Positions 1 to 64,000 of a stretch of 64,000 nt of DNA are shown here, one piece after another (positions within the stretch are counted from its first letter, which is position 1; each line of letters opens with the position of its first letter). This DNA comes from Branchiostoma floridae (taxonomy: Eukaryota; Chordata; Leptocardii; Amphioxiformes; Branchiostomatidae): assembly GCF_000003815.2 (NCBI RefSeq), contig NC_049980.1:12607075-12671074 (forward strand). The letters run 5' to 3'. The notes beneath the pieces are model-generated. The model made no database searches. It was given only the letters and a program-made list of their open reading frames with translations, and was not told the DNA's origin. The translations under genes and the position numbers were made by a program.

Positions 1-1163
1 TACAATTAGTTCTCTAAGGTGCTAACTTGCCAGAGTTCGTATTCTCTGCCCTGATGAAAGTGTCAAGTGACGACATGTGGACAACCATTAGGCCAAAGAA
101 TATATTTTATGGGTGAAATCAGCTCCTCGCGCCTTCATTTTCGCCCGATTTTGGAAAAAAAGAATAAAAACAACAATTTCTTCCCTTCGATAAGGTACTA
201 AAATGGGAAAACATGTCGTGTGATAGCCATGTTTGTCCTTGCCAGTGCCATGTAGGCATGGCGGTCTCCTAATTGTTGAAATGAAACTAGTTCGATTGTT
301 AAAGTGACACCAATGTGGTAGCCACGACTGTAGTTGTCAACTTGGCAAGTGATATCAGTCTACTACACTAGTGTCATTTGTAGCACCTCTTGAATACAAG
401 ACTGAAATACTTGTTGGTTGTGATACCATGTTTTGTCTATTCTATTCTTGTTACGACATTTATGTTGTCTATTTGAAAAAAATATAGCTGTCGTGCGTTT
501 TAACCATCTTGATTTTTCCCTCTCGCATTACATCTGCAGTGGTTGCCATCACCACAATTAACTTGAGGTGGCCTTATGGAGAAGCAAATAAAGCACACAA
601 TATCATCACGCCCTCTGGCGAATTATGATCAAATTGTGATCTTAAGAGAAGAATGCGCATCAGATCCATATTTGATAATGTTCGGTCGTCTATGTACATG
701 TAGTACTAGCTATAGCCCGCCTTTTATTAATTGTACAACGATGTTATGAAGAGCGCCTGGCTGTGGCCTTACTCGGATGTAAATTCAAGCTATTTTCGAT
801 CACTAGACCGCCTGGATAATACATCAGGCATCTGCTTGTCCCTGTTTCTAGACAAGGGGTGCCACTGGTAGTATTTTCTGACCCGGTAAGGACAAGTCAA
901 CCCAACTCGCACATGTTTTCCTGCCTTGTCCAAATTCTGTGCCACCGTTCGGCTGTTTGTGTGTTGCTGTTTGACGCCGCTGCACTGCCAACGGTAAGGT
1001 CATGGACAGACATTGCTCAAGCGCGGGAAACAACTGTCATGTGATTGACAGGAGAAGCAGATGGTGGCCTCCAACATGGCTGTCGTTGTGCGGATATGAT
1101 ACGCTGGTGCCAATGGAATCTAAAACACCTGTTAGACATAGCCATAGCCGACCGTGGCCTCCC
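1..1163. other. Non-coding stretch, nothing supported
   Basis: I see no convincing exon, RNA gene or repeat unit here. Open frames are short (about 60 codons), lack flanking splice consensus and have random-looking composition. Confidence 0.5.
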
Positions 1164-1450
1164 GACATTCTCCAGACCATAGTTAGGTGCTAGTCATAAG
1201 CAAGGTCGTCTGTGGTTTAGAGTTTGTCGTGGAAGGGGGGGGGGGGGTTGTGTACTTAGTAGTCTTTAGAAGTCTTCTGTGCTAGCCGACTAAAAAGTCA
1301 AAGTCAGGAAGATCATTTTTCATCCTGCGATCAGAAAAGTGAACTGGTGCTAGAGTACAATGGACTCCAGGCTACTCCCAACCCAGAGCAGACCCCTCAG
1401 TTGGGAAGTGGTCGGGAGCAGAGTCGTTGGAAGGTTGTGAATGTGTGCCC
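1164..1450. repeat. Dispersed repeat, copy A
   Basis: This segment resembles 35545-35760. Both begin with ATTCTCCAGACCATAGTTAG-like sequence and later share a block reading roughly AGTCTTTA..AGTC.TCTGTGC..GCCGACTA, followed by similar AAAGTCAGG..G and GATCAGAA text. This copy holds an 11-13 base G run near 1235. The two copies are diverged and 34 kb apart, as expected of an interspersed mobile-element remnant. I cannot assign a family and see no coding capacity. Confidence 0.55.
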
Positions 1451-4400
1451 GGGGCCTTTACCATTGCTGACCAGAAGTGGCCGGTTTTAGAGTATGAAAC
1501 AACGATACAAGTGCTATAAATCCAACAGGTCTCTGTAATGTTACCTCACATGGAAGTAATCTTAAGACCAATCTCTCCTCTCCCCCACTGTACCTGCCCG
1601 GAGGGTGGCCGGCAGAGCGACCTCTGGCAGGTGCCCTGCTAAGTTCTGATTACCCAGACTCCTCTGGGATTTGGAATAGTTGTCAGCAGCACGCCCGGCC
1701 TTTTTGAACATCGGGCTGTGTCTGTGTTAGGTGTCTGACCTATCGGCATCCCCTATAAAACATGACTGTCTGGAATTCGCAATCCTAAAAAGGTCGTCGA
1801 ATAGGGGAGAGAAACTTTCACCCTGAGTAAATATTTCTTTTCCGTCTGTTGGAAGGAGTTTCCGCGTGCCAACTATCTGTCGGGCTGTTTGCGGCCATCG
1901 GATGTAGTATATTATTGCAAAGGATGTGCTTACGAAATATTGCATTCGTTTCTTGGGCTAGCTATAGCACTCAAACACATGGACATGGGATGTTTTCAAC
2001 TCTGAATAAAGCTACAGCTTCCTTATTTCTGATCCAATAGACTAGGCTCAAAAACATAGAAATGTAAATTACAAACATAAAATGAACGTATTTGAATGCA
2101 TGCAGCCACTCTGTCATTGGTCAAATCGCTAATTGCCATGTTGGACTGTTATATTTGATGGACATCCAGGATCTGTCTACTTCTAAAACTAAGCCTAACG
2201 TTACATGTTTGCTGATGAGGACTCGTAAAAATGAAACGGACAAAATATCAATATGAAAAAGTTGATGGTAGAAAACAACCCAAAAGCACGCCCGCCCCTT
2301 CGTGTATGAAGGAGTTTCAGGTGTTAGTCCTAGACGTCGAACATATGTGTAAAGAACCCAACACACTTAGTCGAGTAGAGTAGACTAAAAACGCGTGCCG
2401 TAGCGAAGCAGCATTGTGCTACTATGTACTGGAAGAAGGAAAAGTACCATGCTTCACCTCAATTGAGGTTGACCCCCCAAAAAGATGTAGGCAAGATAGT
2501 TGTGCCCGGAGCCAAAAATTCTGGACTATATAAACCGCATCCCTTCACCTGGATACCATCCTCCCAACCGTTTTTAATTGATGCCCGGGCCGTGTACCAA
2601 TTCAGTTGCTGGATTGAGTTTGAATCTTGGTACGAATTCGAAGAAGACCTGTCCTACGTTTCCCTCGCGCCTGGGGCCAAGCATTCTGCCATACCAGAGC
2701 AGATTGGACTTAATGTTGCTGATGTGGGGATGCAATTAGCGCTGTGGGGGTCACTACATGCTGACTAGCTATAGCAATTATCCCATGTCCAGGATCAGAG
2801 AGACTGTAATTCCTATTGAGCATATCATACACTATTGTCCCTAATGGGCAATCAGGAACTTGAAGTTGAACTGATACACACCCATACTTGAAAAGGGTTT
2901 GGTTTTCAAACAAATCGTGTGCCCATGTGTGACTCATCAGAAATTAAATGATTGATTTTCAGGATGTTTTTTAACCTTCTACTGGTCATAAAACAGCCCA
3001 GAAACTATAAACAAATTGTAAACAAGACAAACGAAAATTGCCAATATGCAGGTGGGGGTATATGCGTGGGTGTTTGGCCTTGAGATAAATATTGATTTAC
3101 ACCTGAGACATTTTCGATGTTCTCTATATAACTCTCTCGTCTGAAATAAGGGTTGTGAACGATGTTTGTCTTTTCAAGTTTACTTTCTTTTGATACTGTG
3201 TTCTCCTCTTAACAGCATCCAACGGGAATCCTAGTAGAGTTCTTAACCCAATGTCCAAACTTCTCTTATTGAACCCATGTGACCCTTGTGGCCATGACCT
3301 TGACAGTTAAACGCTCATTTTAACCTCTATTGACCTTATTGACTCTCGTGTCAGCAAACGAAGGCTTCAAGTTACTGAGACCATCAAGAAAAATTGAAAC
3401 AGTTTAACAAACACCACCTGTACAAACGAAGAGCCACCTCTTGGGATTGGGAAGGGTTTTAAAACAACAACGATACGCTATGGAGACAATGTCATTGATG
3501 AAGAACTTTATTGTACGACAATTTTACATGGTGCAATGTATGGCAGGCAACGACTATTACACAAAGTACAAAATTCATATTATACCCCCTCCCACTAGTG
3601 CGACGATCTCATTGCGTTCCCCCTCTGCGACAGAACGATTAGTTGACAGAACGCCCGACGAATTTCATAGATGAATACTAATCTTTTTACGCTATGTGTT
3701 TTTGTTCAGTCATAATTGTACATTTTGCATCCACGATATTTAGGAGCTGTGTGGGTCAGTTGTATTAGAAATGATCCTTCAACACATAGGCATCATTACA
3801 CATGTCTCGGAAATTCTCGATGCAGATATTGACATGTAAAATAGTCCATTTCAGTCTATTTTCGCATTCCAAACTAACCCAGAGACACTGGGGTACTGAA
3901 TCACGTATAATTTCACACACGTGCACGGTGTCCTCCCGATAGGATAGACACAACCATGCGACGACAGCCTCCAAACTTGAGGACAGATGACAGTCCTACC
4001 AGCCAGGCTGTACCACAGGTGCGACTCATGTAACACTGTGGAGCAACAGGTGGCCATCAACAGCTGTCCTCTGTACGTCTTCTGGGTGGATAAAGTGGAA
4101 ACAGTGCCACAATCTCTGATCTAAAATGGGACAATGTGCTAATGACCAGTTCAAAAATACAATTAGCGAGACTTGCGTGAAAAAGATAACAAACTGTTAC
4201 TAAGGCCCCAATTTAGAGGTACCAAATTAGAACCACGTTATGCCTACATGTTTGAGGGAACAGCAGTGGTCCAAAAGCGAACATGTAGTATGGAAAATAC
4301 CTTATACAGGAGTGCAGTTTCCGTGTATTTTTACATGTACTTAATTGGTGGCACTGTTTAGAGTTGACGTTCAGAAGCTTTTCCCTTTTTTCTGCTTTTG

Positions 4401-5683
4401 ATATTTGAAGTATTACCGTACATAAAACAGATATTTGATATAGAACCATAACCAGACCACCCGTGGTAGTTGACGGTTGGACATAAAACACTACACCTTA
4501 CACACCAGGGGAACATGCGCCTGTTGTGAAAAGTATGGAGCTCATTATTACTACTCATCTCTTCAAATTTTGCCTGACTGATTCTGAGTTCTTTCACCCG
4601 TGCGCTGTTTTAATTATGAAGCTGCCGAGTTTAGAACTGTCAAATCGTGTCAGCGCAGAAGCGTATCGGGCCCGGCGGCCGACCTGGTATTTGTAACCGG
4701 TACCCGCTAGTTCTTAATCCTACGATAGTAGTAACGGTGACCTATTCACAGGAGGTTTTTTTCTTCGGGAAAAACGTCCCGATCTTGCTCGATCCCCGGC
4801 TGGTTGTCTGTTTGAGTGATGAATACTGTAACGGCATGGGGTCGTCCAAAATGGCGACGGGGTCGAGGACGGGTCAAGTCCAGTGTCGCGTTACAGATCA
4901 ACTTCGTCCAATCACATGCCAATCCCGTGTGCGGGATTCAGCAGGCACGCGGGAACTTGTCTGGAACCCGCTCGTCAAATTCCAGACATAAATCGTGGAT
5001 ACATGAATAACACCGATCCGTTTAGGCACAGATGAGGTGGATGTTAACTTTGACATAGTAACTGAGGCCCCTGCTTGTGTATGTGCATGTAACCAATTTT
5101 TGAACGCTGATAAAGCCTATTACAAAGGCATTGTGATCATCCAATTAAAAGCTTGACTTGCTTGAATCATGCTGCAACTTTAACATTTTTAAAATTCATT
5201 TTTCCATATTTCGTCATCCATGAATGTAAAAGCTTGGCATTTAGAACCACAGAACTAAGTATCACTGGGAACTTCAGATACTGAGACAATACAGATGTGA
5301 CAAATAATCAGTTCGTGCTTTATCGGAAAGCTAATCTGAAGTTCTGAACCCTAATTTACTAGTCAGAAAAGAAAATATTTCACCTCAGGGTAAATCAGTT
5401 AGTGATCAGAGCAGGGTGTTAAACGACATGTAGTACCAGAGCTGACTTTAACAATTATGTCGGAATTCCGGCCTCGGGCCGGGTTTGGACTTTATCTAAT
5501 ATCTCACACTCTGTCTGACACGGACATGAGATAACCGTGTTTATCAAAACATGTGTTCTGTCGGTCAACTCAGCCGCATACGGAACCTGCTTAGATCTGT
5601 GCACTACCACTTGTCTTTACGAGATGAAGCGGTCACCATCTTAGTTGGTAACATTTCAAGCCTATACTTTGAGACTTTAGCCA
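1451..5683. other. Long stretch without a supported gene
   Basis: No exon could be supported. Two points are visible. A TATATAAA motif lies at about 2524-2531 without a convincing gene after it. A more CpG-rich patch at 4640-5000 contains AAAATGGCGACGG (a YY1-like motif near 4849) and a CCAATCAC box near 4908, the style of a TATA-less promoter, but no downstream coding exon could be linked. A LINE-tail-like AAGAACTTTATTGTAC phrase occurs near 3500. Confidence 0.4.
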
Positions 5684-6193
5684 ATTACTACCGGTCTGCC
5701 CTGGGTACCATCCGATTACTACCGGTCTGAACTGGGTACCATTCGATTGCTACCGGCCTACCCTGGGTACCATTCTATTGCTACCGGCCTGCCCTGGGTA
5801 CCATCCGATTGCTACCGGCATGCCCTAGGTACCATTCGATTACTACCGCCCTACCCTGGGTACCATCCGATTGCTACCGGCCTGCCCTGGGTACCATTCG
5901 ATTACTACCGCCCTACCCTGGGTACCATCCGATTGCTACCGGCATGCCCTAGGTACCATTCGATTACTACCGCCCTACCCTGGGTACCATCCGATTGCTA
6001 CCGGCCTGTCCTGGGTACCATTTGATTACTAGTACTACCGGCCTGCCCTGGGTACCATCCGATTACTACCGGTCTGTCCTGTTTACCATTTGATTACTAC
6101 CGGCCTGCCCTGGGTACCATTCGATTACTATCGGCCTGAACTGGGTACCATCCGATTACTACCGGCCTGCCCTGGGTACCATCCGATTACTAT
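5684..6193. repeat. 31-bp minisatellite rich in GGTACC
   Basis: About 16 head-to-tail copies of a 31-bp unit, roughly GATTGCTACCGGCCTGCCCTG followed by GGTACCATCC. Units alternate in small variants (GATTGC/GATTAC, CCGGCC/CCGCCC, CATCC/CATTC). Blocks of two to four units are themselves repeated, so a higher-order structure is present. Because 31 is not a multiple of 3, the open frame across it is a by-product, not a gene. Confidence 0.95.
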
Positions 6194-6618
6194 CATGACT
6201 GGTAGTACTTAATGGGGGGTACGCGGGCTAGCAAGGTATTTGAGAACCGGGTGCACCTATGAAGAATCCATCTTCTATCACTGAACTACCGGTTGATTTT
6301 CCAACCCATAATTTTTCAGAATATCAGTTATTTCTATTACTGTATATCATTGACTAGAATGAAAACGTGGTGACAGCAGTGGACCTATAAAACGGCGAGC
6401 CCTTTACTTGAAGAGTGGTCGTATCTATCTGAACACTTTTCCAAGCTTCCTCCGCTGCAAAGCGACTGGAAATGTGTACACTTTTGATCTATTGTAACTA
6501 ACGTAATGGTGACATTTAGATCTAGATATTGAGCTGTTATTTGAATCGTTAGTCATAAAAGCGTACAGCGGTGCTGTCAGCTTGCCAAGAAACCCTCTCC
6601 GTGTTAAAACTCTGTGAC

Positions 6619-6632
6619 GTTGCCTAGGTAAC
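6619..6632. promoter_or_regulatory. X-box (RFX-type) motif next to a CRE-like half site
   Basis: GTTGCCTAGGTAAC is a full palindromic match to the X-box consensus bound by RFX transcription factors. TGACGT, a CRE half site, overlaps its left edge (6616-6621). RFX sites commonly sit upstream of ciliary genes in animals. A donor-like GAACGGTAAGG lies about 75 bases downstream (near 6705), but I found no coding exon to attach. A chance match is possible. Confidence 0.4.
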
Positions 6633-7304
6633 AGCAGGCCGCAGTGCCCTCACTCCCTATGGCCCCTCGTCCCCACATCTGGGCCGCTATACTGTGCCAG
6701 GAACGGTAAGGTCGCGAATGCCATTTATCTGACATTGACCGTATCATGGGCATGCCCTGCTAGGGTTAAATTATTGGTGCCAGAAGTGTACGGGCGCCTG
6801 CTGAGAGAAATTGAGTTCGAAATTCGTTGCTCATCGTTGAGTCGATCCATGCGATCGCCAACATTGCATAGCCTGATTAAATCTCGCTTATAGCAGCCCG
6901 CCCAACATCCGCTACAGCCCTGGACAGCGGAGTTTGTGTTACACAGACTACAACATTGCACATTTGGAAAAAAAATACACGATTATACAGTTTTACACAC
7001 TAATTCGTTTCACTTGTCAATCTGCTAAACGCCGTATAGAAATAGTCAATCTGTTTTAGCTCAGAAAACCGGAAGGGATCACGCATTATGAAATAATTAG
7101 AACAGATTTAGTTCAGTCAAGTCGCCTTCAAGTTTTCTCTTTCTTAAAACTTGGACAGACTTACAGACACCTTCTGTCACCCTGGAAACAGGTAACGTTA
7201 CACCTGCCGCCAAACGAGTCGACCGATTGGGTTGGGTGTCGTCTGTTTTTGTGTAGAAGTAGCTGTTATTTTACGTTAATAACTTCGCCAAACTGTTATG
7301 TTTG

Positions 7305-7334
7305 TGTGCATATGTGTGTGTGTGTGTGTATGTG

Positions 7335-7401
<67 letters not shown>

Positions 7402-7500
7402 GTGTGAGCGTGCGTGCGCATGTGCGTGTGTGTGTCTCGGTGTTATTTGTGTGCATGTGTGTGTGTTTTTGTGTGTGTGCGCGCTTGTGTGTGTGCGAGG
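7305..7500. repeat. (TG)n microsatellite
   Basis: An imperfect TG dinucleotide tract with an almost pure core at about 7340-7395 and interrupted TG/CG/TT stretches on both sides. The long open frames on both strands here are repeat artefacts (Val/Cys on one strand, Thr/His on the other). Confidence 0.97.
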
Positions 7501-8431
7501 GAGCGAAAGAGAAAGTAAAAACCCAATAACTCGACAATGCCTAGGTGGATTGTCTTGATGTTTGGAATGTCGGTAGGTCTCGTTAAGATCTCAGAATGAT
7601 TGGTTTATGTTTATCTATTCATTCTTCCTACATGCCACCATTTTGCTTTGGAATTGCAATAAGGTAATAATCATCTATTTATTCATAATCCCAGAAACTG
7701 TCGAGGTTAAAGGTTCTGGCCATAGGGATGTAACAGTACATTTTCATGGCTATTTTCACCGCTACTTCTCGCACGAATTGATTTCGCAGTCACATTCCCT
7801 ACATTCACTGACAGGAAAATGTCATCAACATTGCTACCATCTTCGGAGATATTTGGAGCATGCTTAAGATGTGTACAAACAAATAGTTTTGTGCAATGGA
7901 TGGCGAGTTACTTAAGCCATAAAGAAATGTGTACATGCATAGTACCGGCGCAGTAAACTGATAAAGCAGTTTCAACACGCCTCTTGAAAGCTTTCTATAT
8001 CTGACGACTATAATCGCTACATGTATCATTATTTTTAGTTGGCAAAACACAACTCACTATATTTGCGGTTTATAAAGAGATACATAGACGTAGGGAATTT
8101 CGACGCTGATACGAAATTCCTTCATATAACACTCGGACATTTGTGTCCACAGCGACACGCAGAGGTGTACATCCCACACGACACTGTGACATGGTAGACA
8201 CTGCTTTTGGTAGCGCCATCACGTTGTGATGTTTGAATATACTATACCACCGCTACAGTCCCAACATCTAATGTCTGTTCTCGGCCTTTCACGCACACAG
8301 AGCAGAGAGTTTATGTTCTTCCCACCACAAATGGTGCATCGGGCGGCGCCCATCTCTATTTCTGTAGCCTTGGCCACACATTAGGCGGTTAGTCCACTAA
8401 AAGTAGTAAGCGTATAGTACTATACTACTGT

Positions 8432-8508
8432 ACACACACAAACACACACACACACACATACACACACACAAACACACACACATACACACACAAACACACA
8501 CACACACT
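8432..8508. repeat. (CA)n microsatellite
   Basis: CA repeats interrupted by AA and TA. The tract directly abuts the SINE-like element at 8505-8675 and may be that element's simple-repeat tail. Confidence 0.9.
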
Positions 8509-8675
8509 CTACTCTAGTACCATACTCTGTCCCAAATGCTGAATACTAAGCAGAGAAAGCAGTGTGTACCATTTTTTAAAGTCTTTAGTATCCGGTATGA
8601 CTTGGCTTCACGAACTCACTACCTACCGACCGCAAGGCGGACACTCTACCCACGAGGCCATTGCACCGGTCATAG
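8505..8675 (-). mobile_element. tRNA-derived SINE-like element, minus orientation
   Basis: On the minus strand, reading from about 8675, the sequence begins CCGGTGCAATGGCCTCGTGG and continues GTAGAGTGTCC, which resembles a tRNA 5' half with an A box. A weak B-box-like GAGTTCGTGAAGCC follows, then a body containing CAGCATTTGGGACAGAGTA and a TG/CA tail. This order is that of a pol III SINE. A phrase similar to the body (CATCCCAAATGCTGAAGTA) recurs near 55825. Family unassigned. Confidence 0.55.
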
Positions 8676-8679
8676 AGAA

Positions 8680-11600
8680 GGTAGGCTCACTCACCTATAA
8701 CACAATACATGTCTATACCAGAGTGTCATGATTTTGATGAAATGAGCCGATAGATCACCTTCCGAACGACTTATTTGGAAAAGAGAGGACAGTTGGCTCA
8801 TCTCTTTGTTTGACAAATACCAGGGAGCAGAACAAAAGTTGCAGTGTTTGTAAAGCATCGCTGAGATATTTGAAGACGTAGGCGTTTTGGTACTGGATAT
8901 AGCGTTACCTCACGAACACTTAAGTATTCAATAAGGGTGCCCTCAGCCTGGGGCGCCATCATTCACAAGGAATGTGTTGTGTTCACTTGACCCTTGTGTC
9001 GAAGCAGCCTTTCATCGTCCTTACAAGTAGCCGTACAACAGGTCGTATAGTGTAAACATTGAGAGACGTTGTAGTATGTTGTAACACCACCAGTTTGTAA
9101 ACAACATCCGTTCTCAACATGCGTCGTACAAGTGGAGACAAGGATCATGTTGTCATAGAAAGCGCAAATAGGGGAGGACAAATATTGCGATATCTAGATT
9201 TGGGGGCAAGCATGTTTTCATATTTTACTACGATACGTATACGTCACTATACACCACTAACCTTGAAGTTCATACAGAAGGAGATTGGTCAGGGGGATAC
9301 TAGGGGATCTAAAACACGGTATACATTGCTGTAGAGGCTAAAGGTGTTTCTTTTGATAATGCTACAATTACAGAACAGAAGAGTACACGTTAAATCCCCC
9401 TCAGTGCTTATCACGGCATTTGCTAAATTGGATAAACTCGTGAGCTAAACAACGGAAGGAGGTACCGGTGGAGGTTTTGCCTGGTGAGGGTATGGTTACT
9501 TTGATGTTAGATACAGAAACGGATGACAGGCATTACATGCGGATTTGCAAGCATTACGTTGTTCCTTGATGTAAATATTTGGTACCAAGCGGGAAACAGT
9601 GATGTTTCCCTTTTTGTGGTCGTTAAAATTCAATGAAGAAAATTTCGCAACCTACTCATGGTAACTGACGTACAATTACAAATGAATCTGAAACTTTGTT
9701 CTTCAAAGGCAAACTGAACATCAAGACTAATGCCTGTATTTGAGCACACTGGATAGACTTGAGACTAGCCGTTCTCTATTAAATGCTAAGTCATTAATAA
9801 ACTAAGTAACGAACTAGTGGCCAAAAGCACCAACAGTAACTGCTGGGACAAGTATGAAACACAGGTGGTTGTCGGCTTTCAAACCCAAAACATACACAAG
9901 GAACAAATCTGAAAATATTTCGTGCACGACTTGCGTAGAACTATATGAAATTTAGAAGAACATCATAAGGCGAATGATGAAGTACGGCTTATTTTCGCTA
10001 TAGTCCCATGTGATTTATCCTGTACAATCAACCACAGGATAAATATTCTAAATGTCATAACCAACCTGTTTCTGACCGTCAATTATTCGAGCCTCTACTT
10101 GTATTTAGCCACCATTTTATTATGCGTTAATCATTCTGTATCATTGGCGTCACTTCCATGTAGGCACCATGTTGTGTACATGAAGCGTCCTTCCGACAAT
10201 GGCAATAATCCTTATGCCGTCTGCTGCCATATTGATACAGCTCGTTAAACACGTCTGGTAGTACAGAATTAGACAAAACACGACGTTTCCTTCCACATCA
10301 GCCCAAAAATGTCAAACACGTCAGTATGACCGTGCTAAACCAGGATAACAGTTTCTGAAATGGAGTAACCCCGAGTCCCTCAGGGCGAGAACCCACTGAG
10401 CATCCATTCATCTGTCCTGACAAAAGAGATGTGTTCTCATGAGGGGAAGGTCGTTACGGGAGAGACATGTACACGTACTATAACTACTCACGGCCACACT
10501 ATATTTGTGTATAGTTGACTAAGATAGACTGCAGTTATCAAAGCTCACCAAACAAATATCGTGCTCCCAGACATGTGTTTCACACTAGCAACGTTGAGAG
10601 AAAACAAGTGTGCCACACCCATTTCTGTGTCATTACGCCAGCTGACTTCTGACGCAGTGTATAACAGCGAAAAGTACGTAGGCTGAGTGCAAGTATCTAT
10701 TCATTGATAATATAAAACATAGGCTGTTACATAGCTATACAATGCAGCTATATGTTAACTTTATGATTCAGGTATCTAGCTTTATAGGAAACATGAAGAT
10801 TTAGATTATGACGTTGCTATTATTTGGCCGTAACACCTGGTTTTAAACTTACCCTCCAGATATATGAGTACTGCGCTATCATTCAATCTCATGTTATACC
10901 TTACACAAGATCAAACCATATCCAAGTCATGATTGAAATTCTTGTCAAGTTTAGCCCAATGTTCATGCTTATTCAAGATGCTCGCCTTTTGATAGAAAAC
11001 GCTAATGCATCTATACAAAAACTAATGACATGTGTTTTCATCAGGTTGGAACATGAGAACTACATCCATTAGCATCAAACCAAGACAGAAATCTGTTTCT
11101 TAGTAAAACATAAGATCTAGTCTAAGTCAGCCTCCTTGCTTGTGCCAACTTTATCGTATATCTACAGACAGACAGACAAACACACAGACACGCGCAGGTC
11201 AGTAATGATGACTTGATGCCTTGCTACATATATGGACAGACGTAATTCACACATTTCTGACCATAACCTGCTCGCATCAAATGGCGTTACGAAATATGTG
11301 AATAGATATATAGATGATTCATAAAGCTTGTTTATCTCCGCCGGTCCATGGGACGTATTTCGGCAGCTTTTGTGGCGGAGTTTCAGAAAACCGAAGCGTG
11401 TCATTGTGCTGTTCTGGCCATTTTATATCCTGAAAAATAGTTAAGACGTTTCTTGAAGACTGCTTTGATCACACACCGACTGACATCTCCGCTAAGGTCA
11501 GGGATATCTGTGCTGAAGACGCGTGTGCTAGCACGGTCAGACAACAAAAACATCACTTCACAGGCATGTGATAACCCCACAGCTCCGTACTTAGTGTCAA

Positions 11601-11750
11601 TTATTGCTATCATTGACATGTCTTCTCGTCTCCGATTTTGGACGTATCAAAGGAAGGTTTATCAGCAGTTCCGTTTTCACAGCAAACATCTCCCAAACCC
11701 AACTTCCCCATTATTCAATACTGACACTGCCAGAGTCCCCAGTAGTAACT
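8680..11750. other. No gene supported
   Basis: AT-rich sequence without exon-like signals or a recognisable element. Open frames at 9119-9334 and 10824-11072 lack splice context and protein-like composition. Confidence 0.45.
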
Positions 11751-11753
11751 TAC

Positions 11754-12008
11754 CGGGAGCTCCCGATAGAAACCAGCAGCACCGGGACTCAGGGTCGACC
11801 CTGACTTGCTGCTCCATCCTGACGGATGTTCAGTGGTGAAGGCTTCGGGAGGGGGTGAGATGAGAGCCCGTCCGTGTGACGGCCAGACCTCGGCAGTGTC
11901 AAAGTGACGGAGTTGAACTTGGTGAATTCCCGAAGGCAGTGACTGATTTGACGGTTCTGTGGGTGTGGCCACGGGAATGCGACCCCGCCGTCCCCACTCA
12001 TTCGGTAG
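11754..12008 (-). CDS. Candidate internal exon, unidentified minus-strand gene
   Basis: On the minus strand, a CGCGCAG acceptor at 12009-12010 is followed by 255 bases open in one frame (85 codons), ending GAGCTCCCG before the strong donor GTAAGT (11748-11753). Phase is 0 on both sides. The segment is markedly richer in G+C than its surroundings. The peptide is rich in Ser, Pro and Gly, with phrases such as NQSLPSGIHQVQLRHFDTAE and FTTEHPSGWSSKSGSTLSPG, and no domain I recognise. The candidate exon at 14055-14271 ends in phase 0, so the two could be joined. Alternative: a GC-rich patch open by chance. Confidence 0.3.
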
Positions 12009-14054
12009 CTGCGCGAATCAATTAGCAGTCAGCGTGGAATGTACATTTGCCACACGGACTCGCTCGGTTTGAGACGCCTTAATCTAGCTGCTCCCTGAAA
12101 CTATTAAGCTTGATGAGACGGCACCAACCTGCGTCTACCCCCGAAGACTAAATAACTGGGTATCAATAGCAACACGTTTTGTTGCGTAAAAGCATTTTCA
12201 ACATTGTAACGTTAACCCTGCAACATTTGGCAACCAGCGGGCAGGAGCACTAGACAGGATGTCGGGGCAATATGGATAGTTTAATACCTTTAATCACTGT
12301 GTCAGGTCAAGGCTTTACTAAAGCCTCTGAGAAAATTGGGAAGTGTCCCTATTAAGCACGAATTATATTAGAAGGTGGCCTTCGTAAAGGCAGATTTCTA
12401 ACTGAGTGTTGCCAGTCGTCTGAATCAGCATGGAGTGCCATTCCAAACCAGTCTCTTCGAAGCCTCGTTTTAGGTATCATACTGCACTTGAACCACATCC
12501 GGGGAACTGGTTTGCTCCAGCTGTGTTGTTGGGGAGGGGGGTTGCAGGGTTACATCACATCCGGGCGCTAGAATGTCAGGTATTGAAGACAACACGGAGA
12601 CAACATCTACAAGTGAACACTTTTCACTTTCACAGCTGTAACGGGTCAAGTTCAAATTCAGCGCTTCATGGTGACGTCTATGTGTCAGCATGCAAGACTG
12701 CCCAAAAAATGATGATGACGCCTGCAGTTGAAACAACGTTTTATGATCGAATGTTTATACTGACATTCTGCGGAATATAAGTACATACAATTCAATAAAG
12801 ATAAGAAAACAAAACCAATAGTTCTATGCTAATCTTAGCGTGACAATCTAGAGTAGTGTTTTTCATCAGGGGCTGCCTTAAACCTCTGCACTACTGCAAT
12901 CCTTTGAAACTTATTATACATTAGATTCAATCCAATTACGCACACAGTACATGCATCGCAAATTAATAGGACAGCCCAAAGGAACCGAACAGTTATGGTC
13001 GCACGCTGTTGAGAATTCCATAAAAAAAAAACAAGATCAAATCAATTTTTTTTCTCTAAGCAAGGTCAAATGGTCATATGGTTCACAATGTATGTCGAAC
13101 TAATATCTGTGTGATACGCGAAGCTGATCTGCCATACGTAATATCTATAGTGTCAGGCATACATGCGGTACTTATTTGCTTGTGTCTGAAACTGAATTTC
13201 AGCAAAAACAGTGCGTGAGCGATTCTAACTTTTCGGGATATCGGTCTAATCGGGACCGATGTTTGGTTCCCGATAAGTTTTTATGTTCACTTTCTGCGAA
13301 CTGATAACGGTAACAAAGCAAATGATCAAAGCTGCAACACGCGTAGTCACACTTTCAGGACATTTCCCCGACGTTTCTCCCGACCACTCGCCATTCACAT
13401 CGGTATTAAAAGGGCTAGGGGTCATAGCCTGGGATCCATCCTATTCTAGGACCAGTTCACGTTTCTGATCGGATATGTATAAGGAAGATGACTTTAAAAC
13501 TATGGTTTTCATAGAATATATACGGCTGACGCAGACGAGCTTTAAAGACTAGCAGACAACCTCCGCCGATCAACTCCCAATCACAGATGACCTACTCACA
13601 AGTCACAACCATGGTCTGGAGACGTTCACGACAAGTCTTGATATTCGAACGACACACTGAAACATGGATGTCAGAACTTATCATATTAAAGCACGTTTTA
13701 TGATCGGCTTCTGTGCAGTCAGAAAGGGCTATCTTTAAAGCCAACATTATCAGTACTATTCACAGGGCCGTGTCTTATCGCATTTAAGGAGAGATAAAAC
13801 AGTAGCAGCAGTACATGCTTCAACCAGAAGGGGGCGTTGTACACCTTTCAAACACGCAAATATTAAACAGAAAATCATTACACAATTAAATGACTTAATC
13901 TTTCTTCTTCTAACGATCCATTGCGTTCAACTTCTCATATCATACGACAAAGAAGCTATGAACTGTAACAATCTCTACTTAGATTGTTAGTTTTGATTGA
14001 CATCCCGTCCCAGGAGAATAATTCAGGACCATTTCAGGGCCATGCGGGAGCCAC

Positions 14055-14271
14055 CTGCATGAACGGAGCGGGCGCCGAGCCAAGTCCAGGCGTCTGGTGC
14101 AGAGACCCGCAGGTCGGGAGAGAACCCGATACTCCGCGGGAGGCCGCAGCATCAGGCAGGGACGGGCCGGCTGGAGGGGTGCGGTAGGACGGGGGCCGGG
14201 GTGAGGCGGGGGAAATATCTCTTGGCTGGCACTTGCTCTCATTTGCCTCATGCAGTTTGACAAATTCCTGC
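14055..14271 (-). CDS. Candidate internal exon, Pro/Ser-rich, unidentified minus-strand gene
   Basis: On the minus strand, the acceptor GACACAG (a stop codon lies just upstream in frame) opens a 217-base segment entering in phase 2 and leaving in phase 0 at ATGCAG before GTGGCT, a weaker donor. It begins QEFVKLHEANESKCQPRDIS and becomes Pro/Ser/Ala-rich. The region is strongly GC-rich against an AT-rich background. The opening loosely recalls the start of a PDGF/VEGF domain, but nothing after it supports that. The phase fits the exon at 11754-12008. Function unknown. Confidence 0.28.
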
Positions 14272-15674
14272 CTGTGTCATCTTCAGATGAAGATGCAGGT
14301 CAATTCAGTTGATTTGATGACAACGATATCAAAGTCACTTGTCCAATTGGATGCACAGCGTACTGTCAACATACCATAGGTTATATTTCACGTTTGCCAA
14401 GAAGGTTATCTTTGTGGCAGCTTTCGTGTGTGCGTGTGTCTGCGTGTGTCTGTGCACGTGTGTCGGTAACCATATAACTCAAGAACAACTGGATTGATTG
14501 TTTGTAGATTTGATGTGTTGATATTGACCAAAACTAGAAATAAATGAATTTGGGGTCCTCTAGTGGCTTAGTTTGAAACTGCAAGTTGTGATATCTCGTG
14601 AGCTGGACATACTACGGCCACGTTATGTAATAGTAGATAGCTTTTGGACTCGTGAAGGATGGGCGTAGGTTTGGCCCCTAGCGTTTTTTAACTGCATGGG
14701 CCGATTTTGTTTTGAGAATTTGAAGAATGATTCAAGTAGGGGTTAATTTTGGATGTGCAAATGTGCAAATGAAATGAACATAATTAAATGCTTATCGTGC
14801 AAAGATCTAATTTGTATGGTTGATAGTAAAATCGGCTAAATTCGCTGTGACCTGTATTCATGATATGGCTGTCAAACATGTGACATTATGTAACTGAAAA
14901 AGAGAGAAACATAAATACATGTAGATATCAATCATTCAACCTAGGTCATTAGAACTGATGAGAAAATACTATAGTGCCTGCTCCCTTGTACATGTAATAT
15001 ACATTGAGGAAAAAACTATTTTTCTGATTGATTCATGGATACAGTCCTATCGTTTGCCCCGTTGGTTCAGTCCTACATGTGTATCATTCCTCCCGTAAAT
15101 GCCTAATTCCCTCTCCTCAGATGAGCTCAGTTTTCCATGAAACCTATCCCATATTAACGTCTGATCCCGTGTATTATAACTTGTGTTTGGTAACAGGAAT
15201 CTAAGAACGCCGTATTGATAAAACGTTAGGGTAGGTTCTTCAAGTTGGATTTCCACTTGTTGCTTTAGCTATATCCAAAGCTAGGCACTTCTCTGTGTGG
15301 TAAGTTGGCAGATCGATGGTGTGCGTGGTACGTTAACACAATTACAAGTTCTGATGTCGCGAACCTATCACTCCCCTCCATTCCCCAATGTAAGTGAATG
15401 TAACACATGGAAGCCATAGGGCGAAATTTTACCCCAGCCCTTGTGGGGGTCGACAGTTGGCAAGATCAAGAGACCACAAACATTCGATCTGACTTCTGTT
15501 TGATGAGTTCAAATAGAATTCCAAGTAGTCTTGCATCTATTCCGATAGAATCACTGCTATGCGATGGTCACATTTTTCTTGGAACGAAATATAGAAGTGC
15601 ATTATCAAGAAATCTAAACAAATTATGCTCATGCCTTATTTCTAACGTTTGGTAATTGGTATATTTTCTCAACA

Positions 15675-15741
15675 GGGGCTATACGAGCAGCCTCCAGGCA
15701 CACAGCTCCTCAATGACAATGGAGGTAGCTCGTAGAGCCCC
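15675..15741. repeat. Short hairpin / inverted repeat
   Basis: A 22-base left arm (GGGGCTATACGAGCAGCCTCCA) pairs with the right arm at 15720-15741 with three mismatches around a 23-base loop. The hairpin size is compatible with a tiny fold-back element or a microRNA-like precursor. No expression evidence is available, and the flanks show no clear target-site duplication. Confidence 0.65.
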
Positions 15742-17861
15742 TTTTCTGTTTCGTTATCTTTCAAACTTTTCTTTCCACAAAGTACCGGCCCAGGTTTGGA
15801 AATGCTACCATAGTATTTAACGTATATCAAGGATTCTGATTCTTTGTACGATATACCGTATATCTGCTATATGATTGGCTGCAAATGGTGTAATTGTACA
15901 TTGCCGAATTATATTCAGTGTTGAGTTTCTTCGGCTGAAATCTGAAAAAAAAGGATCCCTCCCTACCGCACAACATTGGAAGTACAGCATTAAATTTTCC
16001 AGGCCTAATGTAATATAATGTTATTTACAACCCCTTGTCACCAGGGAGCATCATGCTGTTGAATTAACAGTTTTTCCACACTTCGCCCACATCCACAACT
16101 TGTTAAAACAAGACCATAGAAAACTCGCATTCCAAGTGTTCCCCAAAACTTCAAACATCCATAAACTGTCTCCCTTGAGTCTAAACTTGTCTGACCTAAT
16201 GCAAGGTTGGGACCGGCAGCGCACTAGTAAATTTGAACTTCAAGGGGGCTTTTATTTGAAAATAGGATTTCCAGAAGCACACATGTCGGAGAGTGTAAAA
16301 ACATCGGAACCGGAGAGTCCCCAACAGGGGGTGAAGGTCGGGGAAATTGCACCCATGTTACGTAACTTATAAATATGAGGATGCTACGATCGGTGCTATC
16401 TATGGGACAATAAGGCAAGCTTCTTTTGTGCTTCTCATGACACGTGCACTCAGTAACTCTCTTGTGCGGAAATCGGGTATCAATATTAATTTATTTATTG
16501 ATCTTGTAGGGTAGTCCCTTCAGTCTAGTAGACTGATTTCCAAGGGATATAATAAGTCGTAGTCATGAGGGTTCATGCTATCAAATATTTAAATTCAAAT
16601 TGTCAGTGTAAAGGAAGCACATATCTTTCATCGTGAGTGCCATGCGAATATAGCCAGTTCTGTTTGTACTCATATTTGGAAGCGGTTGTGAGACCCGTTG
16701 TCTGGGGGCTCCCATACCCTGCGACCTGCGATGTCCATGTCTATCTACTAGTAACTCTAAGAGCGCCATCTATCAGTGGACGACTGAATAGCAGCATTAA
16801 CACATAACGTACTAAAGAGATGTAAATGTAAAAGAAAGGAAACATTTGTAGCAACGTGACAGGAAGTGAACGAAAACAGCACACTGTACAAGGACGGCAT
16901 TTTGTATCTGATGATGAATTAAAGGTTTTGTTAATGTCTTTATTTAGAAATAAAGTAATTTTGCCTTATTTCAACTTTTCCTATATTGTTAGCTCTTCGT
17001 GAGTTATCCGCCCATCACATACCACTTATGTTGTATCGTGGAGAAGTACTGAACATGACCTATGTGGCTCTTTCGCCATCTTACATGTCAGCTGGAAAGT
17101 AATGCTCCCATCAAGAGTGATCATGATTGATGTCACGCCTTCAATCCCAATGAACCGTACATCCTATACTTAGTATACTCTCCTTCAGTTGGACATTGCA
17201 CTACCTTTTTGTGAGCAGTTGTGGAATGAAAGCATGTAACTAATTCGTGCAGATAAATGTATGCCTTATTGATTACGTCACAGCGATTTGATATAAAAGA
17301 AATAGGTGTGAATCTTTTAATATCATGTCAACTAAACGTTTTTAATGTGTTAGCTGTTTGTTTTTTAATATGGCCTTGCCCTTTACCTACTGTGAAAACC
17401 ACACCCCGTGATGCATAATGCTCCTTTATCAATAAACCATTCTACTACTGTCTCCCCAGCCACCGTTGTCCGAGACCGGTCTTGCTTTTTACAGTACATA
17501 TGTACATGTACCTACTTGTTGTGTAATGATACCCAGATATAGCAATAAGCCGTGACCTTACAAGGAGAAACTGACCAACCATGTACAATACGGCACTCCT
17601 CTATGGCTTTAAGGACCACTCAGGAAGTTTATCAAGAGTCCATCACGGACCTCTGCGGATGACAAGTTTTAAGTGCTCCTGTAGAGTAGCACTCGTGCCC
17701 GCCGTCATCGTTCCGTTAACAGCACACATTGTTTACTCAATCTGTCGGCGGAGTGAAATGGTGGGCTGGAACGTGCAGGATTTTCTAATCCAAATAAAAA
17801 TGTCTTCAAATGACACGGGCTGATACGATTTACCGCACTGAATACATTCATACGCACAGAC

Positions 17862-18051
17862 ACACACACGCACGCACGCGCACACATACATTTTGCACAC
17901 ACACACACGCACGCACACACACAAACTTACACGGCAAAAATAAACACATAAACATACATGTATGACACACAAGCACAAGCACATAACATAATTTCATTGA
18001 CATACAGTGATAATTGAGTCAAATCATTGTGTGTGTGTGTGTGTGTGTGTA
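17862..18051. repeat. CA-rich and GT microsatellites
   Basis: CA/CG-alternating tracts at 17862-17930 and a (GT)n run at 18029-18051 form two complementary simple-sequence blocks about 100 bases apart. Open frames here are artefacts of the repeats. Confidence 0.9.
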
Positions 18052-18233
18052 CATATATAGACCCCATAATCATTTAGACTTAAGTCTTCCATTCGAATTT
18101 GTTGATGGTATCTCTTCTTTAGTCATAGCTTCACTTAATTTTAGTATATGTGTTGTTTGTCTCTCACACGGGTTTGTAAACAAAAACACAAGGTACACAC
18201 TGTTTGAACGACGAATAAAGTGTCCCTACTCAC

Positions 18234-18306
18234 CTTGATCATCACCTGTACCTTCTGATGTCTCCTTGTCCTGATCTTCATCATGTTCTTCAATATCTGG
18301 AGCCAT
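18234..18306 (-). CDS. Candidate first coding exon, acidic N-terminus, minus strand
   Basis: On the minus strand an ATG at 18306 opens 24 codons beginning MAPDIEEHDEDQDKETSEG and ending at CAAG before GTGAGT (18228-18233), a consensus donor, in phase 1. Without splicing the frame stops within two codons, so the donor matters. The strongly acidic, low-complexity composition is typical of disordered N-termini. No family can be named. Its phase does not fit the candidate exon at 14055-14271 directly, so at least one exon would be missing if they belong together. Confidence 0.35.
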
Positions 18307-18796
18307 CGCAGAAGCTGCACGTCCCTTGACTTACTTGTTGTCACCAACTAAACCTGTAGTTAAGGTAACTTTTACGAAGCCATGTTTTGTGAACCTGCGT
18401 GGTCTCCACCAGCACATGTGACCCAGTCGTTGCCAGGCAAAATAGAACTATCACATTTCACATTCACGCTTAGCAACTGCTATTTGTGTGCATCTGACCC
18501 AGCCACTTGCTGAAATAGATGATATATTGGTCTAAAAAGTTCAACTGCCAGGGAATGACATGTCTTTGGCCGGACTTGCAGGAAATTTCACATACCGAGC
18601 ACACGTGTACTTGACTTTTGTCCAATGTGTTTGGTGGCTGACATGTGCACGGGGCATGTTTCCGAGAAAACGACACAAGCCCATCGAGCCGTGTAACTTT
18701 AGATGCCAAATCGTGTATGTACTAAGTTTGATTCGGAGAGACCAGGTTTAGAAATTTCTCCGTGACAGACACTCCATTGCGTAAAAATAGACCCAA

Positions 18797-19013
18797 TCAG
18801 CTGATGGATAGGACTGCTGATAAGTATACAACTGATGTGTACACCCAGTTAGCTGATAGGCATACAACTGATGTGTAGACCCAGTTAGCTGATAGGCATA
18901 CAACTGATGTGTAGACCCAGTTATTAGCTGATAGGTATACAACTGATGTGTAGACCCAGTTATTAGCTGATAGGTATACAACTGATGTGTACATCCAGTT
19001 ATTAGCTGATCGT
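18797..19013. repeat. 36/39-bp tandem repeat
   Basis: Six or so units of AGCTGATAGGTATACAACTG followed by ATGTGTAGACCCAGTT. Later units carry an extra ATT, so unit length is 36 or 39 bases. Both are multiples of 3, which explains the repetitive open frames on the minus strand. There is no other sign of coding. Confidence 0.92.
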
Positions 19014-19728
19014 ATACGATCGATGAGTAGTTGCTTTTAATGGCGTTGACACACGGCACGATAAATTTAAGACGTGGTTAAAGTGTTCTAAAACATGCCA
19101 AAAGTTCGTCCTGTGAGTGAGAGCTAATGACTAGACGTGGACTGTCAGTTTCATGCATAACGTTTTTGTTCACATTTTGTCGTTTGACAGGTGAACAATA
19201 AGGTAACGTATATGGGCCTACAGTACATACTCGTACAGAGAAAGCCTCTTCGTAATTAATAATTTTGCTTTTAAAATGAATTGTTGAGCTTTACATGTAT
19301 ATCGATGGAAGCACTTATTTTTTTCTTCCAATTAGGCCCTGTTCCTGGTATTGCTGAAGTTTTCATGCCCATTGACACCGCGAACATCCGTTGCCATTGT
19401 TTAACTACTGTACTACAGGCCTTGTTTCAAATACACTTCCATCCCCTTGGAATTAAATGAGAAGCTTCCGCTTCTTGTGGGTCTCTCATCATGAATCTTT
19501 ATGCCATTTCTTAGATATTCTACTTACTGGGTATAGAGTTTACTTGGATTACGGTGCCTTTTGGACGTTGCCCTACTCGAGGATACATATAAACACCTCT
19601 ACTTAAATACTGAAGTCACTTAAGGGAATGAAATGAAGAAAAAATAGGACAGAATTAGCCAAGCCTTTTGAAAACCGGATCTATTTGGCAATGCTTAGGG
19701 TAGAACTTCCATTTACACAAAGTACCCG

Positions 19729-20885
19729 GTGTGACAGCGATCTCGCCCCCCCGGCGATTTGGCCCCCCCGGGGGGCGAGATCACTAGCGTTTTCGCCCCC
19801 CTTTAGCGTTTTCGCCCCCCCCCCCCAAGAGCAGCTGGTTACTACATATTACAGGTGCGCTACCTGGTACTATACTTCACCTGGGGAGTAACGTATATGG
19901 TGTGTTACCTGGTACCTACATGTATATGGCACCTTATTACCGTACCGTAAGATGTCATACCTCGAAAGTCGATACTATATTGTTCGGTGCAAACATGACA
20001 TTGAAATGAAAAAGACAATTTTTGCAGCTGAGGTGGTATAAAAACAGTGCTACTGCGAACGTATAAATCAACACCGTCTACGGTACGGAATACGTCAGCT
20101 ATATGTTTTCAATTTGTCACAGTGTTTTCTTTCTTGTGCTGGAAACATTTCCAAAGCACTAACAAAAACGCACATGAATAATAGTTTCTCATTATAAACA
20201 CTATCTACGCGCAAGTTGATATAGCTGTTGCTACAAAATGCTACACAAACACTGGTAAAGTACCTGTCTTAAGAAACACGGGTAAATGCATCAGTTCCTA
20301 AATACTAGAAAAAACAGTCATGTTGGAGGTGAAGATATCCCTTGGCCAGGTGCATATACCAACATGTGCGTTATTCTAATTAATACCTAATATTTGCATA
20401 ATTAATAAAGACATTACATAGTTCTTTTGTGGTCACTTCATGGTAGAGACTTCATAATTGGAGATATATAGGTTGCTTGAGGACAGGTGAATACAATGAA
20501 ATACATCTTATGTCAAGACTCAGGTATATGCAATAATGGGAATACAAGGGACCAAACCCTCCTTGTCTGAAACAAGTTCAACTATCTTATTACCATGTAA
20601 TTACGTTAATATTGATACTATGAATGGAGTTATGTATCAAACTAGTGTACTTATATCATTCTGAAACTACATTTTGTGATTTATACCAATCAACTTCTAA
20701 AATGTCATGTAAACCCGTTTTTTTTGGGGGGGGGCGAAATCGCTAAAGGGGGGCGAGGTAGGGGGGCGAGATCACTAGCCGGGGAGGGCGAGATCGCTAG
20801 TGATTTCGCCCCGGGGGGGCGAGATCGCTAGTGATTTTGCCCCCGGGGGGGCGAGATCACGGGGGGGCGAGATCGCTGTCACACC
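19729..20885. mobile_element. Fold-back element with G/C-run terminal inverted repeats
   Basis: The left end reads GGTGTGACAGCGATCTCGCC(C)n and the right end, inverted, reads the same. Each end is an array of GCGATCTCGCCCCCC / ACTAGCGATTTCGCCCCC modules and both finish inward with CCCCCCTTTAGCG.TTTCGCC(C)n. The left array spans about 19729-19826 and the right about 20721-20885. The AT-rich interior of roughly 0.9 kb has no transposase-like frame. The structure is that of a non-autonomous DNA transposon with long, internally repetitive TIRs. A clean target-site duplication was not seen; GTAC is near both ends. Confidence 0.8.
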
Positions 20886-21492
20886 TGTACAAAAACATTG
20901 CATGGTTCCCAACGGTAGCAAAGCTCCTTTTCAACCACGCCTAAGTCGAGCTTTATCTTTCTACGCTATCAAAGGATGTAATGTGCTCAATAAAATGTTT
21001 GATGTCCTCTCAACTTTAATAGGGGGTTTAATGATCTTTAGTCTTCTTCCTAAAGCTATGAAGTAAAGGAAATCCACGCGCACACTCTGTTTGAAACTAG
21101 ATCCGACAGTTAACCGATTTGTAAGTGTGGCACCGTTATCAGTGCTTACATCCGTGACGCAAATTAGGAATCATCTTATGGGGGGCATTTATGGGTGTGT
21201 TCAAGATCAACGGGAGTCATTACAGCAGAGTAAAAACGATTAGTTGTCATGTTTATATGTAGGTGATATTTTTCTCCATAGTTTAGACTAATCCCATCGT
21301 AGTAACCAATGCTTGATCTGGAAGCAAATTACATTTACTGTTGTAAAAGCAGCTTAAAATTGAGATGGGTAGGAACTACAAGGGCCAACCCATTCTCAGG
21401 ATATCAGGTGAAGGTAACTTGTCAGTAATAAAGTTTCCTGCGTTGTAGTTGATACCGGAAATATCCTAAAGATGACGCTTTCTGGCAACACT

Positions 21493-21678
21493 TTCCTGTT
21501 CACTGAACCAAACTTCACATCGTGATGCATGACTTCACTAATCTTTTATCACTGGTATCACAGGATGTCGTATGTCCATCCTGGACATGACGTCAGAGGT
21601 TACGTAGGTACCTCTCCGAGTGCCCGGTGTTAACCTAAGGGTTACGAGGTAGCTAATGAAGTAGTACGGCAGAAAAGC
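21493..21678. repeat. Dispersed repeat, left half only
   Basis: Closely matches the first part of the composite copy at 25883-26138. Shared text includes AACCAAACTTCACAT.GTGATG, TATCACTGGTATCACAGGAT, ACGTCAGAGGTTACGTAGGT and GTAGCTAATGAAGTAGTACG. Similarity stops sharply after CGGCAGAAAAGC. The other half of the repeat is found separately at 23961-24038. Confidence 0.85.
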
Positions 21679-21689
21679 CCACTTGTTAT

Positions 21690-21800
21690 ATTCAAATACA
21701 ATTCAATCTCTACAACTGGCAATGAGAGTGTGTTGTAGAGAGGACGTTTCGAGTGACATCCATCACTCTTCTTCAGCAAAAGCAGAATGACGTTTGATTA
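21690..21800. repeat. Possible interspersed repeat fragment
   Basis: Contains TTGTAGAGAGGACGTTTCGA followed by GTGACATCCATCACTCTTCT. This ACGTTTCGAGTGAC...TCTTCTTCAGC phrase resembles a motif I associate with interspersed repeats of several marine invertebrates. Boundaries are unclear and only one copy is seen in this window. Confidence 0.3.
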
Positions 21801-22008
21801 GATCCCGGTATATCGTATTGATCTGAGTTAAACTCATTGTGAGAAAACTCACAGATAAAAGAATGGCCCTTTAGACATTCTATCAAATTTGAACGCATCT
21901 TCTTGATATATGATAAGCCTATTACACCAGTTAAAAAGTCCAGTGGTAATGTCGCATATCATATGTCCTTGAAACGCTTTTTAAATGTACTGAACAACCT
22001 TCAAATAA

Positions 22009-22108
22009 NNNNNNNNNNNNNNNNNNNNNNNNNNNNNNNNNNNNNNNNNNNNNNNNNNNNNNNNNNNNNNNNNNNNNNNNNNNNNNNNNNNNNNNNNNNN
22101 NNNNNNNN
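22009..22108. other. Assembly gap (100 N)
   Basis: Exactly 100 N, a conventional placeholder for a gap of unknown size. Apparent open frames across it are meaningless. Confidence 0.99.
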
Positions 22109-23037
22109 AGTGGTAGATAGATGACTTCATGTACTTTCCAAAGTGAAGTGAGTGGGTCCATACATTTTGTAAGTATAATCTCATCAGGCCACAGGTTTGT
22201 CGTCTGGTGGCTATGACGTAAAACCCATCACCTTTACACCCTGTAAGGTAATTGTCTCTCCACAATGCCCTCCATATCATCGTGACCTGGAACTTACAAA
22301 CGCCTTTGCCTCATAAATGAAAGAAGATTGAAACTCCTGTGCCTTTTCCTAGGTAATAAATGACATATGCAATAGTTGCGAACATCACTGACGTCCTGCT
22401 ATCGTAAGAACATCCAAAAAACATTCATGAAATTACGTACGTCATTAAACTCCCGAAGATTCCCAGTTATAGATAACATTATAGACTTTGAGTTTTTATA
22501 CTAATTGTAAGATCTTAATAAAGAAGCATTAGGTCCTAACAAGTAAATTTCATGGATGACATCCTCTGCAGATTGCAACTCCAATTCTACTGCGACAGGG
22601 AAAAACCAGGTTGGAAAAACATGCTCATTTTTCTTTCAAAATAGAGACCAAGAACCCTGTAACAAGAATGAAGGCGACAAAACATGCTATCACAGGCAGC
22701 AAGTCTTTTAGTTCCCTATTCAGGATGTACAGAAACTAACACTGGTGTGGTAGCCTAATATCACAAAGTTAGACTCAAGGTGTGCCACGTATAATTGCAT
22801 TTTTTTGTCATATTGGCCATCTCTGGGAGGAAACTTTTTTTTGTAAATTAATGCCCACACGTATAAAATTTGCATAAAATCCTTGGCCTATTTCTTGGGA
22901 AGTGTACGTTATTGCGTACGCAGTCTTAATGCCAGTTTACATCAAAGTAAGTGATTGAATATTAACTGGGCGGGACGTGGGTACAAGGGATGATCCCCTT
23001 CCCCTGCGCATAGATTACATCTGATCACCACGAGGTC

Positions 23038-23045
23038 TATAAAAG
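23038..23045 (+). promoter_or_regulatory. TATA box of the small secreted-protein gene
   Basis: TATAAAAG lies 62 bases before the ATG at 23107. Initiation about 30 bases downstream would leave a 5' UTR of roughly 35-40 bases. It is the best-placed TATA box in the window. Confidence 0.65.
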
Positions 23046-23106
23046 AAGACGAGTCCATCCTCCCGACCACTATCCGCCACCACACGTCTAGTACACACCC
23101 TGAAGA

Positions 23107-26100
23107 ATGTTGCGAGCCACGCTGTGTCTTGTAGTGCTGAGTTTGTTGGCGGCGAGCTTGCAGGCTGACGAGGCGGAGGACATGCGGCGGTTCGTCGCGA
23201 TGTTAGAGATGGTCATGAACAACTCCCCTCCGGGAGGGCCGCGCATGTCCAAGTCGGTGATGGCCAAACTGTGCGAACGTTTCCCCATCCAGTGCAGCAG
23301 GATCGGAGAGGGGACGTGGACAGGGAGTGAGTTCGTTTCTCATTGTTGTGGACTGTTTCGCTTTACTCCTATTCTTGCTTGTTTAGGACGTCTTTTTCGT
23401 TTTTTTTTATAGGGATAAGACTATGTTTTAGTCAGTTTGACTGGCGGACAAAAAGAGAAAATTACGATAATCCCGATAAAACGCGTAAAATAACGCCAAA
23501 AAAGGAGGAGACTTATCTCTGCTTTGACTACAGTTTTGCTTTTCCTTCCCTTTCTTTAATTTCTAGTTGCCTTGGGGTAACGTGTGACAGCAAAGTACTG
23601 TCAAATACTGTACTCAGTGTGACAGACGTTACTGGCGGTCAAATCAGGTATACTTTTGAACAGTGCTGAAAACACTTCTTTCGCGTGACGAACGCTGTAC
23701 ATGGCTGTAAAGAGATAACCTTTTAACCTGTACACATCGGTACTTCGTCATACAAGACCTTTAGCTTCTACCTACCGTGATAAATGGGTCCTGAGTTCCC
23801 TTGTAGGCAGTTAGGCTACTTCTCTGCGAGAAGAGACCAAACTGCAAAGGCCTGCTATTACCGCAATATTTCTTGCACAATAAGTAAGCTGTGTACATTT
23901 TGGTGGCTTTTAGGGGAGGCGTGCAAATAGTCTTGTCAAGTGGTAGTCCCGTGCGGATGCATCAGTGTGATGACCCTTTCTTCATCATTCCTTTTCTGAC
24001 AATGATGAAAAGCACGGTTGACAAGACTACTCCTTTTCCGGCCAATGGTTAAGGTTAAGCTACGCGATATACTCTCCATCATATATATTGACCAGGATTT
24101 CGTATCTTATATTGTAGCATGTTGCACGCTTGACTTCTTTTTTTTTCAAGAAAATTAGAATACAGTCAGGAAAGTGCGAAAATACTCTCACATATCAATA
24201 TGTGAAACTTTCTCGTGTCATGACAGAAAAGATGGACTTTGCTTACACCTTTCACGGCCGATGATCACTTACCATCGGTTAAGCGTAGATTTTAAGCGTC
24301 CTGTCAGGTTTTTCTCTAGCTCGGACCATTTACACATACCAGTCTGAAAGTCCTTCTACAGCAACAGCTTCTACGAATTGCAAAATTATGGACCTATCTC
24401 CCTAAAAGTGCACTCTCACTGCACTTGCGTCAAGTTTGCGTCACTGCGGGGTTCAAAAGATACTTAACGAATTTCAGAGATAAAGAATGAATTTTCTTAC
24501 TTTTTGTGTACTTTGTCTTCTTTAAGTCATACTTGTACGCAATATCTAGATTATAAAAAATCCGAGAAAAAAACAAAACAGTGATGCAGTGAACGAACCC
24601 CGCAGTGACGCAAGCTTGGCGCAAGTTCAGTGAGACTCTGAGAGTGCACCTTAACAAGTTTCCCTATCGTATACAGCCCACACGTCTTCAAAACCAACGT
24701 TAACCGCCATCCCCTGCCGTTGTCACCAATACATCCATCCATTTTAATTCAGTGCCGAAAATTGGTCTCTTGGCCCTGGACTGGGTAAAGCGAACTAGAA
24801 AAATGCTATATACACATTTTGAATACTTGGTAACCTTTTCTTTTTCCCCTCTCCAGATGGTCCCAACCTTGCGTGGCCTAGATTTGGATAGACTGAAGTC
24901 TTAATTTTAAAGGTGGGTGATCTTACTTCTTTTCTGGAATTCTGCAAACGTAGTATCTCTCTCTCTCTCCTCAGTCCCTCCCTCTCTCTCCCCACTCTCT
25001 CTCTCTCCCTCTCCCTCTCTCTGCCTCTCTCTCTCTTTCTTTGTATGTATGTATGTATGTATGTGTGTGTTTGATATTTTTGGCAAACATTCTACTTTTT
25101 CTGTCGGTGTATGTTTCCTTTCATTTTCTCCTCCGCCATACATACTCACTACTAAAATCTGTTAGTTGTAATTGGTCCGTTCAACCTTATTGTAGAATTT
25201 TCCCTTCGGAATAACTGTATCATGAGCTTACCGATAACTTAAAAATCTAGTTACATATAGCTTTGATCAGACGCTTCTAGGCCTGTATACTTTAAAGGGT
25301 TAATGACTGATGACGTTCTGTGGTGTGCGGCAAGGCTGGTAGGCAGGGCTGCTAAGTGCCCCATTTAACCTTATTGTAGAATCTTCCCTTCGATATAACT
25401 GTATTTTGAGCTTTCACGGAAACTTAAAATCTAGTTATATACAGCTTTGATCAGACGCGTCTAGGACTGCATAATTGAAAGGGTCTGTTACTGACGTTCT
25501 GTGGTGTACGGTAAGGCTGGAAGGCAGGGCTGGGAAGTTGTTTTGATGTAAGGTTCTTAAGTAATTCAACTCGATAGCTTTGTGCACCGATATCTTCCAA
25601 ACACTAACGTGTTTCAAACCCTTGGTCACTCATAAGAGTAGTTCCATGGAGAGCTAGAATGCTGCGCGGCACTCAACAAGAAATGCCTTTGCCATGCTAC
25701 CTATTGCAAGTCCAGGGCTATAGGCTAATTCCTCAAACTGGCCCCCTACAAATTGGATTAGAGATGAAAAACCACTGATCAAAGACCTCGTGCAAAACAT
25801 TTTTGTCAGGTGTCCATTTCCTAGACGTATCTAGGGGGGTTGCATTGAAGGTCCAAAGGTAACAGTTAGCCTACACCGTCCACTTTCTTGTTGACTAAAC
25901 CAAACTTCACATTGTGATGCATGACTTCACAAAGCATTTATCACTGGTATCACAGGATGTCGTATGTCCATCTTGGATATGACGTCAGAGGTTACGTAGG
26001 TACCTCCCCGAAGTGCCCGATGTTATGAGGTAGCTAATGAAGTAGTACGGCAGAAAAGCTATCAGTGTGATGATCCCTTCTTCATCTTTCCAATTCTGAC

Positions 26101-26705
26101 AATGATGAAAAGGGCTGTTGACAAAACTACTGCTTTACCATGGTCCCATACTTTACTACCATTTGCCTATAGACTACTTCCGACGAGTTATATGCATTTT
26201 TCTGATCTATGTTCCTCATGTAGAACACTAGAGGGACAAAGACAACTCTATCACAAGTCTACAATATAGACTTCAGTATACATTCATACTCGCACGGCGT
26301 TATAATCAAACAGGCGGACGACAAATTTACAGATAATGCATTGTTCTCTCTAGATATTCTCTTTAGATATCTTCCAATGGATTGCACATTTGTTTTTGTC
26401 CATTTGTAAAATATAAATGGCGTTTTGAAGAAATCGGGTGATGATTCAGTACCTTTACGTGATGTGTGTTCCTCTTCTCCTTCACAGATACCCAAGGATG
26501 TGCACTTTGCTGCCTCAAGTATGACAACAGACGCCGAGAAACAGAGTTAATGCATATGTACAACGTTACTTCAAAACTTTGCCAGTTACTGTTCTTATTA
26601 GCGGACACAGTGTACACAGCCACACACAAGAGCGCTGCACTCTCACGACTCAACATTCAGGGAACCACCACTGAAGATCCCCACAATTATAGACAGAACC
26701 TTTGA
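23107..26705 (+). CDS. Small secreted cysteine-containing protein (unidentified)
   Basis: Two-exon model: 23107-23326 (ends phase 1 before GTGAGT) and 26488-26705 (after TTCTCCTTCACAG), giving 145 residues. The N-terminus is a clear signal peptide: MLR, a hydrophobic core of Leu/Val/Ala, then SLQA/D as the likely cleavage site near residue 20. Exon 1 then encodes a Pro/Gly and Met-rich stretch ending in a C-x6-C pair (LCERFPIQCS). Exon 2 adds C-x2-CC, an N-glycosylation sequon (NVT) and one more Cys, so six Cys are present after the signal peptide. A TATA box precedes it and AATAAA (26888-26893) follows. The exon join is inferred from matching phase. An in-frame alternative ending soon after an acceptor near 23563 is possible. 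I do not recognise the family. Confidence 0.5.
23961..24038. repeat. Dispersed repeat, right half only
   Basis: Matches the end of the composite repeat at 25883-26138 from ATCAGTGTGATGA through CTGACAATGATGAAAAG to GTTGACAA.ACTACT. It contains a small palindrome (TTCATCATT against AATGATGAA). It lies inside the intron of the secreted-protein gene. Confidence 0.8.
24408..24649. mobile_element. Fold-back (MITE-like) element, about 242 bp
   Basis: The left arm, beginning GTGCACTCTCACTGCACTTG and ending CGTCACTGCGGGGTTC near 24454, recurs inverted at about 24594-24649. There are a few mismatches and a short insertion in the right arm. Arms of 45-55 bases around an AT-rich core with no coding capacity are typical of a miniature inverted-repeat element. 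A convincing target-site duplication was not identified. Confidence 0.75.
24953..25066. repeat. (CT)n and (TATG)n simple repeats
   Basis: A polypyrimidine CT/CCCT tract at 24953-25040 runs into a short TATG repeat at about 25043-25062. Composite simple repeat inside the proposed intron. Confidence 0.93.
25182..25537. repeat. Tandem duplication, two 175-bp copies
   Basis: 25182-25356 and 25364-25537 align end to end. Both share AACCTTATTGTAGAAT.TTCCCTTCG, AGCTTTGATCAGACGC.TCTAGG, TGACGTTCTGTGGTGT.CGG and AAGGCTGG.AGGCAGGGCTG. Divergence of perhaps 15-20 percent suggests an old duplication. No coding frame runs through both. Confidence 0.9.
25883..26138. repeat. Dispersed repeat, composite copy
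   Basis: The first about 177 bases match 21493-21678 and the last about 78 match 23961-24038, joined at AGAAAAGC/TATCAGTG. This is the only copy in the window where both halves are contiguous. It sits in the intron of the proposed secreted-protein gene. Confidence 0.85.
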
Positions 26706-26887
26706 TAAAACGTCGGCATCATTACATGGTACTATCTGTACCGGACGTTTGGTATCAACTGCCGTTAAAAACCTTCTGACTAGATGAGTTGGACCTCATT
26801 TTATGGACTGAATCAAGCAGTATTCATGAATAGTTCAACTTGTAATCATTGAAACGATGTCGGAGCAAACCTGTTTACTGCGAGTAG

Positions 26888-26893
26888 AATAAA
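26888..26893 (+). terminator. Polyadenylation signal AATAAA
   Basis: A canonical AATAAA 183 bases after the stop of the secreted-protein model, in sense orientation, followed within about 30 bases by a TG-rich stretch (TTTGTGATGGTGTC). Confidence 0.5.
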
Positions 26894-27007
26894 CCAGAGG
26901 AGGCACAACTTTGTGATGGTGTCTTTAATATACCATAAGAACCGTTCCATCTAAACCTAGATGCAGCACAAGTAGTAAAGTGTTTGGGTGCATTGAATGT
27001 AAAACAC

Positions 27008-27400
27008 GTTGGTAAGGTGGTCTTGTGGTTAGGGTTGATGACTTTAGTATACAAAGGTTCTTGGTTCGAATCCCTAGCAGATCCCCGTTTTGATCCATTG
27101 AGAAAGACACTCTATACACATTCCACGACTCTACTCAGGTTAAAATGAGTACACATACGTTACATGTAGCTTCGGTTAGAAACGTCCTCTAAGACGGGAC
27201 GTAAAGCCAGAGGTCCCGTGTTTGACCATAACTCGAGCACGTTTAATATCCCACCACACTTATTGTGAGTGTATGAAGCCTATCATCCTGATCCTACACT
27301 GTATCTTCTGTACAGATGCACCAAGGACGGTCTACGGTGGTTATGTGTGCAAGAGCCCAATGGTAATTCGAAGACGGCACCACAGGGGGACATACTAATG
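27008..27400 (+). mobile_element. tRNA-derived SINE
   Basis: A box-like GGTGGTCTTGTGGTTAGGG (near 27014) and a perfect B-box-type GGTTCGAATCC (27062-27072) are spaced as in a tRNA. The body carries CATTGAGAAAGACACTCTA and CACGACTCTACTCAGGT, closely similar to the SINE at 54425-54715, then a region with GACGGGACGTAAAGCCAGAGGTCCCGTG. This is a degenerate tRNA head attached to a SINE body, not a functional tRNA gene. The exact 3' end is uncertain. Confidence 0.75.
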
Positions 27401-28969
27401 AAATAAAAGGAAGGTTAATATATTCCATATAGATTATTGAAAAATTCACTTCCACAAAAAGGCGGTGAGTGTGTGCAATAAGACACGACCCATCAGACAA
27501 GGAATTTCAATTTATTTGCAATCAGGAAATTATGTTGAAATTGATACACGTAGTTTGACATCATCACCTCTAACGTGCTGAAACTAGACGGAAGGGATAC
27601 ATGCGCCTACAAGTTAGTGTTGATTACATGTCTCAAAAGCATACAAGTGAACATAATGTTACGCATTTCTTCTGCCATCATGGAGAATTATCTTAAGATC
27701 AGATGTAGAGGCGAGGGTCAAGGATGTCAACCGAAATAAAACTACGCTTAGGCTGGTAAAGAACTGAAGAGTCAGTACAGGGAATCTAATATGGTACCAA
27801 ACTACAAAATAGGGATACAAGAAAAGAATTCTTGCACCCATGATATCCCTAGTTCGTGTTACAATCAGGTGAAACTAATCGTGAGTTTCAGTGTCTTTTC
27901 TAACAACAAGGCAATCATTCGTGTATCTATCTATTTTTGCATCACGAGAGTTCTAACATTTAAAGAAAGATATATTGAAATCTGCTTTTGGCATGAAGTA
28001 TGGGAGTGTGATATGTTAATCATCCAAATCAACTTGGATTACTTTCAGAAGAGTTGATGTCCTCAAATCATCCCTCTTACTTTCGCGCCACTGTTTATAG
28101 TGTTCACACTGTGACAGTATAGACTACATAACCAGGGCATGGCAGGCGTGAAACGGCCTTTGGCAATAAATCATGAATATCTGGAACAACATGTCACATG
28201 AGGTGATGGTAAAAGCAACAAAATGACTACAGTTTGCTGGTGTTTAACCAGAGAAAACATCATGGTTCGGGATGGGAGAAATCTAGAATCCAACACCATA
28301 CATATCAAATCAAGTAGAAGTCTGTATCAACACACGCCAGGTCAGTGTGATTAGAACGCTGCGGGGACAGCATTCTCAGCCGTCCGTCTCGTGAACTTTT
28401 GTTAATGTGAGCTGCAGCAATAGTGACTAATGCAAATGAATCTATCTGTTCGACTGATGGCACCCCAAATCAACAGCACTACCTGTGTAGCCAAGTGTGT
28501 TGTTGCAATTCTAATGAAATAGAATACTAAAGTAAGAACTAGGATATGTACCGAAGTCATTAAAACAGAGACAAAAACATGTATGATAGATCAATCAAAA
28601 AATAATAGAACAAATTGGAAGGTTTTTGGAAAGGAGAAAAAAGACATGAGGAAAAGGCGATCACTATTTTCGACGGGATCATCGCAATTGTTTGCGTACG
28701 CTACGTGCAATTGATATCATATAGTTGCCACCAAGATATGAAAGATTTCATCTGACGTTCGGGTTAACAGCAGAAAGCATTTAAGGATCGGGAAAGTGTA
28801 TTCACAAGATGATTGAAACATTTACTTTGAAATATTCTGGCAGGTGGCTCATGTAAATATGCTTATCTGTAGAAGGGATAGGACGCACGACAAGCTCATA
28901 ATGTAACATGTGTTGTAGTGTTCCACTTAGTGTGCCAGGTGACACAAACACCTCTAGTTTATAGTGATC

Positions 28970-29270
28970 CCCCCGGGAGGTCATCACCCCGCCTGTGTAA
29001 GCGTCGAGAACCCCGTCAGACCTGACTCGACCACTTTTGTTCTGAGGAAAATGGCGGAGCTGTGAGGCGATAGGCATCCAGAAGGGCTGCAGTATCGTCT
29101 GTCTTCTTGGGGAATACATCTTGTCTGAGTCACCATCTTCTTGAAGATAATAGCATGCAAGCATGATTTAGACTTTGGAAAGTTGTAGAAAGTCGTTTGT
29201 AAGATCCGACCAGAAGAAAAAGACATTTTGGGGCGAGTACTCGTTTTGCTCGAGGCAAGTAGAATCAGAG
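28970..29270 (+). promoter_or_regulatory. Promoter and 5' untranslated exon of the single-module transporter
   Basis: About 300 bases align with 41478-41801, upstream of the second gene, although flanking introns do not. Both contain (G)AAAATGGCGGA, a YY1-like element (29048-29058 here), GAGGCGATAGGCA, GGCTGCAGTATCGTCT and a donor at the end (ATCAGAG before GTAAGT, 29271). The ATG in this motif opens a 5-codon upstream ORF ending TGA. The coding exon begins after an acceptor at 30558, so this is inferred to be a 5' UTR exon plus core promoter. The exact start site cannot be fixed by eye. Confidence 0.6.
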
Positions 29271-30000
29271 GTAAGTAGAAATTTCAGTTTACAGCTGCAG
29301 CCCTCTGAGAATTTTCATCACGGTGTTATTGATTACACTAGCTAAAAACATGGAAAAATACCTCATTGTGTTCTACAGTGAGGAAAGGTTAACGCGTTTG
29401 TGGCACGTTCCAGACATACTTCTACCGAAGGTGAAAGTTGCTCAAGCACGCATGCGATTTGGGGGCGTGTCTTTGTCTTCTAGAATACTGTGGTTCACAA
29501 TGGCAAAACAGCCACTATAGATAAGTCAGTCAAAAGTTTGTTTCAAAAGAAAAATGTAATATATGTAACCATGGTGATCACTTTGGAATAACTGAACTAT
29601 TTGATGATCACAGTTCCTAGAATAATTGACATCGCGCACAATACACATGCTTGGGATGGTAGACATATTGTGACCCAGCGATGGTGAAATATTCAATGGA
29701 TGAACAAGACCAGTTAGAAGAACTTAGATCTCATTGTAATTACAGCACGCTAGAATATATAAACAGTTGTAGTACGGACAGAACAAGAATGTGCCTGTTT
29801 ACTTGTCGTTTCCATTGTTTATGGTTCAGAAAGTACGTTCGAACTGTGACACGTGTGTCGGTTGTTCAGAAAGTTAAATGGATTTTTCTTTCGCCAATCT
29901 TACAGACCAGCAACTTCCAACTCATTGTGTATGATAAATGGAATGGGCATCATGATTTCAAGTTCTGTGCAGCAACAAGCGTTTAGATTTCATAAACATA

Positions 30001-30430
30001 CCCCCTTTCCACTTGACGGCAATTGTTGAGCGACCAACATTCGGTTTCATTTTGTGTGAACCTTGAATTTATGATTGCATTATGATGCACGATGGTTCAA
30101 AGCAACAAAACCCCGAACGTTGAAAAAATATATCTTTGGGATTCGTGGAGTGACCTGTAAAATTTCTGGTCGCTCATCACAATTGGTCGCTTGGTGGTCG
30201 CATCTTCCAGTGAAAAGTGTCAAGGGTTAAACATATTTAAGAAGAGTGCACCCGCCATCCAAAAGTTAATGAATGAATGAAGACCTTTATTGTACAGTTT
30301 TGCCCAACCAAGCTAAGTACAGGTCACAACAAGTCAAAACATATATACATATCACAAATCACAAATCTTGTCTAATACAAAAGTTCGGCTTCTTCTCGTT
30401 TAATGGATTGACATAGATGAAGACAGATGT
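30001..30430. mobile_element. Probable retroelement remnants upstream of transporter exon
   Basis: Two pieces are visible. 30001-30240 has low-complexity repeats of GAGCGACCA / TGGTCGCT type. 30270-30400 carries GAATGAAGACCTTTATTGTA and ACCAAGCTAAGTACAGGTCA, which look like the 3' end of a LINE in reverse orientation. Similar TTTATTGTAC phrases occur near 3500 and 58720. Assigned by style only. Confidence 0.35.
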
Positions 30431-30570
30431 CATGCAGTATGCGAATTGTATGACAACAATATATGGAAAGCTTTATTTGACATATCGCCAGCCGACAGAG
30501 ATGAACATCTAATGACATGAATTAACTGTAGTTTCCCGTTGGCGCGGCTTGTTTGCAGGGCCCTGTAAAG

Positions 30571-33500
30571 ATGAGGAGCCCTCCCAAACGTCTGCTGGTG
30601 TACTCCCTCCTCCTGGCCAGCTTCTTCATATCAGGGGGGCTGTATCCCAGCATGCAACTGGGCTTGTCTGAAGCGGTGACCAAATGGGTACGTAGTTACA
30701 CACACTCACTCCAGAACATCATACCATGGTGCTGTGTCTTTATCGATATTACCTCGGATCCTTCAAGGAATCGAATATATGAAAAGATTTATGGATTTTT
30801 TTCTGGTTTCATAAATGAACTTTTGAATTTGTTTCGAAGTCAAGACCGCACAAAGCTCATGCTCAATCAGTGATGAGAGCCAGCGATAAATGATGTCTTG
30901 TGAAGTCAAAGTAGCTGGTATACCTTCCAATGATTGTTGTCCGTGTATATCACATCATTCTAAAACACTCAAGGTTGAGCTTTTCATCCGTACTGGGGCC
31001 AATCACGTGATTGATTACATCTGACAGCTCTGCTTCAAAGTAATTTTTCGGGCCCACGTATTTGTAGGCACATGTACAAGGAAGATGCAAACGAACAAAT
31101 AAATAAAAGGCCAGTATCTGAAGCACAACTTGAGAATCACACTGCAACACCCCAAATAGTTTTACGATCCATGTGCGTTAGCTTTGAAATTGTAATTTGT
31201 AATGTGATAGAACCGGTATTTAACGATGAAGAATTGACGATGATGTGCTACTCAAGTGTCACATTTGCTTAGAACTTCTTTGATGCAATCTTTCGGTCAA
31301 ATATACATATATGTGCAATAAATGGCTGGCTTGGGCCAAATTGGAAATATTTCTATTCTAAGGCGAATTCATAACTCTGTTTTGCATGCATTCAATGTAC
31401 AGAAATGGAACTTCAATTTATCTGTATTAGTTTGTTTGTTTTCATTACAAGTTAGCACATGGAATTCAAAGGGTTTTGAATGACTAAGGCCTAAGCATGG
31501 CAATGTTTGCAGAGCAGATGGTTCTTCTTAGGTGTGCAAAATTCTCTGTAGCTCTGAGCAGGTATTGTCACGGGGCATCAGTCATGTCGCTCGGTATGTA
31601 CCCTACGGCAACTTTGGCACATCGTTGGAAGCATTCAAACAATAGATTGGGCGGGAAAAGCAATCCAGGCAAAAATCAGACTTACAGAGAGAATTTAATC
31701 TATTGAATGTGATTGGATTTGCACAAGTTTGCCAACGTTGCAAATGTGAAAAGCCAGTTTGGACGCTCTATATCAATCTAAAGATTCACTATGTAAATAT
31801 AGTACCCATTTGAGCTGTGGCTGAGACGAAGGGTCAAGCTAGGGTATGCTATAGCCTGCGGATCAGACGACCAGAGGTTAACGAGTATTAAACGTATACA
31901 CCTCAAACTGTGAAAGTGGTGATAATCTCATATTTCTGTCAGTCGTTTTAATATTCTAGGCAGTAGAGATGGTTTTCAAAGTTTTCTTTTATCTCGCTGG
32001 TCTCAGTACGTGTGTCAGTGAAAGCAAAAATCCCCAACTGACTGCCTCGAGCGACAAGCTGACATTGTTTTGAGAGTGTCCCTCGTCCGGCTACTTATAA
32101 CAACAAAAGTCCTTTCATGGAGAACTGATTTCTTGTCTATCCAAGGATGAAATCGCCTCATCAGGGAAGCTTCGTCACACAATGACAAGGGAGTCAAGGG
32201 ACTAATTATTGAATAAGACGTCTAAACAGTACCACAGGTTCGATCAAGTAACAAAAACATATCTACACCGATGTATCTTATTGTGAATTAAACAGTTAAA
32301 AAAAAAAAAAACTTCTCACAAATGCAAACTGAACCTTTCGAGATGTTGAAATAAGCTGACATAACAAATTTCCCCGGGGGTACCTGCAGCCATGTCCTCC
32401 TTTCTCTACCGCATATGGTGCAAACATCCCAAATAACGTCCAACTTTTAGTTAATGGTTACTTATCTGATCAAAATACATGTGATGTCATGGCAAAGAAC
32501 TACTAATAAGCATGCTCTCTTGGGCTGATGTTTAGATAATGAGTGTTTTGCATTTTTTCGAACATGTGTGTATTTCTGCCTAGGGCAATACTCTTTACGT
32601 CACTCAATATTGGCAGGGACAGAGAAAAACTATTTGGCAAGAGAGTTTTTACTATTGACACAAATGGAAACAACTTCAGAAAGCAACTTCGTTAGTAAAA
32701 CCAAACTGTGTACAAAACATGTTCTGTAGTCAACAGTGAAATCATAATTAAACTCCGAAATAACGTAAACTTACATATACTCGTTACTATTCCGTTCTCT
32801 GTTGATATCAGTCTCAATGTTCCGTCGACCACATTTTGTCGACCTTACTTTACATTGGATCATCAACTTCTCTTCTGGCAATTCAATCTTTTGAATACAA
32901 CTGTCAGCATCGATGAGATGTACATGTGGTTACCTCTCCTGTGATGCCAATAAATCACCCTTATGCTTGCTGATGTGCCTTTTGTAAAAACATGTAAATA
33001 ATGCAAAAAAAATGAAAAGTATACGTACCATGATGATCTCCATGTGGTTTGTTACAGACGTTTTAACCGTATTTTCTAAAAAAAGATATATTCCTTATTC
33101 AAATCACATAACAAAGAAAGTGACTACTGGAAACGGCCGACCAACTCAATCTTTACTTTACTTTTGGCTAAACATTCAACAAAATGCATAACCACAAATA
33201 CGTTTGCTTGGTACGAGCTTTACCTTCTTTCACACCAGCTGCTAGCGTTCACCCTGTGTCTCTTGATTCTTCCTCTTGTATTTCTTGACGATGCTCTCTA
33301 CCGGTGACTTGTGTACCAACGATGTTGTCCTCACTACGTCCCTCACCACCAGGCTCCGTCCTCCAAGGTAAGTATGTAGTGTAGTCTTACCGTAGTGGTG
33401 GTGATTCTTATTGACATGTGCCAAGTAAAGGTAAGGTTGAATATAACGTTTTATATGAAGGACAAGTGACTAATATCTTCCTCTCCTCCTCTCGTTAAAC

Positions 33501-36500
33501 ACAGACCATTGCTGCTTATCATTGTCACAATTGCCGCTTTAATCAACACTACTACTCTCTCATGCAGCACAATGCACATCTTTACGACATGAAGTCGAGA
33601 TCTTGGTTGAATATTTATCGTTAAATAGAACCCAAAATAATGACCTTAACCCTGCCCAAAACTCATGGTTGGTTTCCTAACCTGTGACCCATGTGTTCCT
33701 GGTTGTACTTTACCCCCCGTTCTTACCAAACCCTTTAACAATTGTGTTAAGATATTGCTGTGTCGGTGAACATAAAGGCTAACAATAGATTATCAGTCAC
33801 CCTTTATACCCACTTACCTAACGTTTAGCTTCACCTTGATTAATACGTGACCCTTATTTAGCAAGAAATTAACTTGGTAATGCCCAAACTGTTTTGAGTA
33901 TAGGAACAGAATCATGTTCTGATTTAAAGATAGCAAACAATTTTGACGGGTTTAACTTTGAAGTGAAAAAGATAGAAATATCAAAGTAAAGAATGGATGA
34001 ACACTTTTTTTGTTATTGTATTAAAGCATGTATGCTAAAGATGTTAAAAAGTAGGATTTTCCGTTGAAGGAAATCGGAGAGGAAACACCAAGCAGTCGGG
34101 GAGAAATCCCATCTCCTTCCGTGCACGAGCAGAGGGGTGAAACAGAGAAGACGCCATGGTACATAAACTTCATCCGGGCATTTCTTGAGACGGAGCTCGG
34201 ACCAGATTCCAGGATATCTAAAAGGTCAACCAAACATAAGAAACACCATGTCCAAAGCCATGCAGCCGAAACATCAGACAAGCACGAGAAGAGAATCAAC
34301 CAGGAGGGCGAGGAGCCGTCATCTAAGATGGACACCAGAGAAGAGAAGGGCATCGGCTATGCTGTCGTTCAAGCCATGCAGGACTCAGAAAACGCGTTGC
34401 ACCAGTTTCTGAGAGAATCCCTCCTGACGAGGTCAGAAGAAGAAATCGAGGAAGAGCTAAATGAGAGAGTTAAGAAACAGGTAGCGTTATTTTGAAATAT
34501 TACCTACAAGTATAAGTTGACAATAATGAATCTTGATAGCAGGCAATGTCAGTACGTACCTTTGTAAAATTTCATCTTACCTCGTCTTCTGAAGCCTAAG
34601 TCAGACTTGTGTGTCATTCTCATATAGGACTGTATAACCACAGCTGAAGCTGCAGGACTGATCTCAAGTAGGAGTTTGCCCTAGTCAATATTGACCGAAG
34701 TAAAGTGAAAGTGATCATGCTATTCCTTGTCTGAACTGGTTGAAGTATCCAAGGTTGTTCGCTTGCTGTTTGAAACAATACTGACAATGATTAAATCCCC
34801 GTGTGCAGGATGACGGAGACTGGGTGCAGGCAATGGGTATAGTGCATCATCTGATGTTCCCCATTGGTCAGATCTTCTTTGCCTTTCCGGGCGGTTTTGT
34901 GGCAGCCAAGGGGTCAGCTGTGAAGTAAGTTTTCAACTATAACGACTTTATTAAGCATAATGTTGGCAAATTTAGTGATGTGCCCTCGATTTCTACCATT
35001 ATTGAATACCATTAGACAAGTTGAGGGCAGCAGGAAAATGATGAGACTATCGAGAACTGTGAACAATGTGTAATTCTAATTTTTCATTGTTCACCCAGAA
35101 TCCTAGGCACGATGATGTTCGTGTCGTGTCTGGTGCACCTGTTCGTCCCCCTGCCCATGACGTTCCGGGGGAGCCCCCACACCGGGGATGTGTCTGTGGC
35201 CGTCATGATGTTTCTAGAGGGCTGCTGCCAGGTAAGCAGTCACTGGATTGAAACATTGTACGGGAAGACAATTTCAAAGTGTTTAGCCTGCTTGAAAATT
35301 CTTTAAAAATGATGATTATCTTATTGACCTAGTCGAGGTTTTGTATCCAATGCACGTTTGGTATTTGAAGGCTAATGTTTTAACGTGTTTGACACACTCT
35401 TCTGACTGACAGGGAGTGACCATCCCTGCGGCGTACGGTGTGCTCCATCGTTGGGCTCCCAAGTCCGAGAGAAGTACCATGGTGTCACTCACTCTAGCAA
35501 GTAAGTAAAACCCATGTCCTACACGACCTTGCAAGGTTTTCTAACGTTCTCCAGACCATGGTTGGGAGTTACATGTACTAGTAGTCCTGAAAAAGGTAAT
35601 CTGTGGTCAGGAGTTAGGCCTTGAGGATGCATACTAGTCTTTAACAGTCGTCTGTGCAGCCGACTATTGAAAAATGAAAGCCGGGAAAGTCAGCTCGATC
35701 AGAAGGGCGAACTGAAGCTAGAATAGGGTAGAGCAAAGTCGTGGGGACGTTTCAAATGCGTGACAGGACAGAAGGAACCGGCACGACCGTAACGGCTTAC
35801 TGCTACCATACTGTCCAAGCTGCAACAGTTGAAGAACAGCTAACAGACATTGGCTTTGTATATATAAGGAAGATACTTAACTCCAGAATGAACTAACAGT
35901 TTATGTTTGGCTTCATAGCGTATTATCTAGGGAGGCTATCCGGTCAGTTTGCGTGTGCTGCCCTGAAACAAGCCCATGGATATATGCCTGCTTTCTACAT
36001 TTACGGTAAGAGTTCTATAGTCATATTTGTATTGGTTTTTTCATTATTATGTTATTTCTCTGGGGCCAATGTTTAAGTCCTTGATATTTGAATCCCTCCA
36101 TCCTATCTTTTCTCAGTAAACCGAATTCGAACCCCGTGAAATTTTCTTTTCTATTTACCCAAAAAGGGAAGCGAGATGATATCCATATCGACACATTGTG
36201 TCCTGTCACTAAGCACTACGCTCAAATCCCTCAGGTCCACTCGGTATCATTTGGTCGCTGGTATGGCTTCTCTCTGTGAAGCCCAACCCGAGTTTGGACG
36301 ACAACATCAACACGTCAGAGAGGGACGACATCAACTCCGGCAAGAACACGGCGCAGGTATGATGCTTTTACCCACTGGCTCGCACACGACTACAGAATGT
36401 AGCAGAAAAGTAAAGACAGTAAATGAGTTTCTGGGACTTTTGACCTAACTTCCTGTCAGTGTCAAAGTCAATCTTATGCATTCAAATAGCTAAGGACACT

Positions 36501-39200
36501 CAGGAAAACAAGCAGGCAAATAGGAATCAAAACCTATGTACACTAAGTTATCACATATCTCTGCCCATCTCTGAAAACGATTGCTCGGTGAACCACAGAT
36601 TGATGTTTTTCCAACAGGACGGAAGTGACATCCCGATGAAGGAAGTTCTGACAGACCGGAACACGGTATCATACCTGGCTACTGGCCTGTGTTTTGCCTG
36701 GGGTATGAGTGTACTGTTGAACCACGCACCGCAGTACTTCGCCGAGAAAGTCGCTCTGGACGTCGGAAAGGTACTGCATACGTAGCCATTAGTCAATTGG
36801 TACTTTGTACCAAAATAGCCACTTCAGATTGATTTTGCAACAAAATTATCATTATAAGATCGCTGAACTCATGCCAGACCTAGAAAAGAGCCTATATATG
36901 TTTGTACATACACGACTGTATTGGTAGCTGCTATCTAATCGAGTTGGGAAGCATTCTGAGGTTTGACTTGGTAACTTTGTTACAGTCATTGTAGTTATTC
37001 TAATGATTGTACCGTTTCAGTCACCTTGGCTGCTCTGGACGCTTCCCCTGGTGATGTCAGGAGGGATGTTGGCAGCCGGGCCCGGAACTGACATCGCCAT
37101 CTATAAGGGCGCCAGCACGACCACCACACGTAAAGCTGTGACTGGTTTTGGTGAGTGTGTTATCTTATTAACATTATGTGCATGAGATGGGGAAACGTAA
37201 AGACAAAAGTATGAATATGCGACTTGTTGGAATGGCGTCTACCTAGTACCTCTTCAAAACTGTCCATAACATTCCGTGCGATGTACATTAATTATATAAT
37301 AACAGGTGATGCGAATGTTTGTCTGACGACGAGGCCACATTCGTCGTAGGTCTTAGTAAGATTTTTTTATGTCGTACGACTTTCATCCAATGATAGGCTT
37401 TTGCGTAACAAAAAAACTGAGTTGTACATGTGCGATACATACATGCACGACTATCACGAGAATGCCCTCTGTTTACGATCGCTCCATGGTCTTACGATGG
37501 GTGTGATTACCCGTGGCTTTCTTGTGAACATAATGGCTTTCCGAGATAATCCTTCTCCTAAAAGTTTGATATTGTTTTCCCAGTCGGTGCTTGCGTATTC
37601 TCGTTCGTGATGGCGATGGCTTTCACCAAGAGCCAGGCTTACGCGTATGGAGGGACAGTGGCGTCCATGGTGATGATCGGCATGGCCATGGGAGGAGGTG
37701 GGTATCTTTGTAAAGATGTTCAATTTTACAAAACGGTACATCTTTGTTATCTGTTTCGGAATTGCTTTTGTGGATAGACTTTGGCTATTAGTACATGTAT
37801 GTGAGTCGTATTTCCTCACTTCAAAATTTTGTTGTATATTTTTATTAATTTATTAATTTATTTGCAAATTCATGCCCGAAGGCTAATTGCAAGGGTACAG
37901 ACAGTAAAAAAAGTAAGAAGTTTCTATTCTATACAGCTATCTATATACATGATTCTACATTGTTTACTGGGAGGTTTGACTTCTTCTTTGGAGGCAGTGG
38001 CTGATATATTAACAAGCAGTAGAAATGTCTAAAATCATACTGAATCCTGAATTTTGATTGAATCCAGGTTACGGCGTGACGCCATTGGATGCCTCGGACC
38101 GGTACAGCAGCATCGTTGTTGGTATCGGTGTGTCAATCAACACCGCGCTGTTCCTGGTCAGCCCTGTGGCTGTGATGGGGCTCAGCGGCCCTGGCGGGGT
38201 GAGTACCAACATGGCAGGGACATGAAAGTCTTGGGTTCTTCTGTTGTCTGTCATGATAGCGGTGGTCTTTTCAACGTTACGTTCCCATTGCCAACGATCA
38301 CTTTGTCTGTCAAATGGTATCAGGAACGACAAGCTGTACTTAACGGATTAACAAAGTTCTTTATACACAATCAAAGAATAGCCATAGCCGAAGTTTCGAT
38401 GATTTTTTGTTACCTTCCTCATGGACAATGTAGACTAGTTCTACTTTGCACTGCAACTATAGGTGTCGCTGCTGCCGTGTAAAAATCAGTATGAAACGTG
38501 TTGTTATCCCCCTCATAACGTAATGTGTACTTCGTGTGGTAAAGAATAAAGCAAAGAAAATGATAGGATATAGACAAAAATTGTTGACAAATGCCTTGCA
38601 TAACATTTTAAAACTTTCTCTGCCATCAGTCGGCGAAAAGACAAGTGGAGGCTGTGTCCGGCTGGCGAACAGTCCACATCGTTACAGCCGTGGTCATGGG
38701 CGTCGCCCCGATGATCTACGGCGCTGTAACAGGCGAGGGCGAGATCTTCAAGTAAGTGTTGTCTATTTCTGGTAGTGTCTATCACAGTAACCACACTGGC
38801 TGGGAGAATTATTTGCCATGGGAATTTTGCCATCATAGGCTCTCATTTGCCACACATTTCGCACAAGGGAAAATCTTACTCTAACTGCACGCTGCCTCTC
38901 CTGGCCAAGTATTCACCACATGTTTGCCAAATTCTACACATTCAAACCTGGTGGGAGTTATGTTTCCTGCACTTTGTTTGCTGTTATTATCTTCAGCCAC
39001 GCATTCATTTGTTTTCGGTATCTTTGATACAAAACCAATTTGGTATTTGATCTCTAACTACAAGTTAGATGAAGTAAGAAGTGGCACTATGATAATCATA
39101 AGTGACAAAGAAGTTGTGAGTTTTAACCAACATTTTCTCTCTCAACAGGGGATGGGAATTCAAGAAACCAAAGCTTCCCAAGTGGCTGAAACGTCGCTAA
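30571..39200 (+). CDS. SLC17-like MFS transporter, single divergent module
   Basis: Exons: 30571-30687, (33353-33367), 34070-34480, 34809-34924, 35099-35231, 35413-35500, 35919-36005, 36235-36356, 36618-36770, 37021-37150, 37584-37697, 38068-38198, 38630-38751, 39149-39200; about 591 residues plus 5 if the microexon is used. SLC17 hallmarks: GVTIPAAYGVLHRWAP then SERS after TM4, PAFYIYG before TM6, VKPNPSLDDNI after it, and GYGVTPLDASDRYSS (family NxLDIAPRYA) before TM11. Twelve TM segments are visible. Unusual: TM1 is followed by a 137-residue Lys/His/Glu-rich insertion (residues 40-176), and the TM4 Arg and Glu of the family are Met and Gln. SLC17 proteins carry organic anions across plasma, lysosomal or vesicle membranes; substrate here unknown. 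It ends after KKPKLPKW with a short basic tail. AATAAA at 39953-39958 and 40554-40559 could end the transcript. Confidence 0.88.
33353..33367 (+). CDS. Candidate 15-nt microexon of the first transporter
   Basis: CTCACCACCAG / GCTCCGTCCTCCAAG / GTAAGT encodes APSSK in phase 0, fitting between the TM1 exon (ends phase 0) and the loop exon (starts phase 0). The second gene has a counterpart at 45688-45705, and about 100 bases upstream of each also align although the rest of the intron does not. Alternatively the conserved block is an intronic enhancer or an alternative first exon. Confidence 0.45.
35545..35760. repeat. Dispersed repeat, copy B, in a transporter intron
   Basis: Diverged relative of 1164-1450: GTTCTCCAGACCATGGTTGG, then CTAGTCTTTAACAGTCGTCT and GCAGCCGACTATTGAAAAAT. 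It lies between the exons at 35413-35500 and 35919-36005 and is absent from the equivalent intron of the second gene, so it inserted after the duplication or was lost there. Confidence 0.55.
37840..37935. mobile_element. Possible LINE 3'-end remnant in intron
   Basis: TTTATTTGCAAATTCATGCC followed by CGAAGGCTAATTGCAAGGGTACAGACA resembles the reverse-oriented 3' end of a non-LTR retroelement. Only this fragment is present; family unassigned. Confidence 0.3.
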
Positions 39201-41477
39201 AGCTGACCACATGTTTCGCTTCCTTCTCGACAACTGGCTAACACAACCACCTAATCAACAGTGGATACACACGCTTGAAGATTATCCTCTGCTACCATCA
39301 TTATTTATAGAGTATTGTAACTGTGACTCAACATTCAGAGGGGAATTACTGACTTACATGTCAGGGTCAAGGATTTAATTTCACTGAATCAGCAATAACA
39401 GTTTACAGCAACTAGCCCGAGTAAAACCTATCAGCTATCCCAAGTACGGATTTGCCTCTATAGAGAGGTTTTTAACATCAAGATTATTATAGGGAACTGC
39501 CAATGATAAGACGACGTATTAGCTATCTTTGAATTTTACAAGACAGTTTAGGTGCTTCTGGTGCATATATAAAAAGCATTAATTTGACGGTGTTTGATGA
39601 TGGATTTTACGGTTCATGTACTACTAGCATATTTTATTCATAGCTCCGCATGGATTTTGATACTTTCCTTTGAACGTAAAATGGAAACATCGCCGAATCA
39701 GATTAGTAAGTTTCAGAGTAAAATCCAAGAACTGCCATGTCATTGGTAACATAGACTATATGTAATATTATATAGACTATATGCCGCTCAAGCAGCGTAG
39801 CACATTCAGTTTTGTATTATGAGGTCGATTTCCTTACCATCGCGGACGATGATTATTTATGTTTCCAACATTCGGTGCTTGGATGTAGTTTCTTGTAAGT
39901 GTACCGGTGCAAAGCAGTGCGGAACAGAAATATCTTGGACCAGTGTGCTTCAAATAAAAAGTGCATAATGTATCTTGTGACCGATGATAGCATTGTTTGC
40001 CTTTTGTCACTTATAGAGCGTTTATCATCCTTCCTGAAACTTTACAAAACGCTACGTATAGGACAGGTAAAGGTATTCAGCAGTTTTGTTGGTGTCAATT
40101 ATTCCAGAAAATAACCCACTCCCATCTAGAAGAGAAAAAATAATACTGTCGTAGCCATGCCTCCTGGCGATTTCGATGAGTGTTGCATAAACGATGGGGG
40201 GAACCGATGGGTCGTGTGTTCCTTGACAAGAGAGCTGTTCTTGCATTTCGAAATCAACCGTGAACGTAATTAATAAGTATCGTGGAAATTGTAGTGTTGT
40301 ATTGTTGGAAAATGACAATGTTGCCTGACGTGCTTTCAGGTGAGACAGCCAGAACACACTAACGATATGAAGATGATCAAAACACTGTCTCAAACTGCCA
40401 GGTCAAAGGGCAATATCCTGCAAGATGGCGACACTCGATAATAACGACAGCATGACTAAACAGCCATCAATAATTTGGTTATTTGGTCAAACGCCCTTTT
40501 TTTACATCATGAGCTCGGGATTGATTGTATAGTACACACAGGTGTGACATTGTAATAAACCACAGACGGGGGGATTTCAGGTCATGACCGGCAGTGCCGA
40601 GAACGGCTATGTGTAATACATACTGATCAACTCGTAAACTGGTTAGGCAAGTTCGTTACTTGTTTAATTGGAGATGCCTTCAAACACCAGCTGTATGTGT
40701 ACAACTCCTCTGCTAGCTTTAACATGCAATATAATTCACACTAGAGAGGTATATACTACCAAATTAGTTAAAGATCTTTTCTGTAAATGTGTATTGTGGT
40801 CAAGTGGAACAAAACTTTGCCGACGACCTGTTTACCGAACACAATACCTTCCACACCCATTTGCTCGATTTTACAGTTGTTGGCTGTTCAGTTAGAAGCA
40901 ACCTGGGTTGCTTTTATAAGATATTTTTGTCTCTGACGGTTTAGTTCTCGCCAAACGACCCATGTTTGAACGCGTGGCTGTCTAAGGTAATGGAATGTTG
41001 ATAAAGTATAGCCTTTGGCATCACCGATTCCTATTCGCATGGAAACATCGTCTTCTGGTCTGTATGACCCGATTATCATTTCATAAAGTGGGGCTGTGAT
41101 CGTTTTGGAAACTTGTAGCTAAAACTCTTTTGGAACAAATATTCTTGCAGCCTGTAAGTCATGTACCTTCAGATGTCTGTAACGAGATTACAAAGAAAAT
41201 GTAGAGTATTCCGGGTGCGGGCCCATATATAGGTTTGACATCACTGAATTATAATAGTTTCAGAAAGCGATACAGAAGGTCAAACAATTGAGAAAAAAAG
41301 ACATGCACTAAGATTTTCGATTCACAGAAATAAAGGAAACATTCAGCTTGTCAAACAGAACACATTCCAACATAACTTTTTTTGGGGTAATGACACTTTG
41401 CGTCCATATTTCTAATGAAGAGTTTCAGAGTACACGATGGTGTTTACTAGCTTGGAGATACTGCCGGTTCTTAGTGA
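39201..41477. other. 3' UTR of first transporter and intergenic spacer
   Basis: No further exon of the first gene is seen after the stop at 39200. In particular, nothing resembling the second MFS module occurs here. Polyadenylation-type AATAAA motifs are at 39953-39958 and 40554-40559. The next recognisable block is the duplicated promoter at 41478. Confidence 0.6.
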
Positions 41478-41801
41478 CCTCCCCGGTAAGTCGTCACTTC
41501 GCCAGTGAAAGCGTATGGCCTATGGGACAACCCGTCTAAACAGGACCGACCACATTCTGTCCTGAAGAAAATGGCGGACTGGTGAGACGATAGGCACCAT
41601 CAGAGAGTTGCAGTATCGTCTTTTTCTGGCTAGTATCTTCTCCATATCACTCTCTATCGGAGAGGACTATCAGTCAAGAATGACGTAGATGTAGGCAGCT
41701 TGGGAAAAAGTGTAATTCTGTGAAGGTTCGAGAAGAAAAGGGAGGAAAGAGGCAGTTTGGTGATTGGACTCACGTTCCGCCTTAGGCAGGTGACACTACA
41801 G
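41478..41801 (+). promoter_or_regulatory. Promoter and 5' untranslated exon of the double transporter
   Basis: Homologous to 28970-29270. The GAAAATGGCGGA motif (41567-41578), GAGACGATAGGCACCA and AGTTGCAGTATCGTCT are kept in the same order, and the block ends with a donor (ACTACAG before GTAAGA). As in the first gene, the motif's ATG opens a 5-codon upstream ORF ending TGA. The coding exon starts after an acceptor at 43289, so an intron of about 1.5 kb separates them. Confidence 0.6.
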
Positions 41802-43302
41802 GTAAGAAATCTGTTTATAAAGATATCTTTGTAGATGGATGGCTGTATTGGTGCTTGTATCCCTAACTACATTGTCCAATTAAGGATAAAAGTCAACAAA
41901 CGCTGTCTTTGGCTCTTGCTGTTTGTTTTTCTCTTTGTTGTTTTCAACCTGTGAAATTTCCCACATGTGTTAATTGGTTGAACCCACGAAGTCATTAAAA
42001 GAGTAATTGGACAAAACCTTACATTGAAAAAGCTGTATAGTATTTTTTTTCACATTGAAGTAGGGGCATCAAGGGCAACAAACATATTTGATACATTCGT
42101 AATCATATACGGTACCTAAGAAGCAAAAAGGTGAAAGTTGTTTTCAAACTAGCATATCTATCTTGGGGGCGTGGTTAACTGCGATCTGATAGTAGTGAAT
42201 AAATGGTGAAACACCTGGACAAAGTGATGACAATTGTCGATACACTGACGTTCATAGCAAATCCTTGGACGGTCTGTTCATAGCATCAGTGCGTTAGGAA
42301 AATGAAGGGACATTTGATCAGCGAAAAGATCCTCATGTAAAAGTAACTTTGGCGCTACAAGTTTAGCGCTACAATGACAAGAAGAGCACGTGGTTATCAT
42401 ATATCTCTTTTCAAATAAACCAGGGCTCCTTTATTTTATATTGACATTATTATATCATATACAAGAAGGTACACGCGATCTTTCCCTGCTCTAAAACCAA
42501 ACCCATGCTAAGGATGGAACCGCAAAGATTGTTGACATGATTGAGGAGAAACTTTTGCTGCACAAAATTTCGAATTGGAACAATTTTTGCAAACAAACAG
42601 TTAACATCAACTCTCATAATTCAACATTTAGACTGATTTAAAGTTATATTATCTAAAGGAATGTGACAATAAAACATCAGTATTGCTGACTTCAGATATG
42701 CAGGAAAAGCATGAGAAGACACGATTTTTTTGTATGTGGCAGTATTATGACCAGCTGATTATGACACCCGGTGGAATTATGAGCGTCTATGTTACACTGC
42801 AATCAACATTAGAATTTTCATTGGGGTATTAACGACTCCTGTGTCATGACAGACAGGCAGTTTCTTCCATGACATACAGTATAATTTTATGAATAATATT
42901 TCTAATGGATAAAGAACGGTTCAGGTGTATAACAACAGATTCAAGACATTGTGATTACAACAAATTACGGTGATCGAAAGATGGCTATTGTGGTCTTCCT
43001 CTTTGAACCTTAATAGGTTTTCATAATATAGGTTTTCAAATATGTTAATATGATTGAAAATAACCATGGTGTGTTTATCGAGAGAAATGTAATAATCAGT
43101 GTGACTGTTATATATTAATCGGTTTGTCATAAATTTAATGTTGATATTGCATCAAATTAAAAAATGATAATCTGATTATTGAGCAGCATATCTTATGGTA
43201 AATTCGTGAAAAAAGGTAAAAACCATATTGCCTGTTGTTGAATTCAACACCTTCCCTGTCTTATTAGATGTTGTGTTTGTGACTTACAGACCAGACATCA
43301 GC

Positions 43303-46300
43303 ATGGGGAGCCCACCAAAACGTCTGCTGGTGTACTCCCTTCTTATGGTCAGCTTTTTCATCGCAGGAGGCCTGTATCCCAGCATACAGCTGGGTCTGTC
43401 AGAAGCAGTGACCAAATGGGTACGTACTAACACAAACATGATATCTGTCCCATGGTTTTAGGTATACCTTTTGGACTTCTTAGATTTGGTGTCAACGATA
43501 TGTGTTATATTTGGCCGATGCCGTTCCAGCTACATGTAGCTACTTTCAACAACGTACCAGAGAAAAGGTACAACACGAAACCCTTTATTCCAATTTTATA
43601 GGTACAGAAGTCGTTCCTAAATCATGAAGTGGTAACCTGATGTTTGATGGACCGATCATGGACGCATTTCTCACAAAGGCCAATCATTTTATTCTTAAAC
43701 AATGAAAACAAGTTGCATATCATGTGAACATGGAGTAATAGTAGTTTACACATCTACTATAAAAGTATATGGATACTATAAGAGTATATGGCTTTATATT
43801 AATCTTTTTTTTAACAATTTGATTATAACATATAGATTTGAATTTCATTATGCCACACCTCTTCCCTCTATACATGGAGCATGTTGATGGTCCTATGAAG
43901 GTGATATATGCGTGTTATAAAACCATAACGTTTAAACCATGTCTATCGGTAAAATAGATAATTGAAGTATTTTAAAACTAAGGCGCAAGACATGACCAGA
44001 CTCAAAATTAGAAGCACTAACATAAAAAGGTTAAACATATTGTAGCCTGTTAATAGAGGTTAAATCTGACATGTGGCAATTGATGCCGAACGATTCAATA
44101 TTGAATGATAGTTTTCACGTGTGGGACAAAACCTTCTTTTATTTCTTCTGTCGTAATATTTTCATTGAATAGTTAAATTGGATCTGATCCTGAATTCAAA
44201 TCCTGCAATGTTTGGATGACAGCATATGGAATACTAATGGAGTCTCTCCTACCCAACCTTATCAACTACATCACTAGGAATATACCCTTGGGCGAATTTG
44301 ACACCTCGCTGAAAGCATGATTTCGGGGATTTTAGGTGAGGAAACCAGGGTAGTCCAACAAAATAGGACAGTGGGATCGAAATGAAAATCATGAAAACAA
44401 TAATATTTATAACTCATATATAAGGCTCAGTCAGGAGGCACAGATAACTTTAGGTTCACCGCACAGGGGTCACTCCATAACCNNNNNNNNNNNNNNNNNN
44501 NNNNNNNNNNNNNNNNNNNNNNNNNNNNNNNNNNNNNNNNNNNNNNNNNNNNNNNNNNNNNNNNNNNNNNNNNNNNNNNNNNNNNNNNNNNNNNNNNNNN
44601 NNNNNNNNNNNNNNNNNNNNNNNNNNNNNNNNNNNNNNNNNNNNNNNNNNNNNNNNNNNNNNNNNNNNNNNNNNNNNNNNNNNNNNNNNNNNNNNNNNNN
44701 NNNNNNNNNNNNNNNNNNNNNNNNNNNNNNNNNNNNNNNNNNNNNNNNNNNNNNNNNNNNNNNNNNNNNNNNNNNNNNNNNNNNNNNNNNNNNNNNNNNN
44801 NNNNNNNNNNNNNNNNNNNNNNNNNNNNNNNNNNNNNNNNNNNNNNNNNNNNNNNNNNNNNNNNNNNNNNNNNNNNNNNNNNNNNNNNNNNNNNNNNNNN
44901 NNNNNNNNNNNNNNNNNNNNNNNNNNNNNNNNNNNNNNNNNNNNNNNNNNNNNNNNNNNNNNNNNNNNNNNNNNNNNNNNNNNNNNNNNNNNNNNNNNNN
45001 NNNNNNNNNNNNNNNNNNNNNNNNNNNNNNNNNNNNNNNNNNNNNNNNNNNNNGAAGGCAATAAATTTTACTTGTCCAAAGCATATAAACATATAGAAAC
45101 TATGTGCTCCCTTGGAGATCAATCCCAAGACGGATTGAATAGATAAATATCCATACGTATTCGAAATTTACAACGAAAGAGGTGAACTACAAAACTTGAT
45201 ATTGTTTGAGTCTGGTGGTCTAAATAAAAAAAAGTTTGGTTTAGCCCCATTTCATGGTCACAAATCTTTCTGTAACAGTTTTCATGATAGTGTCTGAGCT
45301 GAGGGTATATACCGGTCTAGAAATAGGATAATGTCGAACCAACCTCTCTCCTCTAAATAGTATCGTGCACATACAGGGTTCAGCAGCATAAGCATAAGCA
45401 ACATTATCTTAACTCTATTGTAAGACAGAGAGGTTGTTGGTCGTACTTAATCTTTTACTAGGCTGCACCAGACCTCACAAGGGAAGGATCTAAAGTCTGG
45501 ATGCTATCCTAGCCTTGATTTATGTATTGACTGGCATTGAATTCTGATCAGAATATTCTCTTTCGCAAGCTGTAGTTTTAGTCCTGTTGCTAAAGAAGAT
45601 ATCTTTGATTCTTCCTCTATACTTCTTCATGTTGCTCTCATGCCGATCCATCTGTCCCAACGATGCTACCTTCGACGCTTCTTGCAGTCTCCATCCTCAA
45701 GATCGGTAAGTTATGTCAACGAGATAAGTAAGATCGGTGACCACCCCCCCCCCCCCACACACCTTTCACGTGCCACCCTTTGGTAAAATCCGATCTCACC
45801 GAAGGACGAATCCAACACTGCACCCTGTGCCTTCCCCCCACCACTCCCGACTGACCTACCACAAAAAGACTACTGACGTTTTGCTTGGCTCGCTGGTGAA
45901 ATGCCTTATGGCTTACTTTTCATCTAAGATAGCATGAACATTCTTTTAGAGGAAGCACTAGTAACTGACAATGACGGTGACATACCCCCATATGGTCGCA
46001 CAAAACTTTCCCCATCACCTACCCATTGCACCGGTGCTTGGTATGACTGGAACGAAGACTATCAGTCAACTTCCAAATAACTACCCACCTCGTGTTCCTT
46101 TAATCAACTCACTATCCCAAAATTAAAAGCACATTTACTTCACCGTGTTTACTGTAAGTGCATCAGACTACATCTCTTACGACTACTTCTTCGATTTTAC
46201 GTAAAACATAGTCGTGTATGCACCATTTATCAACAATGTAACAATATTAATGTCGTCACGTAGCTCAAAGAAAGAATCTAACGTAACACATCAAAATCGT

Positions 46301-49300
46301 GGAATGCGGCAGGGCACAACAGATGCTGTCTTTTTCGAGGAAACTAGGTTTGAGAAAAGCTGTCATCTCCAGCAACGGATGAGCATTAATTAAAACTTGG
46401 GGTGTTGTTGCCTTTTCTCCATGTAGGATATAGGACAGGAAACACCAAGCAGTCGAGGAGAAATTCCGTCTTCCACGGAAAAGAAAGAACAGAAGACGCC
46501 TTGGTACATAAACTTCATCCGATCATTCTTAGAGACTGAGCTTGGAGCGGAATCCAAAGTGTCAAAAAGGTCGACCAAACATCACAAACATCATGCCAAA
46601 AAAGATCACGTGGTAGAAGTCAAGAGTGGACATGAGAAGAAGTCCAGTGACGAACACAGTGAAAAGTCGTCCGAGGCGACCAAGAGAAGAGAGAAGAGCG
46701 GCATCGCCTACGCTGCTGTTCGAGCAATGGAAGAATCAGAAGAGGCGTTAGACCAGTTCCTGAGGGAATCCCTTCTGAAGAGGTCAGACCAAGACGAGCT
46801 ATATGAAAAGTTTAAGAAACAGGTGAGACGCTTTCTTCGTTTTGTCAACAGCCATAGTTCAGTATCATATTCTATGTGGCCATCGAGATGATGTCTCGGA
46901 ACATTCCATCTACATTAAAGTTGTTAATTGTAATTTTATCTTATATGTAGAAATAGAAATGACAACATAAAATAACGCTAACGCCTAGTAGAAATATTAT
47001 TAATCCAATCGGCATAAGTTGATCTGAATTTAACTGCAATTCCCGTCAGGATGACGGAGACTGGGTGAAAGCCATGGGAGTGGTGCACCATCTGATGTAC
47101 CCCATTGGTCAGATCTTCTTCGCCTTTCCGGGCGGCTACTTCGCAGCCAAAGGGTCGGCAGTCAAGTAAGTTCATCTGCGTTTCAGTATCAGATATGATC
47201 ATTACTGTAAGTTTGTCTATGTTACATACAATACTTTTTATCACCTAGGTATCATCGCCAGTTCGCTCGTGTCAGATACATTTAATTAAGGACATCAACG
47301 GCAATTGTGAATTTTCCTAACATTTGATACATGTAATAGTACAAGTACGTAAGTAAGAGATCGGTAAAGTTTAACCCACCTTATGTACCATTTTATTGAC
47401 TGTCTTCTTCACCCACACTACAAGCCATTTACTTACTTTTTCTAATGGGTTTGTTCAGGTGTAAAAGTAAACGATTCTCCTGACCTTTGATGTATAACAT
47501 TTGACAGAATCCTGGGGACGATGATGTTTATATCGTGCCTGGTCCACCTGTTCGTGCCCCTGCCTATGAAGTTCCGTGATAGTCCTCACACAGCTGATGT
47601 CTCTGTGGCCGTCATGATGTTCATAGAGGGCAGCTGTCAGGTAACAACAGGAATCATGCTCTACTTGCTCACCATGCAGGAATCAAAACACTAACGATTT
47701 CATCACGTCTTCCAGATGTATGTGTTCGTGTGGGTTTGTACGACAGCACTAACATAGGGCAATAGTACATCACCAGTATGATTAGCAGCAATAATGCCAC
47801 AAAGGTCACCACAAAGGTGTGACTCGCGGGGAGGTAAGAAGTAGAGGTTAGATGTGGCAGGAAGTGGAGGTTAGAGTCGTTTTGGTTATCAGACATGACA
47901 GACATTCCAGGTCATAAGGTCGTTAGAAGAGGCTACTAATTCATTGGGAGGTCTTGTTTTTTGGTCTATTTGTCTGTGTTATTGTAGTTATAATTTCCTT
48001 ATGCTGGTCACATTCTTAGAGTGACAGGAATTGAGCAATGAACACATGTGTTGTTAATCAAATCATATTTGCATGCATGATAGATTAAATACTTTGAAGA
48101 CATACGACAAGCACTATTCCGCACTATGTGGATTCTACAGCCTTGATTTGATTATTAAGGCAGCGTATAAAAGCAGATATGACCTGCAATAGCTGGCTTT
48201 GTCGTGTATAATGGATGAAAAATATTGAACTGACACATAACTTTGTTTCGTCCAGGGAGCGACTATACCAGCAGCCTATGGTGTGCTCCACCGATGGGCT
48301 CCTATATCAGAAAGAAGTACCATGGTCGCACTTACCTTAGCAAGTAAGCAGTGAATTGAAATATGCATAATTATCTTTAAGCTTTTAAATATGATAATAA
48401 GTATTATCAAACTGTTTGTAAGTCATGATTCTGAGGCTAGGGTAAGAGATAAGAATTGATCTAAACAACATGTCTTTCTATATACATGTAGTAGTTGAAG
48501 TAGTAGACTGTCATGATGTATTACCTGTATTTGTGTACTCATTGTTAATTTGTTAATAAGTTATTCCAAATCATAGAATCATATTTCTCCATCTTTTGTC
48601 AGCATATTACCTGGGGAAACTGTCGGGTCAGTTTGCGTGTGCTGCCTTACAAGAAGCTCATGGGTACCTCCCTGCTTTCTACATCTACGGTAAGAATACC
48701 AACACTGTGATGTGTCTCACTTCATGTTCTTTATTACCGCCATGTATCGAGAGCTATTACTGTCGGTTCCTTGGGCATATAGGGTACAGGAAGTCAAAGG
48801 TCCTAAATGTTATCAAATGCCATATCATTTCCTGCCTTCAAAATACATGCCATATGCATAGACATAATCAGTAAGAAATACCCAATAATGAGCACAATAA
48901 GAAATTCATGACATTTGAAGAGTTTTGCTGAGGGATGAGATCTTCAATTGCTTGTATGTTATGATTCGTTTTGCATTCCCGTGATTTTGCAGTAATTTTG
49001 CTGTAGGCATTCTGGATTCAAAGATGACTGAAAAAGTCATCGTCATCGTGAATTATAGTATACCTGTACAACAACTACTTCGATATCTTTTTTTAACCAA
49101 GTGTTTTTGGATATTGGGCATTGGGTTTTTTAAGACTGATGCCTTGCCTTATAAGCCACGTTTCTTGTGGACATGTGACATTTATCGTATCTGTTTGTTT
49201 CCCCAGGCCCCCTCGGTCTCATTTGGGCCATAGTGTGGGTTCTCACGGTGAAGCCCAACCCCAGTTTAGACGACAACATTTCCACGAAGGAGAAGGATAA

Positions 49301-52300
49301 AATCAACTCCGGCAAAGACACAGGAATGGTCAGTCACATCTGCTTAGTACAGACCAGTGGTCTCTGACCCAGTCACATATGATTACTAGAAAAATATAAA
49401 TTAAAGATACGTCATTTAGCAGTGTGTCAAGACAGGGTTGTTCCTTTCACACGTTTATACTTTTCACACGTTTATACTTCTCACCATCACATGACATGTT
49501 TAGAAAAAAAGGTTGCGTTTGTCGTCTTCCATACTGTCCCCAAAACAAGTCAAACCTATGTTTCATTTCATTGAAATTGCAACAAGGCAATAAAGATGAT
49601 ACAGAATTTATACAGTGGAACATCTGAATAGAATAAAGCATTCGGCACATCAAAGTCAAACCTTTACTTGTAATTGTTGAGATTTAGAGTTAGCGTTGAA
49701 ATGAGAATGACATTATGTTATATTGTTCCTCATTCGCTGTTTGCGTCCTGCTTCATGCAAGCATCCTTAACCGTACCATTTTCATCCATCAGGATGGGAC
49801 TAAAATCCCGATGAAGGAGGTTCTGACAGACAGGAACACGGTATCATACCTGGCTACTGGCCTGTGTTTTGCCTGGGGGATGAGTGTACTGTTGAACCAC
49901 GCACCGCAGTACTTCGCCGAGAAGGTCGCTCTGGATGTCGGACAGGTATACTTCAATATTCTTTAGTACCCGTTCTAGTTCTCATTTGTTCTGTTTGTAC
50001 ATCTGCAGTTCCACATGACCTTAGGCTAACCGAAATGTATAGATGTACTGATAACTTACCAAGAAAGTAAACGGTTTCGTCAGTGACAAAACGTTGCGGA
50101 AAATTGCCTCAATTGTTTTGTTATTTTTCAGTCCCCCTGGCTGCTATGGACGTTGCCCTTAGTAATGGCAGGTGGGATGTTACTGGCCGGACCTGGAGCG
50201 GATGTCCTGATCAGTAAGGGCGCCAGTACGACGAAACTACGGAAAGTAGTCACTGGCTTCGGTAAGGAATAAAAGTTATTCTTGGGGAAGAGTGTAGAAC
50301 TGGGGAAATGATGGAAAGATATGTTGATACTGGAGTCCGTCAACAGTGTCTTGGAAGTAAAGAATGAACAATTTCAAGTAAACACTTATCCCATACTGAG
50401 ATATGTAGATTATGAACATTGGTATTGGCTACGATCATTCTCCTTCCTGTGTACATGAGTTGATCTTTCTCGTTCAAATACTGTTCTTTTTACAAAGCAT
50501 AATCTACACTATCATGAAAAAGGATTTGTACTGATACCAACTCTTTTTTCAGTGTGCACTTCTGTGTTCTCGTTCGTAATGGCAATGGCCTTCACCAAGG
50601 ACCCACAGTACGCGTACGGAGGGACAGTGGCGTCTTTAGTCATGATCGGCATGGCCATGGGAGGAGGTGGGTATTTTGTGGTTAGTTTTGGGGTCTTTAG
50701 GATGCACCTTGTTCTAAAACAACAAACTGAACTTTCAGAAAGCGTTCTCCATTTTGGCAAAACATAAACATACTGATGATACTTGTATTGAGATAAGCCT
50801 GATTCTTTGTTTTTCAGTGTATACAATCATAGTTCTTTTGTATCTTTTCGTGAAACCTGTCTCAGTGCATAATGGTTATGCTATTGCACTTCTAGTAAAC
50901 AGAGTTGGCTGACAGCTACCGCCTGCAAACAAATCTAGTAAAAATCGTCTCTGAAGATGAAGAGGGGGTCTCCTAGATAAAATTGCCGTCTGTAATGAAT
51001 CGCTTTGTTTGTACCCAGGTTACGGCGTGACGCCATTGGATGCCTCAGACCGGTACAGCAGCATCGTTGTTGGTATCGGCGTGTCTCTCAACACGATACT
51101 GTTCCTCGTCAGCCCTGTGATCGTTCTGGCACTCAACAAAGTAGAATTGGTGAGTGTCAAGACACACAAATCCATCCACAAACACGTACATGTAAATAAA
51201 TCTACGTCTTTAGCATGACCAAGGTAATATCTCAAGTTATCCTCTTAATAAACCTATCTAATTCTCAATAATCACAAGGGTCAGTCTTATTGATTGGAAC
51301 TAAAAACAAACATGGTAGATAAGGTGTCAATGCCACATTGCAGCTACATTTTCAACACTAGCTCTCTTGACACTGTTATGTATGAACCCCTCTCCCTGCA
51401 TTTTTGCTTCGATGTTTAAAACTGACTACTAGTCTTTATTTTTGCATCAGCCTTTCAAAAGACAGACAGAAGATGCTATCACCGGATGGAAAAACGTCCA
51501 CATCGTCACCGCTGTCGTCATAAGCGTCGCCCCGATCATCTATGGCATAGTGATGGGGAAAGGCAAATTGTTGACGTAAGTCTCGACTCTGTCTATCGTC
51601 CTGGCTGTAAGATCTAAGAAATGTGATGCAATGCGTTCGACGACGACACTTAATAAATCTTATGGTCGGTAGGCAGGTATTCTATTTCTATTTATTTTTC
51701 TCCAGTTTTAGTTTCCAGCCTACAATTGTAACAATGTAGGACTTCAATACATCAGGGCACTCGTGTGCTTAACATCATATTTTGATAATACAGATATGCA
51801 GGGTGCTGACGGTTTGGTGGGTCGTTTTGTATCACTTTGTTTGTTGGGAATGAGGAGAATGTACATGTATTGCTGGAAAACGATTCTACAATGTTTTCGT
51901 CACTCAAATCGAAAATGATATGACCCTTGACAGGGATCGACAAAGCTCAGCAGGTTTTGCTGGGGTCGTTCGGGTAACATGAGGCCTATCTGTACATAAT
52001 GTAAGACTTACTTCTAAGCAATGCCCTCTGAAGCTCAATTCAGCAAATCATATCATCTCTACGTTGTCCGAACTCGGTTGTTAACTGATGATAAACCGTT
52101 GTCTCCTTATCAACCCATTCAATATACGTCCTGTATTGTTGTAGCCTGGAATCCGCGCGCCGTGTTGTGCTTTGGTCGCTCTGCTTGCCAACAGTGTTGG
52201 CAGGAAGCGTACCTTAGGGGAGCGACCAAAGCACAACACGGCGGGATTCCAGGCTAGTATTGTTGATTGGTAATACAGTTATTGTTGTTCTCCTTAACTG

Positions 52301-55300
52301 AACAGATGGCCTCCCAAAAAACCCAAGCTTCCGAAGTTGGAATGGCCTTCCCTCCCAAAACTGAAGAAGCTGAAATGTCCATCATGTCCTTCCTTCCCAA
52401 AATTGAAGAAGCTGAAATGTCCATCGTGTCCCGGATGTCCCTCCTTCCCGAAACTAAAGAAGCTGAAACTCCCATCACTCCCATCGGTAAGTTCACTGAA
52501 GGTAAGACAGTTCTCGTCCCTATGTCGCTCGCCTATTGGTGGCTGCATAGGCGCCTTTGGAACGAGGTCAACATACGCAGGTGATCATAACTCATGGGTG
52601 ATCAATATGGGAACACTACTACATGATAAAAAACAAACAAACTAGGACTAAGATCCTTAGAGGCCAGAAGCTAGCCTTAGAGAGACTGGAAATGTCCTAC
52701 ACAAATATGAAACGTCATCACTGCGTACTGGGATGCATAAAAGCAATTCTGTGGAACATAGTAGCCTTCTGTATTTTTACGGTTAGTGGGGTCTTATAAT
52801 TAGGGTGACGGCTAAGGGATTCAAACAACATGGTGACAATGTTGCGAAGTTGCCTTGGTGAAATGTTTATGAATGTAAATATATCAAAGAATGTTAAGAT
52901 GCTAATTGCTACAATGATTGTAAAGAATCTTATCCCATACTACATATAGTTAGTTGAGCCGTAAGTTAAGCTATGTTAAGAACGGTAGTTATGTAGATGC
53001 CATACTTTGTACCTTGTACAAAATTGATGTATAGTTAGTACGTACATGCATGGAAACAGCATCTCATAGGAATAACTATTTGTTCTGTTAGAATATTCAT
53101 GATACTCACTTCCGTGTTTTACTAACATCTAGTATTGATTTTATCAATTACAGTTGCCTAGCTGGAGCACCATCAAGAGGAAGGCACAAAAGCGTTACCT
53201 CATGGCTGCCATGTCTTCACTTGGCTTCATGATCCAATATGGCGGCCGGGCCAACCTGGCGGTCTCCATGGTAACCATGGTGATGCCCAACCCCTTGTCA
53301 AAGAGGCAACTACAGGTACTTAGATATGCTTTATAGGTCATAATGATATTGGGATGGCATAGAATTGTAATACCCGTACATGATTTTCAATCATATAACA
53401 TAAGCAACAAAATAATTCTTACTGATTCTGTTATTGCATTTACCCAATGGCCTCATAAGGCAATAGACATGAATGTAGCATTAAATTGAAGACAGGAAGT
53501 GAGATGGACTATTCCGGGGCCTTTCTGGCACCTTTGGCCTATCTACCTGTCGATGTCACCGACGTACATATCATTTGGATATCAGCCAGTTTACTTTCAT
53601 TCAAACAACCACAGACACAGAAGCGAACAGTCAAGATGCACCGAATCTCCATAGACTTGTATGGAAAGCGAACTCTTCGAGTTTTTGTAGGTTTTACTAG
53701 AACGTTAATTGAGAGGGGAATTTGAAGACCAAATCTAGACGTTCTGTGTGTTTTTTCTTTGTTGCAGTTTTCCAACTTGGACTGGGGCCCATACTCCCAG
53801 CTTGTCATGGGCGCTGTGCACGCCTCCTTCTTCCTGGGTCTGCTCGCCTCCCGGCCGTTTGCAAACCCCATCCTGCGGCGGGTCTACGCTACCAGGTCAG
53901 CTAAATAGTGACGTGTAGTATAGTATGGTATAGTGTAGTGTGGTAGGTTAATCTAGTGTAAGTCTAGTATACTATACGGTGTAGTTCAGTCTAGTCTAGT
54001 CTAGTCTAGTCTAGTACAATAATAACTTTTTCGTTTAACTTTGTATGTGAATTGTATGTTGCGTTTATATCCTAAGAATATTAGCAAGTTACAAATCAAA
54101 TGTCAACTAATAGACTTACTATCAAGTATGATATAGTGCCGCATGATATAGTGTGAAGAATTTTACAGAGTAGTATAGTACAGTGTAGCAGGCCTCAATT
54201 TCATGTATCAACTAAGTACCTATCAATCTAATTCTATCTATCTGATAGCTTACCATTTTTCCTCTTTACTGCGTCGACAGGGCGTTCGCATGTTCTATCT
54301 TCGTGTCGTCCATTCTGCACCTGCTGATCCCAGTGTCTGCCGCCGGTCACTACAGCGTCATCATGCTGGTCAGGATTCTGCAGGGGATGGCTGAGGTAAA
54401 ACTTGTCTTCTCTATATGTGATAAGGGGCATCGAATTGCCGAGTGATTAAGCCGACATAACATCGTGAGGTCGCAAGTTCGATTTCTGGCGCTCATGGCC
54501 AGACGTTGTATCCTTGAGAAAGATACTTTCACGACTTTCCTCATTCCCCTTATGTGTAAAAATGGGTACTAGACTACAATTGGGAGGTAAAAGGTGGTGG
54601 AATGAGAGGGTAGGCTTCGCCTTCCAATGCTGTGTAACAGACACAGTGGATAACAACCCAATGCCAACAACCTCGGAAGTCGTATTGGATTACCATTGCC
54701 GGAAGATCTGATTTAACAAAATGTGAAAGAAAGAAAGAAATTTACGGTTCCTGACGGACGCATGATTTTCCAGGGAATGACAACGCCAGCCATGTACGGA
54801 TTCTGGGTGAAATGGGCTCCGGCTAGTGAGATGAGCAGCATCAGTTCCTTCACCGTAACAGGTAGGCAGTAAGATAATAAAATATACCATACGAATAATG
54901 CAGATAAATCGGAATAAATGTTGAATACATGGGACTTACAATCGCATTTGAAGTATGTAGATTGTTGTCTGTTTTTTAAACGTTTACGCTGTTCAAGTGT
55001 CCTGGAGACGTCATGTGATGGAGCAAATATCGATATTTTCAATGCAGAATATTATCCATCAATATTGCAAAACTTTGCACCCCTGCAAGGTCAATTATCT
55101 GACCAAGTTTATATTCAGACCGCATATGTTACTTTTCAGGTCAGTACATCGGGATTGTTGTCGGGATGGTGGCATCAGGGTTCTTGGCGGAGTCCGCAGC
55201 AGAGTGGCCGTGCTCGTTCTACGTCTACGGTACGTGAGCACACTTCAGAGGTTATCTCGTATTTTTGTTGTGTTTGCTCCTCTCACTCACTCTCCTCTTA

Positions 55301-58254
55301 CTCCGTACTCTAACCGTAGACTTAGCCGATCTATTTTACTGCTATGTGACAGGAACATTACTGATGGTATCTCACTCACAGATGGTATCACCGCCACGAA
55401 GATATCAGTTGTACCGGATACAAGATCAAATCTCACTGTCTTGATTCATCATTGAGCTTTCACTTACGTTTTAGCTAAGATCTTCACTGAATTCAAAACG
55501 CATTTGCAGTGCTAGTCATAGCGTAAAATATCTTCATCTGGTGCTTACACATAGCTTTAGACATCTACTCCAGGACTTTTTATTTTCGGTAAAAAGGGTC
55601 TGAAACTATAACCAATGTATCGTATTTCTCACCAGGTGGTCTCGGCGTGGCGTGGTCCTTTATGTGGTTTGCCTCCGTGTACCCGACACCAGAGTTCGAC
55701 CCGGGAGTGACAGAGCAGGAGTGGAAAGCCATCATGTCACCTCCTCCTCCTCCGCCTCCTAAACCTGCGGTAAACTGACATCACACAGGGGGGCGCGGTA
55801 TCATGATATACTAATAAGCCACTGCATCCCAAATGCTGAAGTACGGAATAGAGTAAAATCACTAAACACATCGGTCTTACGAAGACCTAGCCTCTTAACC
55901 ACAGTAAAGAAAACTGAAATGATAAGGGCACGTGTCACGTCCGTCAGGACTAGTTAAGATAAAGATGAGATTATGGGGCTATGTCGAAAGCTAGCAGAAT
56001 TGAGGACAAATGTGCTCTTCGTGCCACTCTCTTTTCTCAATTTTGTATGTCGTTATAGATGAATGTTATAGGGTCTTAGTGGGTTCTATTCAGACAAGAA
56101 AACAACAACCATATATTGGGTTTTACCACAACACGAACAGGACGAAGAAGCGCCTCCTCCCGAGCCGCAACCGACTTACAAGCCAACCGACTCACCTTAC
56201 AAGTCCATGCTCAAGAGTCCAGCGGCGCTGTCCATCTGGGTGTGTGAAGTCTGTGTGAAGTGGGTCGTGTATTTGATGCTGACATTCGCACCTCTGTACT
56301 ACGTACAAGTACATGAGCAGCCGGTGTCTATGGTAAGTTTTCCTGTGCCACCATGATAAAATTGTGTAAATTGTGTTTTGCATCCTGCAATGATATATCT
56401 ACATAGCAGTACTGCATGCGTACCTGAATGTAACATCAGGTACAAGTCACAGGTACCGGTACCTTACCTGTACCTGTACCTGTACCTGAACAATTCAACA
56501 AATGATATGGTACATGCTTGATAACATATGGTGTTTGAGAATATGATTGAAGTCTCCCTCTTCCCCAGGCTGGCGTGTACAGCGGGGTACATTTTGCGCT
56601 GTTCACTGTCGGGCTGCCCCTGATAGGTTACCCGGCACGCGCAGCCACCAAGAGCCAGACAGTCTCTACAAACTTCATCAGAAAATCATTCAACTTCCTT
56701 GGTAAGAAAACACATTCATTTCAATTTGATCCTTAGAAAACGTTCTAAAGATGTAGGTGTTGGAAGTAGAGTAAGAAGCATGGGTCGTTGATCCCATTTT
56801 CTTGTGGAGAGTATCATTGATTTTTACCAACCCCAACAGGTCTCGCCACCGCCGGCAGTTTCCTGTTGTCCACAGCGTTGGAGGGAGACTCGCTGGAGAA
56901 GGTGGTGCCGTTCCTCACCACCGGCTTTGGCGCACTGGCATTCCCGCTAGCAGCAGGTGTGTCATTTGTCTCCTATATCATTTCACTGAGTAAGAATTAC
57001 GTCAATAGCATGTCTCATTATGTACAGAAAATCTCAAAGCTGTTTCGTCAAGGCAAAGGAGTGTGTATTTCTAACACCACTAGCAAGCATTAATGTTACC
57101 GTGTCGAGAATAGGATAAAAAGTGAGGTTTGTGCTAAACAGGAGAAACATTCCGACGATTATCATTATTGAATCAATCAATCGTAAATAGGGGAACAAAG
57201 CATTTCATTCCAGATATTTTTTTGTCATCGACTTGATACAGGTCACGGCCTACTTCGCCTATTCCTTGAATACCAGGGTTCACTTGTATGAACTAGACTT
57301 CACTTTAATGAGTACATTTTTGTATTGTAGGGTACAATGTGAACGCGCTGGACATCGCAGGGGTTCATGCCAGTAAGTTGATGGGCGTGTCCGGCGGCCT
57401 GTCCACCATCATGGGGATCATCACACCCATCTGTGTAGGAGGAGGTACCCTACATCAGGTACGGCACAACACCGTGTTCCCTTTATAAATACATGTACAA
57501 TTTCAACATTCACTCCATCAAACTCTGTGCCCCTGAAATCAAGGTAATCACGGTGAAAGTGGCCAAGAACTTGTAGCAGAGAACTGATGCCATAACGCAC
57601 CCACAATGGTGGATGTTGAATGATACCGCGCTTATTTTGACAAAGAAATCGCATCCCTGTCCCTGGTGCTTACTGTTTCCCTGTCCCTGGTGCTGACAGT
57701 GTTTCCCTGTCCCTGGTACTGACTGTCTTTCCCTGTCCCCGACAGTGTTTTTCTAGTCCCTGGTGCTGACTGTGTTTCCCTGTCCCTGGTACTGACTGTG
57801 TTTCCCCCTCCTTGGTGCTGACAGTGTTTCCCTGTCCCTGGTGCTGACAGTGTTTCCCTGCCCTGGTACTGACTGTGTTTCCCTGTCCCTGGTGTTGACA
57901 GTGTTTCCCTGTTCCTGATTGTGTTTCCCTGTCCCTGGTGCTGACGCTGCTTCCCTGCGTGAGTTAAGAATTGTTATCCCTGTACACTCTTTACAGAATG
58001 CTGAAGAGTGGAATATCATCTGGACGGTGTCGGCTGGTCTCCTGTTCAGCAGCGCCACAATCTTCCTCTGCTGCGGCTCGGGGTCACCGGAAGACTGGTC
58101 CGGTGCAGCACCGGCCCCTAGCGAGGCATCGAGTTCTGCAGCCTCGACATCAGGCGATTCCGAACCGACTGACTCAGACGAGAAGCCGGAGGACAAGCCT
58201 GCCGAAGACAAGCCAGCAGAGGATAAGCCAGAAGAGGATAAGCCAGCAGAGTGA
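43303..58254 (+). CDS. Double SLC17-like MFS transporter, two fused modules
   Basis: Module A exons: 43303-43419, (45688-45705), 46427-46822, 47050-47165, 47508-47640, 48256-48343, 48603-48689, 49207-49328, 49793-49945, 50132-50261, 50553-50666, 51019-51149, 51451-51575; linker 52306-52486; module B: 53154-53315, 53768-53895, 54281-54395, 54774-54861, 55140-55229, 55636-55769, 56141-56332, 56569-56701, 56840-56956, 57331-57458, 57997-58254. All junctions are GT/AG and in frame; about 1145 residues, about 24 TM segments. Module A (1-571) parallels the first gene, including a 132-residue His/Lys-rich TM1-TM2 loop. The linker (572-631) repeats FPKLKKLKCPSCP-like units. Module B has canonical SLC17 features: GGRANLAVSMVTM in TM1, RILQGMAEGMTTPAMYGF in TM4, CSFYVYG, GYNVNALDIAGVHASKLMG. 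It ends in an acidic EDKPA-repeat tail. The A-B join rests on the strong donor at 52487, phase match and the continuing LPS repeat; a separate promoter for B is the alternative. Confidence 0.8.
44483..45053. other. Assembly gap (571 N) in first coding intron
   Basis: 571 N between the TM1 exon and the candidate microexon of the double transporter. The size is not a round placeholder, so it may be an estimated gap. Any exon inside would be missed. Confidence 0.99.
45688..45705 (+). CDS. Candidate 18-nt microexon of the double transporter
   Basis: ACGCTTCTTGCAG / TCTCCATCCTCAAGATCG / GTAAGT encodes SPSSRS in phase 0. It is the counterpart of 33353-33367 (APSSK). The preceding about 100 bases share TTTGATTCTTCCTCT.TA.TTCTT and CCAACGATG with the first gene. 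Inclusion would place a short Ser/Pro stretch between TM1 and the loop. Confidence 0.5.
52142..52256. mobile_element. Fold-back MITE with 9-bp target duplication
   Basis: A 115-bp element with inverted arms of about 37-40 bases, beginning TAGCCTGGAATCC and including CCGTGTTGTGCTTTGGTCGC. It is flanked on both sides by GTATTGTTG (52133-52141 and 52257-52265), a perfect 9-bp target-site duplication. An 8-9 bp duplication fits hAT- or Mutator-type transposition. It lies in the intron just before the linker exon, its right flank ending 40 bases from the acceptor. Confidence 0.9.
52306..52486 (+). repeat. Coding minisatellite in the linker exon of the double transporter
   Basis: The exon holds about three diverged copies of a unit near 45-54 bases encoding PSFPKLKKLKCPSCP-type peptide. 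This yields a Pro/Lys/Leu-rich linker with five Cys between the MFS modules. The matching exon of the first gene (39149-39200) has only the first part (KKPKLPK) before its stop. Repeat expansion by slippage is the likely origin. Confidence 0.85.
53900..54015. repeat. AGTGT/AGTCT simple repeat in intron
   Basis: Degenerate TAGTATAGTGTAG units pass into (AGTCT)n at about 53985-54013. A simple repeat inside the double transporter intron after exon 53768-53895. Confidence 0.85.
54425..54715 (+). mobile_element. tRNA-derived SINE in transporter intron
   Basis: Head: TTGCCGAGTGATTAAGCCGA (A box, Ser/Leu tRNA style) and GTCGCAAGTTCGATTTCTGG (B box). Body: CCTTGAGAAAGATACTTTCA followed by CGACTTTCCTCATTCCCC and TGTAAAAATGGGTAC, matching the body of the SINE at 27008-27400. 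This body phrase is of a type widespread in invertebrate SINEs. It lies in the intron between exons 54281-54395 and 54774-54861. Confidence 0.78.
56440..56492. repeat. Hexanucleotide (ACCTGT)n repeat
   Basis: Short run of ACCTGT / GTACCT units in the intron before exon 56569-56701. Confidence 0.8.
57655..57945. repeat. 26-bp minisatellite beside the last exon
   Basis: Roughly eleven copies of TGTTTCCCTGTCCCTGGTGC followed by TGACAG, with small deletions, in the last intron of the double transporter. It ends about 50 bases before the final acceptor. Each unit contributes a pyrimidine-rich stretch and an AG, that is, acceptor-like pieces. The minus-strand open frame over it is an artefact. Confidence 0.92.
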
Positions 58255-61200
58255 AACCCGTCGGACTAGAATTTTCCTTACAGAAAGCTACTCAAACTAA
58301 TTTTCTGTAAGACAAAAGCATATCAATACATTACACGCCCCTTTCTCCCACAAGAAAAAAAAATCAATTATTTTTACAAAACCTTTACGTGTGTAAGGCT
58401 CACAGCATTACAATCAACTGCGTTCACATAGATCAGTAATCTCAACTTCATTCTGGGAAGTCACCCGATACACGTCTTTGCTGTATGATATATCTTTGCT
58501 TTTTAATTCTCCGACACTTTCTTAGAATATTGGTACAGTAGGTTTATGATATTAGTATACTTGGATTGGTGCTACGATAAAATATTGTAGCATGAGGAAC
58601 TAACCCCATGATAGTGGTGACTAAGGTAATTTTTTCACACTTTTAACCAGGAGCGTAGTTATGTTTTTCTGAGGGCGATTAGCATGGTATATTGCTGTGT
58701 ATTATGATAGATGGATCTTTATTGTCGTTTCATACGATGTTATTTATTTGAAAATACTTACCACCTAGTTCAGTGTGGTAGTCATCACAATGGAAGTATC
58801 AATTGGTTTCAAAGAGAAATCTTCAATACGTAGTCATACATTTCTTCTGAAATTGGATACAACCGAGCATTAACGTTTACATTGTTTCCATACAACAACG
58901 AGGGATCTATAAGTTCACTGTAAAAAGGTCACTTTTCTCGTAAACTCAAGTAGATCGCAAAAGTTTTGGGTCTTAAGACACTTTGGTAATAGAGAACAAG
59001 ACACGAGGAGGCGTCCGACTGGGACAAAACACCTTGGGTGCACTTCGTTGCCGTAATGGCGTGTAATTTGGCATTTAGTTTAGAGGCTATGCCGTATATT
59101 TTGTCATAGCGACTGTGCCTCCTTTATTGCAAGCACTAAACGCCTTGGAGCCTATAGCTGGTAATAAAAATGAACAAGTTTTCGCTTCAAATTGGGATAA
59201 CATGGTCGATATACATGACTCAAATGTGTGGCACATACTACATTCTTCTGGCGTCAAACCTGCATACCTTGCATCAAGTCCAATATACTATCAACTCTTA
59301 TCTTTGTTTTATTACATTTCCTAGTCGGTAATCATGTGGGGATATAATGAAAGGTATTTATAGGATTAGTTGCTATAGTAATCAATAAAATTACATTATG
59401 GTGTGCGTTGGTAATTTTGACAGTGAACGAATAGCATAGCAAAAGAGGACGAAGGAAAGCAAGTATCCTTAGGAGCGATGGCTTAGAAATACCGTCTGTG
59501 CTTGTAAATTTTTGTTAGACCGTACTACAAGAAGAATAACACTGCACAAACAGTACAATCGGTACTCTATAGTTTATACTTTTGATTTGTGATACTGTTT
59601 TCCCATAGTGGAGGTAATAAAGGTGCGAACCCTTCGTTTGTACAACACTCACGTTTGTAGCGTGTTCTTTTGGATGCTGGCAAGGTCAGCCAGCGCAATT
59701 TTGTCTAGTTTATATGCGCTGTGTAGAGAACCGGTAGGCACTGGCTGACGCATGGGTGTAATAAAACCATCTCTACACAGAGCGGCCTTTGAAGTGCTCA
59801 CGGATTCAGTCTCAAGGAACGCAATAGAAGAAAGAAACGTAAATCACATCTTCTGGAGGGTGCAATATATATGCAGGTCGATTCGTCTGGAGGCAAGCTT
59901 TATTTTACCGCACAGTATGAGCTGTAACACAAATTCTATAAACGAAGCATAAAACGCGGCAATTAGTGCAATAATTGGCTGTTATCATATCGTCCCGGTG
60001 ACATTCATGTACATGTGCAGATAAAAATTTACGACCGTCATATAAACTTCAAGCCATGGTCCACTATTATATTTCATGTACACATAAAAGGTAATCCGAG
60101 CCCCGAGTCGGTATAATTGCTCTTAGGGATTCTGATGACACGCCTAGAGTGATGTCAGTCTGACACATAAAACTGGGGATGAAGGACCAACATGGCAGGG
60201 GCTGTACGGTAAGACGGCTGCGTAGAACATGTAAGACGGTTCGCACTAATTCAGTTTCAAAGCGTAGTATAATGCAACTTCTCCTTTGACCCCAACACAT
60301 CTTTTAACCTATTTGCCACCCCCATCACACACGTGTATGGATTTACGAAGAATGCACCACAAATGGAGACCTTGGTAACTTGATCAGCCGAATACGGGGA
60401 TGCAGTTACACTTCACCTATGAATGCGAACATTGCCCTTGTCATATCACAGGAAGACCTGCAAACAAATGGTCATATTAGTTGTCTTCTGTATTTGTTTT
60501 CCTAGAAAAGTCAACCAGAGGACAAGCATGGTTTAAAAATCTTTTGGAAAATTTACCATTGCATCATAACAATTTAAGAGGTAGCAAAAAGCATCTCCTT
60601 GATTGATGTGACATACAGGACAAAAAAAAACTTCAATAATGAAAAACCAAAGGGTTGTACCAGTTAGTTTATTGGGTAACTGCCAACATCTACAATACAT
60701 TTGCTATTGCACTTGCCACTTGAAATCCTACTTGCCCTTTGAATTACGTAGTTGTTTCCTTCACGTTCACAGATACATTGCTGGACTTGCACATTCAGTT
60801 ACAGTGTACATCATGGAAATGTCCACTTCAAGCAGCCTATTTTAGTCATGGCAGACAGAAAAACATTGATTTTACTTTCTCATGTTTTTACAACCGGCAA
60901 GTTTTCAAGTTTGGAACACTATCCTTATCAACACTGAACCAATGTTATCTTGTTGACTGTTAAACAAAAGGGACCGCTGTTGTCCAATTGGGTTGTCATG
61001 TAGCCCCCGCATAATTACTAGTACACGCTGTGAAGCATTGCTCCAAACAGGTTTTTGTTGTATATATACTTGCACTAGTCACAGACTATTTTCATATATC
61101 TTGAGGATATCGTTATTCCTTTGCCAGAACTAGCAAGCTTCCAGAATAAAAGACATACACAGCTTTTAGCTTTGTCCTCTTTTCTTAGACCAATCATTGG

Positions 61201-61280
61201 AACAAGTGTGAACATCACTGTGATGGCACTGCACATCCATTCCTGACATTCAAGCATTTTCCAGCACATCTTCTACTAAA
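58255..61280. other. 3' UTR of double transporter and convergent intergenic region
   Basis: No exon recognised. AATAAA at 59384-59389 could end the transporter transcript about 1.1 kb after its stop; a LINE-like TCTTTATTGTCG occurs near 58720. From about 60.6 kb the sequence is AT-rich and may already be 3' UTR of the minus-strand stathmin gene, but I cannot place the boundary. Confidence 0.45.
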
Positions 61281-61288
61281 TATGACAT

Positions 61289-61294
61289 TTTATT
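61289..61294 (-). terminator. Possible polyadenylation signal of the stathmin gene
   Basis: TTTATT on the plus strand is AATAAA on the minus strand, 1.2 kb past the stathmin stop. Another lies at 60668-60673. Long 3' UTRs are usual for stathmins, but either site could be chance in AT-rich sequence. Confidence 0.25.
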
Positions 61295-62501
61295 AGCAAG
61301 GGAAGCATATAGATTCTAGCTGACAAGTGCTTCACTACATCACTATCATTACTACAGAGCTGATACTCAATTTAACTTAACTTAACTAATGTTAAACATG
61401 GGAGTAACAAATGTAACAACTAAGTGCAAACATGTAACAAGGAGTACAAATGCAGGGAATGATGCATGGAGTTTAATTGTTGTCCATCTGTGGGTTGGAA
61501 AAATTCAAATTTTCATTTGGTTGCTATATTGGTTTCATTAAATATTGGTCCAGTTACGTTTATCTATCTTGCATGAAAATCTTTCCAAGGAAAAATGTAA
61601 GAATGTGACTGTGAAATGGAAAATTTAACAGAAAATGTGGATATCTAGTGTCTACCTTGCCAAATGACATTTCAATAAAATAAAATAAAATAAAAAATAC
61701 AGCTTTCTAGCTTTTTTCATGTCTTGACTGTTGGAGAAGGCTTGAAAAATGCTCATCAGCTGCATTTGGAGAAATTATTTATACTAATCTTCTATGTACT
61801 GGATGTCATTACTATTTCAAGAAAACTGGCCATATCAATGATAATCTATATTTTTTGTACAGAAAGACACATAGCTCTTGTATATCTGATAATGTGTAAA
61901 TCTTTGGAAGAAAGTATTTAAGGCAAAAGATGAATACCTTGACACCCAGAGAGAACCTTTTCATCCTTGCATCTAAATCCAATGATCTCAGTTACACAGG
62001 ATCACCAACCAATACAGTACTGACCCTCACAACCGTAACCTAGAATCACGAATCAGATATATTGCCTTGACAATGTCCTTCAAATTTCTGTGAAAAGTTG
62101 ATATTCACCAGATTGGTACAATAAAGGTTAAATCAGCTCTTCTGGGTTACAGGGTACACAAAGTGTCACTTTTTTTAAAGGTATCACAGCATTTAGAATT
62201 TTTACTTTGCATTTCAAAAAGCCCAGCACCAGGTTGAAGCTACAAACATGCACAATCATTATAACATTTCTCCGTATCATTTGTGGCATTTTCTCTATGG
62301 ATATCCCAGTCCATGTTCAAGATTAACGTACTTTGTTATAGCATTTTTTGTACATCACTTTGCACATGCAGCACTTTTTTTAGACCAGTTCAACTACAGC
62401 ACTATAGGATTTGTGAATCTGGCAAACTTTAGATTCATATTTTGTAGGGTGCTTGTACCAGCTGGGTGCCAGCAAAATTTCTTGTCGTCGTCCCTACTGC
62501 C

Positions 62502-64000
62502 TCAGCCAGATGTAGCAAACTCCTTTTTGTTCCTGCGAACCTCCTCTGCATGCTTTTCCTGCAATTGAAAGAAGTAAAAATTGTGGTGTCAAAATCAAAC
62601 TACTGGCAATGTTAATTGTTGCCAGTAGTCTTCCTTCCCTCATCTACTAAGAAGTAACCTTACTCCAGGAATGATGATCATTAAGTGCTGTCTTTCTTCA
62701 GACAGAATCGTTAAATCTAAATATAATAGTGATTAGGTACATTAGTGTGTATGAGCAATGTTAGTAACCCTTGGACTTATGACATTAAATCTTCAAGTAG
62801 TCCCATTATCTCATCCTCTGCAAAACTACCCACAGTACTGATGGCCAAGTTACAGTGTAGCATTGAACATTCATTATTTCATTTTCAGCAGGCTTTAACA
62901 GATTTTTCTTTCTCAGCTACATTATCACAACTTTACAACCTTTCTGAGTGTTCACTCTTTCCTGTTATTGTAGCAGTTTGTCTTTTTTTTCAAAATGGAA
63001 CATTTTCAATATCTATTGAAATGATAACGACTTGTAATTCTACATGTCTAACATTTCTTTGTCTAACATTTCAAATAAATGTTACTGGTAATTCATAGAA
63101 TGGCCTGACTAATTGCTACTATGTAGTGGACTCACTATCAAGGTAAGAAGTTTAAAATTCTTGTATCATTTGAGAACTAAATTTTTTGAAAATGTGGGTC
63201 TACTGATAGATGAAAACATCTTTGGGGAAATTCAAGTTGGGCTTTATGTTTCNNNNNNNNNNNNNNNNNNNNNNNNNNNNNNNNNNNNNNNNNNNNNNNN
63301 NNNNNNNNNNNNNNNNNNNNNNNNNNNNNNNNNNNNNNNNNNNNNNNNNNNNCTGTGGAAATCACACCTACAAAATCTATCTTTCCATATTGATTGTAAC
63401 AAGTTTCACTGAACAAATTAAAAACATGTACAGAGATTCCCTTCAAGAACTGCCGCAGCTGTAATGATTTCATAATCTGGCATCTAAAACCCAAGCACCC
63501 CCTGGTGAATATATGTCCAGGATGACTAACACTAATGGGCTATTTTTCACTTACCTGGTGCGATCAGTGCATAATTCTTCTTCACAAACCCGGACATTAA
63601 CAGAACAGTTACTAGTCTCCAGGGATACATGTACATCTACATGTATATTAGGAATGATCTGATACAACTGCATGTACCAGGCAAAATGTAATGATCTTGG
63701 ACAATGTCTTTTACCAGCCACTTTTGGTCTTAACAAATTATGGCTAAAATCTTAATTCGCTTATTAGTTTTTCTCCTGTTTTATATCATGATGCAAGTCC
63801 TAAGAAATGCACTGTGAACATTTCTACACAATGAGCCAGAAGACCACTTGTTTCACTTTGACATACATTTATGCCAAGGAAAAATTTATTATGGTATCCG
63901 TTATTTTGCAGACAAACATGTTTGGCTGTCCTTGTACATCATAACTTACCATCTCCTTGAGACGTTCAATCTTGGCCTGCCTCTGAGCTTGTTGGTTCTG
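62502..64000 (-). CDS. Stathmin-family protein, last two exons (partial)
   Basis: Minus strand, 3' end only. The exon 64000-63950 (open at the window edge) encodes QNQQAQRQAKIERLKEM and ends before GTAAGT. The exon 62558-62502, after TTCTTTCAATTGCAG, encodes EKHAEEVRRNKKEFATSG and a TGA stop. Both junctions are phase 0. The joined peptide matches the end of the stathmin helix, whose vertebrate form reads AKLERLREKDKHIEEVRKNK. Stathmins bind two tubulin dimers along a long helix and regulate microtubule assembly in the cytoplasm. The tail after the helix is short compared with vertebrate stathmin 1. The N-terminus, including any membrane-targeting domain, lies outside the window, so the subtype cannot be told. 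Confidence 0.85.
63253..63352. other. Assembly gap (100 N) in stathmin intron
   Basis: Exactly 100 N, placeholder size. It lies between the two visible stathmin exons. Confidence 0.99.

Follow-up and report, generated by a model that had tools for sequence, protein, structure and literature searches.

Two VGLUT-like SLC17 modules share one open reading frame at two loci of the Branchiostoma floridae genome

Here, I show that two SLC17-type modules of the major facilitator (MFS) fold lie in a single open reading frame at two loci of the genome of the lancelet Branchiostoma floridae. The first locus occupies 43290-58254 (plus strand) of the window, i.e. the whole stretch of 64,000 nucleotides that was analysed, which corresponds to positions 12,607,075-12,671,074 of contig C2; the second lies on contig C4 and was recovered by searching the 513.4-Mb assembly (431 contigs) with both modules. 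The open double frame is real at both loci. As predicted from the genes alone, the window region probably encodes, at an estimated probability of about 0.65, one protein of ~1145 residues composed of two SLC17/VGLUT-type 12-helix modules. SLC17 transporters are ordinarily single 12-TM proteins of ~500 residues; at these two loci the genomic sequence holds two modules per open frame in place of the single 12-helix chain that is usual for the SLC17/VGLUT type.

Once spliced, the 24 exons of the window gene (Table 1) yield one open frame of 1145 residues closed by the stop codon at 58252-58254, with GT at all 23 donors and AG at all 24 acceptors; the first 631 residues comprise module 1 and its tail, and the last 514 correspond to module 2. 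Pfam recognises two MFS_1 stretches in the joined protein, and both modules, when taken singly, score above the model cut-off (E 1.6e-25 for module 1 and 4.6e-32 for module 2), in agreement with the first-pass annotation of the window, which had claimed two SLC17-type MFS modules in one frame. The best solved relatives of both modules are VGLUT2 and VGLUT3, followed by sialin; matches to VGLUT2/3 have E values of 1e-68 to 2e-67 for module 2 and of 3e-33 to 1e-32 for module 1. By fold and by best similarity both modules thus belong to the SLC17/VGLUT type, and the best NCBIfam model for the joined protein is TIGR00894, which it matches at 309.5 bits, short of the strict cut-off of 626. That module 1 is likely a complete 12-helix unit rests on its MAFFT alignment to VGLUT2 and on hydropathy peaks for the helices at its two ends, as phmmer aligns it with VGLUT2 over residues 178-528 only. 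Hydropathy proved too crude for counting helices (9 to 12 segments in five modules, 11 in VGLUT2) and was discarded for that use.

Table 1. Exons of the double gene, the gap between its modules and the neighbouring single copy of module 1 (window coordinates)
Feature	Coordinates	Strand	Remarks
Exon 1	43290-43419	+	Start codon at 43303; holds TM1 of module 1, with Y where VGLUT2 has R88; exon shared with copy A
Exon 2	46427-46822	+	Encodes a hydrophilic insert of 132 aa separating TM1 from TM2 in module 1; its counterpart can be recognised on C4
Exon 3, module 1	47050-47165	+	Spliced model
Exon 4, module 1	47508-47640	+	TM4; M at VGLUT2 R184, Q at E191
Exon 5, module 1	48256-48343	+	Spliced model
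Exon 6, module 1	48603-48689	+	Spliced model
Exon 7, module 1	49207-49328	+	Spliced model
Exon 8, module 1	49793-49945	+	TM7, with F where VGLUT2 has R322
Exon 9, module 1	50132-50261	+	Spliced model
Exon 10, module 1	50553-50666	+	Spliced model
Exon 11, module 1	51019-51149	+	Spliced model
Exon 12, module 1	51451-51575	+	Last helix
Exon 13, linker	52306-52486	+	Rich in lysine, proline and cysteine; stop-free; phase 0 out; its start shares homology with the final, stop-containing exon of copy A
Inter-module gap, read as intron 13	52487-53153	+	667 bp; no AATAAA, ATTAAA, AGTAAA or TATAAA
Exon 14, first of module 2	53154-53315	+	LPSWSTIKRKAQKRYL and TM1; phase 0 in; earliest in-frame ATG in MAAM, where TM1 begins
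Exon 15, module 2	53768-53895	+	TM2; H at VGLUT2 H128
Exon 16, module 2	54281-54395	+	TM4; R184 and E191 retained
Exon 17, module 2	54774-54861	+	Spliced model
Exon 18, module 2	55140-55229	+	Spliced model
Exon 19, module 2	55636-55769	+	Spliced model
Exon 20, module 2	56141-56332	+	TM7; V at VGLUT2 R322, K one place on
Exon 21, module 2	56569-56701	+	Spliced model
Exon 22, module 2	56840-56956	+	Spliced model
Exon 23, module 2	57331-57458	+	Spliced model
Exon 24, module 2 and tail	57997-58254	+	Stop 58252-58254
Copy A, a lone tandem duplicate of module 1	30571-39200	+	76% identical; stop 39198-39200; linker-homologous exon from 39149; AATAAA at 39953

The two modules meet at the junction 52486/53154, whose in-frame, phase-0 character, claimed on first pass, is borne out by splicing: exon 13 leaves and exon 14 enters in phase 0, and the single frame of 1145 residues runs through. 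The donor of exon 13 (TCG|gtaagt) scores 4.9 on a home-made scoring by which the 23 donors of the gene range from 0.8 to 6.7, and the acceptor of exon 14 scores 1.4, below the mean of the gene; with the donor at 52487 left unused, the frame stops at 52643-52645. The accompanying claim of a repeat rhythm unbroken across the junction is weaker than it was put, as it does not reflect a repeat in the DNA. None of the repeats near the junction crosses it, their units being 42 bp long at 52342-52431 and 9 bp long at 52468-52485; moreover, the LPS of exon 14 is spelled with other codons, and the second locus has LPT in its place. A search for a retrocopy of the spliced junction matched just the two exons and a repeat inside the first of them, which is neutral. 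Two further repeat features lie in introns of the gene: nested perfect inverted repeats with 24-bp and 13-bp arms in intron 12 (52142-52256), ~50 bp upstream of the linker exon, which look like a small hairpin element, and minisatellite-like repeats in intron 23 (57660-57950), spotted by eye.

The second locus, C4:10.348-10.361 Mb, comprises a module-1-like gene followed by a module-2-like gene, both on one strand and in the order seen in the window. A spliced-alignment script matched the joined window protein to this locus over its whole length, 428 of the 1075 aligned residues being identical, and the refined model (C4:10361492-10347980, minus strand) has 24 exons and 1296 residues, is open throughout, and also shows two MFS_1 stretches in Pfam. 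Sites that score poorly and are possibly misplaced in the model are the donors of exons 2, 6, 20 and 21 and the acceptors of exons 3 and 7, the weakest donors being those of the doubtful exon 2 (-1.4) and of exon 21 (-0.07). The last module-1 exon leaves in phase 2 at CAA|gtaagt, where an unspliced reading stops at once; after a gap of 335 bp (C4:10352867 to C4:10352531) a 109-nt exon, KVLDGVPKPDINYPTVDWFQLPTQKALCSCMPKRYL, follows in phase, and TM1 of module 2 comes next.

A point against the joined reading is that the exon boundary differs between the two loci: the junction is of phase 0 in the window, where the exon begins from LPSW, and of phase 2 on C4, where it begins 20 residues earlier. 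When placed by eye, LPSWSTIKRKAQKRYL of exon 14 and its candidate counterpart LPTQKALCSCMPKRYL are of equal length and identical at 6 of 16 residues, the alignment script having paired them differently; if the two are homologous, the exon boundary would have shifted with the frame retained, and the repeat rhythm at the junction would probably be a coincidence. One in-frame junction has a chance of about one in three, and two of them, by phase alone, an estimated chance of about one in nine; it is because the second locus is in frame as well that the junction stands above chance.

A 10-row tree unites the three copies of module 1 (those of the two loci and of copy A, see below) in one clade (100/99), and the two module-2 copies group with moderate support (84/89). 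Two of six further spliced models, E and F, the latter with doubtful exons, were used for this tree and for the residue comparison; the G, C17, C19 and C4 6.95 Mb models were dropped from both as incomplete or poor. Since module-1 copies group together and module-2 copies likewise, the pair most likely predates the split of the two loci.

Upstream of the double gene, the linker-homologous exon of copy A reads (K)GWEFKKPKLPKWLKRR and then reaches the stop, and no module-2 match was seen between copy A and 43290. A single module-1 gene therefore ends in this exon, for which the window gene has a longer, stop-free exon instead. As regards the features of tandem duplicates, copy A has a stop and an AATAAA, and between modules 1 and 2 the frame is open to the donor at both loci. 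A match suggestive of a longer linker remnant beyond the copy A stop was rejected as not significant, 105 of 1000 shuffles being as good. Between copy A and module 1 of the window gene, dN is 0.152 and dS 0.82; the ratio of 0.185 indicates that module 1 is under constraint despite the loss of the usual residues described below. Exon 2 is less constrained than the rest of the module (dN/dS 0.234 and 0.164, respectively); the stretch that it encodes is long, hydrophilic and rich in lysine, histidine and glutamate. As the single module 1 adjoins the double gene, the two states can be compared directly.

Copy A also shows that module 1 can stand as a single gene, and elsewhere in the genome there are genes of VGLUT type that, over the sequence read, hold a single module. 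Along this line, the two modules of the window might be SLC17 genes in their own right, separate though close together. Module 1 would then end in a 3' exon that is retained or alternative, one possibility being the stop at 52643-52645, and module 2, endowed with its own promoter, would start either at the internal ATG of its first exon or in a small unrecognised first exon; I regard this as unlikely. According to passages of Banyai and Patthy (PMC4967905), gene-prediction errors are many in lancelets and include false fusions. This is the main caution, and the second, diverged locus with the same in-frame arrangement is the main answer to it.

The possible starts of module 2 are informative in this respect. 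In the window gene, a start at MAAM would drop the basic residues that precede TM1. On C4, the sole in-frame ATG of the 109-nt exon lies six codons before the exon end, and the alignment with VGLUT2 begins upstream of it, so that what precedes this ATG resembles coding sequence of a VGLUT, which speaks against a start at that codon. The matching exon of another VGLUT-like gene (C4:6933656-6933824, 169 nt) has no ATG and ends in KRYQ before IAILS, and it has in common with the C4 linker exon the phases (2 in, 0 out) and the KRYx|IAxLS end. Lacking an ATG in this exon, such genes should have an earlier exon 1 (at the C4:6.93 Mb gene, 1.7 kb of upstream sequence was examined), and a first exon of module 2 may thus lie hidden farther upstream, a point against the joined reading.

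Room for an earlier exon of this kind between the modules on C4 appears limited. In the 335-bp gap there, just two ATGs can be followed to a GT in phase 2, at donors that score -1.5 and -7.1, which speaks against separate genes; on the other side, 67% of trials with random sequence of this size gave no candidates at a score of 0 or more. Since the -1.5 candidate is comparable in score to the weakest donors of the C4 model, a separate first exon at this point is unlikely rather than impossible, and to that extent the candidate counts for separate genes; failing that, exon 1 of the C4 module 2 would need a place within module 1 or on its far side. The 667-bp gap of the window holds four candidate donors at a score of at least 0 (the best at 2.1) against a random expectation of 1.7, i.e. 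at or slightly above chance, and these weak first-exon candidates likewise count for separate genes. Neither AATAAA nor ATTAAA occurs in either inter-module gap (667 and 335 bp); as proof of fusion this is too weak and was set aside, given that both signals are also missing from 770 of 1638 stretches of 667 bp and from 1121 of 1673 stretches of 335 bp on the plus strand of the window. The 24-TM fused transporter proposed on first pass accordingly stands in part, having gained from the second in-frame locus, from the stop of copy A and from the want of a convincing first exon in the C4 gap.

It is quite improbable that the output is mixed, the genes being mostly expressed apart and the joined form being a minor read-through isoform, for although the short gaps (667 and 335 bp) and the in-frame junctions would permit read-through, and internal ATGs lie in the N-termini of both module 2 copies, the frame has been retained at both loci despite the differing exon boundary, which argues for selection on the joined form.

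The two halves of the joined protein differ in their residue pattern. Module 2 at both loci retains R88, H128, R184 and E191 of VGLUT2, and has V in place of R322 with K one place on. At the corresponding positions module 1 of copy A, of the window gene and of C4 has, respectively, Y, Y and Q (R88), M, M and R (R184), Q, Q and T (E191) and F, F and Y (R322), and an H is aligned with H128 in all three copies, with gaps beside it. The TM1 arginine and the TM4 glutamate (R88, E191) are hence present in module 2 at both loci and missing from all three copies of module 1, and the TM7 arginine of VGLUTs proper (R322) is found in neither module. The E191 residue matters for the function of VGLUT2. 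In the passages of PMC12240346 concerned, R88 and R322 of VGLUT2 are said to coordinate glutamate and R184 is described as a luminal chloride site; in those of PMC6057745, R322A VGLUT2 shows no significant currents. The earlier suggestion that one half might regulate the other gains an indirect argument, because module 1 lacks R88 and R322. Judging from its residues, a regulatory or assembly role of module 1 would fit, and an altered substrate may be envisaged as well. Points against a degenerate module 1 are the retention of H128 in all three copies and of R184 in the C4 copy.

Among known systems, VGLUT1-3 (SLC17A6-8) stand closest to both modules, VGLUT2 and VGLUT3 being the best solved relatives, and the likeness extends to the four residues retained by module 2 and to the C4 linker exon, which matches the VGLUT N-terminus and exon layout. 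Unlike them, the genes described here have two modules per frame, a module 2 with V at R322, and a module 1 without R88, E191 and R322 and with a 132-residue exon between TM1 and TM2. Sialin (SLC17A5), of the same family, itself has Y for the TM7 arginine together with the TM1 Arg and the TM4 Glu, but it is a single module and less similar to both modules than VGLUT is. A survey of the SLC17 family that includes B. floridae (PMC2824716) describes local expansions in the VGLUT clade; the word 'fused' is absent from the text of this survey, and its relevant passages speak of no double protein. Within the part of the open-licence literature that was covered, no report of a double SLC17 or of a double animal MFS protein was found, which is a weak absence.

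The nearest analogue found in print is NarK1-NarK2 of Paracoccus, described in passages of PMC5217062 as a single chain of 24 helices that unites two complete MFS transporters of different specialisation; the linker between them is variable and most likely acts as a tether. The predicted joined proteins of the two loci, each with two MFS_1 stretches, would have two MFS domains per chain in common with it; NarK1-NarK2, however, consists of bacterial nitrate/nitrite porters rather than SLC17 proteins, and transport is the function of both its halves, whereas the residues of module 1 suggest an inactive half.

Under the preferred explanation, that of one joined protein, a module-1 gene situated just upstream of a VGLUT-like gene would have lost its stop and would have been spliced in frame onto the N-terminal exon of its neighbour, replacing the first exon of the latter; this fusion would predate the divergence of the window and C4:10.35 Mb loci. 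The modules would be joined by a cytosolic linker rich in lysine, proline and cysteine. Module 2, with the TM1 Arg, the TM2 His and the TM4 Arg and Glu retained, may be regarded as the putative transport-competent half, and module 1, without the TM1 Arg and the TM4 Glu, is most likely a pseudo-transporter, which would stay beside module 2 and might tune its assembly, sorting or gating, in a manner comparable to the tethered NarK1 and NarK2 of Paracoccus. More tentatively, and at somewhat less than even odds, the two or more loci might represent an old amphioxus family of 24-helix SLC17 proteins, in which a dead VGLUT-like half is tethered to a live one as a regulatory subunit. If true, a double SLC17 protein with a degenerate half would provide a natural experiment for asking if a vesicular anion transporter acts by itself or under the control of a partner.

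As to the extent of such a family, a search of the genome with either module 1 turned up nothing beyond the window copies, the C4 locus and a single weak match on C17; that the C4 module 1 query misses the window copies indicates that the exon-wise search is insensitive, so more diverged pairs may have escaped it. Further pairs of modules 1 and 2 were found neither in C4 10.255-10.375 Mb, apart from the C4 double locus, nor in 20 kb each of C17, C19 and C4 6.95 Mb; module-1 matches in these stretches fell on exons that match module 2, the exceptions being those of the second double locus and a single weak one at C4 6.956 Mb (E 0.041). At least three more VGLUT-like genes cluster at C4:10.262-10.281 Mb, less than 100 kb from the second double locus; in the sequence read, each has a single module.

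Finally, the right edge of the window (64000-62502, minus strand) carries two exons of a stathmin-like gene, QNQQAQRQAKIERLKEM and EKHAEEVRRNKKEFATSG-stop, which when joined match the Pfam Stathmin model with E 0.00066, below the cut-off of the model.
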